Shown here: one piece after another, positions 1-64,000 of the stretch
Layout: every line of letters begins with the position of its first letter
How positions within the stretch are numbered: the stretch's first letter is position 1
Program-made: the position numbers and the translations under genes
Assembly (NCBI RefSeq): GCF_011682045.1
Contig: NZ_VVIW01000002.1
Span: 310,001-374,000, forward strand
From: Massilia aquatica
GTDB taxonomy: Bacteria > Pseudomonadota > Gammaproteobacteria > Burkholderiales > Burkholderiaceae_D
Direction: 5' to 3'
Length of the DNA stretch: 64,000 nucleotides
The notes under the pieces: generated by a model
Databases searched by the model: none
What the model was told of the DNA's origin: nothing
The model's input: the letters and a program-made list of their open reading frames with translations, nothing else

Positions 1-2
1 GC

Positions 3-638
3 GTGGCCGGCCACGTCGATAACGGCGCGCCGGGCCGCACCGATCCGGCTATCGGCGCCAACCGCCGCCGCGTGGTCTTGACGGCTGGCGCGTCGGTGGT
101 GGCGCGCGGGGCGAACCTGAGCGTGACCTACGCGGCGCCGGCCGGCAAGCTCGATCCGAAAAACTGGATCGGCCTGTATCCGTCGGGCGTGACGCCCGCC
201 GCAGGCCAGCCCGCGCTGCAATGGGCATATGTAGCGGCCGCGAATGGCACGCAGTCGTTCAGCACGGCCAACCTGGCGGTGGGCGACTATGCGCTCTGGT
301 ATTTTTACCAGGGCGGCTACACCGCCCTGGGTGACGCGGTGACCGTGAGCGTGACGCAGTTTGTCACCAGCACGCCGGCCATCAAGCGCGGCGCGCCGCT
401 GGTGTTCACGTTCGCCATTCCGGCCAGCCGCGTGGCCGCCAAGAACTGGATCGGCATCTACCGCGCCGGCACCTCGCCGGGGGCGGGCGGCTCGGCCATC
501 TGGCAGTACGCGGGGCAGGCCGGCGCCACGGTCACTTTCGACAGCAACAGCCTGACCCCCGGCACCTACAGCGCCTGGCTGCTCTACAACGACGGCTACG
601 GCGCGCTGGGCGGGCCGCTGACGATTAACGTCGCCTGA
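3..638 (+). CDS. C-terminal part of a secreted protein with two WIG(L/I)Y beta-sandwich repeats (5' partial)
   Basis: The frame is open from the window edge, so the gene begins upstream and only about 211 residues are seen. Two tandem repeats of about 90 residues are visible. Each has a KNWIG(L/I)Y motif near its start and ends with a W-x-L/F-Y-x-x-GY-x-ALG pattern followed by a beta strand. Such repeats occur at the C-terminus of secreted bacterial phosphoesterases and phospholipase-like enzymes, where they probably help binding or stability; that link is from memory of the family and the catalytic part is not here. The gene stops with TGA 25 bases before the next start. The product name is left open. 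Confidence 0.6.
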   Translation: MAGHVDNGAPGRTDPAIGANRRRVVLTAGASVVARGANLSVTYAAPAGKLDPKNWIGLYPSGVTPAAGQPALQWAYVAAANGTQSFSTANLAVGDYALWYFYQGGYTALGDAVTVSVTQFVTSTPAIKRGAPLVFTFAIPASRVAAKNWIGIYRAGTSPGAGGSAIWQYAGQAGATVTFDSNSLTPGTYSAWLLYNDGYGALGGPLTINVA

Positions 639-663
639 TGTTTACTTTACCGTACCAACCACC

Positions 664-1323
664 ATGTTCAAGCGCTTCAAACAGACGGCCCTGGCCATCA
701 CCTTGCTGGCCGCCTGCGCCGCCGGCGCCAACGCGGGCGTGCTGCGTCTCGACCAGCGTAGTGAAATGGCGCAGGCGGGCCAGATCCTCCAGACCAGCGA
801 TTTCGATGACTTCGGCGCGGGCTATCATTTCCCCGGAGGCGGATTCACGCGCGGCGGCGTGCAGTACAACTCGGCGGAGAACCTGATCGTGGGCGCAAGC
901 ACCGGCATGTCCATCGGCCAGTCGCGCCCGGTGATGTCGAACGAGTACTGGTCGCCGATCGAGGGCAGCATTGCCACCGATGTGCCTTACACCCTGTTCG
1001 GCTTCGACGCGGCGGTCACCGGCGGCAGCGTCGACGTCATCCTGGCGACCAACCTGGGCAGCTATCTTTTCGACGGCCTCAGCCTGCGCGATGGACTGGC
1101 GGGCCTGGACTTCCTGGGCTTCCAGGCTACCGGCGGCGAGTATTTTACGGGGTTCGAACTGCGCAGCATGGGCGAGGGCTACCTGGCCGGCATCACCAAC
1201 GTGGCCTTGGGCAGCGACCGTGCGGCGGTGCCGGAACCGGGCGCGATGGCCTTGCTGCTGATCGGGCTGGGCCTGCTGGTGGGGCGCGTGCGTCGCTGGA
1301 CAGGCGCGCCGATTTTCCATTAA
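664..1323 (+). CDS. PEP-CTERM sorting domain protein
   Basis: The 219-residue product has a Sec signal peptide (residues 1-24, ending AGANA) and a C-terminal VPEPG motif followed by a hydrophobic segment and a basic tail (GRVRR), the classic PEP-CTERM arrangement. Such proteins are exported, processed by exosortase and linked to the outside of cells, often in exopolysaccharide-rich biofilms. The middle of the protein (25-185) is Gly/Asp-rich with no recognised domain. No clear Shine-Dalgarno precedes the ATG, but the signal peptide fixes the start. A hairpin follows the stop. The exosortase itself is not in this window. Confidence 0.85.
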   Translation: MFKRFKQTALAITLLAACAAGANAGVLRLDQRSEMAQAGQILQTSDFDDFGAGYHFPGGGFTRGGVQYNSAENLIVGASTGMSIGQSRPVMSNEYWSPIEGSIATDVPYTLFGFDAAVTGGSVDVILATNLGSYLFDGLSLRDGLAGLDFLGFQATGGEYFTGFELRSMGEGYLAGITNVALGSDRAAVPEPGAMALLLIGLGLLVGRVRRWTGAPIFH

Positions 1324-1331
1324 ACTATGAC

Positions 1332-1350
1332 GGCCGCATCCTTTGCGGCC
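1332..1350 (+). terminator. Hairpin after PEP-CTERM gene
   Basis: A perfect 7-bp stem (GGCCGCA/TGCGGCC) with a 5-nt loop starts nine bases after the stop codon at 1323. It is followed only by a weak T-containing stretch, so it may be an intrinsic terminator of modest strength. Confidence 0.5.
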
Positions 1351-1481
1351 ATTATGTCCTGACCTGGAGTACCTCCCCCAAATGACCATCTGAGTTCCTT
1401 CATCTTCGTTCGCAACACCTGCCCTGGCCGCCTTTGCGCGCCGGCCTCGTGTTGCGTCACCTTGATCCTGACAGGAGCTCT

Positions 1482-3122
<1,641 letters not shown>

Positions 3123-3236
3123 CGCCGGCGGGGCAGGGCGTCAACAAAAACACGGGTGGCGCGTTCGTGGTTATGATGGCGTGCGAGCCCGGGAACCCTG
3201 GCTCCGATTGCGCATCAACCTTCGATAAGACCAACA

Positions 3237-3695
3237 ATGAAAAACATCACCACCCGGCTGGCGACGCTGGACGACATCGACCAGCTTGCCGCCTTGTTCG
3301 ACGCCTACCGCCAGTTCTACGAACTGCCCCAGGACCTGGCCCTGGCGCGCCAGTACATTCTCGACCGCATGCTGGGCAACGAATCGGTGCTGATCCTGGC
3401 CGAAGATGAAACCGGCGCGCCAGCCGGCTTTTGCCAGATGTACCCGACCTTCTGTTCGCTGGCCGCCGCGCCCATCTACGCGCTGTATGACCTGTTCGTG
3501 GCGCCCGAGGCGCGCAAGTTCGGCGCCGGCCGCGCCCTGATGCTGGCGGCCGAAGCGCACGCCCTGCGCAACGGCGCCGTGCGGCTCGATCTGACCACCG
3601 CCAAGACCAATTTGCCGGCCCAGTGCCTGTACACCGGGCTGGGCTGGAAGCGCGACGATATCTTTTACGCATATAGTAAAACGCTGGCCGCATAA
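3237..3695 (+). CDS. GNAT family N-acetyltransferase
   Basis: The 152-residue protein has the size and fold pattern of a single-domain GNAT enzyme. It shows an N-terminal TRLATLDD strand, helix 1 with an LFDAYRQFY segment, and acetyl-CoA-binding motif A around residues 86-102 (FVAPEARKFGAGRALM), followed by helix 4 and a C-terminal FYAYSKTL strand. Members acetylate a primary amine using acetyl-CoA; the substrate cannot be predicted. It stands alone between the ABC-F gene and the methanethiol oxidase gene. Confidence 0.85.
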   Translation: MKNITTRLATLDDIDQLAALFDAYRQFYELPQDLALARQYILDRMLGNESVLILAEDETGAPAGFCQMYPTFCSLAAAPIYALYDLFVAPEARKFGAGRALMLAAEAHALRNGAVRLDLTTAKTNLPAQCLYTGLGWKRDDIFYAYSKTLAA

Positions 3696-3733
3696 TGATC
3701 TGGCGCAAACTCAGCCAAACAATTTTTCACCCA

Positions 3734-3763
3734 TTGCGGAGCAAGGTCAAACAGGCGTACATT
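3734..3763 (+). promoter_or_regulatory. Possible sigma70 promoter for the methanethiol oxidase gene
   Basis: TTGCGG (3734-3739) and TACATT (3758-3763) are separated by 18 bp and lie 34 bp before the ATG at 3797. The match is partial, so this is a weak call. Confidence 0.35.
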
Positions 3764-3796
3764 AGCGTCTTCACAAGCTTGATCAGGAGATCAGCA

Positions 3797-5143
3797 ATGG
3801 GTTCCAGTAAATTTTTACGCTTGAGTTTGCTTGCCGCTGTCGCCTTCGGTGTGGGCGGCATTCCCGCGGCGGTGCGCGCCGACGAAACGTGCAATTCGCC
3901 GTACATGTCGGGCCTGATCAAGGGGCAGGAAGATTACCTGTACGTCTGGACCCTGGGCGTGAAGGGCGTGGGCGACGGCTTCGACAAGATGGTCACGCTG
4001 GACGTCAATCCGGCCTCGAAAAAATTCGGCCAGGTGATTGCCCAGGTCTCGGTCGGCAAGCGCGGCGAGGCCCATCACATGGGCTTCACCGACGACCGCC
4101 GCTTCCTCTGGGCCGGCGGGCTGGACGACAGCAAGATTTACGTGTTCGACGTGCACACCGATCCGGCCAGGCCGAAGCTGGTGAAAACGATCGATGATTT
4201 TGCCAGGCGCTCGGGCTACGTCGGCCCGCACACCTTCTACGCGCTGCCGGGCCGCATGCTGATCGGCGCGCTGTCGAACGACAAGGACCGTGGCGGCGTG
4301 ACCGGCATGGCGGTCTACAACAGCAAGGGCGACTTCATCGCAAAGCACGACATGCCGACCACCCAGGGCGGCGACGGCTACGGCTACGATGTGGCTATCA
4401 GCCCGAGCAAGAATGCGATGCTGACCTCGAGCTTTACGGGGGCGGTCAACTACATGACCGACTTGGGCAAGCTGATCAAGGACCCGGCGGCCATGAAGCA
4501 GTTCGGCAACACCATGGTCATGTGGAACCTGAAATCGATGCAGCCCGAAAAAGTGCTGAACGTGCCCGGCGCGCCGCTCGAAATCCGCTGGTCGCTGAAA
4601 GAGGGCGACGAGTGGGCCATCACCGCCACCGCGCTGACCTCGAAGATCTGGCTGGTCAAGAAAGATGCGTCCGGCGCCTGGCAGGCCAGGGACGTGGCCA
4701 CGATCGGCGACCCGGCCAAGGTGCCGCTGCCGGTCGACCTGTCGATCACGGCCGATGGCAAGGGCTTGTGGGTGAACACCTTCATGGATGGCACCACGCG
4801 CTACTTCGACATCAGCAATCCGGAAGCGCCGAAGGAAACCTACTCCAAGCGCACCGGTTCGCAGGTGAACATGGTCTCGCAAAGCTGGGACGGCAAGCGC
4901 GTGTACCTGAGCAGCTCGCTGCTGGCCAACTGGGACAAGAAGGGCGCCGACGACGAGCAGTTCGTCAAGCTGTTCGCGTGGGATGGCAAGGAACTGAAAG
5001 AAACCTTCAAGGTCGACTTCACCAAACTCAAACTCGGCCGCGCGCATCACATGAAGTTTGGCGCCGCTCCCGGCCGCTACAGTGCCGCTGCCGCTGCCGG
5101 GCAGGAAGCGCCGCAGTCCGCCATGCGCGTTGCGGGGCGCTGA
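3797..5143 (+). CDS. mtoX: Methanethiol oxidase / selenium-binding protein (SBP56, SELENBP1 family), periplasmic
   Basis: The 448-residue product starts at an ATG with AGGAGA at 3785-3790. A signal peptide ends near VRA-DET (residue about 29), followed by a Cys in DETC. The body is a beta-propeller with family hallmarks: EAHHMGF, KIYVFDVHTDPARPK, GPHTFYALPG, and a late RAHHMKFG. The paired-His motifs are expected metal ligands. Bacterial MTO converts methanethiol with oxygen to formaldehyde, hydrogen sulfide and hydrogen peroxide and is copper dependent. The next gene encodes a SCO-type copper chaperone, matching the known mtoX neighbourhood; the MauG-like partner seen elsewhere is absent. 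Assignment to MTO rather than another SELENBP function rests on this context. Confidence 0.82.
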   Translation: MGSSKFLRLSLLAAVAFGVGGIPAAVRADETCNSPYMSGLIKGQEDYLYVWTLGVKGVGDGFDKMVTLDVNPASKKFGQVIAQVSVGKRGEAHHMGFTDDRRFLWAGGLDDSKIYVFDVHTDPARPKLVKTIDDFARRSGYVGPHTFYALPGRMLIGALSNDKDRGGVTGMAVYNSKGDFIAKHDMPTTQGGDGYGYDVAISPSKNAMLTSSFTGAVNYMTDLGKLIKDPAAMKQFGNTMVMWNLKSMQPEKVLNVPGAPLEIRWSLKEGDEWAITATALTSKIWLVKKDASGAWQARDVATIGDPAKVPLPVDLSITADGKGLWVNTFMDGTTRYFDISNPEAPKETYSKRTGSQVNMVSQSWDGKRVYLSSSLLANWDKKGADDEQFVKLFAWDGKELKETFKVDFTKLKLGRAHHMKFGAAPGRYSAAAAAGQEAPQSAMRVAGR

Positions 5144-5144
5144 C

Positions 5145-5849
5145 TTGGCTCGCTGGCCCGCCTGCGCGCTGGCGCTGATCGTGCTCGGGCCGCTGGCGGC
5201 GGCGGCGCCGGCGCCGTTCGCACTGCCGGCGCCCGGCGCCTACCGGCTCGAGCGCATCCTCAAGGCGCCCGAGGGCATCGTCCTCGACAGCGATGGCAGC
5301 CGCCATCGGCTGTCGGAATTTACCACTGGTAAAGTCACGCTGTTTTCCCTGATCTACACCTACTGCACCGACGCCAAGGGCTGCCCGCTGGCGTACGAGA
5401 CCTTGCACAGCCTGAAGAAAACCCTGGGCAAGGAACCGCGCACGCGCGACAAGGTGCGTTTTGTGAGCATGAGTTTCGATCCTACCTACGACACGCCGCC
5501 GGCCATGCGCAGCTACGGCGGAATTGACGCGCGCGAACACGGCGGGGTGGAGTGGCGTTTTCTTACCAGCCGCTCCAGCGCCGAGCTGGCGCCGGTCCTG
5601 GACGGCTTCGGCCAGGATGTCTCGGTGGCCGCCGCGCGCGCGCCGGGGCAGCGGGTGCCGACCTTGTCGCATCTGCTCAAGGTGTATCTGATCGATAGCG
5701 GCGGTACGGTGCGCGAAATCTACTCCACTTCCTTTCTGCAGCCCGGCGTGGTGCTGAACGACATCCGGACGCTTTTGCTGGAAGGCAAAAATAGGCCGGG
5801 CATGCCGGATCGCCTCAATCTGAAGGCCGGCCAGCCTTCCCAGCAGTAA
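5145..5849 (+). CDS. SCO1/SenC family copper chaperone
   Basis: The likely start is a TTG at 5145, two bases after the upstream stop, giving 234 residues with a signal peptide (MARWPACALALIVLGPLAAAA). The frame is open further upstream but that part lacks a signal. The thioredoxin-like core shows TYC-x5-CPLAYE, where classical SCO proteins have Cys-x3-Cys-Pro, and the downstream SHLLKVYLID segment supplies the conserved His. SCO proteins deliver copper to a partner; here the immediate upstream partner is the methanethiol oxidase, so copper loading of that enzyme is the likely role. The 3' end overlaps the convergent kinase gene by 35 bp. Confidence 0.78.
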   Translation: MARWPACALALIVLGPLAAAAPAPFALPAPGAYRLERILKAPEGIVLDSDGSRHRLSEFTTGKVTLFSLIYTYCTDAKGCPLAYETLHSLKKTLGKEPRTRDKVRFVSMSFDPTYDTPPAMRSYGGIDAREHGGVEWRFLTSRSSAELAPVLDGFGQDVSVAAARAPGQRVPTLSHLLKVYLIDSGGTVREIYSTSFLQPGVVLNDIRTLLLEGKNRPGMPDRLNLKAGQPSQQ

Positions 5850-8800
5850 TTTCCCCCAACAGCGCTTCCAGGTCCGCAGGCAATACGGGCTTGGTCAAGT
5901 GAAAGTTAAAACCCGCTTCGCGTGCCAGCCGTTTGTCCTCATCCTGGCCCCACCCGGTCAAGGCGATCAGCACCATGTCCGCGCCCCAGGCATGCAGCCG
6001 AATTTGGCGGGCAACTTCGTAGCCATTGAGCGTAGGCATGCCGATATCCAGAAAAATCACCTGCGGCTTGAACTGCGCCGCCATTTCCAGCCCGCTGGGG
6101 CCGTCGTGCGCTGTCAGCGTCTGGTTACCCATGATGGCAAGTAACATGCTCAAGGTTTCGGCGGCATCCGCGTTGTCGTCCACCACCAGAATATGGTGGT
6201 GCGGCGCGCGCATGTGCGGCTCGGGCAAGGTGCCTGGCTGCTGGGCGGCGAGCGAGGTCGCCAGAGGCAGGCGCACCACGAATTCGCTGCCATTGCCCTT
6301 GCCATCGCTGAGGACCTCGATGGAGCCGCCGTGCATCTCGACCAGGCGCTTGACGATGAACAGGCCGATACCCAAGCCTCCCTTGGACCGTCCCATGCTG
6401 CCGTCAATCTGTTTGAACATGTCAAACACGTGCGACAGCATATGGGGAGGGATGCCGATTCCACTGTCCTGGACCGATACCACGGCTTGCCCGTCGACCT
6501 CGTGCATGGCGACCCGGATTCGCCCGCCACGATCCGTAAATTTCGCTGCATTGTTGAGAAGGTTGGAAAATACCTGGGCCATGCGGGTGAGGTCGGCATC
6601 GACGTAGATAGGGTCGGGAGGAAACTTGATAAGCAACTCGTGATCAGCCTGGGCGATAGCGGGCCGGCTCGCCTCGATGGCCTGCTGAATGGCCGCTGCC
6701 AGTTCGATGCGCTCGATACGCAGGTCGATCTTTCCATGGCTGATGCGGCTCAAGTCCAGCAGGTCATCAATCAGGTGCACCATCTGCGTCACCTGGCGCT
6801 CCATCATCGCGCGCACGCGCTCGGTAGCAGCTGCGTCGCCTTGCGCCACGCGCATGATTTGCAGGCCGCTGCGAATGGGCGCCAGCGGATTGCGCAGCTC
6901 ATGGGCGAGCGTGGCGAGAAATTCATCCTTGCGCTGGTCTTCCTCGCGCAGCCGGGCGACCAGGCGCTCGCGTTCCTCCTCGTCGCGCTTGCGGGCGCTG
7001 ATGTCATTGAATAGAACCGCAACCCGGGGCGTCCCCTGGCCGTCCAGGCGGAATGCGTAAATGTCGAGCCACCTTCCATCGAGCATGGGAGCATGGTGGA
7101 TAAAGCTGGCCGGTTCGCCCGTGGCGGCGACGCGTCCGAAGCTGTGGCACCAATGTCCGTCATCATCCGGCGCAATTTCCTGCATGCGCTTGCCCTGGAC
7201 ATTGCGCAGTCCCGTGTGCTTGTCAAACGCGGGGTTGATCTCCAGGTACCGGAAGTCAATGGGCCGGCTTGCCGCATCAAACAGCATTTCGATCACGCAG
7301 TAACCCTCGTCCATCGACTCGAACAAGGTGCGATACTTTTGTTCGCTTTTCGCCAGCGCCTCCTGCACCTGCCTGCGCGCTGTCACATCGCTGGCCATGC
7401 CGAACCACTCGGAGATAGTGCCGTCCTTGTCGAATAGTGGAATTGCTCTAGAGAAAGTCCATCCCAAGGTACCGTCCACGCGCACAACCTGGTGTTCCAG
7501 TTCAAAGTTGCCCTTGGAATCAACGGCCTCGCCGATTGCGTCCATCACGCGTTGCTGATCGTCGGGATGAATGTATTTGTCGAGCCATGAACGGTTCGGC
7601 GCGTGGGTGTCGACAATGAATTCCCGGCCCTGGAGATGACGCATCTCGGTCCAGTCGGCGTTCATCCGATACACGACATCCGAACTGGCACTGACAAGCG
7701 CCCGGAACTGTGCCTCGCTGGCGCGGATCGCTTCGATACTGTCGCGCCGCATGCGGGCCATCTGGAGGTGCGCCGCCACGCGTGCCAGCAGTTCCCGTCC
7801 GCTGAACGGTTTGACGAGATAGTCGCCGGCGCCTTCCTGCAGTCCTTCGATGCGGCTCTCTTCCCCGGCACGCGCCGAGAGCATGATGACCGGCACGCTT
7901 GCCGTGCGCGGGTCGGCGCGCAGCGCCTGCAGCAGCCCGAAGCCGTCCAGGCGCGGCATCATCACGTCGGTCAGGATCAGATCCGGCGTGCGCTCCAGGG
8001 CGGCGGCCAGCGCCGCTTCGCCGTCCGCTACCGCTACGGTGCGGTAAAGCGGCTCCAGCATACGGACAAGGTAATGTCGCATGTCGGTATTGTCGTCCGC
8101 GATCAGCACGGTGGGGCGTTCTTCATCGCCTTGCCGGCGTGCCGGGAGATCGTCCGCCGAACGATCTTGCAATGCCGGCAATTCGGTGGCGGAAGGGGAC
8201 GCCTCTCCGGCGTCGGGGAGCCATCTGAACGCTTCCTCGGCAAACGCGTTGAGCGCCGTGGTTCGCTGCGCGGCGGCCGTTCCATCGCCGACCTGGTCTT
8301 CGGGCAGGTGCTGCGAGCCAAGGGGAATCGACACGGCAAACGTCGTCCCTCGCCCCCATTCGCTATCGATGGTGACTGTGCCCCCGTGCAGCTTGACCAG
8401 CTCGTGGACAAGCGCGAGCCCGATCCCGCTGCCCTCATGCGTGCGCCCCCTCGCACTTTCAACGCGGTGGAAGCGCTCGAACAGCAGAGGAACTTCATCT
8501 GCGGGAACGCCCGTGCCGGTGTCGCTCACGCGCAGTTCGGCGGCGCCCTCCGTTTGCCGAAGCGCGACAGTAATGTTGCCCTCGAAGGTGAATTTGAAGG
8601 CGTTCGACAACAGATTAAGAACCACGGTCTCCCACATGGCGCGATCGACGAACACGGGTTCGCCGAGCGGGGCGCAATCGACGCGCAGTTCCAGGCCGGC
8701 CTTTTCGCAGGCCGAGCGAAAGTTGCTTGCCAGATCAGCGGTGAGCTCGGCCAGCGCGGTTGGCTCGAATACCGCGCGCGCCCTCCCGGCCTCGATCCTT

Positions 8801-10044
8801 GAAAACTCCAGCAAGCTGTTGACCAGGCGCTGAAGTCGCAGGCCGTTGCGGTAGACAACTTCCAGCTGCTCCGGCCCAAGCTGGGGTGGATGCGCCCCCG
8901 GCGCCCGAAGTGCGTCTTCGATGGGGCCGAGTATCAGCGTCAACGGGGTGCGGAACTCGTGACTGACGTTGGAGAAGAACGAGATCTTTGCGCGGTCGAG
9001 ATCTGCCAGTGCCTGTGCCCGGCGCCGCTCTTCATCATAGGCGCGTGCGTTGGCCACGCCCGCGTTGACTGCCGCAACAAGCAGGTCGTAGAAGCTGCGG
9101 TACGCCTCGTCCAGTTGCAGGCGCGAACTGACGCCGGCGATCAACACCGCGACAGGACGACTCGTGCCGGGCGCGATAATCGGTAGCGCCAGCGCCTGGG
9201 TGGGCGGCTCCCTGTAAGGACCCAGGGCGGCCAGGTCGATTCTTGGGGCAAGATCGTCCACCGTTACCGCCAGGCCGGAACGATAAACGTCTTCCAGGGG
9301 CCAGGGGATTGCTTCATTGGCAGCCACATCGACGGCATCGGCCGACATGCCGGGCTGCGCGTTGCGCTCGCCCGCCCGCACCAACCGTCCCGAGGCGTCG
9401 GGCCCGACCGCGTATACCAGGGCAAAGGGCAGGTCAAGGTCGAATTGCGCGAGCGTGTGCGCACACAAGGAAAGCACTTCGTTGACCGACTTTCCTTTGC
9501 TGGCCTGCGCAGTCAGGTCGCGCAGCGTCCGGGTTCGGCGTTCGCTGAGCGTTTGGGCAGTCATTTCGATAACCGGGTGGAACAGGCCGCCCACCCGCCC
9601 GTCCTCGTCACGAATCGGACTAAACGAGAATGTAAAGAAACACTCCTCGACGTAGCCATGCCGTTCCAGGAAAATTTGCTGGTTTTCGAGGAAGGCCGTG
9701 TTGCCCGCCAGGGCCGAGTCGTGCGCTGTGCCAATGACAGGCCAGGCCTCGCTCCAGCATTCCGCGAAATTCTGTCCCATTGAGCGCGGATGCTTGCTTC
9801 CGCAGATGACCCGGTAGGCATCGTTGTAGAGCTGTACAAGTCCCGCTCCCCAGATGACGCAGATCGGCAGATCCGAGGCCAGGCAGATGCTGACCGTCGT
9901 TCGCAGGCTCTGCGGCCACGTCGCAACCGGCCCCAGGGCGGTTTTTGCCCAGTCGATCGACCGGATCAAGCGGCCCATTTCACCACCCCCCATCAGAAAG
10001 GCCAGGGGATTGGCAGTAACGTCGAGCTGATCGGAATGGTTCAT
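5815..10044 (-). CDS. Hybrid sensor kinase with two HisKA/HATPase modules and two receiver domains
   Basis: The 1409-residue cytoplasmic protein has, in order: an N-terminal PAS-like domain (about 30-150), a GAF-like domain (about 190-330), HisKA with SHEFRTP (His362) plus HATPase, a receiver (LTDVMMP, Asp693), two PAS domains (about 770-1020), a second HisKA with AHELRNP (His1048) plus HATPase (SGIGIPP), and a final receiver (FLDIGMP, Asp1333). No membrane segments are seen. The ATG at 10044 was chosen because the upstream extension is low-complexity; AAGG lies 9 bases before it. No response-regulator partner is adjacent. Two full kinase cores in one chain suggest an internal relay or signal integration. 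The 3' end overlaps the SCO gene. Confidence 0.9.
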   Translation of the reverse strand: MNHSDQLDVTANPLAFLMGGGEMGRLIRSIDWAKTALGPVATWPQSLRTTVSICLASDLPICVIWGAGLVQLYNDAYRVICGSKHPRSMGQNFAECWSEAWPVIGTAHDSALAGNTAFLENQQIFLERHGYVEECFFTFSFSPIRDEDGRVGGLFHPVIEMTAQTLSERRTRTLRDLTAQASKGKSVNEVLSLCAHTLAQFDLDLPFALVYAVGPDASGRLVRAGERNAQPGMSADAVDVAANEAIPWPLEDVYRSGLAVTVDDLAPRIDLAALGPYREPPTQALALPIIAPGTSRPVAVLIAGVSSRLQLDEAYRSFYDLLVAAVNAGVANARAYDEERRRAQALADLDRAKISFFSNVSHEFRTPLTLILGPIEDALRAPGAHPPQLGPEQLEVVYRNGLRLQRLVNSLLEFSRIEAGRARAVFEPTALAELTADLASNFRSACEKAGLELRVDCAPLGEPVFVDRAMWETVVLNLLSNAFKFTFEGNITVALRQTEGAAELRVSDTGTGVPADEVPLLFERFHRVESARGRTHEGSGIGLALVHELVKLHGGTVTIDSEWGRGTTFAVSIPLGSQHLPEDQVGDGTAAAQRTTALNAFAEEAFRWLPDAGEASPSATELPALQDRSADDLPARRQGDEERPTVLIADDNTDMRHYLVRMLEPLYRTVAVADGEAALAAALERTPDLILTDVMMPRLDGFGLLQALRADPRTASVPVIMLSARAGEESRIEGLQEGAGDYLVKPFSGRELLARVAAHLQMARMRRDSIEAIRASEAQFRALVSASSDVVYRMNADWTEMRHLQGREFIVDTHAPNRSWLDKYIHPDDQQRVMDAIGEAVDSKGNFELEHQVVRVDGTLGWTFSRAIPLFDKDGTISEWFGMASDVTARRQVQEALAKSEQKYRTLFESMDEGYCVIEMLFDAASRPIDFRYLEINPAFDKHTGLRNVQGKRMQEIAPDDDGHWCHSFGRVAATGEPASFIHHAPMLDGRWLDIYAFRLDGQGTPRVAVLFNDISARKRDEEERERLVARLREEDQRKDEFLATLAHELRNPLAPIRSGLQIMRVAQGDAAATERVRAMMERQVTQMVHLIDDLLDLSRISHGKIDLRIERIELAAAIQQAIEASRPAIAQADHELLIKFPPDPIYVDADLTRMAQVFSNLLNNAAKFTDRGGRIRVAMHEVDGQAVVSVQDSGIGIPPHMLSHVFDMFKQIDGSMGRSKGGLGIGLFIVKRLVEMHGGSIEVLSDGKGNGSEFVVRLPLATSLAAQQPGTLPEPHMRAPHHHILVVDDNADAAETLSMLLAIMGNQTLTAHDGPSGLEMAAQFKPQVIFLDIGMPTLNGYEVARQIRLHAWGADMVLIALTGWGQDEDKRLAREAGFNFHLTKPVLPADLEALLGEITAGKAGRPSD

Positions 10045-10104
10045 CTGGGCCTTGTGATGTGGAACGGGATGCAGGGACGCTGGGGATAAATGATATGGCA
10101 CCAC

Positions 10105-10576
10105 GCGCCGCGGCTCGCCGCATTACCCCGTTACCGACGTAAAGGCAACACAGCACTTTGCTGTATCAAGGCGAGGGCGGGAAAAGTTGCGCGAAGATGG
10201 GAGCAGGGCAGCTTAACAGCTCGGCCTGCGAGCTATGCAAGCAAGAAGTGGATAGTTTACACCTGAAGACCGGTCGTTGTCGGATTATCGGACCTACTTG
10301 ATGCTATGGCGAAACAAGCACCGACAATCAGCCGTTGCAGGCATCAAAGCATCCCTGAAGGATGCACTGCCAAATATTTCACTCCTGGGCTTGCTAATAA
10401 GCCGATCTTCGGCTTGCTGGAGAAACACCATGCATCCACCGCTGGAGACGACGCCCGCGCACCCCATGAGGAAGCAAAATCCCTTCAATAATTCTCTTGT
10501 GAAAATATCCAGAACGTTGATTTCTTGTGCACGCAGTTGTCGGTGTTGCATATTTGTATCATTTCCATTAAGCACT
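10105..10576. other. Intergenic region with compact hairpins, no supported gene
   Basis: This stretch separates the divergent kinase and giant-protein genes and is richer in A+T than its neighbours. It holds a nested hairpin at 10340-10371 (GGCA/TGCC outer, GCATCC/GGATGC inner with a CTGAA loop). Just after it, AAGCCGA/TCGGCTT (10399-10415) can form a 7-bp hairpin, or its left arm can instead pair with GGCTT at 10388-10392. CTCC (10382-10385) and GGAG (10419-10422) bracket this. A short minus-strand reading frame crosses the area, but it has no domain or ribosome site. The structures could belong to a small RNA or a decayed element. Confidence 0.4.
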
Positions 10577-10605
10577 TTGTAAGATGTTGTATATATGAAT
10601 ATAAT
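10577..10605 (+). promoter_or_regulatory. Strong predicted sigma70 promoter of the giant surface-protein locus
   Basis: TTGTAA (10577-10582) and a perfect TATAAT (10600-10605) are spaced by exactly 17 bp in an A+T-rich patch. Transcription would start near 10612, giving a leader of about 140 nt before the ATG at 10753. Confidence 0.6.
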
Positions 10606-10720
10606 AACGTCGCGCAAGAAAAGTGTTGTCGATGCATCCATGTTGTAGCTCCGCAGTCCGCCTTTCCACCGCACCGTTCCCGTTCAATTTCCCAATCGCA
10701 TTAAGCGATGCCGCGTGCAT

Positions 10721-10742
10721 TGCGGGCGATTTATTGCCCGCA
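10721..10742 (+). promoter_or_regulatory. Hairpin in the leader just upstream of the giant gene start
   Basis: TGCGGGC (10721-10727) and GCCCGCA (10736-10742) form a perfect 7-bp stem with an 8-nt A+T-rich loop, ending 10 bases before the preferred ATG. No Shine-Dalgarno sequence is visible between hairpin and start, so the structure may govern ribosome access or mRNA stability. Confidence 0.4.
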
Positions 10743-10752
10743 TTCTCAATTG

Positions 10753-13700
10753 ATGAAGCCAATCATGTTTAAACGTGCCTTACCCGTGTTGAAGTCCCGA
10801 TCATCGACAGTGTTTGCCTGCCTGCTCCGGGTGGCGGCGCTCGCCTTGCTCGGCCTGCCTTTGCAGGCCGCCGCGGTCGATATGCTGGTATCGCGCCTGA
10901 CCGACACGCCGGATCCGGCCGTGCGCGGCGGCACGATCCTGTATTCGGCGTCGGTGACCAACAACACCAGCGACATCGCCAACGACGTCAAGATCGTCTT
11001 CACGCTCGATTCGCAGACCAGCTTCGTGTCGGTCACCGACCAGGCGTGCGTGCACGATGGGGGGGCCAACAAGGTCACGTGCAGCTACACCACGGTGGCG
11101 GGCGATGGCGCCGGCGCGGGAACCGCCGACATCAAGAATATCGACCTGACAGTGCGCACCCTGGCGGGAGCCGGCCAGACAGTGAGCCTGCTGACTGCCG
11201 TGACGACGAGCGATCCGGACAGCAACGCCGGCAACAACTCGCTGTCGCAGTTGACCACCATCGATAACGGCGCCGACCTGGCCCTGGTGCTGACCGGCTC
11301 GCCGGGCAGCCTGATGGCCAGCGGCACCCTGGTGTACACCGCCAACCTGACCAACAACGGTCCGAATACGGCGGGCGCGACCAAGGCCACCTTCACCCTG
11401 AGCCCGAACCTGAGCTACCAGAGCGCGGCCGGGTCCGGCTGGTCATGCGGCGCGGCAGGGCAGGTAGTGACATGTACCCGGCCGAGCGCGGTCGTCGGCG
11501 ACTTGCCGGTCATTACCATCAACACCAAGGCCACCGGCACCACCACCGGCACCATCACCACCACCGGCGTGGTGACCATCAGCGGCAGCGCCACCGACTT
11601 TAACAACAGCAACGATGCCTCCTCGGTCAACACCATCATCACCGCCGGCACCGACCTGAGTATCGGCAAGACCGTGTCGAAAGCGCTGGTCGGCAGCGGC
11701 CAGGCGCTCAGCTTCACGCTCACGCCACGCAACCTCGGTCCGATGACGGCCAACAACGTGACCGTCAACGACAGCATGCCCGCCGGCTTCGCGATCGTCA
11801 GCGCCAGCGGCGCCGGCTGGACCTGCACCGTCAACGGCCAGAACGTCAGCTGCACCCGTCCGAGCTACGCGGCCGGCGCGGCGTTCGATATCGTCATCAC
11901 GGCCACCGCGCCGACCGTCATCGCCCAGACCGACGCCACCAACATCACCAACATCACCAGCGCCACGCCGGACGGCGACACCACCAATAACAACGCTTCC
12001 GCGAATGTGAGCGTGGTTCCCGATGGCGTCGATCTGTTCCTGACCAAAGGCAAGTCGCCGAACCCGGTGGCGCAGGGCAGCAACATGATCAGCACCATCC
12101 GTGTGCGCAACCTCGGTCCGCGCGCGGCGCTGGCCGACGAAGTCAAAGTGGTCGAAACCTTGCAAGCGGGCGAGACCTGGGTCAGCGGCGGCGGCACCAA
12201 CTGGAATTGCGCTGCCCCCGTCGGCAACGTCATCACGTGTACCTTGAACGCCCCGCTGGCGCTGAATACGACCTCGCCCGATTTGTTCCTGACCACCAAC
12301 GCCGGCGGTACCGGCAACCTCACCAACCAGGCCTGCGCGGTCTACACCGACACCGGTGGCGTCGCCACCGACCCGGTCGAGCCGAACAACTGCGCCAGCG
12401 CCACGTCGGTCTCGACGGTCACGCCGTCGTCGGTCGACCTGCGACTGGCCAAGAACGCCAGCCCGACCAGCCTGGACTGGAACGCCGACGTCATCACCTA
12501 CACCATGACCGTGACCAACGACGGTCCCGGCGCCGCCACCGGCGTGGTGCTGGCCGATCCGATTCCTGGCTTTATCGCAGGCAAGACGGGCGTCGTCGCA
12601 GCCAAGAGCGGCGGCTCCAGCCCGGCCACCTTCACTTGCACCACGGGCGCCACCGTCACCTGTACCCAGAACGGCGGCAGCATGGCCCTCGGCAGCACCG
12701 CCATCTTCACGGTGACGGTGACCCGTCCGCTGCTCGACAGCAGCAACCAGCCGAACAATCGCTGGACCAACACCGCCACCGTGCGTTCGATCGACCAGGG
12801 CGATCCGCTGCCCGCCAACAATACCGCCAGCGCCGATGTGCAGGTCGATCCGATCGCCGACGTGAGCGTGACCAACACGGTCACCCCAGGCTCGGTTCCG
12901 GCCGGCACCAATGCCACCTACGTCCTGACCATCAACAACAATGGCCCGTCGACGGCGAACGGCGTCGCGGTCACCCAGGTGTTCACGATTCCGGAAGGCT
13001 CGATGACCCACATCGAGTCCGTGGCCAGCAATGGCGGCACCTGCGTCTTCAATGCGCCGAAGACCCTCAATTGCACTTTCGGCGTGCTGGCGTCCGGCGC
13101 GACCCGCACCGTCACCGTCACCATGCGTCCGGACTACATGGACAACCAGCCGAATCCGCGCACCATCGGCAGCATCGCCACGGTGTCCACCACCACCAGC
13201 GAGAGCAACATGGGCAACAACAGCGATACCAATGCGCTGATCGTCACCCCGGCCACGCTCGACCTGCTGGTCAACAACATCGACAACGTCGATCCGATGG
13301 GCTACGTGCCCGGCGGCAATCCCATATTCCCGGACAACGTCGTCACCTACCGCAACACCATCACCAATCGCGGTCCGTCGGTCGCCACCCATGTGATGCT
13401 GACCTATGTGATGAAGCCGCCTGTCGGCAAGACCATGATCTTCCTCGGCGACAAACTGTTGCCGGATGGTCAAGCCTATTCGAATTACTGTAACCAGCTC
13501 GGCAACTCGGTCACGGGGCCGGCCCAAATGAGCGTCACCTGTAACTTCCCGACCTCGCAGATCCTGATGGGCAACAACGCCAGCATCGACCTGTACCTCG
13601 ACTTCCGCGTCGCTACCCAGCCAACCGGCTCGGGCGACACCTACCAGTCGACGGTCACCGTCTCGTCGCGCGAGCCTGAAGCGCTCACGCCGAACAATAC

Positions 13701-16700
13701 GGCCGACCAGAGCACCACCATCAAGATGCGCGTCGACCTGAAGCTGACCAAGGCCGCTTTTGCCTGGAACGGCAACGCCAACGCGCCCGCCACGGCAGTG
13801 CAATTGCGCCAGCCATTCTTCTGGGTCCTGACCCTGGACAACACCGGTCCGGGCAACAGTAACGGCACCGTCATCAACGACGCCCTGCCGGCCGGCCTGA
13901 CGGTCTACACCGGCGGCGCGGCCGCGCCTTACAACGCGGCGCCATACAACGCCGGCCTGACCTGGAGCACCAACAACGCAGCGCCGAGCAATGGCAGCTG
14001 CAGCGGCGGCGCCACGATCAGCTGCTCGGTCGGCCTGCTGGAAGTCGGCAAGTCCGCCACCGTGCGCATTCCGGTCATCGCCACCAGCGCCAATCCGGCC
14101 GTGGAAAACTGCGGCACCGCCAGCACCAGCGACGTCGAGCGCAGCGCGCCCGACAACCGCGGCTGCGCCACCATCGCCGTGCAGCCTTCTTCGATCGCCG
14201 GCTTCGTGTACGAAGACAGCAACAACGACGCCGCCAAGGCAGCGGGCGAGACCGGCATCAGCGGCGTCACCCTGCGCCTGGACGGCACCGATATCTACGG
14301 CAATACCGTGAGCAACGTCACCACCGTCACCAGCGCGGGCGGCGGCTATGCATTCAATAACCTCACGCCAGGCACCTACAAAGTGACCGAAGTCCAGCCG
14401 GCCACGCATCTGGACGGCAAGGATGCCGCCGGCACCGTTGGCGGCAGCGCCAGCGACGCCACGGCCGACGAGATCGGCAACATCGTCCTGCCTGCCAACA
14501 CCAACGCCACCGGCTACCTGTTCGGTGAAGTCAAACCGGCGGTCCTGTCGGGCTACGTGTTTATCGACCTCGACAAGGACGCCGTGCGCGACCTGACCGG
14601 CGTGCCGGCCACCGACGAGAGCGCCGGCGTGACCAGCGTGACCATGACGCTGTCGGGCACCGACGACCTGGGCCCGGTGAACGCCACCGTGCCGACCGGC
14701 GCCAATGGTGCCTACAGCTTCGCCAACCTGCGTCCCGGTACTTACCAGGTGGTGCAGCAGACCTTGTCCGGCGTGACCCACACCGGCATGACCATCGGCA
14801 GCAAGGGCGGCAATGACGGCGCCGCCGTGCTGGCCCCGAATACCCCGGTACTGGGCTTGACCAAGCGCACCATCAGCAACGTCGTGCTCGCTTCCGGCGA
14901 GAATGCGGTCAACAACAACTTCGGCGAAACCGGCCAGGGCCTGGGCGGCGCCGTGTATGCCGACCTGAACAACAATGGCATCAAGGATGCGGGCGAACCC
15001 GGCATTCCGGGCGTGTCGGTCACCCTGTCGGGCAATACCACGACCGGCACCAGCGTGTGCGTGGCGATTTCGCCGAACCCGTGCACCATCCTCACCGACG
15101 CCAACGGCAGCTACAGCTTCACCGGCCTGCCATCGAGCGACGCCACCGGCTACATGCTCACCGAGCAGAGCCAGGCCAGCGCGCCGCTGTCGAACTACGC
15201 CGACGGCATCGACGCGGTCGGCACCGTCAATGGCGTGGTGCGCGGCAGCATGTCGAACGACAAGTTCAGCGCCATCGTGATCGGCACCGGCCAGTTCGGC
15301 AGCAACTACAACTTCGGCGAATCGACGGCCAGCCTGTCGGGCAAGGTCTATCTGGACGCCGACCGCAGCGACACCTTCAATGGCGCCGACTCGCCGTTGC
15401 CGAACGTGACCGTGACCCTGTCGGGCACCACCGCGAGCGGCGCGAATGTCTGCACCATCATCAGCACCTGCGTCGGCAAGACCGACGCCAACGGTCACTA
15501 CAGCTTCACCGGTCTGCCGGCCAGCAATGGCGGCGGCTACAGCGTCGTCGAAACCCAGCCGGTCGATTTCATGGATGCCACCAACACGCTCGGCACCGGC
15601 GCGACCGTGCCCGGCAACCTGGGCGTGATCGGCGACAGCGCCTTCAATGGCGTGGTGCTCACCGCCGGCCAGAAGGGCATCGACTACCTGTTCGGCGAAG
15701 CCACCGGCAAACTGAGCGGTTTTGTGTATGCCGACAAAAACAACAATGGCGTCATGGATGCCGGCGAAAGCGGCATCGGCGGCGTCTCGCTGGTTCTGAG
15801 CGGCACGGCGGCCAGCGGCGGCAGCGCCTGCGGCGCGCCGACCTGCACGACCACCACCAATCCGGACGGTTCGTACAGCTTCAGCTTCCTGCGCAACGCC
15901 AACGGCGCCGGCTACACCGTCACCGAAACCCAGCCTGCCGCTTACCTCGACGGCATCACCCGCAAGGGACATGTCGGCGGCGTCGCCTGCGCGGCCTGCG
16001 TCGACAATGTGGCCAACGTGATCGGCACCATCGCTTACGCGGTGGAAAAGACCCACAGCGACTTCAACTTCGGCGAACTGCTGCCGGCCAGCGTCAGCGG
16101 TGTGGTGTATGCAGACAGCAACCAGAATAGCGCGCTCGACAAGGACGAACAGATTGCCGGCGTGACCGTCACCCTGACCGGTACGGACGATCGCGGCACG
16201 GCCGTGAACCTGACCACAACCACTGCGGCCGATGGCAGCTACCGTTTCGACAAGCTGCGTCCGGGCAGCGGCGCCGGTTACAGCGTGACCGAAACCCATC
16301 CGGCCGGCTTTAACGATTTTCCTGGCAATACCGGCTCGCTGCCAGGCACCATTGGCGCCGTCGCGGCCGGCGTAGCCGTGCCGAACAGCATCAGCGGCCT
16401 GCAACTGGTGCAGGGTGACGCCGCCGTGAACTACAACTTCCGCGAAATCGGCGCCAGCATCCGTGGCGCGGTGTATTTCGACGCCAACAGCAACGGCCTG
16501 CGCGACAGCGGCGAGCCGCCATTCCCTGGCGTCACCGTGCGCCTGGTCGGCCCGACCCCACGCACCGTGGTCACCGGCGCCGACGGCACGTTTGTCTTCA
16601 CCGGCCTGATGGCGGGTAACTACAGCATCGTCGAAACCCAGCCGGGCGGCGTGGACGATGGCGTCGATGCGGCAGGTTCGCTCGGCGGCACCATCAATGC

Positions 16701-19700
16701 ACCGAAAAACAGCATCGGCAACATCACCCTGGCGCCAGGCGCGGCCGGCGTGAACTACCTGTTCGGCGAACGCGCTGCAACGTCGGTGGGCGGTTCGCTG
16801 GCCGGCACCGTGTATGTCGACGCCAACAGGGACGGCAAGCGCGACAGCGGCGAGCAATTGCTCGCCGGCGTGACCCTGACCCTGAAAGGCATCGACGCCA
16901 ACGGCGTGCCATTTACCCGCACTACCCAGACCGACGGCAAAGGCAACTACCTGTTCGCGCTGCTGCCGCCTGGCAGCTACGATCTGGCCGAAACCCAGCC
17001 ATCCAACCTGTCCGACTTCGATGCCGCCACCGGCACCAAGATCGGCACCCTGGGCGGCGGCGCGGCCGGCCTGAACAAGGTCACCTCGATCGTGATTCCG
17101 GCCGCTGGCGGCGACGCGCTCGGCTACGACTTCCGCGAGTTCGATCCGGTGGTGGTGGTCGGTCCGGCCAAACTCGGCGGTCATGTGTACGTCGACATCA
17201 ACAAGAATGGCAAGCGCGAGCCGGGTGAACCCCTGGCCGGCGTGACCGTCACCCTGACCGGTGTCGATGCCAAAGGCGTGGCAATTCCCGCACGCACCAC
17301 CCAGACCGGCGCCGACGGCAGCTATCTGTTCGAGAACCTGGTTCCGGGCACCTACACCGTCGTCGAAACTCAGCCAGCGGGCTATGGCGAGTTCCCGACC
17401 AACACCGGCAGCGCGGTCGGCACCGCCGGCGGCACCCTGGACGCGGGTCCGAACAAGACCACGGCCATCGTGATCGCCAGCGGTACCGATGCCAAGGACT
17501 ACGATTTCCGCGAAGTGGGCGGCAGCCTGGCGGGCGTGGTGTATCGCGACGACAACCATAACGGCGTACAAGACGCCGGCGAGCCAGGCATTGCCGGCGT
17601 GCCGCTCAGCGCGGTGGGCAGCAAGGGCGAAGCAGGACGCGCCACCACCGGCGACGATGGCCGCTTTGTGATCGTTGGCTTGCCAGCGGATACCTACAGC
17701 CTGGTGGAAACCCATCCGGCCGCCTATATCGACGGCAAGGAAACCGCCGGCAAGATCGACGCTACGGTTGTCGGCACGGTCGACAACAGCGGCTTCGACA
17801 CCAGCGCACCGAAGAACAGCATCGGCGCGATCAAGCTGGGCGTGGCGCAAAACGGCGTGGACTACCTGTTCGGCGAACGCCGCGCACGCCTGGAAGGCTA
17901 TGTGTATGTGGATGCCAACAACAACGGCCAGATGGACGCGGGCGAAACCCCGTTGCCGGGCGTACACGTGACCATGACGGGGGGCGAGAGCTGCGCGCAG
18001 GGCTGCGTGGCAGTCACCGGCGCCGACGGCAAGTATGTGTTCGAGAACCTGGTTCCCGGCCGCTACACCCTGGTCGAGTCGCAAACCGACCTGCCGACCT
18101 CGAAGTACATGGATGGCAAGGAAACCGCCGGCGTCGCAGGCGGCGTGGTGGACAACAGCAGCTTCGGCACCGCGCCGTCGCAAAACACGATCGCGCAGAT
18201 CGATGTCACCAGCGAGAAGCTGGCGGCCAACAACGGCGTGATCGGCGGCAACCTGTTTGGCGAGCGCGTGCGTCCGGGTCCGGAAGTCAAGGCCCCGATC
18301 ATCAGTGGTTACGTCTGGATGGACCGCGGCCACACCCGCACCCGTCCGAACGACCATGAAGGCGTGAAGGACTGGACCGTGACGTTGACACAGAACGGTA
18401 AACCAATCTGCACCGTCAAGAGCGATGCGGCCGGTTTCTACCAGTTCGACAACCTGCGTTGCCCTGGCTACCAAGGCACCGGTTTGCCGACCGGTCCCGG
18501 CTTTGAAATCAGCTTCACCAAGGATGGCAATGGCATGCCGAACGTTCCGACCTCGGCCGGTAACGCAGGCAAGCCGGCCGCTGGCGTGATCCGCGACATC
18601 GTCCTGACGGACAACAGCGACATCACCGAGCAGAACCTGCCGCTCAACCCATCGGGCGTGGTGTACGACAGCGTAACGCGTCAACCGGTGCGTGGCGCGG
18701 TCGTGAGCGTGAGCGGTCCGGCTGGCTTCGACCCGGCCCGTCATCTGCTGGGCGGCGTAGCCGCTGTCAACCAGACCACCGGCGTTGATGGCGTGTACCA
18801 GTTCTTCCTGCAAAACGGCGCGCCGGCCGGTACCTACAAGCTGGCGATCAGCACCTATCCGGTGGGCTACGTGCCGGCCGAATCGGCCAGGATTGCGTCG
18901 TGCCAGGGTGCACTGCTTGTTGCGGCCAACGCCAATGTGGGGCTGGTACAGAAGTCCAATAACGCGCCGGCAACGGGCGTCAACCTGCACAAGCCGAACG
19001 CGTGCGTCGGCCTGGTGCCGGGCGGTGCGGACACCACCCAGTATTACTACACGTTCACGGTGGGCCCGAACGGTGCGCCGGTGGTGAATAACCACCTGCC
19101 GATCGACAAGGTCGAAGCGGCTGGCCTGGCGCTGACCAAAACCGGCGACAAGCAGCAGCTCGAGTTCGGCGAAAGCCTGCTGTACACCTTGACCGTGCGC
19201 CAGACCAGCGGCACCGCTGTGGCGCAGGCAACCGTGCGCGACAGCCTGCCGGCCGGCTTCTCGCTGGTGCCGGGCACCGTCAAGGTCGATGGCAAATCGG
19301 TGGCCGATCCGGCCGTGGTGGTGGGCCCGGTACTGGCCTTCAACCTGGGTCCTTTGGCCAGCAACAAGCAAGCGGTACTGACCTACCGCCTGCGTGCCGG
19401 CGTCGGCAGCCTGCAAGGCGACGGCATCAACCGCGCGATTGCGTATGCGTGCAACGTGGCCAGCGGCTGCGTCACGCCGGGCTCGTACCAGCCGGTGCCG
19501 GATGCTTACCCGTCCAACCGCGCCGAGTACAAGGTGCGCCTGACCGGCGGCGTGTTCACAGAACAAGCCTGCGTGGCCGGCAAGGTATTCGTCGACTGCA
19601 ACGGTAACTCGGTGCAGGACAGCGAAGAGCTGGGCATTCCGGGTGTGCGCCTGTACATGGAAGACGGCACCTCGTTCACCACTGATGTGGAAGGCAAGTA

Positions 19701-20085
19701 CAGCTTCTGCGGCTTGACGCCGAAGTCGCACGTGATCAAGGCCGACAGTCTGACCCTGCCACGCGGCAGCCGTTTGACGACGACCAGCAACCGCAACCTG
19801 GGCGACGCCAACAGCATCTGGCTGGACGCGAAGAATGGCGAGCTGCTGCGCGCCGACTTTGCCGAAGGTTCGTGCTCGGCGCCGGTCATCGAGCAGTTGA
19901 AAGCCCGCCGCAGCCAGGGTGGCACGCGTGCTCCGGAAACGGAAGCTGCGCGCCTGCCAGGCCTGAAGTTCGACAGCAAAGCACCTGCCGCGCCGCGGCA
20001 GGCGACCGACAGCGCCAACCAGGAACTGGTCAAGCCACGCCAGGGAGCAATCCCTGCCGGCGCGGGAGAAGCCCGTGCGCAATAA
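10753..20085 (+). CDS. Giant secreted repeat protein with DUF11 and SdrD-B-like domains (putative surface adhesin)
   Basis: The product of about 3110 residues starts with a signal peptide (hydrophobic core ALALLGLPLQ, then AAA). Eight DUF11-type domains follow to about residue 1140 (pattern DL-x-L/V-x-K ... NNGP-x-A ... PAG). Then come about twelve SdrD-B/Cna-B-like repeats (G-x-VY-x-D-x-N-x-NG-x-x-D-x-GE ... GV-x-V-x-L-x-G ... F-x-x-L-x-PG-x-Y ... E-x-QP), a carboxypeptidase-regulatory-like unit, a ninth DUF11-like domain and a last SdrD-B unit near the C-terminus. The Asp/Asn-rich loops are likely calcium sites. There is no LPXTG, PEP-CTERM or barrel of its own. The next gene encodes a barrel and overlaps by 11 nt. 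ATGs at 10708 and 10765 are alternative starts. Adhesion or matrix function is inferred. Confidence 0.85.
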   Translation: MKPIMFKRALPVLKSRSSTVFACLLRVAALALLGLPLQAAAVDMLVSRLTDTPDPAVRGGTILYSASVTNNTSDIANDVKIVFTLDSQTSFVSVTDQACVHDGGANKVTCSYTTVAGDGAGAGTADIKNIDLTVRTLAGAGQTVSLLTAVTTSDPDSNAGNNSLSQLTTIDNGADLALVLTGSPGSLMASGTLVYTANLTNNGPNTAGATKATFTLSPNLSYQSAAGSGWSCGAAGQVVTCTRPSAVVGDLPVITINTKATGTTTGTITTTGVVTISGSATDFNNSNDASSVNTIITAGTDLSIGKTVSKALVGSGQALSFTLTPRNLGPMTANNVTVNDSMPAGFAIVSASGAGWTCTVNGQNVSCTRPSYAAGAAFDIVITATAPTVIAQTDATNITNITSATPDGDTTNNNASANVSVVPDGVDLFLTKGKSPNPVAQGSNMISTIRVRNLGPRAALADEVKVVETLQAGETWVSGGGTNWNCAAPVGNVITCTLNAPLALNTTSPDLFLTTNAGGTGNLTNQACAVYTDTGGVATDPVEPNNCASATSVSTVTPSSVDLRLAKNASPTSLDWNADVITYTMTVTNDGPGAATGVVLADPIPGFIAGKTGVVAAKSGGSSPATFTCTTGATVTCTQNGGSMALGSTAIFTVTVTRPLLDSSNQPNNRWTNTATVRSIDQGDPLPANNTASADVQVDPIADVSVTNTVTPGSVPAGTNATYVLTINNNGPSTANGVAVTQVFTIPEGSMTHIESVASNGGTCVFNAPKTLNCTFGVLASGATRTVTVTMRPDYMDNQPNPRTIGSIATVSTTTSESNMGNNSDTNALIVTPATLDLLVNNIDNVDPMGYVPGGNPIFPDNVVTYRNTITNRGPSVATHVMLTYVMKPPVGKTMIFLGDKLLPDGQAYSNYCNQLGNSVTGPAQMSVTCNFPTSQILMGNNASIDLYLDFRVATQPTGSGDTYQSTVTVSSREPEALTPNNTADQSTTIKMRVDLKLTKAAFAWNGNANAPATAVQLRQPFFWVLTLDNTGPGNSNGTVINDALPAGLTVYTGGAAAPYNAAPYNAGLTWSTNNAAPSNGSCSGGATISCSVGLLEVGKSATVRIPVIATSANPAVENCGTASTSDVERSAPDNRGCATIAVQPSSIAGFVYEDSNNDAAKAAGETGISGVTLRLDGTDIYGNTVSNVTTVTSAGGGYAFNNLTPGTYKVTEVQPATHLDGKDAAGTVGGSASDATADEIGNIVLPANTNATGYLFGEVKPAVLSGYVFIDLDKDAVRDLTGVPATDESAGVTSVTMTLSGTDDLGPVNATVPTGANGAYSFANLRPGTYQVVQQTLSGVTHTGMTIGSKGGNDGAAVLAPNTPVLGLTKRTISNVVLASGENAVNNNFGETGQGLGGAVYADLNNNGIKDAGEPGIPGVSVTLSGNTTTGTSVCVAISPNPCTILTDANGSYSFTGLPSSDATGYMLTEQSQASAPLSNYADGIDAVGTVNGVVRGSMSNDKFSAIVIGTGQFGSNYNFGESTASLSGKVYLDADRSDTFNGADSPLPNVTVTLSGTTASGANVCTIISTCVGKTDANGHYSFTGLPASNGGGYSVVETQPVDFMDATNTLGTGATVPGNLGVIGDSAFNGVVLTAGQKGIDYLFGEATGKLSGFVYADKNNNGVMDAGESGIGGVSLVLSGTAASGGSACGAPTCTTTTNPDGSYSFSFLRNANGAGYTVTETQPAAYLDGITRKGHVGGVACAACVDNVANVIGTIAYAVEKTHSDFNFGELLPASVSGVVYADSNQNSALDKDEQIAGVTVTLTGTDDRGTAVNLTTTTAADGSYRFDKLRPGSGAGYSVTETHPAGFNDFPGNTGSLPGTIGAVAAGVAVPNSISGLQLVQGDAAVNYNFREIGASIRGAVYFDANSNGLRDSGEPPFPGVTVRLVGPTPRTVVTGADGTFVFTGLMAGNYSIVETQPGGVDDGVDAAGSLGGTINAPKNSIGNITLAPGAAGVNYLFGERAATSVGGSLAGTVYVDANRDGKRDSGEQLLAGVTLTLKGIDANGVPFTRTTQTDGKGNYLFALLPPGSYDLAETQPSNLSDFDAATGTKIGTLGGGAAGLNKVTSIVIPAAGGDALGYDFREFDPVVVVGPAKLGGHVYVDINKNGKREPGEPLAGVTVTLTGVDAKGVAIPARTTQTGADGSYLFENLVPGTYTVVETQPAGYGEFPTNTGSAVGTAGGTLDAGPNKTTAIVIASGTDAKDYDFREVGGSLAGVVYRDDNHNGVQDAGEPGIAGVPLSAVGSKGEAGRATTGDDGRFVIVGLPADTYSLVETHPAAYIDGKETAGKIDATVVGTVDNSGFDTSAPKNSIGAIKLGVAQNGVDYLFGERRARLEGYVYVDANNNGQMDAGETPLPGVHVTMTGGESCAQGCVAVTGADGKYVFENLVPGRYTLVESQTDLPTSKYMDGKETAGVAGGVVDNSSFGTAPSQNTIAQIDVTSEKLAANNGVIGGNLFGERVRPGPEVKAPIISGYVWMDRGHTRTRPNDHEGVKDWTVTLTQNGKPICTVKSDAAGFYQFDNLRCPGYQGTGLPTGPGFEISFTKDGNGMPNVPTSAGNAGKPAAGVIRDIVLTDNSDITEQNLPLNPSGVVYDSVTRQPVRGAVVSVSGPAGFDPARHLLGGVAAVNQTTGVDGVYQFFLQNGAPAGTYKLAISTYPVGYVPAESARIASCQGALLVAANANVGLVQKSNNAPATGVNLHKPNACVGLVPGGADTTQYYYTFTVGPNGAPVVNNHLPIDKVEAAGLALTKTGDKQQLEFGESLLYTLTVRQTSGTAVAQATVRDSLPAGFSLVPGTVKVDGKSVADPAVVVGPVLAFNLGPLASNKQAVLTYRLRAGVGSLQGDGINRAIAYACNVASGCVTPGSYQPVPDAYPSNRAEYKVRLTGGVFTEQACVAGKVFVDCNGNSVQDSEELGIPGVRLYMEDGTSFTTDVEGKYSFCGLTPKSHVIKADSLTLPRGSRLTTTSNRNLGDANSIWLDAKNGELLRADFAEGSCSAPVIEQLKARRSQGGTRAPETEAARLPGLKFDSKAPAAPRQATDSANQELVKPRQGAIPAGAGEARAQ
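14190..18250 (+). repeat. Array of about eleven SdrD-B-like coding repeats
   Basis: Within the giant gene, units of roughly 330-400 bp recur. Each opens with a G-x-V-Y-x-D segment and closes with a segment encoding YLFGE or YNF(G/R)E. Sequence similarity between units is visible at the DNA level (for example repeated gtgtatgtcgacgccaac-like stretches), so the array may expand or contract by recombination. Confidence 0.75.
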
Positions 20086-23000
20086 GCAACCATCCCGCCT
20101 GGCACAGATGAACATCATGACGAACAAAAAACTTCTTCAAATTCAACGCCGCGGCACCGGTCGCCTGCTGGCGGGCGCGCTGGCAGTGGCCTGCGCTTTC
20201 CCGAACGCCGGTGCGCAGGTGTTGCCGTCGGCCCCGCTTGATGCCGGCCTGCGCGCCCAGATGGCCGCGCCGCAACTGTGGAGCGGGCGGTTAGACGCCA
20301 GCGCCAAAGTCGCGCGCATCCTGGTCGAAACCGACCGCGACGGCGTGCCGGCCGACGGCCAGTCGCCTGTGCGCGTGAGCGTGCAGGTGCTGGGCGAAGA
20401 CGGCCAGCCGCTGGCGGACGACGTGCTGCTGACCCTGGAAGCATCGGCCGGCCGCATTCTGCTCGACGGCGCCGCCACCGACGCCCTGGGTCCGCAAAAC
20501 GGCGACGCCAACAAGGTCACGCCCGGCATGCAGCTGCGCGTTCGTAACGGCAAGGCGCAGTTCCGCCTGCTGGCCCCGGCCGCCGCGCAGGAAGTCTTGC
20601 TGCGCGTGGACGGCGGCAAGATCAGCACCCAAGGCGTGATCACCTTTGTCCCGGAACTGCGCCAGATGCTGGCCGTGGGCCTGATTGAAGGCGTGATTTC
20701 CAAGCGTAAGCTGAACGCCGGCGACCTGGCACCTGCGCGCTTTAACGATGGTTTTGAGCAAGACATCACGCGCTGGAGCCGCCAGTTCAACAGCGGCAAG
20801 GCCAACGGCAGCGCCCGTTCCGCATTCTTCGTCAAAGGCACCATCCTCGGCAGCAAGCTGTTGACGGCCGCCTACGATTCGGACCAGCAAACCAAGGAAA
20901 AGTTGCAGCGCGACATCAATCCGAACGAGTTCTACCCGGTCTACGGCGACAGCGCCACGACCGCGTTCGACGCCCGCTCGGCCGGCCGCCTGTACGTGCG
21001 CGTGGACGACCAGAAAAGCTATGTGCTGTACGGCGACTTTTCGACCAGCGAAGGCAATATGTCGTCGGTGCTGGGTCCGAACGTGGGCCTGGAAGCGCGC
21101 AAGCTCGGCCAGTACCAGCGCACCGCCACCGGCCTGCGCGGCAACTGGGACGGCAAGCGCGGCAACCTGGGCGGCTTTGCCTTCCACGACAACGCCAAGC
21201 AGGTGATTGAAGAATACCGCGCCAACGGCAGCTCCGGTCCTTTCGCGGTGCGCAACAATGGCGCGCTGACCAATTCCGAGCGCGTCGAACTGATTGTGCG
21301 CGACAAGAACCAGACCGACCTGGTCAAGCAAGTGACGCCGATGCGCCGCCTGGAAGACTACAGCTTCGAGCCGTTTTCGGGCCGCATCCTGTTCAAGCAG
21401 GCCGTGCCATCCTTGACGCCCGAAGGCGACCCGCAATCGATCCGCGTGACCTACGAGGTGGAGCAGGGCGGCGACGACTTCTGGGTCATGGGCATCAACG
21501 GCGAATACCGCCTGAACGACAGCATCAGCGTCGGCATGGCCTCGGTGGACGACAAGAATCCGCAGTCGCCGTACCGCCTGCACAGCGTGAACGCGACCGT
21601 GAAACTGGCGCCAGCGACCAGTTTCGTGGCCGAGTTCGCCCAGAGCGAATCGACCACCTACAGCGCCAACGGCCAGGTGTTTACCACCCCGAGCGGGCAG
21701 GCTGGCGAGTTGTCGAGTTCGGCAACGGGCCAGGCGGCGCGCGTGGCTGTGTCGCACAAGGGCGAAACGGTCGAGGCGCGGGCTTACTGGCAGCGTGCCG
21801 ACGACGAGTTCAACAATACCGCGGCCGGCATCAGCCCCGGCCACAGCGACGCTGGCGTGAATGTCAGCGCCAGGTTCACGTCCACCACCACGGCCTACGC
21901 CAGCGCGCTGCAAAGCAAGGATCAACAGGTTGTTGCCCAGCGCGACGCCGTGCGCGTCGGCATGCTGTGGAAAGCCGATCCGCGCCTGACCCTCGACTTT
22001 TCGCTGCAACACATGAAGGAAGAAGGCGAACTGCGCAACCAGGTCGGCATGGCCAGCAACACCGGCGTGGTGTCGAACGCCAACGGCTTGAATCCTAGCG
22101 GCGGTTTCTTTGGCTTCGGTAACACCAATAGCGCCATCAGCCCGGTCAACGGCGGGGCGATTACCACCTTCGCACCGGTGGGCGCCACCACCGCGCCGGG
22201 TACGCGCGGCACGCTGGACGCCAATACGGTCGCCATCGGCGCCCAGTACAAGGCGACCGACTTGCTGAGCCTGACCGCCGTGGTTGAACATGGCGTGTCG
22301 GACAGCAACCAGAAGCGTTATGAACTCGGTGCCCAGTATCAATTGTCCGAGCGCAGCCGTGCCTATGCACGCTACGAAAACCAGACCGGCCTGGCATCGC
22401 GCTACGCCCTCAACCCGGCCGAGAAGAGCAACGCCTTCGTGGCGGGTGTCGAATCGACCTACCTGCCGGGCGCGAGCATTTTCTCGGAATACCGCCTGCG
22501 CGACGCGCTCGATACCGAACGGGCTGACGGGCGCGACCTGCAACTGGCCAGCGGCGCGCGCAATACCTGGAACGTGTCCGAAGGTCTGGCGCTCAGCACC
22601 AACGCCGAATACCTGCACGTGTTCGACGGCCGCCAGCAAAAAGGCGTGGCCCTGGCCACGGCGCTCGACTACACCGCCAACCCGCTGTGGAAAGCCTCGG
22701 CCAAGCTTGAATGGCGCCGCCTGTTCGACAGCCCCGGCGACATCGGCAACCAGTCGCAGGACCAGTGGTTGAACACCTTGTCCTTCGTGCGCAAGCTCGA
22801 CCGCGACTGGACCGTGCTGGCCCGCAACTACGCCCTGCTGTCGCGCAACAACGACGACATCAGCGGTAAACCCCTGGCCAACAGCCTGCAGGAACGCGCG
22901 CAGCTCGGCTTTGCCTGGCGTCCGGTCGAGCACAACCAGTTCAACGGGTTGGCGCGCTACGAGTACAAGAACGTGCGCGACGGCGCCCGCGCCGATGGCG

Positions 23001-23440
23001 AGAACTACGCCGCCCACATCGTCTCGACGCACCTGGACTACCATCCGAGCCGTCCGTGGTGGAGCACCGGCCGCCTGGCCGCCAAGACCAGCCGCGAGCG
23101 CAATCTGCCGTTCGGGCAGCAGAAGTACAGCGCGTGGATGGCGGCCGGTCGCGTGGTGTACGACATCACCGAAAACTGGGACATCGGCGTGCTCGCCGCC
23201 TACCTGCACAGTCCGCAGAACAAGGGCAGCAGCCAGTATGCGCGCGGGGTCGAAGTTGGCTACCTGGTCAAGCAGAACCTGTGGTTATCAAGCGGGTTTA
23301 ACGTCAGCGGCTTCCGCGAACGCGACCTGAGCGCATCGGACTACACCTCCAAGGGATGGTTCGTGCGCCTGCGCTTCAAGTTTGACGAGAATGTATTCAA
23401 AGGCAAGGACCCAGAAGCGAATCGCACGCTGGCCCGCTAA
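20075..23440 (+). CDS. Outer-membrane beta-barrel protein with N-terminal Ig-like domain, partner of the giant repeat protein
   Basis: The GTG at 20075 has GGGAG at 20064-20068 and overlaps the giant gene by 11 nt, so coupled translation is likely (1121 residues); ATGs at 20108 and 20117 are alternatives. A signal peptide ends near NAGA. Residues about 55-200 form an invasin/Big-1-like Ig domain (ETDRDGVPADGQSPV ... G-x-PLADDVLLTLEASAG). The remainder is a long series of alternating amphipathic strands rich in Tyr, Trp and Phe, ending GWFVRLRFKF, as in outer-membrane barrels. In related large proteins, as I recall them, DUF11/SdrD-B repeats and this barrel are one polypeptide; here they are separate, each with its own signal peptide. 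No TonB box or plug domain was seen. Confidence 0.78.
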   Translation: MRNKQPSRLAQMNIMTNKKLLQIQRRGTGRLLAGALAVACAFPNAGAQVLPSAPLDAGLRAQMAAPQLWSGRLDASAKVARILVETDRDGVPADGQSPVRVSVQVLGEDGQPLADDVLLTLEASAGRILLDGAATDALGPQNGDANKVTPGMQLRVRNGKAQFRLLAPAAAQEVLLRVDGGKISTQGVITFVPELRQMLAVGLIEGVISKRKLNAGDLAPARFNDGFEQDITRWSRQFNSGKANGSARSAFFVKGTILGSKLLTAAYDSDQQTKEKLQRDINPNEFYPVYGDSATTAFDARSAGRLYVRVDDQKSYVLYGDFSTSEGNMSSVLGPNVGLEARKLGQYQRTATGLRGNWDGKRGNLGGFAFHDNAKQVIEEYRANGSSGPFAVRNNGALTNSERVELIVRDKNQTDLVKQVTPMRRLEDYSFEPFSGRILFKQAVPSLTPEGDPQSIRVTYEVEQGGDDFWVMGINGEYRLNDSISVGMASVDDKNPQSPYRLHSVNATVKLAPATSFVAEFAQSESTTYSANGQVFTTPSGQAGELSSSATGQAARVAVSHKGETVEARAYWQRADDEFNNTAAGISPGHSDAGVNVSARFTSTTTAYASALQSKDQQVVAQRDAVRVGMLWKADPRLTLDFSLQHMKEEGELRNQVGMASNTGVVSNANGLNPSGGFFGFGNTNSAISPVNGGAITTFAPVGATTAPGTRGTLDANTVAIGAQYKATDLLSLTAVVEHGVSDSNQKRYELGAQYQLSERSRAYARYENQTGLASRYALNPAEKSNAFVAGVESTYLPGASIFSEYRLRDALDTERADGRDLQLASGARNTWNVSEGLALSTNAEYLHVFDGRQQKGVALATALDYTANPLWKASAKLEWRRLFDSPGDIGNQSQDQWLNTLSFVRKLDRDWTVLARNYALLSRNNDDISGKPLANSLQERAQLGFAWRPVEHNQFNGLARYEYKNVRDGARADGENYAAHIVSTHLDYHPSRPWWSTGRLAAKTSRERNLPFGQQKYSAWMAAGRVVYDITENWDIGVLAAYLHSPQNKGSSQYARGVEVGYLVKQNLWLSSGFNVSGFRERDLSASDYTSKGWFVRLRFKFDENVFKGKDPEANRTLAR

Positions 23441-23449
23441 TTTCCTGAA

Positions 23450-24493
23450 ATGAGAATGACGATGAAACCAACCATTATTTCCCGCCCGCGCACCGTGCTG
23501 TTCGCCGTGATGGCCCTGGCCGTGCAAGGCGCCTGTGCGCAGACGCTCAATGCCCCGGCGCAGCGCATCTCCGACCAGGCGATCGTGGCCGACCAGGCTG
23601 GCTACAGGGCCTTGCAGCAGCGCGTGAAGGCGCTCAACGACAAGGGCGTTCCGGTCAACAATTACTATCTGTCGAAGGCGCAATGCTGGCTCGACGTGTC
23701 GCTGCACGAATATACGCGCAACGACCGTTCGGCTTTCCCGCAGCAGGCACTGGAGCAGGGCGCCGCCATCGTCGGCGCGCTGGAGACGGGCGCCACGCCC
23801 AATCCGGGCGACCAGACCCCGCTGGTGAACGACGCTGCCAAGCTGCGCGACGACTTGTGGGCGCGCTTCGGCGGCGTCAAGGGCGGTGCCGGATTTGCAT
23901 GCGCGGCGCAGAAGGTTGCCTGCGGCGAAGTCGAGCTGGTGCATGCCGGGAACGAATTCAAGCAGCAGGGCTGGCGCCATGCCAACCCGTACATCCAGAT
24001 CGCCGAAGACCATCTGCAGGCGGCGCAGGCTTCGGCTGCGGCCTGCGGCGGTGCGCCGGTGACGGTGGCGGTGGCGCCAGTGCCAGGTGCGGCGCCGGTG
24101 GTGTCGGTCGAGAAATTGACCCTGGCGGCCGATGCGCTGTTCCGTTTCGACAAATCGGGCGTGGCCGATCTGCTGCCTGCGGGCCGCGCGCGCATCGACA
24201 GCATGATGATCAAGCTCGACGGCGTGTATGCGCAGGTTTCCAGCATCAAGCTGACCGGCTACACCGATCGCCTGGGTACGGAAGCGTACAACCAGCCGCT
24301 GTCGGAAAAGCGCGCGGCGACGGTGCGCGCCTACCTGGTGAGCAAAGGTTTTGCGGGCGAGATCGTCAGCGAAGGCAAGGGCGAAGCGGACCAGGTCGAA
24401 GCCTGCACGGGCGTTGCGCCGCGTGCCGCGCTGATCGGCTGCCTGCAACCGAACCGCCGGGTCGAAGTCGAAGTGACCGGCATCAAGCGATAA
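23450..24493 (+). CDS. OmpA-family outer-membrane/peptidoglycan-associated protein
   Basis: The product is up to 347 residues (ATG at 23450; ATGs at 23456 and 23462 are equally possible) and begins with a signal peptide ending GACAQ. Residues about 30-200 are an unassigned Ala/Gln-rich region with several Cys. The C-terminal 120 residues are an OmpA-like peptidoglycan-binding domain: LFRFDKSGV, then IKLTGYTDRLGTEAYNQPLSEKRA, and finally NRRVEVEV. It lies 9 bp after the barrel gene in the same orientation, so the three genes form an operon. A likely role is tying the barrel and giant protein complex to the cell wall. Confidence 0.85.
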   Translation: MRMTMKPTIISRPRTVLFAVMALAVQGACAQTLNAPAQRISDQAIVADQAGYRALQQRVKALNDKGVPVNNYYLSKAQCWLDVSLHEYTRNDRSAFPQQALEQGAAIVGALETGATPNPGDQTPLVNDAAKLRDDLWARFGGVKGGAGFACAAQKVACGEVELVHAGNEFKQQGWRHANPYIQIAEDHLQAAQASAAACGGAPVTVAVAPVPGAAPVVSVEKLTLAADALFRFDKSGVADLLPAGRARIDSMMIKLDGVYAQVSSIKLTGYTDRLGTEAYNQPLSEKRAATVRAYLVSKGFAGEIVSEGKGEADQVEACTGVAPRAALIGCLQPNRRVEVEVTGIKR

Positions 24494-24557
24494 CAGCGAA
24501 ACGGAGTCATGTTTGCGATAGCGCTTGATTGAGCCATCAAAATCAGAAACCACCTAC

Positions 24558-24619
24558 AACCGGGGTCAGAGCTTTAATCAGCAACAAAAATGTTGCTAAT
24601 TAAAGCTCTGACCCCGGTT
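24558..24619. repeat. 62-bp near-perfect palindrome (REP-like element)
   Basis: Two perfect 21-nt arms (24558-24578 and 24599-24619) carry the core GGGGTCAGAGC and its complement. After one mismatch, six more pairs (AGCAAC/GTTGCT) lead to a 6-nt A-rich loop. The whole can form a 28-bp stem with one mismatch. GGGGTCAGA-type palindromes are, from memory, common dispersed elements in proteobacteria and are often mobilised by RAYT transposases. It lies between the OmpA-type gene and the next secreted-protein gene and could also stop transcription. Confidence 0.75.
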
Positions 24620-24637
24620 TACCAAAGAACAATCCCT

Positions 24638-25366
24638 ATGCAAACATTCTCCCGCGTGCTCGCCCGACTGGCGATCGGCATCGTCCTCGGCGCCAGCGCC
24701 GCCATGGCAAGCGCAAGCGGCGTCGATCCGTCCTTGCCGCGCGATTCCGACCAGCCGGTATCGCCACGCTTGTACCAACAGAAGGGTTTCGACGCGACCC
24801 CGCACGCGCGCGAGTTCAGCGAGTGGAAAGTACGCTTCATCGCCGACAAGAAGGCGCTGTTTGCGCAGATCGAGAAGAATATCCAGGCGCATGACCTGAG
24901 CCCGGAGGAGAGTGATGCACTGCGCCAGCGGACCAAGGACGAGGCCTTCCGCAATTCCATCGACGGCGGCAAAAAGGGCCGTTCGCTGGTCAACTTCATG
25001 GAGCAGGCGCTGCTGGCGCCGCCATCGCAGGGTGCGCAACCGGGCATCAGCGTCGGCCGCCTGATCGACAATGAGCACAGCCGGGCAGTCGGATTCGGCG
25101 GCACCTTCGATGATGGCGGGCGCCGGGTCGAGCTCTGGTATGTGGTCTTCCACGATATCGCCAGCCTGACCAACGGCGAGCTGCGTGAGATCGCCAGCTA
25201 TTCGGTCTTCAAGCCGCTCGCCTTGCCGGAGCTGAACGAAGTCAAGCGGATGAGTTGGCCGTCGATGACGTTCGTGCGCGATGGCTCGGGCCGCTTGATG
25301 TTGTGGTCGCTATCGCAGGAACAGTTCCAGATCGTCGACCGCATGCACTGGAAATCGCTGATGTAA
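24638..25366 (+). CDS. Secreted hypothetical protein
   Basis: The 242-residue product has a signal peptide (MQTFSRVLARLAIGIVLGASAAMASA). The rest is soluble, with a helical charged part (about residues 55-115) and a beta-rich C-terminal half (VELWYVVFHDI, SVFKPLALPEL). I do not recognise a family. The ATG at 24638 was chosen for the signal peptide; the longer frame opening at 24590 begins inside the palindrome loop and is not credible. The gene starts 18 bp after the palindrome, which may carry or insulate its promoter. Confidence 0.65.
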   Translation: MQTFSRVLARLAIGIVLGASAAMASASGVDPSLPRDSDQPVSPRLYQQKGFDATPHAREFSEWKVRFIADKKALFAQIEKNIQAHDLSPEESDALRQRTKDEAFRNSIDGGKKGRSLVNFMEQALLAPPSQGAQPGISVGRLIDNEHSRAVGFGGTFDDGGRRVELWYVVFHDIASLTNGELREIASYSVFKPLALPELNEVKRMSWPSMTFVRDGSGRLMLWSLSQEQFQIVDRMHWKSLM

Positions 25367-25368
25367 GT

Positions 25369-25393
25369 AAAAAAGCGGCTTTTGCGTTGCCGC
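25369..25393 (-). terminator. Intrinsic terminator of the minus-strand PEP-CTERM gene
   Basis: Read on the minus strand, GCGGC and GCCGC pair around a 9-nt loop and are followed by six T residues, 8 bp past the stop codon at 25401. This is a textbook intrinsic terminator. Confidence 0.7.
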
Positions 25394-25400
25394 GCGCGAT

Positions 25401-26111
25401 TCAGGCGCGCTTGCGGCGAGCGCTGAAGCCCAGGATGCCCAGGCCGCCCAGCAGCATGGCCCAGGTGCCCGGTTCGGGAACGGGCGAGACGTCGATTTCG
25501 GTCAGCGAGTGCAGGCGCCCGGTCATGCTCATCAGCGCGTTGTCGCTGGTACGCAGCCAGGTATGCGAGAACTCGGCGCGGTTGACATCGCCAAGCGAGA
25601 GTCGCAGCGGCAGTTCGCCATTCGGCAGCCACGTGCCAGCACTGTTGTCGAGGATGATATAGGTGGAAAATGGCCATCCGCCTGCGCCCAGCATGAAGCG
25701 GTCCAATGGATCCCAGGAGTACATGTCGTTTTCGATACGGATATGGCTCAGCGCGCGTGACTCGGACGATGTCGGAACGCCTTTGTCGTACACGGTAAAG
25801 GTCAACCTATCCGCCGTAGCTGGCGCGGGTTGGTAGGTATACCCCCCCGGCGCGGTGGCGTCAGGGAGCTGTCCATACGTGCTGTAATTCGGATCGAACG
25901 CCATCTCTGAATCGTAAGAGAAGCGCCCCACGACTTGCTGATCGACCGCGACCACGCTGCCGGGCACGCTACCAGTGCTCACGCCTTCTTCCGTTTGTTG
26001 AAACACGTTTCGTACCGATTCAATCGTCGTCGTAAATTCAAAGACGTGAACCTTGGCCTGGGCCGGCGCGCATAATGCCAGTGCCGTTAGTGCAGTCGCG
26101 ATATATTTCAT
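25401..26111 (-). CDS. PEP-CTERM sorting domain protein
   Basis: The 236-residue product begins at MKYIATALTALALCAPAQA, a clear signal peptide, and ends VPEPGTWAMLLGGLGILGFSARRKRA, a full PEP-CTERM tail. The central part is beta-rich (FEFTTTIESV, RFSYDSEMAF, RLTFTVYD) like many exosortase substrates of unknown function. The upstream in-frame extension (to 26204) is rejected because it precedes the signal peptide and runs over the promoter. It is a single-gene unit with its own promoter and terminator. Confidence 0.87.
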   Translation of the reverse strand: MKYIATALTALALCAPAQAKVHVFEFTTTIESVRNVFQQTEEGVSTGSVPGSVVAVDQQVVGRFSYDSEMAFDPNYSTYGQLPDATAPGGYTYQPAPATADRLTFTVYDKGVPTSSESRALSHIRIENDMYSWDPLDRFMLGAGGWPFSTYIILDNSAGTWLPNGELPLRLSLGDVNRAEFSHTWLRTSDNALMSMTGRLHSLTEIDVSPVPEPGTWAMLLGGLGILGFSARRKRA

Positions 26112-26138
26112 AGTATTCCAATAATCATTTATTGTTGC

Positions 26139-26167
26139 ATTATAGTACATTTCATTTTTGCAATCAA
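26139..26167 (-). promoter_or_regulatory. Predicted sigma70 promoter of the PEP-CTERM gene
   Basis: On the minus strand TTGATT (26167-26162) and a perfect TATAAT (26144-26139) are 17 bp apart, 27 bp before the ATG at 26111. Confidence 0.65.
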
Positions 26168-26231
26168 TACAGGCATCGGCCTTGCTATCTATCCCAAACC
26201 CCATCTTTCGGCTGCTCTCGCGATACGAACT

Positions 26232-26240
26232 TGGTATGAT
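26232..26240 (+). promoter_or_regulatory. Possible extended -10 element before the S9 peptidase gene
   Basis: TGGTATGAT has the TGn extension directly before a TATGAT -10 hexamer, 53 bp before the chosen ATG. No good -35 hexamer is seen. Confidence 0.4.
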
Positions 26241-26293
26241 GCCGGGGCCATTTCGTATCGTCTGGCACTTTTATGACTCTTGGGGACATTGCA

Positions 26294-28348
26294 ATGATGG
26301 GACGTTTGTTCATATTGGGAGCGGCCACCCTGGCCGCCGGCAGCGCGCTGGCCGCGCCGCGTGGTTTCACCATCGAAGACCTGGTGAAAATGGAACGGGT
26401 CGGCGCGCCGGCCCTCTCGCCGGACGCTTCGCGCGTGGTCTACACGGTGCGCAGCACCAATATGGAGAAGAACCGCGGCAACACCCAGCTGTGGATGATC
26501 GATCTGCGCAGCGCCAAGCCGACCCCGGTCCGGCTGACCGAAGGCGAATCGAACAGTACCGACCCGGAATGGTCGCCCAAGGGCGACGCCATCTATTTCC
26601 TGTCGGCGCGCTCGGGTTCGTCGCAGGTGTGGCGCCAGCCGGTGGCTGGAGGCGAAGCCGTCAAGGTCACCGACCTGCCGCTCGACGTCGATAACTTCCG
26701 CCTCTCGCCGGCCGGCGACCGCCTGGCCATGAGCCTGGCCGTGTTCCGCGATTGCACCGACCTGGCCTGCACCAAGACGCGCCTGGACGAGAAAACGAAA
26801 AACAAATCGAGCGGCAAGGTCTACGACCGCCTGTTCGTGCGCCACTGGGATACCTGGTCGGACGGCCGCAACAACGTGCTGTACTCGGCCCCGCTCGACG
26901 CCGCCGGCAAGGTCACTGCCGCCCCGGTCAGCCTGTCGGGCAGCATCGACGGCGACGTGCCCTCGAAACCCTTCGGCGACCGCGAGGAATACCGCTTCAG
27001 CCCGGACGGCAAGAGCGTCGTCTTCAACGTGCGCGTGGCCGGCAAGACCGAAGCCTGGTCGACCAATTTCGATATCTATCAAACTGCGGCCAGCGGCGCC
27101 GCCGCGCCGCGCAACCTGACCGCCGACAATCCGGCCTGGGACAGCAAGCCGGCGTTTTCGCCCGACGGCAAGACGCTCGCTTATCTGGCCATGAGCCGCC
27201 CTGGCTTCGAGGCCGACCGCTTCCGCCTGGTGCTGATGGATGTCTCCAGCGGCAAGAAGCGCGTCGTGGCCGAGAGCTGGGACCGCTCGATCGGCGACTA
27301 CAAATGGCGCGACGATGGCAAGGCGCTGCTGGCCACCGCCGACGACCTGGGCCAGCACCGCCTGTTTTCGATCGACGCCGCCAGCGGCAAGGTCGTACCA
27401 TTGAGCGAGAAGGGCTACGTCAGCGCGTTCGACACGCGCGGCAAGACCGTGGTCATGGCCCAGGCCAACCTGCAATCGGGCGCGCAGCTGTTCAAGAGCG
27501 TCAACGGCGGCGCTCCGGTCCAGCTGACCCAGCTGAACAGCGAACTGCTGGCCGACGTGCGCTTCGGCGAATCGGAACAGTTTTCCTTCACCGGTGCCAA
27601 GGGCGAAACCGTCTACGGCCACGTGATGAAGCCGTGGGACGCCAAACCGGGCGTGAAGTATCCGGTGGCCTTCCTGGTCCACGGCGGTCCGCAGGGCAGC
27701 TTCGGCAATTCGTGGAGCTACCGCTGGAATCCGCAGACCTACGCCGGCGCCGGCTACGCGACCGTGTTCATCGACTTCCACGGCTCCACCGGCTACGGCC
27801 AGGGCTTCACCGATTCGATCAGCGGCGACTGGGGCGGGGCACCGCTGGAAGACCTGAAGAAGGGCCTGGACGCGGCGGTCAAAAAATACTCGTGGCTCGA
27901 CCGTGAGCGCAGCTGCGCGCTCGGTGCTTCGTACGGCGGCTACATGATGAACTGGATCGCCGGTAACTGGGCGGACGGCTTCCGTTGCCTGGTCAACCAC
28001 GACGGCGTGTTCGACACGCGCGGCATGGCCTACGCCACCGAGGAACTCTGGTTCACCGAATGGGAAAACAAGGGTACCTACGTGGACAACGCCGCGCTGT
28101 ACGAAAAGTTCAACCCGGTCCATTTCGTCAAGAACTGGAAGACGCCGATGCTGGTGGTGCAGGGCGACCTGGACTTCCGCATTCCGACCTCGCAGGCGCT
28201 CGGCACCTTCACCGCGCTGCAGCGCCAGGGCGTGGAAAGCAAGCTGCTGGTGTTCCCGGACGAGAACCACTGGGTGCTGAAACCGGCCAACTCGGTGCTG
28301 TGGCATCATACGGTCAAGGATTGGCTCGACCGTCACCTGGCGCGCTGA
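26294..28348 (+). CDS. S9 family serine peptidase (dipeptidyl/acylaminoacyl peptidase type), exported
   Basis: The 684-residue product has a signal peptide (MMGRLFILGAATLAAGSALAA), an N-terminal beta-propeller with Asp-box-like SPDG/SPKGD repeats (about 30-400) and a C-terminal alpha/beta-hydrolase domain. The catalytic triad is visible: Ser546 in GASYGGY, Asp627 in GDLDFRIP and His659 in ENHW. Members of the prolyl oligopeptidase family cleave short peptides in the periplasm. GGGGA ahead of the ATG at 26294 supports that start; ATG 26297 is an alternative. The next gene starts after a single base, so the two are co-translated. Confidence 0.92.
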   Translation: MMGRLFILGAATLAAGSALAAPRGFTIEDLVKMERVGAPALSPDASRVVYTVRSTNMEKNRGNTQLWMIDLRSAKPTPVRLTEGESNSTDPEWSPKGDAIYFLSARSGSSQVWRQPVAGGEAVKVTDLPLDVDNFRLSPAGDRLAMSLAVFRDCTDLACTKTRLDEKTKNKSSGKVYDRLFVRHWDTWSDGRNNVLYSAPLDAAGKVTAAPVSLSGSIDGDVPSKPFGDREEYRFSPDGKSVVFNVRVAGKTEAWSTNFDIYQTAASGAAAPRNLTADNPAWDSKPAFSPDGKTLAYLAMSRPGFEADRFRLVLMDVSSGKKRVVAESWDRSIGDYKWRDDGKALLATADDLGQHRLFSIDAASGKVVPLSEKGYVSAFDTRGKTVVMAQANLQSGAQLFKSVNGGAPVQLTQLNSELLADVRFGESEQFSFTGAKGETVYGHVMKPWDAKPGVKYPVAFLVHGGPQGSFGNSWSYRWNPQTYAGAGYATVFIDFHGSTGYGQGFTDSISGDWGGAPLEDLKKGLDAAVKKYSWLDRERSCALGASYGGYMMNWIAGNWADGFRCLVNHDGVFDTRGMAYATEELWFTEWENKGTYVDNAALYEKFNPVHFVKNWKTPMLVVQGDLDFRIPTSQALGTFTALQRQGVESKLLVFPDENHWVLKPANSVLWHHTVKDWLDRHLAR

Positions 28349-28349
28349 G

Positions 28350-29246
28350 ATGGCAGCCCGGCATGGTTTGATGTTGATGGCTGTGCTGGGCGCCACGCTT
28401 GCACCATGCGCGGCCGCGCCGGCGCCGGATATCGCGCCGGCGGCCTTCATCGGCGCCTTCTACCGCGATTACTTTGCCGATCCGGCAGCGGCCAGGAAGC
28501 GCCACGTGGACGGTGGATCGTTCTATTCGAGCGGCCTGCTGACTCTGATGGCGGCCAACCGCGCCGCCTGCGCTAAGACCCGGCGCCAGGACAGCAAATG
28601 CGGCTGGAACGTTGACGGCGACGAGTTCTTGCACACGCAGGAGCGCGACCCGGCGCTGACTTTGGCCTCGTCCGGTTTTGCGGCCAAGGCCGTCGGTGCC
28701 GCTGCGGTGGACGTGACCTTTCGGGTATTCCCCAACGAGCCGGAGTCGCAGCGAGCGGTACGCTATCTGCTGGTGCGCGAAAACGGCCAGTGGCGCGTCG
28801 ACGACGTGATCGACGAAGAGAAGGGTGCGTATTCGTCCAAAAACGGCCTGCGCCGTTACATCGTGGACGAAAATCGCTACGCTAACGCCAACGCGCTCGA
28901 TGTCGCCGAGGCGGCGCGCTGGGTCAACGCGTTCGTCCAAAGCGAGTCGGCACAATCGTTTGCGCGCTTTGCGGCGTTTCCGCTTACCGTATGCGATACC
29001 ACGGGCGGATGCGTGCCGTACAAAGAGAATGACGCGCGCCTGCCGCTGCTGGTGCGCACGCTCTACCTGAGCTACTTCGACAAGGGTGTCTTGCCACTCC
29101 CGGTCCCGCGTGGCGCGGCCAGGCAAGGCAAGGTGGCGCGCAGCGGCCCGTTCGACTACAGGTTCCAGCAGGGCCAGTGGTGGCTGTCGCGGGTCGACCT
29201 GCGGCGAGCGCCAGTCCGGCAAAAACAGGCACTGCCGGCCCGTTGA
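28350..29246 (+). CDS. Secreted protein resembling DUF3828
   Basis: The 298-residue product begins one base after the peptidase stop. It has a short signal peptide (LMLMAVLGATLAPCAAA). Two similar segments can be seen: FIGAFYRDYFADP ... SSGLLTLM ... DGDEFLHTQERDP ... VDVTFRVF ... GQWRVDDVID, and later LLVRTLYLSYFD ... GPFDYRFQQGQWWLSRVDL. The first matches the pattern of DUF3828 domains (a protein fold with NTF2-like look); this is a motif-level judgement. The role is unknown, and coupling to the peptidase suggests a shared envelope function. Confidence 0.6.
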   Translation: MAARHGLMLMAVLGATLAPCAAAPAPDIAPAAFIGAFYRDYFADPAAARKRHVDGGSFYSSGLLTLMAANRAACAKTRRQDSKCGWNVDGDEFLHTQERDPALTLASSGFAAKAVGAAAVDVTFRVFPNEPESQRAVRYLLVRENGQWRVDDVIDEEKGAYSSKNGLRRYIVDENRYANANALDVAEAARWVNAFVQSESAQSFARFAAFPLTVCDTTGGCVPYKENDARLPLLVRTLYLSYFDKGVLPLPVPRGAARQGKVARSGPFDYRFQQGQWWLSRVDLRRAPVRQKQALPAR

Positions 29247-29259
29247 CCGGGGCCGGCAG
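29232..29259. terminator. Bidirectional hairpin between convergent genes
   Basis: CTGCCGGCC (29232-29240) and GGCCGGCAG (29251-29259) form a perfect 9-bp stem with a 10-nt loop. The stop codon at 29246 lies in the loop. It sits between convergent genes and has no clear T-tract. Confidence 0.5.
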
Positions 29260-29280
29260 GCTTGCCGCTGTTGGGTCAGG

Positions 29281-30456
29281 TCATGGGTTAATCAGCGGCG
29301 CCACGCGGTTGGCGAACGGCCAGCCCTGTTCTTCATCGGTGTGGATCTGCCAGTTGAAGCCACCGCGAATATCCGGATGGTTGGCCTTGACCTGGTTCCA
29401 CGCGCTTACCGCCTGCTCGCGGCTCATGTAGTTGGCCGCGTTACTGATCCCGAAGCCCACCACCACCCGGTTCGCGCCCAGCAGGGTGACCCACTGCCGC
29501 ACGTTATCGGCCACATACGCCGGATCGTTCAGGCCCGGCCCGTCGTAGTACTGCGGCGCGGCGTAATCCATCGCCCCGGCGGCCACCATGGCGCGGCAGA
29601 ACTCCTTGTCGATGGCATTCCAGGGCGCCGGCGGCGCCGAGATGATAAAGCCAGGGTAGCGTTTTTTCAGTTCCAGGCTGATCCAGATCATTTCAGCCGT
29701 ATCGGGCCGCTGGTCCGCCTCGAAGGTATTCCAGTCCATGCCGTCGATCCCGCCCAATTGCGTGTGGATGGCGGCGATGCTGTTCACAAACGTCTGCGAT
29801 TTGGTCCGGTTCGGAAAACTCATGCCATTGCCGGCGCCCCCCACCGACAAGATGATCTTGCGGCCCTGCGTCGTGCGCGCGTACTGGATGTCGGCTTTCA
29901 GGTTGGTCGCCGCGCCGCGCCCGTTGCCGGGCGAACTGAAGGTGACCGCGCCGGTGGTGCCGGGCGAGCCGCCCACCGGAACCGCATGGAACAGGTAGAT
30001 CAGGTTGTAGCGCGCGTTGACGTCGCGGATGCGGATCGGGGAGGGCGTCCAGTTCGGATAGTAGCCGCCGACGATTTTTTTCGCCGCCGGGAGCGCGCAG
30101 GTGGTCTGCGCCCAGTACCAGGTGCTGATGGTCGGGGTGGTGCCATCGCTGCCGTTGCCGGCCACCTGCACCACCTTGTAATACAGCCCGTTCGGCGCGT
30201 ACAGCACCACGGTGCCCAGCGGGTAATTGACGCCGGCTTGCCAGGTGACGGCGGCGCAGGGCGCCAGCGCGGCCGACGATCCGGCATCGGTGCCGCTGCC
30301 TTCGATGGCGCCGGCTTGCATCAACGGTGCGGCGGCGGCGGCCGGTGGCGCCAGTGCGGCGCCCGGCGCATCGCCGGCCGATGATCCGCCCCCGCAGCCG
30401 GCCAGGATGGCACCGCCGATGGCGGCCATGCCCAGGTATTTCAGTAGTTTTTTCAT
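29281..30456 (-). CDS. Lipoprotein with chitin-binding-like module and GH18-like domain (altered catalytic motif)
   Basis: The 391-residue product starts with a lipobox signal peptide (ILAGCGGG), so it is a lipoprotein; AGGAG precedes the ATG. Residues about 65-117 resemble a CBM5/12 chitin-binding module (WQAGVNYPLGTVVLY ... WYWAQ). From about 125 a GH18-like TIM barrel follows (GGYYPNW, KIILSVGGAG, YAAPQYYD, FNWQIHTDE). The usual DxxDxDxE motif reads D238-G-M-D241-W-N243-T-F-E246. The third Asp is Asn and the Glu is one residue late, so chitinase activity is uncertain; it could be a different glycosidase or a binding protein. It is separated from the GH64 gene upstream by a terminator. Confidence 0.8.
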   Translation of the reverse strand: MKKLLKYLGMAAIGGAILAGCGGGSSAGDAPGAALAPPAAAAAPLMQAGAIEGSGTDAGSSAALAPCAAVTWQAGVNYPLGTVVLYAPNGLYYKVVQVAGNGSDGTTPTISTWYWAQTTCALPAAKKIVGGYYPNWTPSPIRIRDVNARYNLIYLFHAVPVGGSPGTTGAVTFSSPGNGRGAATNLKADIQYARTTQGRKIILSVGGAGNGMSFPNRTKSQTFVNSIAAIHTQLGGIDGMDWNTFEADQRPDTAEMIWISLELKKRYPGFIISAPPAPWNAIDKEFCRAMVAAGAMDYAAPQYYDGPGLNDPAYVADNVRQWVTLLGANRVVVGFGISNAANYMSREQAVSAWNQVKANHPDIRGGFNWQIHTDEEQGWPFANRVAPLINP

Positions 30457-30483
30457 GTCGACTCCTGATGAATAAATGAGAAA

Positions 30484-30502
30484 GGACCGCGCGCGGCGGT
30501 CC
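30484..30502 (-). terminator. Intrinsic terminator after the GH64 gene
   Basis: On the minus strand GGACCGC/GCGGTCC (7 bp, 5-nt loop) is followed by TTTCTCATTTATT. It lies 8 bp beyond the stop at 30511 and before the GH18-like gene. Confidence 0.55.
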
Positions 30503-30510
30503 GGGATGCC

Positions 30511-32427
30511 TTACCAGCCGATGGTCACCGTGGCCGTGGTCGGGGCGGTGGAGTGCACCGACGAGCTGTAATTCCACACGTCGTCGTAGGCGAAGCCGTA
30601 GGCCAGCCTGTTGATGCTGTGGTCATGCCAGAACTTGGAATACCAGTTGGCCGGCTGGCCGGCCGGGTAGAAATACGCCGAATCGCTCCAGCGGGCCGGG
30701 TCTTCCACCACATGGCGGTTGAGGGCCGCGCACAGCTGCGCCTGGATCTGCAACTGCTTGTGGTAGGCGGGCGTGCCGCCGACGGTGCCGCTCGGGTCGT
30801 CCAGCGCGCCGTTGCCGAGCAGCGCCATGGCGGTGGTGGGTTTGCGCACCTTGTAGGTGCCGGCGCCGTCGGTGAACTGGAACACGCCGCCCACCACCTG
30901 GCCGGAAAACGTTCCCTGCTGGTTGGTGAAGACCAGTTTCTGGCTGGTGTACTTGTTCCAGATATGGTTGATATAGCCGTCCAGATAGGCGGCGTTGGCG
31001 CCATTGCCCTGGAAGCTGGCGTGGGCCGGGGCGATGATGCGGTAGGGCGCGTACGGCGCCTGGGCCAGGGCCTTGAACTTGTCCGGCACGCTGGCGACGA
31101 ATTGCGAGAAGATGGCCGCGCGCGTTTCGGTTTCTCCCACAGTCTGGTCGTAGCCGCCCAGGCCCTGCAGACGCAGTGTCAGGGGAAAGCCGAAGTGGTC
31201 GACCCGGGTCGTATTGCCAAAGAAGCCGTCGGTCGCGCCGATCGACATTTCGATGAAGTCGAAGTAGACGTCGATGTTCGGATCGGACGGATTTTCGATA
31301 TTCGCGCCGGCGTAACCAAGGTTGCCGTTGGCGTCCGCGTTGACCTGCAGGTACATCGGACTGCCGACGCTCAGGAACAGGCGCGCCGAATTGAGCGGCG
31401 GGATGGTGATCGATTTGAGCTGGGCCAGGGTGTGAAAGTAGTTGGTATACGGCTTGCCGTTCTTGGTGAGCGCACCGTTGTCGCTCAGCGCCATTGGAAC
31501 GAAGCGCCCGCCCGCATCGACGTGCACGTATTTGCCGCTGCCCCAGTCCTTGCCGATAATCGCCCAGTAGACCTGGCTGTCCGCGTACTGCCCGCGCGTG
31601 CCGTTGACCATCTTGAAGGTGGTCCGCTGGTTCCAGGTGCCCGGCTCGGGCGGCGGCGGGGTGGAGCTTGACGGCATCGGCACCCCCGGCAGGTAGCAGC
31701 GCTTGGCCACGCCGGCGATCGGGTCGCCGAACACGCCGCTGTTGCAGTCGGCGCCGCCGGTCATGCTCTTGGTGACGAAGCTGCCGTTGGCGCCGTACAG
31801 CAGCACCTGCGTGCCGCTGAAGTTGCAGCGCCCGTTTTCAGCGGCGCAGCGGGTCCAGGTGGTGGGCGCGCGGTCGCAGTGCTTGGCGCTGCCCGGCAGC
31901 GGGTCGCCGAACACGCCGCTGGTGCAGGCGGCGCCGCCGGTGACGGTTTGCGTCAGGTAGGTGCTGCCGGCGCCGAAGCGCACGGTCTGGGTGTCGCCGA
32001 AGCCGCACTGGCCGTTTTCGTTGGCGCAGAAGGCGAAGCTGCTGGTGATTTCGCAGTGCTTGGCCACGCCCGGCGCCGGATCGCTGCCGAAGGTCGTCGT
32101 ATTGCAGCTGGCCGCCCAGTCGAACTTGTTGCTGGTGAAGCTGGTGCCGGCGCCGTAGCGCACGGTCTGGTTGCCGGTGAAGATGCACTCGCCGTTCTCG
32201 TCGGCGCAGAAGGTCCATTCGGTGCTCGACGCGGCCGTGCTGACGGCTGCCTCTTTGGCAGCAGCCAGGGTGGCGTCCGGCGTGCCGATATTGCCCGAGC
32301 GCACAGTGGTGGTGGCGGAGATGCTCGGCGCCGGTGCGGACTCGCCGCCGGACGACGAGCCGCCGCAGCCGCTCAGCAAACTCATGCCGAGTGCGCCGAG
32401 GGAGAGGAAATGCAGGAGTTTTTTCAT
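30511..32427 (-). CDS. Secreted GH64 beta-1,3-glucanase with three Cys-rich glycan-binding-like repeats, lipoprotein
   Basis: The 638-residue product begins with a lipobox signal (LLSGCGGS). Residues about 65-240 hold three repeats of 55-60 residues, each with a C-A-x-E-N-G-x-C-x-F pattern, V-x-YGA/FGAG and a closing AKHC/AKRC. The C-terminal 370 residues match GH64 (laminaripentaose-producing beta-1,3-glucanase) features, including VDHFGFPL, PYRIIAPAHAS and a final LAYGFAYDDVWNYSS. Such enzymes attack fungal and algal beta-1,3-glucan. GGTGA before the ATG at 32427 and the signal peptide set the start. A LacI-type operator lies 81 bp upstream, suggesting sugar-responsive control. Confidence 0.85.
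   Translation of the reverse strand: MKKLLHFLSLGALGMSLLSGCGGSSSGGESAPAPSISATTTVRSGNIGTPDATLAAAKEAAVSTAASSTEWTFCADENGECIFTGNQTVRYGAGTSFTSNKFDWAASCNTTTFGSDPAPGVAKHCEITSSFAFCANENGQCGFGDTQTVRFGAGSTYLTQTVTGGAACTSGVFGDPLPGSAKHCDRAPTTWTRCAAENGRCNFSGTQVLLYGANGSFVTKSMTGGADCNSGVFGDPIAGVAKRCYLPGVPMPSSSTPPPPEPGTWNQRTTFKMVNGTRGQYADSQVYWAIIGKDWGSGKYVHVDAGGRFVPMALSDNGALTKNGKPYTNYFHTLAQLKSITIPPLNSARLFLSVGSPMYLQVNADANGNLGYAGANIENPSDPNIDVYFDFIEMSIGATDGFFGNTTRVDHFGFPLTLRLQGLGGYDQTVGETETRAAIFSQFVASVPDKFKALAQAPYAPYRIIAPAHASFQGNGANAAYLDGYINHIWNKYTSQKLVFTNQQGTFSGQVVGGVFQFTDGAGTYKVRKPTTAMALLGNGALDDPSGTVGGTPAYHKQLQIQAQLCAALNRHVVEDPARWSDSAYFYPAGQPANWYSKFWHDHSINRLAYGFAYDDVWNYSSSVHSTAPTTATVTIGW
31696..32220 (-). repeat. 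Three tandem Cys-rich coding repeats
   Basis: Three consecutive units of about 170-180 bp in the GH64 gene encode Cys-x6-Cys ... Cys ... Cys modules with shared FGDP(L/I)-like ends. They are probably small disulfide-bonded sugar-binding modules. Confidence 0.65.
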
Positions 32428-33081
32428 GGGACGGTCACCTTGTCGACAGTGGCCGTTGTCTGCGCGTGGCGGGTGCAGGATCGCGGCCGTGGTAGTTGAA
32501 TGCGCAATGGGAACGTTTCCAAAATGCGCTGTTTTTTGGCCCACGGATCAGCTTTGCGGGCACGAATCCCGTCCGGCGCTTCGATCTGCTGAAGTCGCCG
32601 TTCAAGTGGTCGCAGTATCACCGCCTATCAAAGCGAGGTCAACAGAGGTGAAACGTAATGTAAATTGGGTAAAAGAAAGGAGGAATGGCGTGCCGGAATC
32701 GCTTGTTGGCGCCGCCGCGCGTCACCGCCGAGGCGCTCCGAAATTGCTCTGGTAACATACGCTGACCAGACCACTTGGCACCATGGATTTTTTCGTCCGC
32801 AGCGCTGGCAGGCTCTGCCTTACGGGCTTGCTTGGATACCACTTGGGTTCCGGCCAGCCTGGAAGATGATCGCCATACGCGCGATATTGGCGCCAGATTC
32901 GCGTGCGTTGAGAGTGTTTTGCCGCGCGTTTGTTGCTGCCATCGTCTGTCTGAATGACGCAAACTATGTCGTCCCGCAGCCACAAACGTGGCATTCTGTC
33001 AGCATGCCGGCCCACCAGGGCCGCCAACTTGAGCGAACTGGAACCTGATTGCCACTCTCCGACTTGAACGCTTCGCACTCC
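32428..33081. other. Gene-poor stretch between divergent genes
   Basis: About 650 bp lie between the GH64 gene (minus) and the first DUF1963 lipoprotein gene (plus). The first 100 bp hold the GH64 promoter area and the LacI-type operator. The rest has short open frames on both strands but none has a ribosome site, signal peptide or recognisable domain. Base composition is more mixed than in neighbouring genes. It may be decayed coding DNA; I see no inverted repeat or transposase. Confidence 0.5.
32508..32521 (-). promoter_or_regulatory. LacI-family type operator upstream of the GH64 glucanase gene
   Basis: TGGGAACGTTTCCA is a 14-bp palindrome with one asymmetric pair and the central CG typical of LacI/GalR-family operators (TGnnAACGnTTnCA). 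It lies 81 bp before the glucanase ATG. No LacI-type regulator gene is in the window. Confidence 0.6.
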
Positions 33082-34041
33082 ATGCCGCGCCGCGCGGGCT
33101 TGCTGCTGGCCGCGGCCCTGCTGCTCACGGCGTGCTCGCCGGAGAAACCGGCGCCGGCCAAGGGCGCGCCGGCGCAGCAGAAACTGCCGCCGGTGGTCTA
33201 CGGCCAATTGCCGCCGGAGCTGGCGCGCTATGCCGAGGCAATCGAGCGCTCGCGGCTGCCGTATATCCACGTCGGCTTGCATAGGCCGGACAAGCTGGCG
33301 CCCTGGAACAGCAGCCTGGGCGGGGCGGCCTACTTGCCGAAGGGACAGCCATATCCTGCCGGCCCCGATGGCGTGCCGCTGACCTTGCTGGCGCAGTTCA
33401 ATTTTGCCGAGATGCCGGCGCTGGAGGGGTATCCCACACGCGGCATGCTGCAGTTTTACATTTCCGGCAGCGAGTCGAAGGAGCATTTTTACGGGGTCTC
33501 GGGGGAGAGCACCAAGCCCTACAACGCCGAACGCGAGTTCCTGTCGCTGACCAGGCAGCGCTGGTTCCGCGTGCTGTATCACCCCACAGTCGTGCAGGAC
33601 CGCAAGAAACTCCAGCCCACCAAGGTCATCGCCAGCGACAATCTGCCGATGGCGGGCACTTCCGCGCTCAGGTTCGAGATCCGCGCCGAACCGGTGTCGG
33701 TGCAGGACTACCGCTTCGCGCGCATCCTGGGCCAGCCGCCCTGGGAGCTGTTCAAGCAGTTCGGCGCCAGACAGGACGCCGTGTCCGGCAACTACGAGAA
33801 GTTTTCGCAGAAATACACCATCGCCAAGCTGGGTGGATACAGCAACCCGACCCAGACCGACGTGCGTACCGCGCAGCCCGACGGCGACTGGCTGGTGCTG
33901 TTCGAGCTGCAAGGCGGCGGCGTCAAGGGCGGCTTCTACAGCGAATGGGGCGACACCGGGATGGCGGTGTTCTACATTCGCCGCACGGACCTGGCGCGGC
34001 GCGATTTCTCGCAGGTGGTCTACTCGTGGGACAACCTGTGA
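33082..34041 (+). CDS. DUF1963 (YwqG-like) lipoprotein, copy 1
   Basis: The 319-residue product has a lipobox signal peptide (LLLTACSPE). The body matches the DUF1963/YwqG pattern: LAPWNSSLGGAAYLPKG, LLAQFNFAEMPALEGYP, GMLQFYISG, LGGYSNPTQTD and a late GDTGMAVFYIRRTDL. This family often uses a Gly/Pro-rich beta fold of unknown function. The ATG at 33082 is set by the signal peptide. The stop codon overlaps the next start (GTGA), and the next gene is a clear paralogue. Confidence 0.85.
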   Translation: MPRRAGLLLAAALLLTACSPEKPAPAKGAPAQQKLPPVVYGQLPPELARYAEAIERSRLPYIHVGLHRPDKLAPWNSSLGGAAYLPKGQPYPAGPDGVPLTLLAQFNFAEMPALEGYPTRGMLQFYISGSESKEHFYGVSGESTKPYNAEREFLSLTRQRWFRVLYHPTVVQDRKKLQPTKVIASDNLPMAGTSALRFEIRAEPVSVQDYRFARILGQPPWELFKQFGARQDAVSGNYEKFSQKYTIAKLGGYSNPTQTDVRTAQPDGDWLVLFELQGGGVKGGFYSEWGDTGMAVFYIRRTDLARRDFSQVVYSWDNL

Positions 34042-35021
34042 GCGCGCGTGCAATCCCGCCGCCGCTCCGCGCCTGCGTCTACCTGGCGGCGCTGCTGGCG
34101 CTGGGCGCCTGCTCGCCGCACGATCCCGAACCTGTGGCGGCGGCGCCGCCGGTCGGTGACCAGGCGCGCCGGGTCAGCTACGGTGCACTGCCGCCGGAGC
34201 TGGCGCCCTACACCGACAAGATCGACGCCTCCCGGCTTGCCTACATCGACATCACGCTGAAAGCAGCGCAGCGCCTGGCGCCGTGGAACAGCAGGCTCGG
34301 TGGCCCCGCCTACCTGCCCAAGGGGCACGCCTATCCGCGCGACCCCGATGGCGTGCCGCTGGCCTTGCTGGCGCAGCTCAATTTTGCGGAGATGCCGGCC
34401 CTGGACGGCTATCCCGCGACCGGCCTGCTGCAATTTTTTATCGCCGGCGGCGAATCGCGCGCGCATAGTTACGGCTCCGCACCGGACTTTCCCTCGCCCT
34501 TCGACGAGCAGCGCTATCTTGCGTTGCTGTCCGCGCAGCGCTACTTCCGGGTGGTGCACCACCCACGGGTCGAACAGAATCCGCAAAAACTGGTGCGCCC
34601 GCACGCCGCGCCTGTCGACGCGCTGCCGTTCAGCGGCACGGCGGGGCTGGTGTTCAAGATTGATACCGCGCCGGTGTCGGTCGACGATTATCGCTTCGAG
34701 CGTTACCTGGGCAAGCCGCGCAGCGATTTTTTCCGGCAGTTCGGCGTGCTCGGCACGGACCTGTTGGTCGAGTACGCGCACTATGCCAACAAGGAAGTTG
34801 TAGCCCAGGTGGGCGGCTACAGCAACCCGGCCCAGGATGATCCGCGCGCCTCGTGGCCGGACGACGACTGGATCGTGCTGCTCGAATTGCATGGCAGCGA
34901 AGCGGACCAGGGCTTGCGCATGATGTGGGGCGACATGGGCATGGGCGCCTTCTACATTCGCCGCAACGACCTTCAACGGCGCGATTTTTCCAAGGTTCTT
35001 TACTACGTCGACAGCCACTGA
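34038..35021 (+). CDS. DUF1963 (YwqG-like) lipoprotein, copy 2
   Basis: The 327-residue product starts at a GTG that overlaps the upstream TGA by 4 nt and has GTGGGA upstream. It carries a lipobox (LLALGACSPH) and the same DUF1963 landmarks as its neighbour: LAPWNSRLGGPAYLPKG, LLAQLNFAEMPALDGYP, QVGGYSNPAQDD, GDMGMGAFYIRRNDL. The pair arose by tandem duplication and is translated together. The longer frame from 33945 is ruled out because it lies inside the first gene. Confidence 0.85.
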   Translation: MSARAIPPPLRACVYLAALLALGACSPHDPEPVAAAPPVGDQARRVSYGALPPELAPYTDKIDASRLAYIDITLKAAQRLAPWNSRLGGPAYLPKGHAYPRDPDGVPLALLAQLNFAEMPALDGYPATGLLQFFIAGGESRAHSYGSAPDFPSPFDEQRYLALLSAQRYFRVVHHPRVEQNPQKLVRPHAAPVDALPFSGTAGLVFKIDTAPVSVDDYRFERYLGKPRSDFFRQFGVLGTDLLVEYAHYANKEVVAQVGGYSNPAQDDPRASWPDDDWIVLLELHGSEADQGLRMMWGDMGMGAFYIRRNDLQRRDFSKVLYYVDSH

Positions 35022-35093
35022 GCGCCTCGCTGGCCGCGCCCTTGACGATCCTGTATCCTTCGCCTTACAGACACGAATTGAAAGCGCACCACC

Positions 35094-35468
35094 ATGATCC
35101 CTGGCAAAAAACCCGACGCCGCCCGCCTCGATAAAATCGTGGCCGAGGCGCGCAAGGCGGCCGAAACGCGCGAAACCGGTTACCGCGCGCGCTCGCTCAA
35201 GATGTACCCGTGGATTTGCGGGCGCTGCATGCGCGAATTCACCAACGCCAACGTCTCGCAGCTGACCGTGCACCACCGCGACCACAACCACGACAACAAC
35301 CCGCCCGACGGCAGCAACTGGGAGCTGTTGTGCCTGTACTGCCACGACAACGAGCACTCGCGCTACCTGGAAGCGGACCGTGGCGCCGGCCTGCTGTCGG
35401 CCGAGGTGGCGCCCGCCACCCACAACCCGTTCGCGGCGCTGGCCGGGCTGATGAAGAAAAAAGACTGA
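35094..35468 (+). CDS. yajD: YajD-type HNH nuclease
   Basis: The 124-residue protein matches E. coli YajD closely in pattern: YPWICGRCMREF, LTVHHRDHNHDNNPPDGSNWELLCLYCHD and NPFAAL near the end. Two Cys-x2-Cys pairs should hold a structural zinc, and the HH...N...H arrangement is the HNH (beta-beta-alpha metal) nuclease core. Its role in YajD proteins is not settled. It stands alone, 72 bp after the DUF1963 pair. Confidence 0.92.
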   Translation: MIPGKKPDAARLDKIVAEARKAAETRETGYRARSLKMYPWICGRCMREFTNANVSQLTVHHRDHNHDNNPPDGSNWELLCLYCHDNEHSRYLEADRGAGLLSAEVAPATHNPFAALAGLMKKKD

Positions 35469-35485
35469 TCGATTCCAAGGATGGC

Positions 35486-38400
35486 ATGACGCCGACATTT
35501 ACCCGCCTGGCCGCCTGGGCCAGCTACCCGCGCCTGTCCATGCGGGCATTCCGCGCGCAATTCCCGCTGGCCGGCTCGGATGGGTGGCATGGCGAGGGTG
35601 ACGAGGACGACAGTGAATTCGAGGTCATCCTCGTCACCGGCAACCTGAGCCTGACGCAGGACGAATACCTCGAGATCCTGCGCGATCCGGCGCGCCGGCT
35701 TGCCGTCGACGGCGACCTGCAAGTCGAGGGCAGGGTGAGCGGCGTGTTTTTCGTCAGCGGCGACCTGCATTGCCATTCGGTGCTGATGTCCTGGAAATGG
35801 CGTGACGACGCGGTGCGCGGGCGCATCCTGGCCAGCGATTGCGTCTGTATCAGCTCGGACGACCGGGGCGCCCGCCGCGTCGCCCCGGTTTGCCGCATCG
35901 AGACGCGCTTCCTGTTCTGCTGGTTCTACGAGATCGGCCAGGTCGAGCTGAACGCCGCCGCGGTGGTGTTCATCCTGGCCGACTGGGACGACTCGCATAA
36001 TCTGGATGTGCCCAACCAGGTGGTGGTGTGGCACGACACCGTGCACGTGCTGGCCGTGGAATGTCGCGACGAAGTGACCATGGCCGATTCGGACCAGCCG
36101 AGCTGGGACTTCAAGGCCATCGAAGCGGCGTTGCGCGCAGGCCGATCCATCTACCAGAGCGGCTTCGACATCGGCTGCTATCCGGTCCGGATCGCGGCCG
36201 ACGACGCGCTCAGCGTGGGCGACCTGCCGCTGGCGTATGGGCTGTACCGGCAAGCGGCCGCCATCTCCCCCGCGTATTACCCGGCCTGGTTCGGCATGGC
36301 CGACGCCTTCTGGTTCGCCGACGCGTTCGAGCAGGCGCTCGCCGCCTCTATCGCGGCCAGCAAAAAATTCCCGGAAGATGAATGCGGCCTGATGAACGAC
36401 GCCGCCGTGCTGGCCGCCCGCTGCGCGCTGCTGCTGCGCCGCCTGCCGCTGGCCCGGGAGATGGCCGGGGTGGCGCTCGATCACGTGGCCCGCAACTGGG
36501 TCAAGGTGCGCGGCACCGCGCCGGCTTACCGCATGCGCGCCGAGGCGCATCTGCTCGATGGCCAGCTCGACGCCGCCCAGGCCGACCTGGAACTGGCGCT
36601 GGAAGACGAACCGTGGCACGACATATCCTTGTGGCTGATGGGCCTTGTGCACTTCCTGCGCGGCGAGCACGAACGCGCGCAGCACTTTCACGCCAGGGCG
36701 GTGCGCGTCAATCCCGACCTCGATGCCGCCTACGAGGACGAAGCGAATACCGATTTTCTCGACGGCGAAGCGTGCCGCGTCGACTGGGACCGGCAGGATG
36801 CCGCCGTGGCAGCCGCGCCACCCAGGGACGAAGCCTACTGGCGCACTTTCATGGCCCGCAACGAGAGCGCAAAGATCATTCGCGTCCCGCAGCACTTTCG
36901 CAGCACGGCCATGCTGCAAGACATGCTCGACGCCCGCAGCGAGGACGACGATACCGCATGGCAGGGCGACGTACTCGACTTCCTTGAGGCTTTCCCCGCG
37001 CAGGCATTCACCCCCGCGCTGGCACGGGCGGCGGTGGCGCGCTCGCCGCACAATCTCAAGTGGGTACCGCGCGCGCTGATCGACAAAGCGGTGTGCCTGC
37101 GGGCGCGGCGCGGCACCGGCGGCTTCGCGCTTGCGCACGTTGCGGCGCAATGCATCGACTACGAGGTGGCCCTGCGCGCGGCCGAATGCGGCGAAAGCAT
37201 CGCCAACGTGCCGCCGCAGCTGGTCGACAAGGCGCTGTGCCTGGCCGCCATCATGTACCAGCCGTCCGCACTCGACGATGTGCCGGCCGCGCTCATCGAC
37301 GACGACCTGATCGCGGCCGCCATCGCATTCGGCACGCCCTGGCACCTGGAGAGCCAGATGCCGGCCATGTACACCAGCGTGGCGCTGCTCGAACGCGCCA
37401 TCGATCAGTACAAGCGCGCCCTGGATGCGATCAGCGGCACCCGCTTCGACGCGCATCTGTACCAGCATGCCTTGCGCCGCTACGGCCAGGACAGCGACTG
37501 GGACCAGATCGTGGCGCGCCACTCGCCGGCGCTGTGCGATGCCCAGCCCAGGACCAGCTGCGCCGAGGTGTGCTGGAGCGCGTTCTGGGACGAGGCGTTC
37601 ATCCTGCGCCAGGTGGCCGGGAAATCGAACCGCCTGTCGCCCTGGCAGATCCCGGACGCGTGTTTTACCCAGGCCATCGCCAACGCCTGCGCAAAGCGCG
37701 ACCGCATCCACCTCGACACGATCCCGCTGCGCTTCGTGCACCAGGCCATGTGCAACGCCTTCAGCAAAGAGTACCCGGGCATGCTCGGCCACGTGCCGGT
37801 GGCGTACCGCAGCGCGGCCATCTGCCGGGCCGCGGTGAAAAAAGATCCGGCCAACCTGGCCCTGGTGCCGCTGGCGCAGCGCAATGTCGACCTGTGTGTT
37901 GTTGCCCTGCTGGCAAGCGAGACGGTGGAGTGTGACGTGCCTTCGCCGGTGCACCGCGCCGTCTTCGAGCGCTTGATCGCGCGCCACGCGGGCGACTTCG
38001 AACCCGGCTTCCTGTATCTGTCGCGCGCCGAACGCGCCGTCTGCCGCAGCATGCCCGAGATCGACGCGGCCATGGCCGATTGCGCCACGGTGCGCGCGCG
38101 CAAGGCGGGCAGTGGTTTCACCCGCGACGACAAGGCGCAAGCACGCTTCGTGCAAGGTTACTGCCACTTCTTGCGCGGCGAGCCGGCCAAGGCTGCCAGG
38201 CTGCACCCCGGCGACGACTGGCCGGCGTACGAGGATGTCCATTTCGACGAGCCATCCGAACCGGTCGACTTCAACAAAGGCAAGTTCGACACGATCATGC
38301 GCGACCTGGACCGCCTGACGCAGGCGCGCGACTACCGGCGCGCGCTGGCCGCCGTGGAGGCGGGCGAACGCATGCTGGCCGACGCCGGTTCGCGCGATGC

Positions 38401-38752
38401 CTGTTTTTGGGCGCAGGTGCTCGACAAGAAGCGCTTCCTGGCCTACGAGCTCGGTGAATGGGACCTGAACGAAACGGCCTGCCACCAGATCATCGAACGC
38501 TTGCAGCACCAGGACCTGTGGCTGTTCAGCGCGTTCATGGAGCCGCTGCGGGCGGCCCTGCGCTCGGCCTGGTTCCGCCTGGGAACCATGCATGCCGGCG
38601 CCGATCGTTCGGCCGGCGAACTCAAGGCCGACCTGGCGCTGATCGACAAGGCGCTCGCCCTGTTTTACTCGGATGAGGATGATGAGGTGATCGCCCCCTT
38701 CAAGGAAGGGCGCGCCACCGTGCGCGCGCTGCTCGACGCCGCCAGTGCTTAA
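35486..38752 (+). CDS. Large repeat protein: beta-rich N-terminal domain, TPR region, DUF4116-like repeats
   Basis: The ATG at 35486 has AAGG at 35477-35480 and lies 17 bp after yajD, giving 1088 residues. No signal peptide or membrane segment is seen. Residues about 35-190 are a beta-rich domain (VTGNLSLTQDEYL, LAVDGDLQVEGRVSGVFFVSGDL) that could be a short beta-helix. Residues about 220-420 look like tetratricopeptide repeats (LAYGLYRQAAAISPAYYPAW; ISLWLMGLVHFLRGEHERAQHFH). From about 510, units such as NLKWVPRALIDKAVCLRA, IANVPPQLVDKALCLAA and LGHVPVAYRSAAICRAAV recur, reminiscent of DUF4116. The C-terminal part is again helical. Function unknown; a protein-interaction scaffold is likely. 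Confidence 0.7.
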   Translation: MTPTFTRLAAWASYPRLSMRAFRAQFPLAGSDGWHGEGDEDDSEFEVILVTGNLSLTQDEYLEILRDPARRLAVDGDLQVEGRVSGVFFVSGDLHCHSVLMSWKWRDDAVRGRILASDCVCISSDDRGARRVAPVCRIETRFLFCWFYEIGQVELNAAAVVFILADWDDSHNLDVPNQVVVWHDTVHVLAVECRDEVTMADSDQPSWDFKAIEAALRAGRSIYQSGFDIGCYPVRIAADDALSVGDLPLAYGLYRQAAAISPAYYPAWFGMADAFWFADAFEQALAASIAASKKFPEDECGLMNDAAVLAARCALLLRRLPLAREMAGVALDHVARNWVKVRGTAPAYRMRAEAHLLDGQLDAAQADLELALEDEPWHDISLWLMGLVHFLRGEHERAQHFHARAVRVNPDLDAAYEDEANTDFLDGEACRVDWDRQDAAVAAAPPRDEAYWRTFMARNESAKIIRVPQHFRSTAMLQDMLDARSEDDDTAWQGDVLDFLEAFPAQAFTPALARAAVARSPHNLKWVPRALIDKAVCLRARRGTGGFALAHVAAQCIDYEVALRAAECGESIANVPPQLVDKALCLAAIMYQPSALDDVPAALIDDDLIAAAIAFGTPWHLESQMPAMYTSVALLERAIDQYKRALDAISGTRFDAHLYQHALRRYGQDSDWDQIVARHSPALCDAQPRTSCAEVCWSAFWDEAFILRQVAGKSNRLSPWQIPDACFTQAIANACAKRDRIHLDTIPLRFVHQAMCNAFSKEYPGMLGHVPVAYRSAAICRAAVKKDPANLALVPLAQRNVDLCVVALLASETVECDVPSPVHRAVFERLIARHAGDFEPGFLYLSRAERAVCRSMPEIDAAMADCATVRARKAGSGFTRDDKAQARFVQGYCHFLRGEPAKAARLHPGDDWPAYEDVHFDEPSEPVDFNKGKFDTIMRDLDRLTQARDYRRALAAVEAGERMLADAGSRDACFWAQVLDKKRFLAYELGEWDLNETACHQIIERLQHQDLWLFSAFMEPLRAALRSAWFRLGTMHAGADRSAGELKADLALIDKALALFYSDEDDEVIAPFKEGRATVRALLDAASA

Positions 38753-38882
38753 ACGGGGTTAGTTGCTCAAAATCAACCAACTCCTGGCGCAGCCCTGCGC
38801 TGCCTTCATAAAGTTTCCATTGGTAAATATAGAGTGGGATGGATGCCAACCGGCGCCCATCGCAGTTTTTCCAGGAGACCTT

Positions 38883-39776
38883 ATGACGACCGACACCGCA
38901 GTGAGCACGCTCGCCCCCCTGTTGGCAGCTGAACCGGACCCGCTGCTGTTCTGGCTCGACCCGGGGGCGAGCGCCGCCCTGGCCGCCGCCATCGCCGGCT
39001 GGGCGCCGTCTTTGCCATTGAACGACATCGAAGCGATGATCCTCAGCGGCGACGATGGCGCCACCCCTTACTGGTTCGCACCGCCCTGCAACGCGCCAGC
39101 CGACAGTGCGCGCGACGCCGTGCTGAGCGGCAGCGACGACGCCGACATCCTGCACGGACGCGATGGCGCCGACCTGCTGTTCGGCCTCGAAGGCGACGAC
39201 ATCCTGCAGGATGTACGCGGCAATAACCTGTTCGACGGCGGCGCCGGCGACGACATCATCGAAGGCGCGGGCCTGAGCCTGTACATCGGCGGCACCGGCA
39301 ACGACACCATCACCGCCTGGGGCGCCGATTTCACGCTCGCCTTCAACGCTGGCGACGGCTACGACACAGTGGTCTTGTGCGCGCGTGGCGCGGCGACCAT
39401 CTCGCTGGGCCTGGGCATCGGCGCGGCCGACGTGTTCTTCACCAGGAACGGCAGCGATTTGATCGTCAACACCAGCGCCGCCGAAGGCATGGCGCTCGCC
39501 GGCTGGTACGACAACCCCGCGCCCGGGGCGCTCGGCTTGCAACTGATCGGGGCGGCCGGCATCGAGCTGTTCGACCTGATGGCCTTGACTGCCGCTTTCG
39601 GCGACCAGCAGGGCGCGCGGCTCGGGCAGGGCGGCGCGCAAGGTTCCGCCCCGGCCGGCGGCGAACTGGCGGCGCTCTACGCCACCAGCGCCGCCGGCAT
39701 CGAGATCACCGGTGCCAGCGCCGCCCTCTGGACCGATGGATTCGGCTTTATCGCGGGCCTGGGCGTGCTGCTGTAA
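38883..39776 (+). CDS. RTX-type calcium-binding protein
   Basis: The 297-residue product starts at an ATG with AGGAGA at 38873-38878. It lacks an N-terminal signal peptide. Residues about 80-150 contain nonapeptide-like repeats (GSDDADILHG, GRDGADLLFG, GGAGDDIIEG, GGTGNDTIT), the calcium-binding beta-roll of RTX proteins. These are followed by the related domain with GDGYDTV ... LGLGIGAADVFFTRNGSDLIV ... GMALAGWYDN. RTX proteins leave the cell through type I secretion; no transporter genes are nearby. No catalytic domain is seen. The 3' end overlaps the convergent membrane gene by 29 bp. Confidence 0.82.
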   Translation: MTTDTAVSTLAPLLAAEPDPLLFWLDPGASAALAAAIAGWAPSLPLNDIEAMILSGDDGATPYWFAPPCNAPADSARDAVLSGSDDADILHGRDGADLLFGLEGDDILQDVRGNNLFDGGAGDDIIEGAGLSLYIGGTGNDTITAWGADFTLAFNAGDGYDTVVLCARGAATISLGLGIGAADVFFTRNGSDLIVNTSAAEGMALAGWYDNPAPGALGLQLIGAAGIELFDLMALTAAFGDQQGARLGQGGAQGSAPAGGELAALYATSAAGIEITGASAALWTDGFGFIAGLGVLL

Positions 39777-40188
39777 CGCCCGGGGTGGTCCACGGCGTGC
39801 CTGGCGCGCGCCAGTATTCGCGCGCCATGTACCGCCACGGCAGCACCAGGGGCACCAGCACGATGCCGATCGCGCAGGCGAACAGGGTCTCGGCGGCGTA
39901 CGCGTCGAGGCCCGGTCCCATCCACATCGGCAGGGCAAAGGCGGCGACCCAGATGATCTTCCATACCAGCTCAAAAATCAGCAGCGGCAGCATCCGCAGC
40001 GGATAGCGCAAGCCCAGCACCGACAGCAGGCACAAGGCGCCGAGCAGCGAGCGCACCACGGTGCCGGCATTGGCCGTCACCCCGGGCGGCGCAATAATCG
40101 CCGGCCACATGGTCAGGCCCAGCCCCACCACCAGCAGCAGGTACATGGCGCGTAACAGGTACAGTCTGACGGTGCTGATCTGGTTCAT
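39748..40188 (-). CDS. Small multi-pass membrane protein
   Basis: The 146-residue product has AAAGGAG before its ATG and about four hydrophobic segments (LYLLRAMYLLLVVGLGLTMW; VVRSLLGALCLLSVLGL; LLIFELVWKIIWVAAFAL; FACAIGIVLVPLVLPW). No family is recognised. The start overlaps the stop of the DUF4386 gene by 4 nt, so it is the last gene of a four-gene minus-strand operon headed by a winged-helix regulator. Confidence 0.75.
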   Translation of the reverse strand: MNQISTVRLYLLRAMYLLLVVGLGLTMWPAIIAPPGVTANAGTVVRSLLGALCLLSVLGLRYPLRMLPLLIFELVWKIIWVAAFALPMWMGPGLDAYAAETLFACAIGIVLVPLVLPWRYMAREYWRAPGTPWTTPGVTAARPGPR

Positions 40189-40937
40189 TGTGCGGCTCCT
40201 TTAACATGCAGTTGGTCCCACGCCGGGATATTGACGCCCTTGAACAGCAGGCATAGGCAGAAGGCGCTCTCGCCGACAAACGACGGCACCAGGATCGCCG
40301 GAAAAACCACGGCGTGCAGGGCGGGGGAGAGCACCATGATGAAGGTGTTGAGCAGGTAGCACAGGCCGGCGAGCTGCATCAGCAACCCCACGGGCGCCGG
40401 AAAATAGCCGGACTTGCGCACCAGGTAGCCGACGATGATGCACTCGGCCCCGAAGAACATCAGCGCCAGCGCAAACGCCTGCGAATGGCCGACGATGGCC
40501 AGGTAGGCCGCAGCCTGCGCCTGGCGCGGATCGATGCCCATCTGCGCGGCGGCCAGCAGCGGCGCCAGCGCGCCTTGCAGTTGCAGGGCGCTGACGCTTT
40601 CGACCGCCAGCGACACCAGCGCGAAGAACATGGCCAGCAGGGTCAGGTTGCGGTTCACGGGCCGCAGCAGCACGTACCACGCCAGCGAGAGGCCGACGGC
40701 GCACAGCAGCAGCACCAGTTGTCCGGCCACGCCGAGGCGCCACAGAGCCTCCGAGGCGAGGATGCGCTGCGCGGTTTCGGCGGCATTGCCGGGTACGACC
40801 AGGCTGTTGCGGATCAGCGTCTCGCCCAAGAGGCCGATGACGATGATGACGAGGTACAGCGCGCCGGCAATGCGCGCATAGCGCTGCGCCTGCCTGCCGC
40901 CGGGTTCAATTTGCTGATGCTGATGCTGGTGCTGCAT
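40185..40937 (-). CDS. DUF4386 family membrane protein
   Basis: The 250-residue product has AGGAGA before its ATG. After a His/Gln-rich N-terminus (residues 1-10) it shows six or so membrane segments with the DUF4386 pattern: ARIAGALYLVIIVIGLLGE, RLGVAGQLVLLLCAVGLSLAWY, GHSQAFALALMFFGAECIIVGYLVRKSGYFP, LMQLAGLCYLLNTF. The function of DUF4386 is unknown. The 4-nt overlap with the following membrane gene and shared strand with the regulator suggest joint expression. Confidence 0.82.
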   Translation of the reverse strand: MQHQHQHQQIEPGGRQAQRYARIAGALYLVIIVIGLLGETLIRNSLVVPGNAAETAQRILASEALWRLGVAGQLVLLLCAVGLSLAWYVLLRPVNRNLTLLAMFFALVSLAVESVSALQLQGALAPLLAAAQMGIDPRQAQAAAYLAIVGHSQAFALALMFFGAECIIVGYLVRKSGYFPAPVGLLMQLAGLCYLLNTFIMVLSPALHAVVFPAILVPSFVGESAFCLCLLFKGVNIPAWDQLHVKGAAQ

Positions 40938-40987
40938 GCTGTTCTCCTAGTGAGGTGCAAAAACCGGTCGGGGCAGGGCGGTGCGGC

Positions 40988-41245
40988 TTACTCGACGTCG
41001 CGCAGCATTTTTTCGACGGCGGCCACGCGCGTTTTCACTTCCGTCATATGGGCGTTCATGGCGCCCAGCGCGGCCGAGGTTTCGGCCTGGGCCGCCGCTG
41101 CCTGCGCCGCCAGCTGGCGGTAAAGCTCGTCGCTGGCCTGGCGCGCTTTGGCCTGGGCGATGGCGGCCAGGTACTTCATGCCGAAAATGAGCAGGAGGGT
41201 CAGGAGCGGCAAGCCGATGGTGATCAAAAAGACGTGTTCTGACAT
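40988..41245 (-). CDS. Small single-pass membrane protein with coiled-coil tail
   Basis: The 85-residue product has one membrane segment (FLITIGLPLLTLLLIFGMKYLAA), then an Ala/Gln/Glu-rich helix (about 30-85) likely to form a coiled coil. The general layout recalls PspB-like or envelope-stress partner proteins, but there is no specific match. It lies 9 bp after the regulator stop. Confidence 0.7.
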   Translation of the reverse strand: MSEHVFLITIGLPLLTLLLIFGMKYLAAIAQAKARQASDELYRQLAAQAAAAQAETSAALGAMNAHMTEVKTRVAAVEKMLRDVE

Positions 41246-41254
41246 GGTTGGGCT

Positions 41255-41587
41255 CTATTTCTCAGGGTTGATGGTCAGCGACTGCGCCGCCTCGGCAATC
41301 GTCTCGGGCGTGAGCGCCACCGCGAAGCCGGACGCTTCGAAGTAGTTGAGCGCTTTGCCGTCGTGCGACAGTTCGAGGCGGCTGGTCACGAGGCCGGCTT
41401 GTTCGAGTTTTTGAAGATGCAGGTGCAGCAAGGGCCGGCTGATGCCAATGTCGCGCGCCAGCTGGCTGACGTAATTGCGTCCGCCCGCTGCCAGCGCCGC
41501 AATGATGCGCAGCCGGTGCGGATTGGCGAGGGCCGACAGGATCGCCAGCAACTGGTCTCCGTCGAGGGATTTTATATTTTCTTTCAC
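41255..41587 (-). CDS. ArsR-like winged-helix transcriptional regulator
   Basis: The 110-residue product begins at a GTG at 41587 (VKENIKSLDGDQLLAIL) because the DNA further upstream is the promoter. The winged helix is clear: ILSALANPHRLRIIAALA, then VSQLARDIGISRPLLHLHLQKLEQAGLV and a wing with ELSHDGKALNYF. No metal-binding Cys motif of the classical ArsR type is seen. There is no Shine-Dalgarno, and the -10 element ends 7 bp before the GTG, so the mRNA is probably leaderless. It probably controls its own operon of three membrane proteins. Confidence 0.82.
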   Translation of the reverse strand: MKENIKSLDGDQLLAILSALANPHRLRIIAALAAGGRNYVSQLARDIGISRPLLHLHLQKLEQAGLVTSRLELSHDGKALNYFEASGFAVALTPETIAEAAQSLTINPEK

Positions 41588-41593
41588 CTGTAA

Positions 41594-41622
41594 ACAATAT
41601 CTGACACGTGACAGGCGGTCAA
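41594..41622 (-). promoter_or_regulatory. Promoter of the winged-helix regulator operon with internal palindrome
   Basis: On the minus strand TTGACC (41622-41617) and TATTGT (41599-41594) are exactly 17 bp apart. The expected start point falls on the GTG codon at 41587. The spacer holds CTGTCACGTGTCAG (41601-41614), symmetric except for one opposed T pair, a likely operator where the regulator could block its own promoter. Confidence 0.55.
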
Positions 41623-41954
41623 GCGGATTTTTTCGCCATCGGTGGGAATGACCATGCCCGCAGTAGGGCGAGTCTGGTAAACTGCCGGCAACTGTTGTGT
41701 TTGTATCGAACCAGCCCGCCGTAACGCCGCTGCCAGCTTCCATGGAACGCTGGAGCGGGTCCGACGGCCCGCGTGTGGCTGGTGCGATGAACTGACGCCG
41801 CAAAAGTACCGTTTCCAAGCGCTGCCGCCAGGCAGGTCGAGCAGAATTTGTCGAGGTGCGACCCTGTCGGACGATTCCCCTGCGGCGTCGCCGCGCCCTG
41901 ACTTTGCCTGCGCCCCTGCCGGTGGCATCTATCCGCCATATTGACTGGGATGCC
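41623..41954. other. Intergenic region between divergent operons
   Basis: About 330 bp separate the regulator promoter from the acyl-CoA-dehydrogenase-like gene. Open frames extend through it on both strands but lack start signals. I see no hairpin with a T-tract and no clear promoter for the plus-strand operon. Confidence 0.4.
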
Positions 41955-43073
41955 ATGACTTACCTCCACACACTCGACACCATCGTCAGCACCATCGTGC
42001 TGCCGGCCGCCCCCGATACCGACCGCGAAGCGCGCTTTCCGCGCGCCGCCATCGACGCGCTGGGCCAGGCCGGCCTGCTCGGCCTTGTCAGCAGCAAGGA
42101 CGTGGGCGGCATGGGCCTGGGCCTGCCTGAAGCGGCGCAGCTGGTCGAGCGCCTGGCCAAGGCCTGCCCATCGACCGCGATGATCGTCTGCATGCACCTG
42201 TGCGCGGCCACGGTGCTGGAAAAATTCGCCAGCGAGAAGGTGCGCCGCGATGTCGCTTGCGGGCGCCACCTGAGCACCCTGGCCTGGTCCGACAACGGCT
42301 CGCGCAGCCACTTCTGGGCGCCGGTCGGCACGGCGCGCCGGGACGGTGACGCCATCGTCATCGGCGGCAGCAAGTCGATGGTCACCGCCGCCGGCGAAGC
42401 CGATTCGTACGTCTGGTCGACCGCGCCTGTATCGAACGAAGGCGCCAGCACCCTGTGGCTGGTCGACAGCAAGAGTGCCGGCCTGTCCGAACCGAAAGCG
42501 TTCGACGGCATGGGCTTGCGCGGCAACCGCTCCTCGCCGATCAGCGCCACCGGCGTGCGCGTCACCGAAGCGGCCATGCTGGGCGTGGACGGCGGCGGCT
42601 TCGACATCATGATCGGTGCGGTGCTGCCGGTGTTCTCGACCCTGATCGCCTCGTCCTCGCTGGGCCAGATGGACGCCGTGCTGGAAGCGGCATGCGCGCA
42701 TGCGGCCGGCAGCAAGCTCGAACACCTGGGCAGCGCCTTGTGCGAACTGCCGACCATCCGCGCCTACCTGGCGCGCGCCCGCATCGACGCCGACATGGTG
42801 CGCACCCTGCGCGACGACACGCTCGCCGCGCTGGCCGCTAACCGTCCGGACGCCATGCTGCGCGTAATGCAGGTCAAGGCGGCAGCGGCCGAAGCGGCGC
42901 TGGAAGTGACCGACACCGCCATGCGCGTGTGCGGCGGCGCGGCCTTCCGCAAGGATGTCGGGATCGAACGCTACTTCCGCGACGCGCGCGCCGCCTCGGT
43001 CATGGCGCCGACCTCCGACGTGCTGTTCGATTTTATCGGCAAGGCCGTGTGCGGCATGCCGGTGTTCGGTTAA
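41955..43073 (+). CDS. Acyl-CoA-dehydrogenase-like flavoprotein
   Basis: The 372-residue product starts at an ATG preceded by GGGA. It follows the ACAD layout: an N-terminal helical domain (FPRAAIDALGQAGLLGLVSSKDVGG), a middle beta domain (GSKSMVTAAGEADSYVWSTAP ... GMGLRGNRSSPI) and a C-terminal helical bundle ending RVCGGAAFRKDVGIERYFRDARAASVMAPTSDVLFDFIG. FAD use is expected. The active-site Glu cannot be assigned with confidence, and DszC-like flavin monooxygenases share this fold, so the reaction may be dehydrogenation or hydroxylation. It heads a compact operon, 10 bp before the next gene. Confidence 0.82.
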   Translation: MTYLHTLDTIVSTIVLPAAPDTDREARFPRAAIDALGQAGLLGLVSSKDVGGMGLGLPEAAQLVERLAKACPSTAMIVCMHLCAATVLEKFASEKVRRDVACGRHLSTLAWSDNGSRSHFWAPVGTARRDGDAIVIGGSKSMVTAAGEADSYVWSTAPVSNEGASTLWLVDSKSAGLSEPKAFDGMGLRGNRSSPISATGVRVTEAAMLGVDGGGFDIMIGAVLPVFSTLIASSSLGQMDAVLEAACAHAAGSKLEHLGSALCELPTIRAYLARARIDADMVRTLRDDTLAALAANRPDAMLRVMQVKAAAAEAALEVTDTAMRVCGGAAFRKDVGIERYFRDARAASVMAPTSDVLFDFIGKAVCGMPVFG

Positions 43074-43083
43074 GGAGAACGCG

Positions 43084-43938
43084 ATGACCACACCACTGAT
43101 GATGGGCGCCGTCGCCTACGCACCGAAAGTCGTGACGATCTGGGAAGGCTTCAAGGAGTACTTCCGCCGCCACGATTTTGAATTCGACTACATTTTGTAC
43201 TCCAACTACGAGCGCCAGGTCGAAGCGCAGTTCGACGGCAGCATTGCGCTGGCGTGGAATTCGCCGCTGGCCTGGGTGCGCGCCGAGCGCATGGCGCGCG
43301 CGCGCGGCCAGCAAGTGACCGCGCTGGCGATGCGCGACAGCGATTGCGACCTGACCTCGGTACTGGTCGCGCGTACCGGCCCGGTGCTCACGCTGGAACA
43401 ACTCAAGGGCAAGACGATCGGCTTTGGCGCCATCGACTCGCCACAGGCGCACCTGATTCCGCTCGACCTGATGCGCCAGCACGGCATGCTGGCCGGGCGC
43501 GATTACACGGCGCGCCGCTTCGACGTCCTGGGCGGCAAGCACGGCGACCATATCGGCGGCGAACGCGATGCCGCGCTGGCGCTCATCGCCGGCCAGATCG
43601 ATGCCGCCTGGATGATCGACAGTAACCACATGGCGTTCTCGCGCGAAGGCGTGCTGCCGGCCGGCGCCACCGCGATCCTGGCGCGCACCGAGCCGTTCGA
43701 CCACTGTAACTTCACGGTCAGTCCGGGCGCGCCGGCGGATAAAATCGCGCGCTTCAACGAACTGCTGCTGGCCATGAGCTGGGACGACCCGGAGGTGCGC
43801 CCGCTGCTCGAACTCGAAGGCCTGAAAACCTGGCTGCCCGGGCGCGTGAGCGGCTACGACGCGCTGGTGCGGGCGGTGGACGACGAGCGTTTCTACGATG
43901 CGGAAGGGAAGATCCTTGCGGCCGACTATCGATATTGA
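43084..43938 (+). CDS. PhnD-like substrate-binding-protein fold without signal peptide
   Basis: The 284-residue product has AAGGAGA directly before its ATG. The sequence matches type 2 periplasmic-binding folds of the phosphate/phosphite/phosphonate group: MMGAVAYAPKVVTIWEGFKEYFRRHDFEFDYILYSNYERQVEA can be read as the first lobe, with GKTIGFGAIDSPQAHLIP and QIDAAWMIDSNH later. It has no export signal, and no ABC permease or ATPase is nearby, so it is probably cytoplasmic and may act as an enzyme or carrier, as THI5-type folds do. It sits between a flavoprotein and a diiron-type protein. Confidence 0.78.
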   Translation: MTTPLMMGAVAYAPKVVTIWEGFKEYFRRHDFEFDYILYSNYERQVEAQFDGSIALAWNSPLAWVRAERMARARGQQVTALAMRDSDCDLTSVLVARTGPVLTLEQLKGKTIGFGAIDSPQAHLIPLDLMRQHGMLAGRDYTARRFDVLGGKHGDHIGGERDAALALIAGQIDAAWMIDSNHMAFSREGVLPAGATAILARTEPFDHCNFTVSPGAPADKIARFNELLLAMSWDDPEVRPLLELEGLKTWLPGRVSGYDALVRAVDDERFYDAEGKILAADYRY

Positions 43939-45118
43939 GGCCTTGGGCTTCGACGCCGGCGCCCACCTGCTGGTCAAGCACGGCTTGCAGCAGATCGCGC
44001 CGGGCCAGGAGCTCGATGTCACGGGTTCCGGCGCGGGCTGGGACGGGCAACTGAGCGCCTGGTGCCGCAGCCAGGGCCACCCGTGCGCGCCGCTTGCCGT
44101 GGATGGGCGCAAGGTGGTGCGCGTCACGCGCGGTGGGGCATCGAGCGGCCGCTGGCGCGCGGCGCTGCACAGCGGCCATGCCGACCCGCGTGCCGACGGC
44201 GCCATCGCCACCCAGGCCAAGGCGCAGTGGGGCCTGGCGGCGCGCGGCGCCACCGTGGAAGCCGGCTCGCCCGCCATGCACTTCCGCCTGGACCAGAAAG
44301 AGGAAGTCTGGGCCGAACGCGCCGCCGACCTGTACGCGCAGGCCGCCGCCGCCCAGTGGGACCCGGAGACGGCAATCGACTGGAAGGCCGACTTCACCCT
44401 GCCCGACATGGTCGAAGACGCGGTGGTGCAGGTGCTGACCTACATGATCGAAAACGAAGTGGCGGCGCTGGTGGTGCCGGCGCGCTTTCTGGGGCAGGTG
44501 CATCCGCACTTTCGCGAAGTGCAGGCGGTGCTGGCGATCCAGGTGGCCGACGAAGCGCGCCACATCGAGGTCTTCACGCGGCGCGTACGGCTCAAGGGAC
44601 GCGAGCCGGGCCTGTCGACGGCGGGCGGACAAAGTTCGCTCAAGACGCTGCTCGACGAGCAGGATTTTTCGGTGGCCGAGTTCTTGCTGTCGGTGCTGGG
44701 GGAGGGCACGTTTGTCAGCCTGCTGCACTTCCTGCATGCGTACGCGCCGGACCCGGTCACGCGCCAGATCGCGCGCCTGGCCGCGCGCGATGAAGCACGC
44801 CATGTCGCCTTCGGCATGACGCACCTGGCGGCGCGGCTCGAACGCGAGCCAGCCTTTCGCACGCGCCTGGCCAACGCGGTCCAGTCGCGCAACGATGCGC
44901 TGGCGGCCAGTTCGGGGCTGAACGAAGAGGTGTTCGATTCCCTGATCCTGCTGGCGGCGGGCGCACTGACCCCGGACGCGATCGCGGCCGGCTACCTGCG
45001 CGTGCAGCAGCTGATGGTCGACATGGCCGAAGGGCGCCAGTCGCGTCTGGAGCGGCTGGGGTTTTCGAAGGCCGAGGCGCAGCAGTTGTCGGCGCTGCAT
45101 ACACGTAATTTCATGTGA
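43898..45118 (+). CDS. Fusion of a TusA-like domain with a ferritin-like diiron domain
   Basis: The product is up to 406 residues (ATG 43898, overlapping the upstream gene by 41 nt; a TTG at 43916 with GGAAGGGAAGA upstream is an alternative). Residues about 10-70 resemble TusA/SirA (IDIEALGFDAGAHLLVKHGL ... PGQELDVTGSG ... LSAWCRSQGHP) but the CPxP motif with its sulfur-carrying Cys is missing. Residues about 165-350 show ferritin/RNR-like helices with ENEVAAL, DEARHIEVF, GEGTFVSLL and DEARHVAF, enough ligands for a diiron centre. An oxygenase or oxidase role is inferred. It is the third gene of the flavoprotein operon. Confidence 0.75.
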   Translation: MRKGRSLRPTIDIEALGFDAGAHLLVKHGLQQIAPGQELDVTGSGAGWDGQLSAWCRSQGHPCAPLAVDGRKVVRVTRGGASSGRWRAALHSGHADPRADGAIATQAKAQWGLAARGATVEAGSPAMHFRLDQKEEVWAERAADLYAQAAAAQWDPETAIDWKADFTLPDMVEDAVVQVLTYMIENEVAALVVPARFLGQVHPHFREVQAVLAIQVADEARHIEVFTRRVRLKGREPGLSTAGGQSSLKTLLDEQDFSVAEFLLSVLGEGTFVSLLHFLHAYAPDPVTRQIARLAARDEARHVAFGMTHLAARLEREPAFRTRLANAVQSRNDALAASSGLNEEVFDSLILLAAGALTPDAIAAGYLRVQQLMVDMAEGRQSRLERLGFSKAEAQQLSALHTRNFM

Positions 45119-45189
45119 TGCCGTGGTGTGTCCCGCGCCCGGCGTTGCCGATGCCGGGATGCCAATCGCATTGAACCTGGGGATTCTGA

Positions 45190-46143
45190 ATGCGAAACAC
45201 TGTCATTATTGCCGGTCTGATGGCGCTGATATGCGCGTCGCTACCCGCCGCCCAGGCGATCGAGCCGGGCAAGTCGCAAAACAAGTCATCGGCCGGTGTT
45301 AAAAGCCAGGTGCAAAAGAAGGCGGACGGATTCGGGACAGTGCTTCCCGCCGGCCTGACTGCCAATCAGTTGATCGCCCTGGTCGCGCCGGGTCGCGACC
45401 CATCGTTCGCCATGCTGGTCGGCGCCAAAGCCTGGCCGTATCGCGCCAACAGCTTCGTCGTGATCGCCTGTTTTAGCCGCGACAGGAAGGACGCTGAACG
45501 CTCGCGCACATCGAGCACGGGACCGTCCTGCGACACTATTTCCCCGTCCTACGATACGCCCGCATCCGTCGATCCGATGGTGTATCTCGGTGTCGTGGAA
45601 TACCGGGCCGGCGGTGGCGCGCCGACGCTGGTCGCCAGTTATGGCAGACCGTACGATATCAAGACCAGTTGGGCATTGCGTCACGTCGACGGTCCTCGCG
45701 AGGACGACGATGCGCCCGAAGCACGGAAGAACGGGCTGATGCCTGAACAGTATCGCCGTTTCGACTTCGCTCCCTACAAGATCACGCCGACGGAGACGGC
45801 GATCGGACTGCGACTCGGCTGGAGCGAGGGCTATGCCGGCGGCGGCGCCGATTTTGAAGCGCTGGCGCTGTTGCGGATCGACGGCGACAAGCTGGTCACT
45901 ATCTTGTCGGAGCCGGTCGCCTTCCAGAAGCTGATCGCCGGCGACTGGAACAAGGACGGCACCAGGGACCACGATGAATACGAAGGCACGAATGTGCTGT
46001 CGGTACTTCCCAGCACGACCAACGGCTATGCGGATCTCCAGATGCGACTGCTGGAAAGTAAATCGAAGCTCATCTTCACCTGGGACAGCAAGCGGGCCGG
46101 TTATGTGCTCGTCAAACCGGCTCCGGGAGCGAAGCGCCGCTGA
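45190..46143 (+). CDS. Secreted hypothetical protein
   Basis: The 317-residue product has a signal peptide (MRNTVIIAGLMALICASLPAAQA). The mature part begins with a Lys/Ser/Gln-rich linker and then a beta-rich domain with AMLVGAKAWPY, VVIACFSRD, LGVVEYRAGGGAPTLVASYG, IGLRLGWSEGYAGGGADFEALALLRIDGD and DWNKDGTRDHDEYEGTN, the last a possible calcium loop. No family is recognised. It lies 71 bp after the diiron gene but may be separately transcribed. Confidence 0.68.
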   Translation: MRNTVIIAGLMALICASLPAAQAIEPGKSQNKSSAGVKSQVQKKADGFGTVLPAGLTANQLIALVAPGRDPSFAMLVGAKAWPYRANSFVVIACFSRDRKDAERSRTSSTGPSCDTISPSYDTPASVDPMVYLGVVEYRAGGGAPTLVASYGRPYDIKTSWALRHVDGPREDDDAPEARKNGLMPEQYRRFDFAPYKITPTETAIGLRLGWSEGYAGGGADFEALALLRIDGDKLVTILSEPVAFQKLIAGDWNKDGTRDHDEYEGTNVLSVLPSTTNGYADLQMRLLESKSKLIFTWDSKRAGYVLVKPAPGAKRR

Positions 46144-46158
46144 CGGGGCCGCCTGGCA

Positions 46159-47421
46159 TCAGGCCACCTTGGCCGGCTTCTTGAACGGACTGCGCTCGGG
46201 TGCATCGTCATGCTCGATGCCCAGCAACAGGTGCTTGATCATCTTGTTGAGCACCGGCTGGCGATGGCGCACCAGGATGCCGAAGGTTTGCGGCTTGGCG
46301 CCCAGCGCCGCCTTCGGTTCGAGCGCGGTGCGGCCGAACGAGACCTCTTTGCAGCCCATCGACAGGGCGTCGGCGATGCCGGCATGCAGCAGGCGCAGAT
46401 AAATCGGCAGGTCGGCCGCCGCCGCGCGGTTAAAGCCGATGTGGTAGGCGATCGAGGTAGCGCCGTCGGCCACCGAGATCAAAAAGCCCAGCATCGCCCC
46501 ATCGCGCTTGAGCACGCTGCAGCGGAAGCGCTCGCCGGCCGCCTGTTGCAGCGCCGGAAAATATTCCGGGAGCAGCTCGAACGGGCGGAAACCGGCGTTG
46601 GCCTGGACTTCCTTGTAGAGAGCATGGATCTGGTCGCGCACGGCGTCCAGGTCGCTTAACTGTTCGACCGTGCAGGCCGCTTCATCGAGCGTCTTGAAGA
46701 CCGCGTTGCGCACGCCGCTGCGGTACTTGGAGGCCAGGCTGGCCAGGTAGTCGTCGTAATGCTTCCAGTCGTCCTGCAGGGCCAGCACCATGTTCGGCTC
46801 GGTTTCCACGTAGCGGTAGCTCAGGTGCTCCAGGTGCGCCGCGTGGTCGATGTGAGGCGCGTGCAAGTCCTTGATCATGATGAAGTGGGTCTTGCCGACC
46901 AGCTTGTCTGCCTGGCGCACGCGGTACAGCACTTCGGCCACGCCGTGCCAGGCCAGCGTGGGGTCGGCGTCGGGCGCCATGGCGATGCCGTGCTGGCCGA
47001 AGGTGAGCAGGTTGCCGCAGGTGAGGATGCGCTGGGTGGTCTTTTTGGCCAGCTCGTCGAGCGGGGCGGGGCGGGCGGAGGCCGATTGCGATTTATCGGG
47101 GCGGGCCTGGGCCAGGCTGATGTCGGCAATCTGCATGTACACGGCCGCGACCGGCATGCGTTCGGTGCCGGCGCCGCCGTAGATCAGGGCGTAGCGCGGC
47201 GACAGGTTGTGCGGCAGCACCTGTTCGAGCGCCTTGAGGTAACCGAAGGACATGAAAAAGCCGCCGTGCTGGGCCAGCGCCTGCCAGGCGGCGGCGTCGA
47301 GCAGTTCGATGGAATCGGCGATGGCGTAGTTCAGGTCGGCCGGACCGCGCAGGCGCTTGCGTTCGCGGCTGCGCTCCGACAGCGAGGCCTTGATGGAGCG
47401 GAGTTTTTCAGGAATGTTCAT
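46159..47421 (-). CDS. GNAT-fold acyltransferase of the Acetyltransf_6 (BioF2-like/FemAB-type) group
   Basis: The 420-residue protein has two GNAT-like halves. The N-terminal half contains AWQALAQHGGFFMSFGYLKALEQ, and the second half FRCSVLKRDGAMLGFLISVADGATSIAYHIGFNRAAAADLPIYLRLLHAGIADAL can be followed to the end (short segments quoted: GFLISVADG, YHIGFNRA, KEVSFGRTALEPK). This pattern is that of peptidogalycan-type or FemAB-like acyltransferases that transfer amino-acyl or acyl groups. The substrate is unknown. There is no Shine-Dalgarno, and inverted repeats lie 25-73 bp upstream of the ATG. It ends a run of minus-strand genes. Confidence 0.75.
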   Translation of the reverse strand: MNIPEKLRSIKASLSERSRERKRLRGPADLNYAIADSIELLDAAAWQALAQHGGFFMSFGYLKALEQVLPHNLSPRYALIYGGAGTERMPVAAVYMQIADISLAQARPDKSQSASARPAPLDELAKKTTQRILTCGNLLTFGQHGIAMAPDADPTLAWHGVAEVLYRVRQADKLVGKTHFIMIKDLHAPHIDHAAHLEHLSYRYVETEPNMVLALQDDWKHYDDYLASLASKYRSGVRNAVFKTLDEAACTVEQLSDLDAVRDQIHALYKEVQANAGFRPFELLPEYFPALQQAAGERFRCSVLKRDGAMLGFLISVADGATSIAYHIGFNRAAAADLPIYLRLLHAGIADALSMGCKEVSFGRTALEPKAALGAKPQTFGILVRHRQPVLNKMIKHLLLGIEHDDAPERSPFKKPAKVA

Positions 47422-47441
47422 GGACGCACTTTTTTAGTTGT

Positions 47442-47494
47442 TAGAATCTTCTGTGCGCGATTCTACAGAAGATCAAGCGTCGGTCGAACGCTTG
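47442..47494. promoter_or_regulatory. Cluster of nested inverted repeats upstream of the acyltransferase gene
   Basis: TAGAATC (47442-47448) pairs with GATTCTA (47459-47465). Overlapping it, ATCTTCTGT (47446-47454) pairs perfectly with ACAGAAGAT (47465-47473). Directly adjacent, CAAGCGT (47474-47480) pairs with ACGCTTG (47488-47494). The first two cannot form together. They lie between two minus-strand genes and could be operators or an mRNA switch. Confidence 0.5.
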
Positions 47495-47540
47495 CCGGTA
47501 GGCGGCGTAAAGATGGCTAAAGCGCTCCTGTGCACATCGT

Positions 47541-48065
47541 TCAGTTTGGCGCAGCGTCGTCAACCGGTGGTGGCGGCGTTTGCTGCGTTACGCCTGTCCG
47601 GAAACTCAACCGGTCCAGACCTTCGTCAAGTAATCTGTATCCAAATACGAGCGCGGCAATCAGCAGGATGGTCAGCACGTTCACGCTCAGGTTTGCACCC
47701 ACGTCCCGGAACAGGCCCAGTGGCCCTCTGCGCGCACCCAGCTGCGCCTGGATTGCTGCCAGTTGTCGGCCAATCGCCGCGTCCGTAAACTCCGCTTCTA
47801 TCTTCGCTCCCTTTGCGTCAAGTGTCGCATCCAGAAACGCCTTCATGAAACTGTCTGCCTGCCTTTGATGCATAGCCACACAGACCGGTGTGGTTGCCGC
47901 ACGCTCGAAGTTTTCAATGTCCTCCGGCGTAGGCGGGTGCCCTGTCTGCGCCTCGATCGCCGCATAGGTTTCAATTTCGTGCTGTTTGTACGAGGCATAG
48001 GCCAGCGCGGCAAGCGTATCGTCGGGATGGGGGACGAGCAGGGCGAAGACGTTTGGATGTGTCAT
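47541..48065 (-). CDS. Hypothetical protein with C-terminal membrane segment
   Basis: The 174-residue product begins at an ATG that shares one base with the upstream stop (TGATG); a GTG one codon earlier is an alternative. Residues 1-125 are soluble and helical (DTLAALAYASYKQHEIETYAA, PTPEDIENFERA, MHQRQADSFMKAFLDATLDAK). A single membrane segment (VNVLTILLIAALVFGYRLL) lies near residue 140, followed by a Pro-rich tail. No family is recognised. Tight coupling to a small upstream partner gives a toxin-antitoxin or effector-pair look, but nothing in the sequence proves this. Confidence 0.65.
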   Translation of the reverse strand: MTHPNVFALLVPHPDDTLAALAYASYKQHEIETYAAIEAQTGHPPTPEDIENFERAATTPVCVAMHQRQADSFMKAFLDATLDAKGAKIEAEFTDAAIGRQLAAIQAQLGARRGPLGLFRDVGANLSVNVLTILLIAALVFGYRLLDEGLDRLSFRTGVTQQTPPPPVDDAAPN

Positions 48066-48307
48066 CACATCTCCACATCGTTAGCGGTGCGGGCCTCAGT
48101 GTGGGGCATCGCGGCATCGTTGATCGACGCTATCCGCTTCTTGGCAATCATCATTGCGGCACGAATTTCTTCGCGGGTGAACTCGATCCGTGGCTCAGGC
48201 CATTCGCCTGAGTCTGAGGCACGCGCATTCGGATCCTGCCCGCGCAGGATTGCCGTGGCGCGGCGGTTGATCGCGTGAAGCATGTTTCTGTCTATAATAA
48301 ACGGCAT
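48065..48307 (-). CDS. Small hypothetical protein, partner of the membrane protein downstream
   Basis: The 80-residue product starts at the second of two adjacent ATGs, since the perfect AGGAGG site lies 6 bases before it (and only 3 before the first). It is charged and helical (AINRRATAILRGQDPNARAS; EFTREEIRAAMMIAKKRIASIND) without a membrane segment or known domain. It overlaps the following gene by one base. A TAAAAT hexamer about 30 bp upstream may be a -10 element. Confidence 0.6.
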   Translation of the reverse strand: MPFIIDRNMLHAINRRATAILRGQDPNARASDSGEWPEPRIEFTREEIRAAMMIAKKRIASINDAAMPHTEARTANDVEM

Positions 48308-48466
48308 CATGCACCTCCTCTAGCAAGCTCGCACCATTTTAGGGTGTGCCGCGACCATCATGAGGAGGGAACGAAGGTTGATGTGCCCGGGTTTGTGCTG
48401 GCGCAAATGTCGTTTGCGCATGCCGTGGCTTGTTGTCATGCCATCAATAAACAGGTGGCCCGCCTG

Positions 48467-50275
48467 CTAGGTCCCATCCCACCCATTTTGCTTGTCATCC
48501 TCGGCCAGTTCCGCGTCCAGCGCGAACATGGCTTCGAGCTCCTCGCGCGCCTGCTTGGCCACCGACAGGAACTGTTCCTTGTCCTTGTAGTACGGATAAA
48601 TCTTGTCCAGGCTGCGCAGGTTGAACATGCGGAACTTGCTGGCCGCCTGGCGCGCGCGGTAGGCCCCGAAGCCCAGTTCGTGCAGCACGTCGCGCCCCAG
48701 CATCAGGGCCGCCTCGAACGTTTCGCGCTGGATGATGGTCACGCCGCGGTCGCGCAAATCGAAATAGTGGGTGACATTGCGCGCGCGCGCCATGATTTTC
48801 AGATCCGGAAAGGTGCGCCGCACCGCGTCCACCAGTTTCAGGCTGTCGTCGATATCGTCGACCGCCACCACCAGCGCGCGCGCCCGCGCCGCACCGGCCG
48901 CGTGCAGCAGGTCGATGCGCGTCACGTCGCCGTAGAACACTTCCATGCCGAAGCGGCGCACCAGGTCGATCTGGTCCGGATCGTGATCGAGCACGGTCAG
49001 CTTGATCCCGTTGGCCGCCAGCAGGCGCCCGAGGATCTGGCCAAAACGCCCGAAGCCGGCGATGATCACATGCTCGTCGTTGGGCGCGATCTTGTCGGCC
49101 TGGCGCTTCTTGTCGCTGCGGTAGCGCGGCGCGATCAGGCGGTCGTGCGCGATCAAGAGCAGCGGCGTGACCACCATCGACAGGGCGACCACCACCACCA
49201 GCATCGAGGCCACCTCGGCGCTGAACACCTTGGCCGCTTCGGCCGCGCCGAACACCACGAAGGCAAATTCGCCGCCCTGCGACAGGATGAAGGCAAACAG
49301 CAGCTGCTGGCTGCGCGGAATTTCGGCGATCTTGCTGATTCCGTACAAGACCGCGATCTTGATGCACAGAAATGCCGCCACCAGCCCCAGGATCAGCCAC
49401 GGCTGCGCCATGAACACGCCGAAGTCGACCGACATGCCGACCGCGATGAAAAACAGCCCCAGCAGCAAGCCCTTGAACGGCTCCAGGTCGGTTTCGAGCG
49501 CGTGGCGGTATTCGGAGTCGGCCAGCAGCATGCCGGCCATGAAGGCGCCCAGCGCCATCGACATGCCGACCCACTGCATCAGCAGCGAAATGGCGATCAC
49601 CAGCAGCAGCGCAAAGGCGGTAAAGATCTCGCGCATGCCGGTCTTGACGATAATGCGCAGCAGCGGGCGCACCAGGTAGCGCCCGGCGAAGATCAGGGCG
49701 CCGATCACGCCGACGACTTTGAGCACGCCCAGCCAGCCCTGTTCGTTGCCCTCGAGCGCCGCCACGCCCAGCAGCGGCACGATGGCGATCATGGGAATGG
49801 CGGCCATGTCCTGGAACAGCAGGATGGCAAAGCTGGCCGAACCGGTCGGGGTGCTCATCAGGTTGCGCTCGTCGAGCGTGGCCAGGGCGATCGCGGTCGA
49901 CGACAGCGACAGGCCCAGCGCGGCGATCAGCGCGATCTTCCAGTCGATCCCGGCCAGCATGGCGCAAGCGCACAGGGCCCCGGTCACGCCCAGCACCTGG
50001 GCCGCGCCGCGCCCGAAGATAGCGCGCCGCATCGACCACAGGCGCTTCGGCTCGAGTTCGAGGCCGATCACGAACAGCAGCAGCACTACCCCGAATTCGG
50101 AAATGTGCAGGATGTCTTCGACCTCGCCGATCAGGCCCAGTCCCCACGGACCGATGGCGATGCCGGCCAGCAGGTAGCCGAGCACGGCGCCGAGGCCGAG
50201 TTTTTTGGCGATCGGCACGGCAATCACCGCCGCCGTCAGGTAGATCAGTGCGTTAAACAGTAAACCATGTTCCAT
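48467..50275 (-). CDS. kefC: Glutathione-regulated potassium-efflux type antiporter (KefC/KefB family)
   Basis: The 602-residue product has about 12 membrane segments of the CPA2 fold followed by an RCK/TrkA-N domain (HVIIAGFGRFGQILGRLLAANG, with the Rossmann GxGxxG variant). The motif ALGAFMAGMLLADSEYRHALETD and the next FKGLLLGLFFIAVGMSVD match Kef proteins. Kef systems exchange potassium for protons and protect against electrophiles; glutathione and a KefF/KefG-type flavoprotein control them. A KefF-like gene lies 25 bp upstream, which supports the assignment. The ATG at 50275 is chosen from homology, since the longer frame overlaps kefF. Confidence 0.88.
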   Translation of the reverse strand: MEHGLLFNALIYLTAAVIAVPIAKKLGLGAVLGYLLAGIAIGPWGLGLIGEVEDILHISEFGVVLLLFVIGLELEPKRLWSMRRAIFGRGAAQVLGVTGALCACAMLAGIDWKIALIAALGLSLSSTAIALATLDERNLMSTPTGSASFAILLFQDMAAIPMIAIVPLLGVAALEGNEQGWLGVLKVVGVIGALIFAGRYLVRPLLRIIVKTGMREIFTAFALLLVIAISLLMQWVGMSMALGAFMAGMLLADSEYRHALETDLEPFKGLLLGLFFIAVGMSVDFGVFMAQPWLILGLVAAFLCIKIAVLYGISKIAEIPRSQQLLFAFILSQGGEFAFVVFGAAEAAKVFSAEVASMLVVVVALSMVVTPLLLIAHDRLIAPRYRSDKKRQADKIAPNDEHVIIAGFGRFGQILGRLLAANGIKLTVLDHDPDQIDLVRRFGMEVFYGDVTRIDLLHAAGAARARALVVAVDDIDDSLKLVDAVRRTFPDLKIMARARNVTHYFDLRDRGVTIIQRETFEAALMLGRDVLHELGFGAYRARQAASKFRMFNLRSLDKIYPYYKDKEQFLSVAKQAREELEAMFALDAELAEDDKQNGWDGT

Positions 50276-50300
50276 TGTTACGAAGCTTTCCGGGGGGAGG

Positions 50301-50858
50301 TCATGCCTGTGCGAGCGTGCCCAGGCGGGCGGCAAAGGTCTCGACGTGGGCGTCGAGTGTTTCCTGGCTCGACTGATGGGCGCCGTGCAGGATGTGGGGT
50401 TCGCGCCATTCCATGCCGCACAGCGCGGCAATCTGGCGGTACGGCGGCAGGAAGGCCTCGAACGGATGGCCGTGCGCCGCGCCCGGGGCGTACGCGTCAA
50501 GCGGGCTGCCGGTCGAGGCCACCAGCCAGAACTGCTTGCCGCGCAGGGCGGTGGCGCCGGCGCCGTAGGCCCAGCCGGGCACCAGCACCGCATCGACCCA
50601 CTCCTTGAGCAGGGACGGCATGCCGTACCACTGGATCGGATGGACCAGCACCAGCGCGGCGGCGTCGGCCAGGTTTTCCTGTTCGGCCGCCACGTCGATG
50701 TAAAAGTCGGGATAGGTTTCGTACAGGTCGACCAGCTCGACCCCGGGCACGCCGCGCGCGGCGTCGCGCAGGCGGCGGTTCACGCGCGAGCGCTGCGGCG
50801 CCGCGTGCGCGAAGATCACCAGTACTTTGCGCAGCGGCGCCCCGGCCTGCGCCGTCAC
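50301..50858 (-). CDS. kefF: KefF-like NAD(P)H:quinone oxidoreductase
   Basis: The 185-residue flavodoxin-fold protein starts at a GTG overlapping the chitinase stop by 4 nt (GTGA). It matches KefF/MdaB/NQO1-like features: KVLVIFAHAAPQRSRVN, LYETYPDFYIDVAAEQ, LVHPIQWYGMPSLLKEWVD, PGWAYGAGATALRGKQF. It should bind FMN or FAD and reduce quinones. In the Kef system it activates the antiporter, whose gene follows. Translational coupling to a chitinase gene is unusual. Confidence 0.88.
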   Translation of the reverse strand: MTAQAGAPLRKVLVIFAHAAPQRSRVNRRLRDAARGVPGVELVDLYETYPDFYIDVAAEQENLADAAALVLVHPIQWYGMPSLLKEWVDAVLVPGWAYGAGATALRGKQFWLVASTGSPLDAYAPGAAHGHPFEAFLPPYRQIAALCGMEWREPHILHGAHQSSQETLDAHVETFAARLGTLAQA

Positions 50859-52192
50859 TTGGTCTCGAGCATGGCTTTGGACAGCGCGAAGCCGGCGTCG
50901 TCCTGGTCGAGCGCCCACGACATCATGCCGCCGAGGCGGTGGTCGCGCACGTAAGCGGCTTTTTCCTTGATCACGAGCGGGTCGTCGTAGGTCCAGAAGG
51001 TGCCGTTTTCGTAGGTCCACAACTGCTTGCTGACCGGATGGTAGAACTTGGGCGCCTTGCGCGCCGCGATGGTCGCGTAGCGCTCGGTGCCTTCCTCGAA
51101 GCCCTTGGCCGGACCCGTCGCGCTCTGGTACAAGCCGTAGCGCGCCGCCGGCACGCCGGTCCAGCCGCGCGCGTAGAACGGCACGCCGATGACCAGTTTT
51201 TTGGCCGGCACGCCGGCTTTCAGGAAACGCTCGACACCGGTGTGCACGCTCTGCTTGTCGCTGTCGGGACTGCCCGGATCGGGGTACAGGTTCGAATGAA
51301 AGCCGGTCGGGCCCTGTTTGGTCCAGCTGCCATGGAAGTCGTAGGTCATCAGGTTGATCCAGTCGAGCGACTTGCTGTACTTGGCCGGCTCGGTGGCGTC
51401 GGTGGTCTTGGCGCCGCTGTTGACGGCCGCCGTCAGGTAATATTTCTTGCGCTGCTTCTTGCCCAGCGCGTTGAGCTGGCTGCGAAATTCCGCCAGCAGC
51501 AAGGTGAAGTTTTCCTTGTCGGCCGGGCTGATGGTGTTGTACGCCATCAGCGGCACGCCCGGATATTCCCAGTCGATGTCGAAGCCGTCGAACAGCCCGG
51601 CCGCGGCGCCCTTGCCGCCGTGCCCGTTCAGCATCGGCAGGTCGCCCTTGATGTACAGGTCGATGCAGGACGAGACCAGGGCGCGCCGCAGCGGCTCGGT
51701 GGCGGCGCCGGCCGAGAACCAGCGCGACCATTCGGCCCCGCCGATGGCCAGCAGCACCTTCAGCTTGGGATGCTTGGCCTTGAGCTGGCGCAGCTGGTTG
51801 AAGTTGCCCGCCAGCGGCTGGGAGGCGCTGTCGGCGCTGCCGTCGACCGATTCGGCCGCCGTGAACTGGCGCCCGTAGTCGAGCGTGGCGCGCATGCCGC
51901 CGCCGTCGGCCGCATCCTTGATGTCGCGCCCGCTGTCGCAGCGGTAGGTGTTGTCCGGCATCTTGTACAGATTGGCGAAGGCGTAGTTCAGGAACGTGAA
52001 GCGTTCCGCCACGCCGGCCTGGTCGAGCTGCTTCAGGCGAAAGCCGCTCTCGGTGCTCCAGGCGGTGTAGTACGAGCCGACTTCGAGCGGGGCGCCCGAG
52101 CGTGCCGGGGCCGCCATGGCGGCGCCCGCCGCGCCGGCCAGGGCTACGGCCAGTCCCCAGGCCAGTCTGGTCATGCTAGTTGTGTTCAACAT
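50855..52192 (-). CDS. Secreted GH18 chitinase
   Basis: The 445-residue product starts at an ATG with AGGAGA upstream and a signal peptide (LAWGLAVALAGAAGAAMAA). It is a single GH18 domain with canonical motifs: VLLAIGGAEWS and FDGFDIDWEYPG, with catalytic Glu209, then MTYDFHGSWTKQGPTG, FYARGWTGVP and GGMMSWALDQD. It should hydrolyse chitin outside the inner membrane. No chitin-binding module is attached. The upstream neighbour is NagX-like and the downstream neighbour is kefF, overlapping by 4 nt. Confidence 0.92.
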   Translation of the reverse strand: MLNTTSMTRLAWGLAVALAGAAGAAMAAPARSGAPLEVGSYYTAWSTESGFRLKQLDQAGVAERFTFLNYAFANLYKMPDNTYRCDSGRDIKDAADGGGMRATLDYGRQFTAAESVDGSADSASQPLAGNFNQLRQLKAKHPKLKVLLAIGGAEWSRWFSAGAATEPLRRALVSSCIDLYIKGDLPMLNGHGGKGAAAGLFDGFDIDWEYPGVPLMAYNTISPADKENFTLLLAEFRSQLNALGKKQRKKYYLTAAVNSGAKTTDATEPAKYSKSLDWINLMTYDFHGSWTKQGPTGFHSNLYPDPGSPDSDKQSVHTGVERFLKAGVPAKKLVIGVPFYARGWTGVPAARYGLYQSATGPAKGFEEGTERYATIAARKAPKFYHPVSKQLWTYENGTFWTYDDPLVIKEKAAYVRDHRLGGMMSWALDQDDAGFALSKAMLETK

Positions 52193-52205
52193 CTGTTCTC
52201 CTTGC

Positions 52206-53372
52206 TTATATCTTGAGCTTGCAATTATGTATGTTCAGGCGTGCCACCACCAGCACGATTGTGGCCGTAAATACGGCCCCGGCCAGCAGCGCGGCGTTGC
52301 CCTCGACCAGCGCCGGGCGGAACTGCGCGCCGGCCAGGCTGATCACGGCGCCGATGGCGAACGGCAGCAGGTAAGTGATCAGCGGGCTGGTGGCGGCCGG
52401 TTCCACCAGCATGGTCCAGCGGCGCGCGCCCCGCACCTCGACCAGCCAGTACAGCAGCGCGAACACGGCCACGCACAGTGCGCCGCAGTACAAGGCCCAG
52501 GGCGGGGTGGCGCCGATCTTGGAGACCGGGTACCAGCGGTGCAGCAGCGCCCCTGCCAGCGCCAGCAGCGCGGCGAACCCGGCCGCCTGGCGCAGGCGCC
52601 GCGGCGCGCCGTGCTGGCCGTCAAAAAACAGCAGCGCGCAGACCAGCCCGGCCAGCACGATCACACTGTGGATGGCGTGCCCGGCCAGCGCCTTGCCGAT
52701 ATCGCTGGCGCTGGTGGCCATGTACAGCGCCACGCCGGCGGCCATGGCCCCCAGCAGCGGCGCCAGGCGGCCGCGCGCGGCCTGGTACAGCAGCGCCGCC
52801 GCCAGGTAGGCCCAGCCGATCAGGCCGAGAATGCCCCACCACTGCGGCGTCATCATGGCGCCGTGTTCGCCGCGCCAAACAAGCGCCAGGCCGGCCAGCA
52901 GCAGCACCCCGGCGCCGCGCAGGCAGCCGTTGAGCAGGGCGCTGTCGAAGCGGTACACGCCCCACACCAGCAGCACCGCCGCGTAGAAGGCCAGCGACCA
53001 GGCCGCGATCGGCAGGCGCATGGCTTGTTCGCTGTAGCCGGACTCGGCATTGACCATGAACACGCCCATCACGATCAAGGCCAGCGCGCGGTAAGCGCTG
53101 TGGCCGAACACGCGGCCCGGGCCGTCGCCGCGCGCGATGCGGCTGTTGACGCCGAACGGAATCGACATGCCCACCGCGAACAGGAAGCCGGGGAACACGA
53201 TATCGGCCAGGCCCATGCCGTCAAGCCCGCCATCGACATGCAGCAGCCAGGCCGGCACTCCGCGCGCTCCCGCCAGAAAATTGACGTACAGCATAAGCAC
53301 GAAGGTCAGGCCGCGAAAGGCGTCGACCGACAGGATGCGTTGCCGGGGCAGGTCGTTGAACGGAGCGGACAT
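52206..53372 (-). CDS. nagX: NagX-like inner-membrane protein (DUF5009 / HGSNAT family)
   Basis: The 388-residue product has about ten membrane segments. The N-terminal RILSVDAFRGLTFVLMLYVNFLAG and the following DIVFPGFLFAVGMSIPFG are typical of the DUF5009 and heparan-alpha-glucosaminide acetyltransferase family. NagX members are found in chitin and N-acetylglucosamine utilisation gene sets of proteobacteria, where a transport role has been proposed. The chitinase gene starts 13 bp downstream, supporting such a role here. The alternative of a membrane acetyltransferase cannot be excluded. Confidence 0.82.
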   Translation of the reverse strand: MSAPFNDLPRQRILSVDAFRGLTFVLMLYVNFLAGARGVPAWLLHVDGGLDGMGLADIVFPGFLFAVGMSIPFGVNSRIARGDGPGRVFGHSAYRALALIVMGVFMVNAESGYSEQAMRLPIAAWSLAFYAAVLLVWGVYRFDSALLNGCLRGAGVLLLAGLALVWRGEHGAMMTPQWWGILGLIGWAYLAAALLYQAARGRLAPLLGAMAAGVALYMATSASDIGKALAGHAIHSVIVLAGLVCALLFFDGQHGAPRRLRQAAGFAALLALAGALLHRWYPVSKIGATPPWALYCGALCVAVFALLYWLVEVRGARRWTMLVEPAATSPLITYLLPFAIGAVISLAGAQFRPALVEGNAALLAGAVFTATIVLVVARLNIHNCKLKI

Positions 53373-53471
53373 GGGCGGTGGCGGTAACGGTTGCGGTTAT
53401 GGAAAGTCAGCGAGATCGGCAGACAGTAACATTTCCCGCAGGCGACGCCAAGAGCCTTGGCCGAAGTTAAA

Positions 53472-53477
53472 ATTATA
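53472..53477 (-). promoter_or_regulatory. Possible -10 element of the nagX-chitinase-kef operon
   Basis: A perfect TATAAT reads on the minus strand about 100 bp before the nagX ATG, in the only A+T-rich patch of this gap. No convincing -35 hexamer at 17 bp is seen. Confidence 0.35.
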
Positions 53478-53636
53478 ACACTATTCTTGTCGGGTTTCTT
53501 TACAGTCCAGCTTGTCAAACCGGTACCGGCGGCGCTAAGTGGCTGAATTGATGGCCTTGTTGTTTTCTGGTATGGAAATTGCTATAGCGTTGTCATAAGC
53601 GTCATCAGGTTTGCGCAAAAACAAAATGGAGAGATT

Positions 53637-54242
53637 ATGTTCGGAAAAATGAAGATGCTGGTTTGCCTGGTGGCCGCGATGGCCGGGACGGCGCAGGCTG
53701 GCGTGATCGGCGTGGGCGGGTTTACCGCTCCGACCGTGATTGACTTCGAGAATGCGCTCGCCGGTCCGATTGGCAACCAGTACAGTGCGCTCGGCGTGAG
53801 CTTCACCAATTTCAACCTGGATATTTACGCGACCTCGCCGGCGCCGCCGAGCAAAGTGGCGCTCAAATACCTCAACGGCTCGCCTGACATCGACGGCATT
53901 ATCACGTTCGCCTCGGTGATGACCCGCTTCGGGGCCGACGCAAGCACCAATCCGGAAGACGACACTTTCATCGACGCTTACCTCGGCAATACCCTGGTCG
54001 GCAGCCATTTCTTCGACACCATCGGCGATGGCGACACCGGCTCCTTCATCGGCGTCGAATTCTTGTCCGGCTTCGACCGCCTGGTGTTTCGCACCATTCC
54101 CGTCGTCAACGGCGCGCTGGCGCTCGACAACCTGCGCTTCGAAAATGTGGTGCCGCCGAGCCCGGTACCGGAACCAGGCAGCCTGATGCTGATTGGCGCC
54201 GCCCTGCTGGGATTGTCACTGGCGCGCCACCGCACGGGCTGA
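53637..54242 (+). CDS. PEP-CTERM sorting domain protein
   Basis: The 201-residue product has GGAGAG before its ATG, a signal peptide (MKMLVCLVAAMAGTAQA) and the tail VPEPGSLMLIGAALLGLSLARHR. The mature part has a jelly-roll-like pattern (VIDFENALAGPIGNQYSALGVSF) common in exosortase substrates. It should be surface attached after exosortase processing. It lies between the chitin operon and a convergent hydrolase gene. Confidence 0.88.
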   Translation: MFGKMKMLVCLVAAMAGTAQAGVIGVGGFTAPTVIDFENALAGPIGNQYSALGVSFTNFNLDIYATSPAPPSKVALKYLNGSPDIDGIITFASVMTRFGADASTNPEDDTFIDAYLGNTLVGSHFFDTIGDGDTGSFIGVEFLSGFDRLVFRTIPVVNGALALDNLRFENVVPPSPVPEPGSLMLIGAALLGLSLARHRTG

Positions 54243-54267
54243 GACCGGTCCGCGCCGGCGTTGGCGT

Positions 54268-55158
54268 CTACGCGCTTGGCGGCTGCGCCGGCCAGCCCGC
54301 AGCCACCACGGTCTCTTCCAGCGGCAAGGCGAAGCGGGCGCCGAGAAACGCCGCGATGCGCTCCTGGGTCGCTTCCAGGTAGGGAATATTCATGTGGTCC
54401 GAATCGGGCACGGTTTCGTCCAGGTGCAGCTTGCCCAGCTTGGCGACCAGCAGGTCGGTGTGCGAATGCGGCACGATATCGTCGAACGCGGCGCGCAGCA
54501 CATAGGTGGGCGCGGTCAGCGCCGAGGCGTACTTGACCGATTCAAAACGGTGGCGCAGCACATATTCGACCGGCACCGCGCGAAACTTGCGCTTGGCGAT
54601 GGCCAAAATCGAATCGTAGGGCGTGATCAGGACCAGCGAATGGACCGGGCGCTCCAGCGCCACCTGCACCGCCACCCCGGACCCGAGGCTGCGCCCGACC
54701 ACCGCCACCCGCTGCGGATCGACGTGGGCGCGCTCGGCCAGCCAGTCGAACAGCAGGCGGCCATCTTCGACCATGTGCGCTTCGGCCGGTTCCCCATGCG
54801 AATTGCCGTAGCCGCGATAATTCACGGCCAGCACGGCCATGCCCGGAAACAGCTTGCCGGCGTCGCGCACCACCCACGAGACTTCTTCCGAACGCCCGCC
54901 AAAATACACCACGGCCGGATGCGGCCCCGGGATCTGCGGCGTCATCAGCCAGCCCGACAGCTTGGTGCCGTCGCGCGCGCGCAGCACGATGGCGCGGGTG
55001 CGGTGGCCGCTTGAGCGCGGATTGTCGACTTCACGCTTGATGGTCGGATTAAACACGAGGCGGCGCTGGTTGGCGGCGATGGCCGCGGTCACCCCGACCC
55101 ACACCATGCTGACGAGGCCGGCCACGCCGGCGACTTTTCGAGAATTGTTCATAAGCAT
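54268..55158 (-). CDS. Alpha/beta hydrolase, membrane-anchored
   Basis: The product is about 296 residues (ATG at 55158; 55152 also possible) and begins with an uncleaved hydrophobic anchor (VAGLVSMVWVGVTAAIAA). The hydrolase core shows the oxyanion strand HPAVVYFGG, nucleophile elbow GRSLGSG, the acid in AAFDDIVP and a His in SDHMNIP. The NYRGYGNSHGEP segment places it near BEM46/YfhR-like serine hydrolases. The substrate is unknown. It is divergent from the hybrid kinase gene, 161 bp apart. Confidence 0.85.
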   Translation of the reverse strand: MLMNNSRKVAGVAGLVSMVWVGVTAAIAANQRRLVFNPTIKREVDNPRSSGHRTRAIVLRARDGTKLSGWLMTPQIPGPHPAVVYFGGRSEEVSWVVRDAGKLFPGMAVLAVNYRGYGNSHGEPAEAHMVEDGRLLFDWLAERAHVDPQRVAVVGRSLGSGVAVQVALERPVHSLVLITPYDSILAIAKRKFRAVPVEYVLRHRFESVKYASALTAPTYVLRAAFDDIVPHSHTDLLVAKLGKLHLDETVPDSDHMNIPYLEATQERIAAFLGARFALPLEETVVAAGWPAQPPSA

Positions 55159-55319
55159 CAGTTTAACCGGTTCGGGCGCCGCCGTCCGGCAGCGCAGGGG
55201 CGCGCAAGCGCATCGGTACGATCTCATCAATAGTCGTGGCTGGAATACAACGCTCTTGTCGGATGCCTGCGTGCATTTGCATGTGGTAATCTTTATCCGG
55301 TCCGAACCCTGGCTATTCC

Positions 55320-58300
55320 ATGAAAAAATCCGCCCTTTCGGCCGAACAAAGCGCCGGCCTGTTCATCGGCTTGCTCGGCCTGCTGGTCGCCGTGCGCTGG
55401 ATTTTCAACAGCAAGACGATCACCACCCTGATTCCCGGATCGGCCCAGATGGGGATCAACACCCCGCTGCTGTTCATCGCCGCTGGCGTGTGCTGCTGCC
55501 TGGTCTTGCCGCGCGCCGAGCGCCGCCCCTGGCATACGCCGCTGTGGCAGGTCTGCTCGCTGCTGCTCTTGATGCTGCCGGCGCTGGTGCTGGTCCAGCA
55601 CATCACCGGGCTCAATCTCGGCCTCGACTTCGTGCGCGTGCCCACCGCGCCCACCCCCAACACCCCGCATCCGGGGCGCATGGCGCCGAATACCTGCGTC
55701 GGCTTCCTGCTGGCCGGGATCGCCCTGCGCCTGATCCGCCTGCCACGGCGCGGGCCGCGCCTGGCGGGCCTGTTGACTTTCTGCGTGGCCAGCGTGACCG
55801 GCATCGGGCTGGCCGCCCTGGTCGGCTACTTCCTCAAGCTCGAAGTGCTGTACCGGCTGGCCGCCTACAATGTCATGGTTACCCCGACGGCGATCGGCAT
55901 GAGCGTGCTGGGCCTGGGTTTGTGGTCGCTGCGCAAGAACGTCGCCCTGCGCGGGGTCGCTCCCGACAACGAAAAGCGCATCACCGCGCGCGCCATCGCG
56001 GTGGTGGCGCTGGTGGCGGTCTGCGCCGGCGCGGCCGGCTTTGCCGCCATGCGCGACAGCTACGAAGAGTCGATCGCCGACAATATGCGCCTGTCCGCCG
56101 TCAGCAGCGCGGCCACCGTTGGCAATACCCTGGAAACGAGCTTGTGGTTCCCGCGCACCATCGCCAACCGGCCGTCGATCAGGGGCCCGGTGGCGCTGCT
56201 GGCGGCCGGCAAGGGCGACGCCGCCACCCGCGCCGCCTTGCTCCAGGCGGCCGAAAGTTTCATGAACGCCGGCATCGGCGCCCTGCGTTTCGAGAGCCCG
56301 GACGGCGCCGTGCTGGCCTCGAGCGGCGCGTTTTCCGATGCGGCGGGCGCCACCTCGCAGCCGCTGGTCACCAGCGGCCAGCGCGCGCGCCTGCTGTGGC
56401 GCGGGCGCTACCTGCTGGCCACCGAGAACGAGATCCGCGACGGCGAGCGGGTAATCGGGCGCATGTTCGCGGAACAGCAACTGCCGATCATCGACCGCCT
56501 CCTGGCCGATATTCGCGCCAACAGTGGGTCGTCGGACGTGCTGCTGTGCAGCATGGACGGCAAGGATGCCCTGTGCGCGCCGACCCGCTTCTATCCGCGC
56601 ACCTTCCGCATCCCCATGTTCAAGCCCGACGGCCAGGTCAACCTGCCGATCAACCATGCGCTGCTGGGGCATACCGGGGTGGCCGTCACGCGCGACCTGC
56701 GCGGGGTGGCGGTGTTCGCCGCCTACACGCCGATCCGCGAATTCGGCCTCGGCGTGGTGGTCAAGAGCAATCTCGACACCGTCTACCAGCCGCTGCGCGA
56801 CAAGGCCAACACCTTGCTGATCGCGCTGGTGGCGCTGGTCGGACTGGGCGCGTCGCTGCTGCTGATCCAGGTGCACCCGCTGCTGGCGCAGCTGGTGCGC
56901 GAACAGCGCCGCATCGCCGTGATCCTGGAAAACTCCAACGACGCCTTCATCGCCCTCGGCGTGGATGGCTGCATCACCGACTGGAATACCGAAGCCGAAC
57001 GCACCTTCGGCTGGAGCGCGGCCGACGCGCTGGGACGGCGCCTGTCGGAACTGATCATCCCGCACGCCCAGCGCGCCGCCCACGAAGAGGGCTTTGCGCG
57101 CTTTACCGGCAGCGGCACCGGCCCGGTGATCAACAACCGCCTGGAGGTGAGCGCCTTGCACCGCGACGGGCGCGAAATCCCGATCGAGATGGCGGTGGCC
57201 GCCTTCCAGACCAGCGACGGCTTCGTGGCCAACGCCTTCGTGCGCGACATCAGCGAGCGGCGCCGCCTGGCCGGCGAGATCGCCGCGCGCGCCACCGAAC
57301 TGGAACTGGAGCGCGACCGCGCCCAGGCCGCCAACCGCGCCAAGGGCGAATTCGTGGCCAACATGAGCCACGAACTGCGCACCCCGATGAACGCGGTGCT
57401 CGGCATGACCTACCTGCTGGGGCACACCGACCTCAAGCCTGAGCAGCGCAAATACCTCGACATGATCAGGAGCTCGGGCCAGTCGCTGATGGGGATCATG
57501 AACGACATCCTCGACTTTTCCAAAATCGAGGGCGGGCGCATGGAACTGGCCGAGGCGCGCTTCGACCTCGGCCATGTGCTGGCGGCGGTGGCCGACATCA
57601 TGAGCGTGTCGGCCGGCGACAAGGACCTCGACCTGGCCATCGGGGTCGAGCCGGACGTGCCGCGCGCGCTGGTGGGCGACGCCCTGCGCCTGCAGCAGGT
57701 GCTGGTCAACCTGGCCGGCAACGCCATCAAGTTTACCGAGCAGGGCGAGGTGAGCGTGCTGGTCGACGTGGCCGCGCGCGAGGGCGAGCAGCTGACCCTG
57801 CGCATCCGGGTGCGCGACACCGGCATCGGCATGGATGCGGCGCAGCAGGCGCGCCTGTTTTCGCCCTTTACCCAGGGCGACTCCTCGACCACGCGCCGCT
57901 TTGGCGGCACCGGGCTGGGGCTGACCATCTCCAAGCACCTGGCCGAGATGATGAAAGGGACCATTGAACTCGACAGCGCGCCCGGGCGCGGCAGCGAATT
58001 CGTGGTCTGCCTGCCGCTGCTGGTGGCCGCCGATCCGGACCGCGACGCCGCCACCGACGCCGCGCTCGGCACCCTGCGCCTCTTGGTAGTGGACGACAAT
58101 GCCACCAGCCGCGAGTACCTGTCCAAGACCATCGCCGGCTGGCGCTGGGAAGCCGAGGTGGCGGCATCTGGCGACGAAGCGCTCGAGATGGTGGCGCGCG
58201 CCGCCAGCGCGCAGCGCCACTACGATGTGGTGCTGCTGGACTGGCAGATGCCCGGCATGGACGGCGCCGCCACCATGCGCGCGCTGCGCGAACGCATGCC

Positions 58301-59360
58301 GGCCGCGCGCCTGCCGATCGCGCTGATGGTCAACGCCTACGGGCGCGGTAAACTCATGGAAGGCAGCGCCGCCAGCCAGGCCGACGCCATTCTCAGTAAG
58401 CCGGTGACCGGTTCGAGCCTGTTCGACACCGTGCACGAAGTGCTGGTGCAGCATGCCCAGGCGGCGCGCCATCCCGCCGGCGGCCTGCCGGCCCTGCGCG
58501 GCGCCGGCGCCGACAGCGTGCGCCTCGATGGCGCGCGCCTGCTGCTGGCCGAAGACAATGACCTGAACCAGGTGGTCGCGCGCGGGATTTTAGAGAGCGT
58601 CGGCGCGCGCCTCGACATCGTCGGCAACGGCCAGCTGGCGCTGGCGCGGCTGGCGGCCAACCCGGGCGCCTACGACCTGGTGCTGATGGATATCCAGATG
58701 CCGGTGATGGACGGCTACGCGGCGGCGCGCCGCATCCGCGCCGGCCTGCGCTTGAGCCTGCCGGTGCTGGCGCTGACGGCCGGCGTGACCGAGTCCGAAC
58801 GGCGCGCCTGCGCCGACGCCGGCATGAACGACGTCATCGCCAAGCCGATCGACGTCGACCAGATGCTCTCGACGATCGCGCGCCACTTGCCGGGCCTGGG
58901 CCGGGTGCGCGCGCCGTCCGCACTGGCGCCTGCGCCCGCTTCCGTGCACGCGCCGGCGGCGCTGCCGGTGCTCCGGCTTGGGCCCCTGATCGACATTGCC
59001 AAGGGCAATCCGGAGCACCTGGCGGCGGTGGCCAACCTGGTGCGGCGGGTGGTGGGCGAAGGCCACCAGCAGTTCGACCAGGCGCGCGTGCACTGGGACG
59101 CGGGGCGCGACGGCGAAGCGGCCAGGGTGCTGCACACGCTGCGCGGCGGGATCGGCAGCGTCGGCGCCAAGCGCTTCGCCGCCGCCTCGCTGGAACTGGA
59201 ACAGTCGCTCAAGGGCGAGCCGGGCGGCGACACCGCGGCCCTGTTCCTGCAAGCGGCGCGCGAACTCGATGCGGCGGTGGAGGCGGGGCGCGCCTGGCTG
59301 GCGCAGCAGGATGAGGCCAAGGCTAGTGCGACATCAGCACCGGCGCCGTCATCGACTTGA
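55320..59360 (+). CDS. Membrane hybrid sensor kinase with PAS, two receivers and HPt
   Basis: The 1346-residue product has six or more N-terminal membrane segments (to about 210), an extracytoplasmic sensing region (about 240-490) closed by another membrane segment, a PAS domain (about 525-650), HisKA with SHELRTP (His684), HATPase (DTGIGM, GTGLGLTISK), receiver 1 (LLDWQMP, Asp974), receiver 2 (LMDIQMP, Asp1124) and a C-terminal HPt with His1272 in VLHTLRGG. This is a full phosphorelay in one chain. The output regulator is not adjacent. The 3' end overlaps the convergent stress-protein gene by 38 bp. Confidence 0.9.
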   Translation: MKKSALSAEQSAGLFIGLLGLLVAVRWIFNSKTITTLIPGSAQMGINTPLLFIAAGVCCCLVLPRAERRPWHTPLWQVCSLLLLMLPALVLVQHITGLNLGLDFVRVPTAPTPNTPHPGRMAPNTCVGFLLAGIALRLIRLPRRGPRLAGLLTFCVASVTGIGLAALVGYFLKLEVLYRLAAYNVMVTPTAIGMSVLGLGLWSLRKNVALRGVAPDNEKRITARAIAVVALVAVCAGAAGFAAMRDSYEESIADNMRLSAVSSAATVGNTLETSLWFPRTIANRPSIRGPVALLAAGKGDAATRAALLQAAESFMNAGIGALRFESPDGAVLASSGAFSDAAGATSQPLVTSGQRARLLWRGRYLLATENEIRDGERVIGRMFAEQQLPIIDRLLADIRANSGSSDVLLCSMDGKDALCAPTRFYPRTFRIPMFKPDGQVNLPINHALLGHTGVAVTRDLRGVAVFAAYTPIREFGLGVVVKSNLDTVYQPLRDKANTLLIALVALVGLGASLLLIQVHPLLAQLVREQRRIAVILENSNDAFIALGVDGCITDWNTEAERTFGWSAADALGRRLSELIIPHAQRAAHEEGFARFTGSGTGPVINNRLEVSALHRDGREIPIEMAVAAFQTSDGFVANAFVRDISERRRLAGEIAARATELELERDRAQAANRAKGEFVANMSHELRTPMNAVLGMTYLLGHTDLKPEQRKYLDMIRSSGQSLMGIMNDILDFSKIEGGRMELAEARFDLGHVLAAVADIMSVSAGDKDLDLAIGVEPDVPRALVGDALRLQQVLVNLAGNAIKFTEQGEVSVLVDVAAREGEQLTLRIRVRDTGIGMDAAQQARLFSPFTQGDSSTTRRFGGTGLGLTISKHLAEMMKGTIELDSAPGRGSEFVVCLPLLVAADPDRDAATDAALGTLRLLVVDDNATSREYLSKTIAGWRWEAEVAASGDEALEMVARAASAQRHYDVVLLDWQMPGMDGAATMRALRERMPAARLPIALMVNAYGRGKLMEGSAASQADAILSKPVTGSSLFDTVHEVLVQHAQAARHPAGGLPALRGAGADSVRLDGARLLLAEDNDLNQVVARGILESVGARLDIVGNGQLALARLAANPGAYDLVLMDIQMPVMDGYAAARRIRAGLRLSLPVLALTAGVTESERRACADAGMNDVIAKPIDVDQMLSTIARHLPGLGRVRAPSALAPAPASVHAPAALPVLRLGPLIDIAKGNPEHLAAVANLVRRVVGEGHQQFDQARVHWDAGRDGEAARVLHTLRGGIGSVGAKRFAAASLELEQSLKGEPGGDTAALFLQAARELDAAVEAGRAWLAQQDEAKASATSAPAPSST

Positions 59361-60153
59361 GGATGGTGGCCGTCACCCCGCCCAGCAGCACTTCGCGCAG
59401 GCGCGCATGGCCATAGCAGCCCATCACGATCAGGTTGGCGTCGACGTCGGCCGCCAGCGACAGCAGTGCTTCGCCGATGTCGATGCTGGTGTGCTGCGCC
59501 ATGACTTCGGCGTTGATGCCGTGGCGCGCCAGGTACAGGGCGATGTCGGCGCCCGGCTGCTGCCCGTGCGCCTCGTCGGGATTGAACACCGCCACCGTCA
59601 CGCGCCGCGCGCGCTTGAGCAGCGGCAGGGCGTTGGCCAGCGCGCGCGTGGCGGCGCTGCTGGCATCCCACGCCACCAGCACTTCGCTGCCGATCACGGG
59701 AAAATGGCCGGCGTAGGGCATCACCAGCACCGGACGGGCGCTGGCCAGCATGACGTATTCGGGCAGGCCGGGGGTCATGCGCGCGACCGGGTCGTCCGGA
59801 TCGGACTGGCTCAGCACCACCAGGTCGGCATAGCGCGCCTGCAGCGCCAGCGCGGCGCCGGGTTCGTCGTCCACCAGGCGCCGTTCGACCGAGCGCACGG
59901 CGGCGCCGGCGGCGATGCGCTCGAAAGCGTCGAGCGAGACGTTGGCGCGCCGGACCAATTCTTCCATGTGGGTCGCGAGCACCGTTTGCAGCAGGTCGGC
60001 GGCGCCGTCCTGGTAAACGTAGCGCGACACGCCGCTCATGGCCGCGCCGATCAGGTGGGCGTTGCAGCCGGCCGCCACGCTGGCGGCGGCCAGCAGGCGC
60101 GCTTCGGCATGGCGCGCACGATCGACGTGGACGAGGATGGTCTTGTAAGGCAT
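59323..60153 (-). CDS. Universal stress protein (tandem UspA domains)
   Basis: The 276-residue protein starts at MPYKTILVHVDRA, with AGGAG before the ATG. It has two UspA units (about 1-145 and 150-276). The second ends with the nucleotide-binding pattern GCYGHARLREVLLGGVT, so ATP binding is likely. Such proteins often belong to low-oxygen regulons. A perfect FNR box lies 96 bp upstream, but its distance fits the divergent gene better. The longer frame to 60198 is rejected. Confidence 0.88.
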   Translation of the reverse strand: MPYKTILVHVDRARHAEARLLAAASVAAGCNAHLIGAAMSGVSRYVYQDGAADLLQTVLATHMEELVRRANVSLDAFERIAAGAAVRSVERRLVDDEPGAALALQARYADLVVLSQSDPDDPVARMTPGLPEYVMLASARPVLVMPYAGHFPVIGSEVLVAWDASSAATRALANALPLLKRARRVTVAVFNPDEAHGQQPGADIALYLARHGINAEVMAQHTSIDIGEALLSLAADVDANLIVMGCYGHARLREVLLGGVTATILKSMTAPVLMSH

Positions 60154-60248
60154 GGCGGCTCCTGTGGGTTTTGGACACCCAAGCGTAGGCCTTGCCACGG
60201 TTTGCGTCCAGCAGTGTTCGGCGCGCGCAAAGCTTTGTTTTGTCTAAT

Positions 60249-60262
60249 TTGATGCACATCAA
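60249..60262 (+). promoter_or_regulatory. FNR/Anr box and class II promoter of the acetyltransferase gene
   Basis: TTGATGCACATCAA is a perfect match to TTGAT-N4-ATCAA. Its centre (60255.5) lies 41.5 bp before a start point near 60297 that would go with TACGCT at 60285-60290 as -10. That is the spacing of a class II FNR-activated promoter reading toward 60353. The divergent stress-protein gene may share the site. Confidence 0.75.
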
Positions 60263-60352
60263 GCGAGGGGCGGAGCTGGCCGTCTACGCTGGGCGCCCGG
60301 CATCAGGACCAGGGCCGGGATGTCATATCAGGCTCACTCACAAGGAATCATC

Positions 60353-63043
60353 ATGAGCGTCAGGAATCTGCAGCATTTGTTCGCGCCGGCCTCGGTTGCC
60401 ATCATCGGCGCCTCGGCGCGGCCGGACAGCGTGGGGGCGACCGTGCTGCGCAACGTCATCGAGGGCGGCTTTACCGGCGCGATCTATCCGGTCAACCCCA
60501 AGTACGACACCTTGGCCGGGCTGCGCGTGTACAAGCGGGTGTCAGGCTTGCCGGCGGCGCCCGACCTGGCCATCATCTGCACGCCGCCGGCCACGGTGCC
60601 GGGCATCGTGCGCCAGCTCGGCGAAGCGGGCACGCGCGCGGCCATCATCCTCACGCCCGGCTTGTCGACCATGCACGACAGCGGCGGGCGCACCCTGCGC
60701 CAGGGGGCGCTGGACGCCGCCAAACCTTACGTGCTGCGCCTCTTGGGACCGAACAGCGTCGGCCTGCTGGTGCCCGGCATCGGCCTCAATGCCAGTTTTG
60801 CGCACACCGGCGCGCTGCCCGGAAAAATCGCTTTTGTGTCGCAATCGGGCGCGCTGGTGAGCGGGGTGCTCGACTGGGCCAAATCGCGCGGGATCGGCTT
60901 TTCCAAGTTCATTTCGCTGGGCGAGGGCGCCGACATCGACTTCGGCGACCTGCTCGACTACCTGGCCAGCGACCCCGCCACCAGCGCCATCTTGCTGTAC
61001 ATGGAAGACGTGCGCCATGCGCGCAAATTCATGTCGGCCGCGCGCGCCGCCGCGCGCAGTAAACCAACCCTGGTGCTCAAGGCGGGCAGGGTGGCCGAAG
61101 GGGCCAGGGCGGCCGCCTCGCACACCGGCGCGCTGGCCGGATCGGACGATGTCTACGACGCCGCCATCCGCCGCGCCGGCATGCTGCGGGTGCGCGGTAC
61201 CGAAGACCTGTTCGCCGCCGTGGCCACCCTGGCCAACGCGCGCCCGCTGTTCGGCGAGCGCCTGGCGATCGTCACCAACGGCGGCGGCCCGGGGGTGATG
61301 GCGACCGACGCCGTGGTGTGCGGCAAAGGCAGCATGGCGCAGCTCGCGCCCGACACCGTCAGCCGCCTGGACGCGCTGCTTCCCGCCGCCGGGTCGCGCG
61401 CGAGTTCGGTCGCAAATCCTGTCGACATCGGCAGCGACGCCCCAGCCCAGCGTTATGTCGATGCGCTGGAGATCCTGCTCAAGGACCCGCAGGCCGACGC
61501 CATCCTGTTCATCCACGCGCCCACCGCCATGGTGCCGAGCGCCGGCATCGCGCGCGCGCTCGCGCCGCTGGCCAAAGCCTCCTCGCGCAATATCCTAGCC
61601 TGCTGGCTGGGCGGCGACGCGGTGGCCGAGGCGCGCGCGATCTTCACCGAGGCCGGCATTCCCAGCTTCGGCACGCCCGAAGAAGCGGTCGCCGCCTACC
61701 TCCAGATCGTGCAGTACCGGCGCAACCAGAACCTCTTGATGCAGGTGCCGACGGCCGCCAGCGACGATGGCGCGAGCGACCCGCAGGCGGCGCGCGCGCT
61801 GGTGCGCCAGGCGCTGGCCGAGGGTCGACCGTTACTCAGCGAGCCGGAAACCAAGGCGGTGCTGGCCGCCTACGGCGTGGCCGTGGTCGAAACGCGCAGC
61901 GCGCAATCGGTGGACGAGGCGGTGGCGGCGGCCGAGGCGATCGGCTTTCCGGTCGCGCTCAAGATCGTCTCGCCCGACATCACCCACAAGAGCGACTCGG
62001 GCGGGGTGGCGCTCGACCTGGAAGACGCCGGGGCGGTGCGCGCGGTGGCCCTGCGCATGAACAAGCGCCTGGGCGAACTGCAGCCCGAGGCGCGGCTCGA
62101 AGGCTTTTCGGTGCAGAAGATGGCGCGCCGTCCCGAGGCGCATGAACTGATCATCGGGGTGGCCACCGATCCGGTGTTCGGCCCGGTAATCCTGTTCGGC
62201 CAGGGCGGCATCGCGGTCGAAGTGACGGCCGACCACGCGGTGGCGCTGCCGCCGCTGAACGTGGTGCTGGCGCGCGACCTGATTTCGCGCACGCGCGTGG
62301 CCAAACTGCTGGCCGGCTACCGCCACCGCCCCGCCGCCAACATGGACGCCATCATCGCCACCCTGATGCGCATCTCGCACATGGTGGCCGACCTGCCCGA
62401 GCTGGTCGAACTCGACATCAACCCGCTGCTGGTCGACAGCGACGGCGCGCTGGCGCTCGACGCGCGCATGCGGGTGGCATTCGCCGACCACTCGGCCAGC
62501 ACCCTGGACCGGCTGGCGATCCGCCCCTATCCGCGCGAGCTGGAAGAGCGCATCGACTGGTGCGGCGAGTCGCTGCTGCTGCGCCCCATCCAGCCCGAGG
62601 ACGGCCCGGCCCACGTGGCGATGTTCAATTCGCTCACCGACGACGACGTACGCTACCGCATGTTCGTGCGCGTGCGCGAACTCAATGCCTCGCAGCTGGC
62701 GCGCTTTACCCAGATCGACTACGACCGCGAGATGGCCTTCATCGCCACCCGCCCCGGTCCCGATGGCGTCAACGAAACGCTGGGCGTGGCGCGCGTGGTG
62801 TGCGACCCCGATAACATCGCCGCCGAATTCGCGGTGACGGTACGCTCCGATCTGAAAGGGCATGGGCTGGGGCAGGTGCTGATGGAAAAGCTGATCGCCT
62901 ACTGCCGCAGCCGCGGCACGCGCGAAATCGTGGGCGAGGCGCTGCCGCAGAATACTCGCATCACCAAGCTGGCCAGAAAACTCGGTTTCGAGATCGGCAA
63001 GGCGACCGAAGACGGCTCGGTGCATATGCGATTGACTTTGTAG
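60353..63043 (+). CDS. NDP-forming acyl-CoA-synthetase-like / GNAT protein acetyltransferase (Pat/PatZ type)
   Basis: The 896-residue product has AAGGA before the ATG at 60353. It holds a CoA-binding Rossmann domain (PASVAIIGASARPDSVGATV), a succinyl-CoA-ligase-like region with SHTGALAG (His257), an ATP-grasp part (about 490-700, LKIVSPDITHKSDSGGV) and a C-terminal GNAT domain (about 735-896, LRPIQPEDGPAHVAMF ... GHGLGQVLM). This is the layout of Pat/YfiQ, which acetylates lysines of metabolic enzymes such as Acs. Pat proteins from enterics, as I recall, lack the catalytic His that is present here. An FNR box lies upstream. Confidence 0.88.
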   Translation: MSVRNLQHLFAPASVAIIGASARPDSVGATVLRNVIEGGFTGAIYPVNPKYDTLAGLRVYKRVSGLPAAPDLAIICTPPATVPGIVRQLGEAGTRAAIILTPGLSTMHDSGGRTLRQGALDAAKPYVLRLLGPNSVGLLVPGIGLNASFAHTGALPGKIAFVSQSGALVSGVLDWAKSRGIGFSKFISLGEGADIDFGDLLDYLASDPATSAILLYMEDVRHARKFMSAARAAARSKPTLVLKAGRVAEGARAAASHTGALAGSDDVYDAAIRRAGMLRVRGTEDLFAAVATLANARPLFGERLAIVTNGGGPGVMATDAVVCGKGSMAQLAPDTVSRLDALLPAAGSRASSVANPVDIGSDAPAQRYVDALEILLKDPQADAILFIHAPTAMVPSAGIARALAPLAKASSRNILACWLGGDAVAEARAIFTEAGIPSFGTPEEAVAAYLQIVQYRRNQNLLMQVPTAASDDGASDPQAARALVRQALAEGRPLLSEPETKAVLAAYGVAVVETRSAQSVDEAVAAAEAIGFPVALKIVSPDITHKSDSGGVALDLEDAGAVRAVALRMNKRLGELQPEARLEGFSVQKMARRPEAHELIIGVATDPVFGPVILFGQGGIAVEVTADHAVALPPLNVVLARDLISRTRVAKLLAGYRHRPAANMDAIIATLMRISHMVADLPELVELDINPLLVDSDGALALDARMRVAFADHSASTLDRLAIRPYPRELEERIDWCGESLLLRPIQPEDGPAHVAMFNSLTDDDVRYRMFVRVRELNASQLARFTQIDYDREMAFIATRPGPDGVNETLGVARVVCDPDNIAAEFAVTVRSDLKGHGLGQVLMEKLIAYCRSRGTREIVGEALPQNTRITKLARKLGFEIGKATEDGSVHMRLTL

Positions 63044-63098
63044 GCACGCTGGTGTGGCACAATGCCCGCCGTCGACATATATATATCCTGACTATCCC

Positions 63099-63446
63099 AT
63101 GAAACCAGCCATCTTTCTCGCACTATTCCTCGGCGCCATGGGCGCCGCCCGCGCCGACATCCTGATCACGCCCTCGTTCATCATCAACATCGAAGAAGAG
63201 TGCCCGGTCGAATACCGCGTGTGCGGCAAAGTCTCTTACACGGGAACGAGCAAGAAGACCGGCCAGGCCATTGTCTTGCGCGGCAAGACCGTGGAAGGCA
63301 AGTGCGATAAGGACACGCCATTTTGCGAATTCGAGGGCTACATCTTCAAGAATGGCGCCACTGTTTACCGGGTCACGTCGGATGGCAAACTGACTGTCTC
63401 GCAGGGAGCTAACATCCTGGTCACGGAAAAAGGCGTGTGGCAGTAA
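63099..63446 (+). CDS. Small secreted protein with Cys pairs
   Basis: The 115-residue product has a signal peptide (MKPAIFLALFLGAMGAARA). The mature part has five Cys (EECPVEYRVCGKV, GKCDKDTPFCEF) and a beta-rich sequence. I do not recognise the family. The start is fixed by the signal peptide. An alternating AT tract (ATATATAT) lies about 25 bp before the ATG. Confidence 0.65.
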   Translation: MKPAIFLALFLGAMGAARADILITPSFIINIEEECPVEYRVCGKVSYTGTSKKTGQAIVLRGKTVEGKCDKDTPFCEFEGYIFKNGATVYRVTSDGKLTVSQGANILVTEKGVWQ

Positions 63447-63576
63447 GCGTGCGCGAGCCCCACCCATCGTCAATACGTCCGCTGTCATTCTGCCAACGCG
63501 GCAGTCAAAACTGGCGCGAAAAGCCACATAGCTCCTATTTTGTGCACCGGGCACAGCCCCGGTCGCCCGGCCATTT

Positions 63577-63590
63577 TTGATGCATATCAA
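63577..63590 (+). promoter_or_regulatory. FNR/Anr box of the Aer-type receptor gene
   Basis: TTGATGCATATCAA is a perfect FNR box. Its centre (63583.5) is 41.5 bp before a start point near 63625, which fits TAGACT at 63613-63618 as -10. This is again class II spacing, for the receptor gene at 63661. Confidence 0.75.
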
Positions 63591-63660
63591 GGATTTCAGT
63601 CTCCAAGCTCCCTAGACTCGTCCTATTGAATTAATGCTCTAGGGCAAAAGGAGTATCTCT

Positions 63661-64000
63661 GTGCGCAACAATCTGCCGGTTACAGGTATCGAATACGAGC
63701 TTCTTGAAGGCCAATCCATCGTGTCCAAGACGGACACCAAGGGCAAGATCACCTATGTGAATGCCTCCTTCATCGAGGTCAGCGGCTTTACCGAGGAAGA
63801 ATTGATCGGCAAGCCGCACAACCTGGTGCGCCACCCCGACATGCCGGCGGAAGCCTTCGCCGACCTGTGGCGCAGCATGAAGGAAGGCCGTCCCTGGACT
63901 GGCCTGGTCAAGAACCGGCGCAAGAACGGCGATTTTTACTGGGTGGTGGCGAACGTCACCCCGGTCAAGGAAAACGGCCAGGCGGTCGGCTACATGTCGG
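63661..64000 (+). CDS. PAS-domain receptor of the Aer (aerotaxis) type (3' partial)
   Basis: The frame starts at GTG 63661 with AGGAG at 63648-63652 and runs off the window after 113 residues. The visible part is a PAS domain with Aer-like features: ITYVNASFIEVSGFTEEELIGKPHNLVRHPDMP, then FADLWRSMKEGRPWTGLVKNRRKNGDFYWVVANVTPV (short segments: NLVRHPDMP, GRPWTGLVKNRRK). Such domains bind FAD in Aer and precede HAMP and methyl-accepting domains. The C-terminal type cannot be seen. The FNR box upstream fits an oxygen-linked role. Confidence 0.8.
   Translation, partial: MRNNLPVTGIEYELLEGQSIVSKTDTKGKITYVNASFIEVSGFTEEELIGKPHNLVRHPDMPAEAFADLWRSMKEGRPWTGLVKNRRKNGDFYWVVANVTPVKENGQAVGYMS

Follow-up and report, generated by a model that had tools for sequence, protein, structure and literature searches.

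A giant DUF11/SdrD_B repeat protein, a large predicted barrel and an OmpA-domain protein form a conserved three-gene unit in Massilia aquatica and its relatives

Known giant adhesins of Gram-negative bacteria are mostly single chains that carry their own anchor. A 64,000-nucleotide stretch of Massilia aquatica DNA (called the window; on contig 22 of the 7.47 Mb genome) raises the question of how a giant repeat protein might be held by a cell when the repeats, a barrel and a wall-binding domain are encoded by three separate genes. On the plus strand of the window, an ORF for the giant (10708-20085; P0001) is followed by one for the barrel protein (20075-23440; P0002) and one for an OmpA-domain protein (23450-24493; P0003). 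The original prediction took these for a three-gene surface-display system, and its description of the parts was borne out: the giant is a secreted repeat protein of 3,110 residues counted from ATG 10753, its gene overlaps the barrel gene by 11 nt, the barrel protein has an apparent signal peptide of its own and an Ig-like N-terminal domain (residues 78-195), and the gene for the OmpA-type wall anchor starts 9 bp past the barrel gene. By analogy with described fibres and their anchors, the operon is best read as encoding a fibre, its outer-membrane holder or exporter, and a wall clamp. It is a conserved, modular unit built from known kinds of part in a new combination; no description of the three-part system was found in the open-access literature. 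The features discussed below are:

10577..10605, plus strand: promoter-like site TTGTAA-17-TATAAT, 10/12 match, in a block conserved in two relatives
10708..20085, plus strand: giant secreted repeat protein P0001, likely start ATG 10753, 3,110 residues
10897..14172, plus strand: eight DUF11 (CLIPPER-type) repeats of P0001, residues 64-1155, a close Cys pair in each
14194..18156, plus strand: main array of SdrD_B repeats of P0001 (Pfam), residues 1163-2483
19126..19434, plus strand: ninth DUF11 repeat of P0001, residues 2807-2909, without Cys pair, immediately N-terminal of the following domain
19450..19827, plus strand: conserved C-terminal SdrD-like domain (CTD) of P0001, residues 2915-3040, putative dock
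20064..20085, plus strand: junction of the two genes, with ribosome-binding-like stretch, barrel-gene start (GTG) and giant-gene stop overlapping by 11 nt
20075..23440, plus strand: barrel protein P0002, 1,121 residues, own apparent signal peptide
20306..20659, plus strand: Ig-like domain of P0002, residues 78-195, preceding the barrel
20660..23398, plus strand: beta-barrel of P0002, residues 196-1108, about 40 predicted strands
23450..24493, plus strand: OmpA-type wall-anchor protein P0003, 347 residues
23525..24094, plus strand: N-terminal domain of P0003, residues 26-215, putative adaptor, near-full-length matches only with the split barrel (145 genomes)
24158..24409, plus strand: OmpA peptidoglycan-binding domain of P0003, residues 237-320, Pfam 48.5 bits at a cut-off of 27.2

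The reality of the split was judged from the junctions between giant and following gene. At all 20 junctions read in the family search, the start codon of the next ORF overlaps the stop of the giant (an 11-nt overlap with ATG or GTG in 13, ATGA in 7), which rules out a frameshift or assembly artefact as the cause of the split. The next ORF is the barrel gene in 19 of them and, at locus L060, an OmpA-domain ORF that precedes the barrel ORF. Window-type junctions have a purine-rich stretch before the start codon; together with the overlapping start and stop, this argues for translational coupling. The genome has a second, diverged giant-barrel pair on contig 77 (L042), whose genes also overlap by 11 nt; it has no adjoining OmpA gene and may share P0003. 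Neither of the two outcomes that the original prediction had named as speaking against it was encountered: the split is present in many genomes rather than being a frameshift unique to this assembly, and in relatives the barrel gene adjoins the giant gene. From these comparisons, the split is best read as an old, widespread and stable state of the family and not as a peculiarity of the Massilia aquatica genome.

Several features of the surroundings were recorded alongside the operon. Promoter-like sites scoring 10/12 were found three times, against 2.9 expected by chance. Divergent from the operon lies a gene for a large hybrid histidine kinase (5815-10104, minus strand) with two kinase and two receiver stretches, a possible regulator of the operon. 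The OmpA gene is closely followed (24559-24618) by a perfect 20-bp inverted repeat (ACCGGGGTCAGAGCTTTAAT), a member of a dispersed palindromic repeat family with many copies in nearby facing pairs; the motif has 42 copies in the genome with up to 2 mismatches, 21 per strand, and 0 control matches. Further downstream, on the minus strand (25401-26204 and 29281-32544), we noted a PEP-CTERM protein, a sub-threshold GH18 match and a GH64 beta-1,3-glucanase.

The distribution of the barrel was followed with a profile built from 21 sequences (A1), which matched in 29 of 145 family-level (G107 marginal), 43 of 300 order-level and 65 of 398 phylum-level genomes. Loci were taken from 29 of 29, 41 of 43 and 25 of 65 of these genomes, respectively, giving 93 loci; the match in G107 (L132), a 424-residue ORF with 15.8 bits, was treated as noise and stands outside this number. 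The giant module is fused in front of the barrel in 39 loci; a separate giant gene immediately precedes the barrel gene in 45 and immediately follows it in 3, and 6 loci were left unassigned by the rule. On inspection, three of these six have an adjacent giant (L095, L100, L108), L060 has a giant separated from the barrel by the OmpA-domain ORF, the gene next to the barrel at L130 gives weak matches only, and L079 is truncated by the end of its contig. The predicted conservation of the gene order also held, since giant and barrel genes are adjacent in relatives and 18 of the 26 window-type split loci have an OmpA-partner gene as the next one downstream. The remaining eight comprise two second copies (L041, L042), three loci at or near contig ends (L066, L072, L073) and three in reversed order (L080-L082), in which the barrel gene comes first, then the giant, with no OmpA gene beside them.

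The C-terminal SdrD-like domain of the giant follows the barrel just as closely. A profile trained iteratively on these same sequences (A4) scored 99 bits or more at 34 places, spread over 29 of the 145 family genomes. Of these places, 33 are in barrel loci, either in the same chain as the barrel or beside it; the 34th (L131, in G134) runs into a contig end, and the next matches reach at most 65 bits. The profile also picks up ordinary SdrD repeats at lower scores, and the weaker matches listed are ordinary SdrD proteins away from barrel loci, except for another repeat of the contig-77 giant. Within the 26 window-type giants, the domain scores 124-152 bits, and no other repeat of its chain exceeds 87; in divergent giants it stands out less (99 versus 96 bits in L062, 82 versus 81 in L064). 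Its position in fused chains is between the repeats and the barrel. Judged by these scores and positions, this last SdrD-like domain is the probable dock of the giant.

The original prediction spoke of fused relatives, and these were indeed found, some of them with all three parts in one chain. In Collimonas arenae, a single 2,525-residue ORF (P0124) comprises DUF11 repeats, the SdrD-like CTD, the barrel and a C-terminal OmpA domain (83.3 bits). Among P0124 and 120 listed relatives, 34 of 121 proteins have such a C-terminal OmpA domain and 87 lack it by profile; the listed relatives were selected with a region that covers both CTD and barrel, and the joint presence of these two is therefore by design. 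The fused proteins are annotated 'OmpA family protein' or 'DUF11 domain-containing protein', and no functional description of them was found in the open-access literature. The OmpA domain can also stand in front of the barrel, as in 6 of the 39 fused loci and in 17 of 27 loci of a divergent barrel family that is likewise split from its giant. No OmpA domain was found in the chain or next door in 26 of the 39 fused loci which, with L042 and L080-L082, indicates that the wall anchor is not always encoded at the locus. The strongest evidence for a joint action of barrel and wall anchor is this varied placement of the OmpA domain, which may follow the barrel, precede it or be encoded by the neighbouring gene. 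If the domain is wall-binding, its occurrence at either barrel end would place both ends in the periplasm. Since relatives have the same parts joined in one or two chains, giant, barrel and wall clamp very probably cooperate in holding a long fibre on the cell. The divergent giant of L095 (3247-9375, plus strand) may carry an OmpA domain at its own C-terminal end (24.6 bits, residues 1937-2039), which would be a further placement of the anchor.

In a tree of the barrel, a single change is enough to separate the split from the fused state, where shuffles need 20.5 on average; the dividing branch has a support of 89 (below the 95 mark). The tree was built from the 65 of 93 loci whose barrels reach at least 230 bits and 700 residues, and long branches and an odd letter composition drew warnings from the program. 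Under a midpoint root, and with the divergent split family left out, the split looks derived from a fused ancestor. Four loci of distant relatives (L119, L120, L122, L125) have small DUF11 ORFs of about 160-440 residues besides the fused barrel gene, which suggests separate fibre subunits.

P0003 as a whole appears to go with the window-type split arrangement. Near-full-length matches (292-763 bits) were found in 12 of 145 family genomes, exactly the 12 with a window-type split barrel; the next-best match scores 117 bits over residues 175-346, and the lower matches listed begin at residue 159 or later. The N-terminal domain, which has no Pfam match, thus travels with the window-type barrel. 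Pfam gives no sign that P0003 is an OmpA-type barrel in its own right, its OmpA match being the C-terminal domain. A lipobox-type Cys in the signal region is the mark of a lipoprotein. Several orthologues have a lipobox-like Cys; the signal-region Cys of P0003 is replaced by Phe in the two nearest relatives, and P0003 is therefore probably not a lipoprotein here.

The barrel of P0002 is itself predicted, by structure models with about 40 strands (in the barrel-alone model, 111 of 926 residues have a pLDDT under 50). A Pfam scan of P0002 at E up to 1 returned just Porin_4, IAT_beta, Big_1 and Glyco_hydro2_C5, all below cut-off, and a sequence search of the PDB with the barrel gave no match at E up to 10. 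Foldseek matches are weak (TM by query at most 0.27 among the rows listed), and were not used to assign a function. The barrel belongs to a large family, with 1,539 matches among 7,995 candidates scored, and the names of the 120 listed are generic. The barrel could be a general porin or one for nutrients, linked to the giant by nothing more than a common operon, as labels of homologues in some sources (TonB-dependent receptor) and the presence of siderophore receptors and porins among the fold matches might imply; the near-complete co-occurrence and fusion with the giant module, and the lack of a receptor plug domain in Pfam's report on P0002, make this very improbable. Somewhat less remote, and still improbable, is a barrel that acts as an exporter only, in the style of two-partner secretion, with the giant released into the medium. 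A separate secreted partner, a dedicated barrel gene with overlapping start and stop and the retention of the giant-barrel pair in reversed order at L080-L082 would all suit such an exporter. Covalent fusions and a wall-binding partner suggest instead that the giant is held, and Pfam reported neither a POTRA domain nor a haemolysin-activator family in P0002.

In sequence, the giant resembles a stalk. Pfam found SdrD_B in 13 stretches and DUF11 in 9, and the tandem DUF11 repeats reach 306.5 bits over 9 stretches (cut-off 24.6), as expected of a CLIPPER (DUF11) stalk; they begin at about residue 64, shortly past the apparent signal peptide. Cys pairs are present in eight of the nine DUF11 repeats, spaced 8-17 residues apart, out of 42 Cys in P0001, and candidate Lys, Asp and Asn residues for an isopeptide bond are visible in some repeats (e.g. 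residues 316-433). According to the available text of PMC12617251, DUF11 is an isopeptide-forming stalk domain of fibrillar adhesins; PMC12282271 mentions it once, in passing. A PDB sequence search with P0001 matched SdrD (10ps) and UafA, while a single DUF11 repeat gave no match at E up to 0.1. No separate adhesive domain was recognised in P0001 by Pfam, and its C-terminus as read has no LPxTG sortase anchor. Opposite the giant runs an antisense ORF (11443-20127, minus strand, 2,894 residues), which was rejected as a gene: although the stop-free run is also long in L111 (2,400 codons) and the two nearest relatives, it spans just 278-573 codons in 4 of 10 giants checked, for which reason it is probably a by-product of codon use.

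Of the alternatives, the one to which we give most weight, still an unlikely one, is a giant that serves as a structural protein, soluble or periplasmic, with barrel and OmpA protein forming a scaffold of periplasm and outer membrane and nothing displayed outside. With its apparent N-terminal signal peptide, the giant might get no further than the periplasm, where the stretch before the barrel in fused chains, and an OmpA domain at either end, would also lie if that domain binds the wall. A chain of 3,110 residues and about 22 folded domains would, however, be far longer than the periplasm is wide, and DUF11 arrays are described as extracellular stalks and filaments in the available text of PMC12617251 and PMC13319060.

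We favour, with a probability of roughly 60%, one wall-anchored surface-fibre apparatus in which the CTD docks on the barrel, the barrel holds or exports the giant and P0003 clamps the wall. The giant would be a chain of about 22 recognised Ig- and prealbumin-like domains, stabilised by disulfides and probably by isopeptide bonds, and would form a fibre of the order of 100 nm if extended. Its CTD would stay at the cell and bind the barrel protein non-covalently, most likely at the periplasmic Ig domain and the mouth of the pore. The barrel of about 40 strands would hold the fibre in the outer membrane and be its likely exit route, while P0003 would link wall and barrel, gripping peptidoglycan with its OmpA domain and the barrel with its private N-terminal domain. 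In relatives, these connections are covalent, with repeats, CTD and barrel in one chain and the OmpA domain C-terminal, ahead of the barrel or in a separate gene. Surface location, docking, export through the barrel and adhesion are what we infer from this arrangement. Locked domains that fold in the periplasm would need a wide pore, and export through the barrel is therefore taken seriously. A more far-reaching and tentative possibility, which we hold to be doubtful, is a distinct class of export and anchoring, in which a single-chain barrel of about 40 strands passes folded, locked Ig-like domains, is corked by the CTD and bolted to the wall by the OmpA-domain clamp, and the partnership survives fusion and splitting; several giant chains would then perhaps be exported as one cable.

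Since the same parts occur in one, two or three chains, the joints between CTD and barrel and between barrel and wall clamp are directly testable. The Cys pairs and the isopeptide capacity of DUF11 raise the question of how a locked, folded fibre crosses the outer membrane, to which a wide barrel is a possible answer.

The three genes were compared with several known systems. Classical (type Va) autotransporters have passenger and barrel in one chain, an arrangement seen in the fused relatives only, the window having two genes; nor does P0002 match the Pfam autotransporter beta-domain. The separate secreted partner and barrel, encoded together, resemble two-partner secretion (type Vb); transporters of that class have POTRA domains and an FhaC-like barrel, and P0002 shows an Ig-like domain ahead of its barrel. 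For inverse autotransporters (type Ve), P0002 stays below the IAT_beta cut-off of 22.3, with 15.1 bits confined to residues 714-771, and its Ig domain is N-terminal of the barrel, unlike their layout of an N-terminal IAT barrel followed by an Ig passenger. In the fold comparison of the barrel, the SprA translocon of type 9 secretion has a Z level tied with that of ushers and porins, at 11% sequence identity. MSCRAMM SdrD is distant, P0001 scoring 278 bits against an NCBIfam cut-off of 2500. AtaA/TpgA of Acinetobacter (PMC13082670) is similar in combining a giant surface fibre, an outer-membrane anchor and a separate periplasmic partner; according to the available text, TpgA about doubles the simulated peak force for extracting the membrane anchor of the 260-nm AtaA fibre. 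In AtaA, however, fibre and membrane domain are one trimerised chain, whereas the window has two chains, one of them a very large barrel chain. Its repeats are DUF11/SdrD_B, Pfam scans of P0001 and P0002 gave no match to the YadA-type membrane anchor, and P0003 scores 79.3 bits against the TpgA equivalog cut-off of 350, over residues 217-341 in its C-terminal domain. GhpA of Aureispira and GhlA of Litorilinea are giant repeat chains in cell-surface filaments, with DUF11 in GhlA; the available text of PMC13319060 assigns a 49-DUF11 protein by mass spectrometry to the grappling-hook-like filaments of Litorilinea and likens these to heptameric GhpA. Both belong to other phyla, GhlA is reported to be without a signal peptide and no barrel partner is described in that text. 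The CLIPPER adhesin B9T28_05395 of Acinetobacter silvestris is similar in having a DUF11 stalk with an OmpA-like anchor in a Gram-negative; as far as the available text of PMC12617251 goes, its OmpA domain is on the adhesin chain itself and no barrel is described, whereas the window has separate genes. The fused DUF11-barrel(-OmpA) proteins of Collimonas, Variovorax and others have a CTD and barrel homologous to those of the window, in one chain of about 1,600-3,100 residues where the window has three, and the Collimonas arenae protein has fewer recognised repeats than the window giant.
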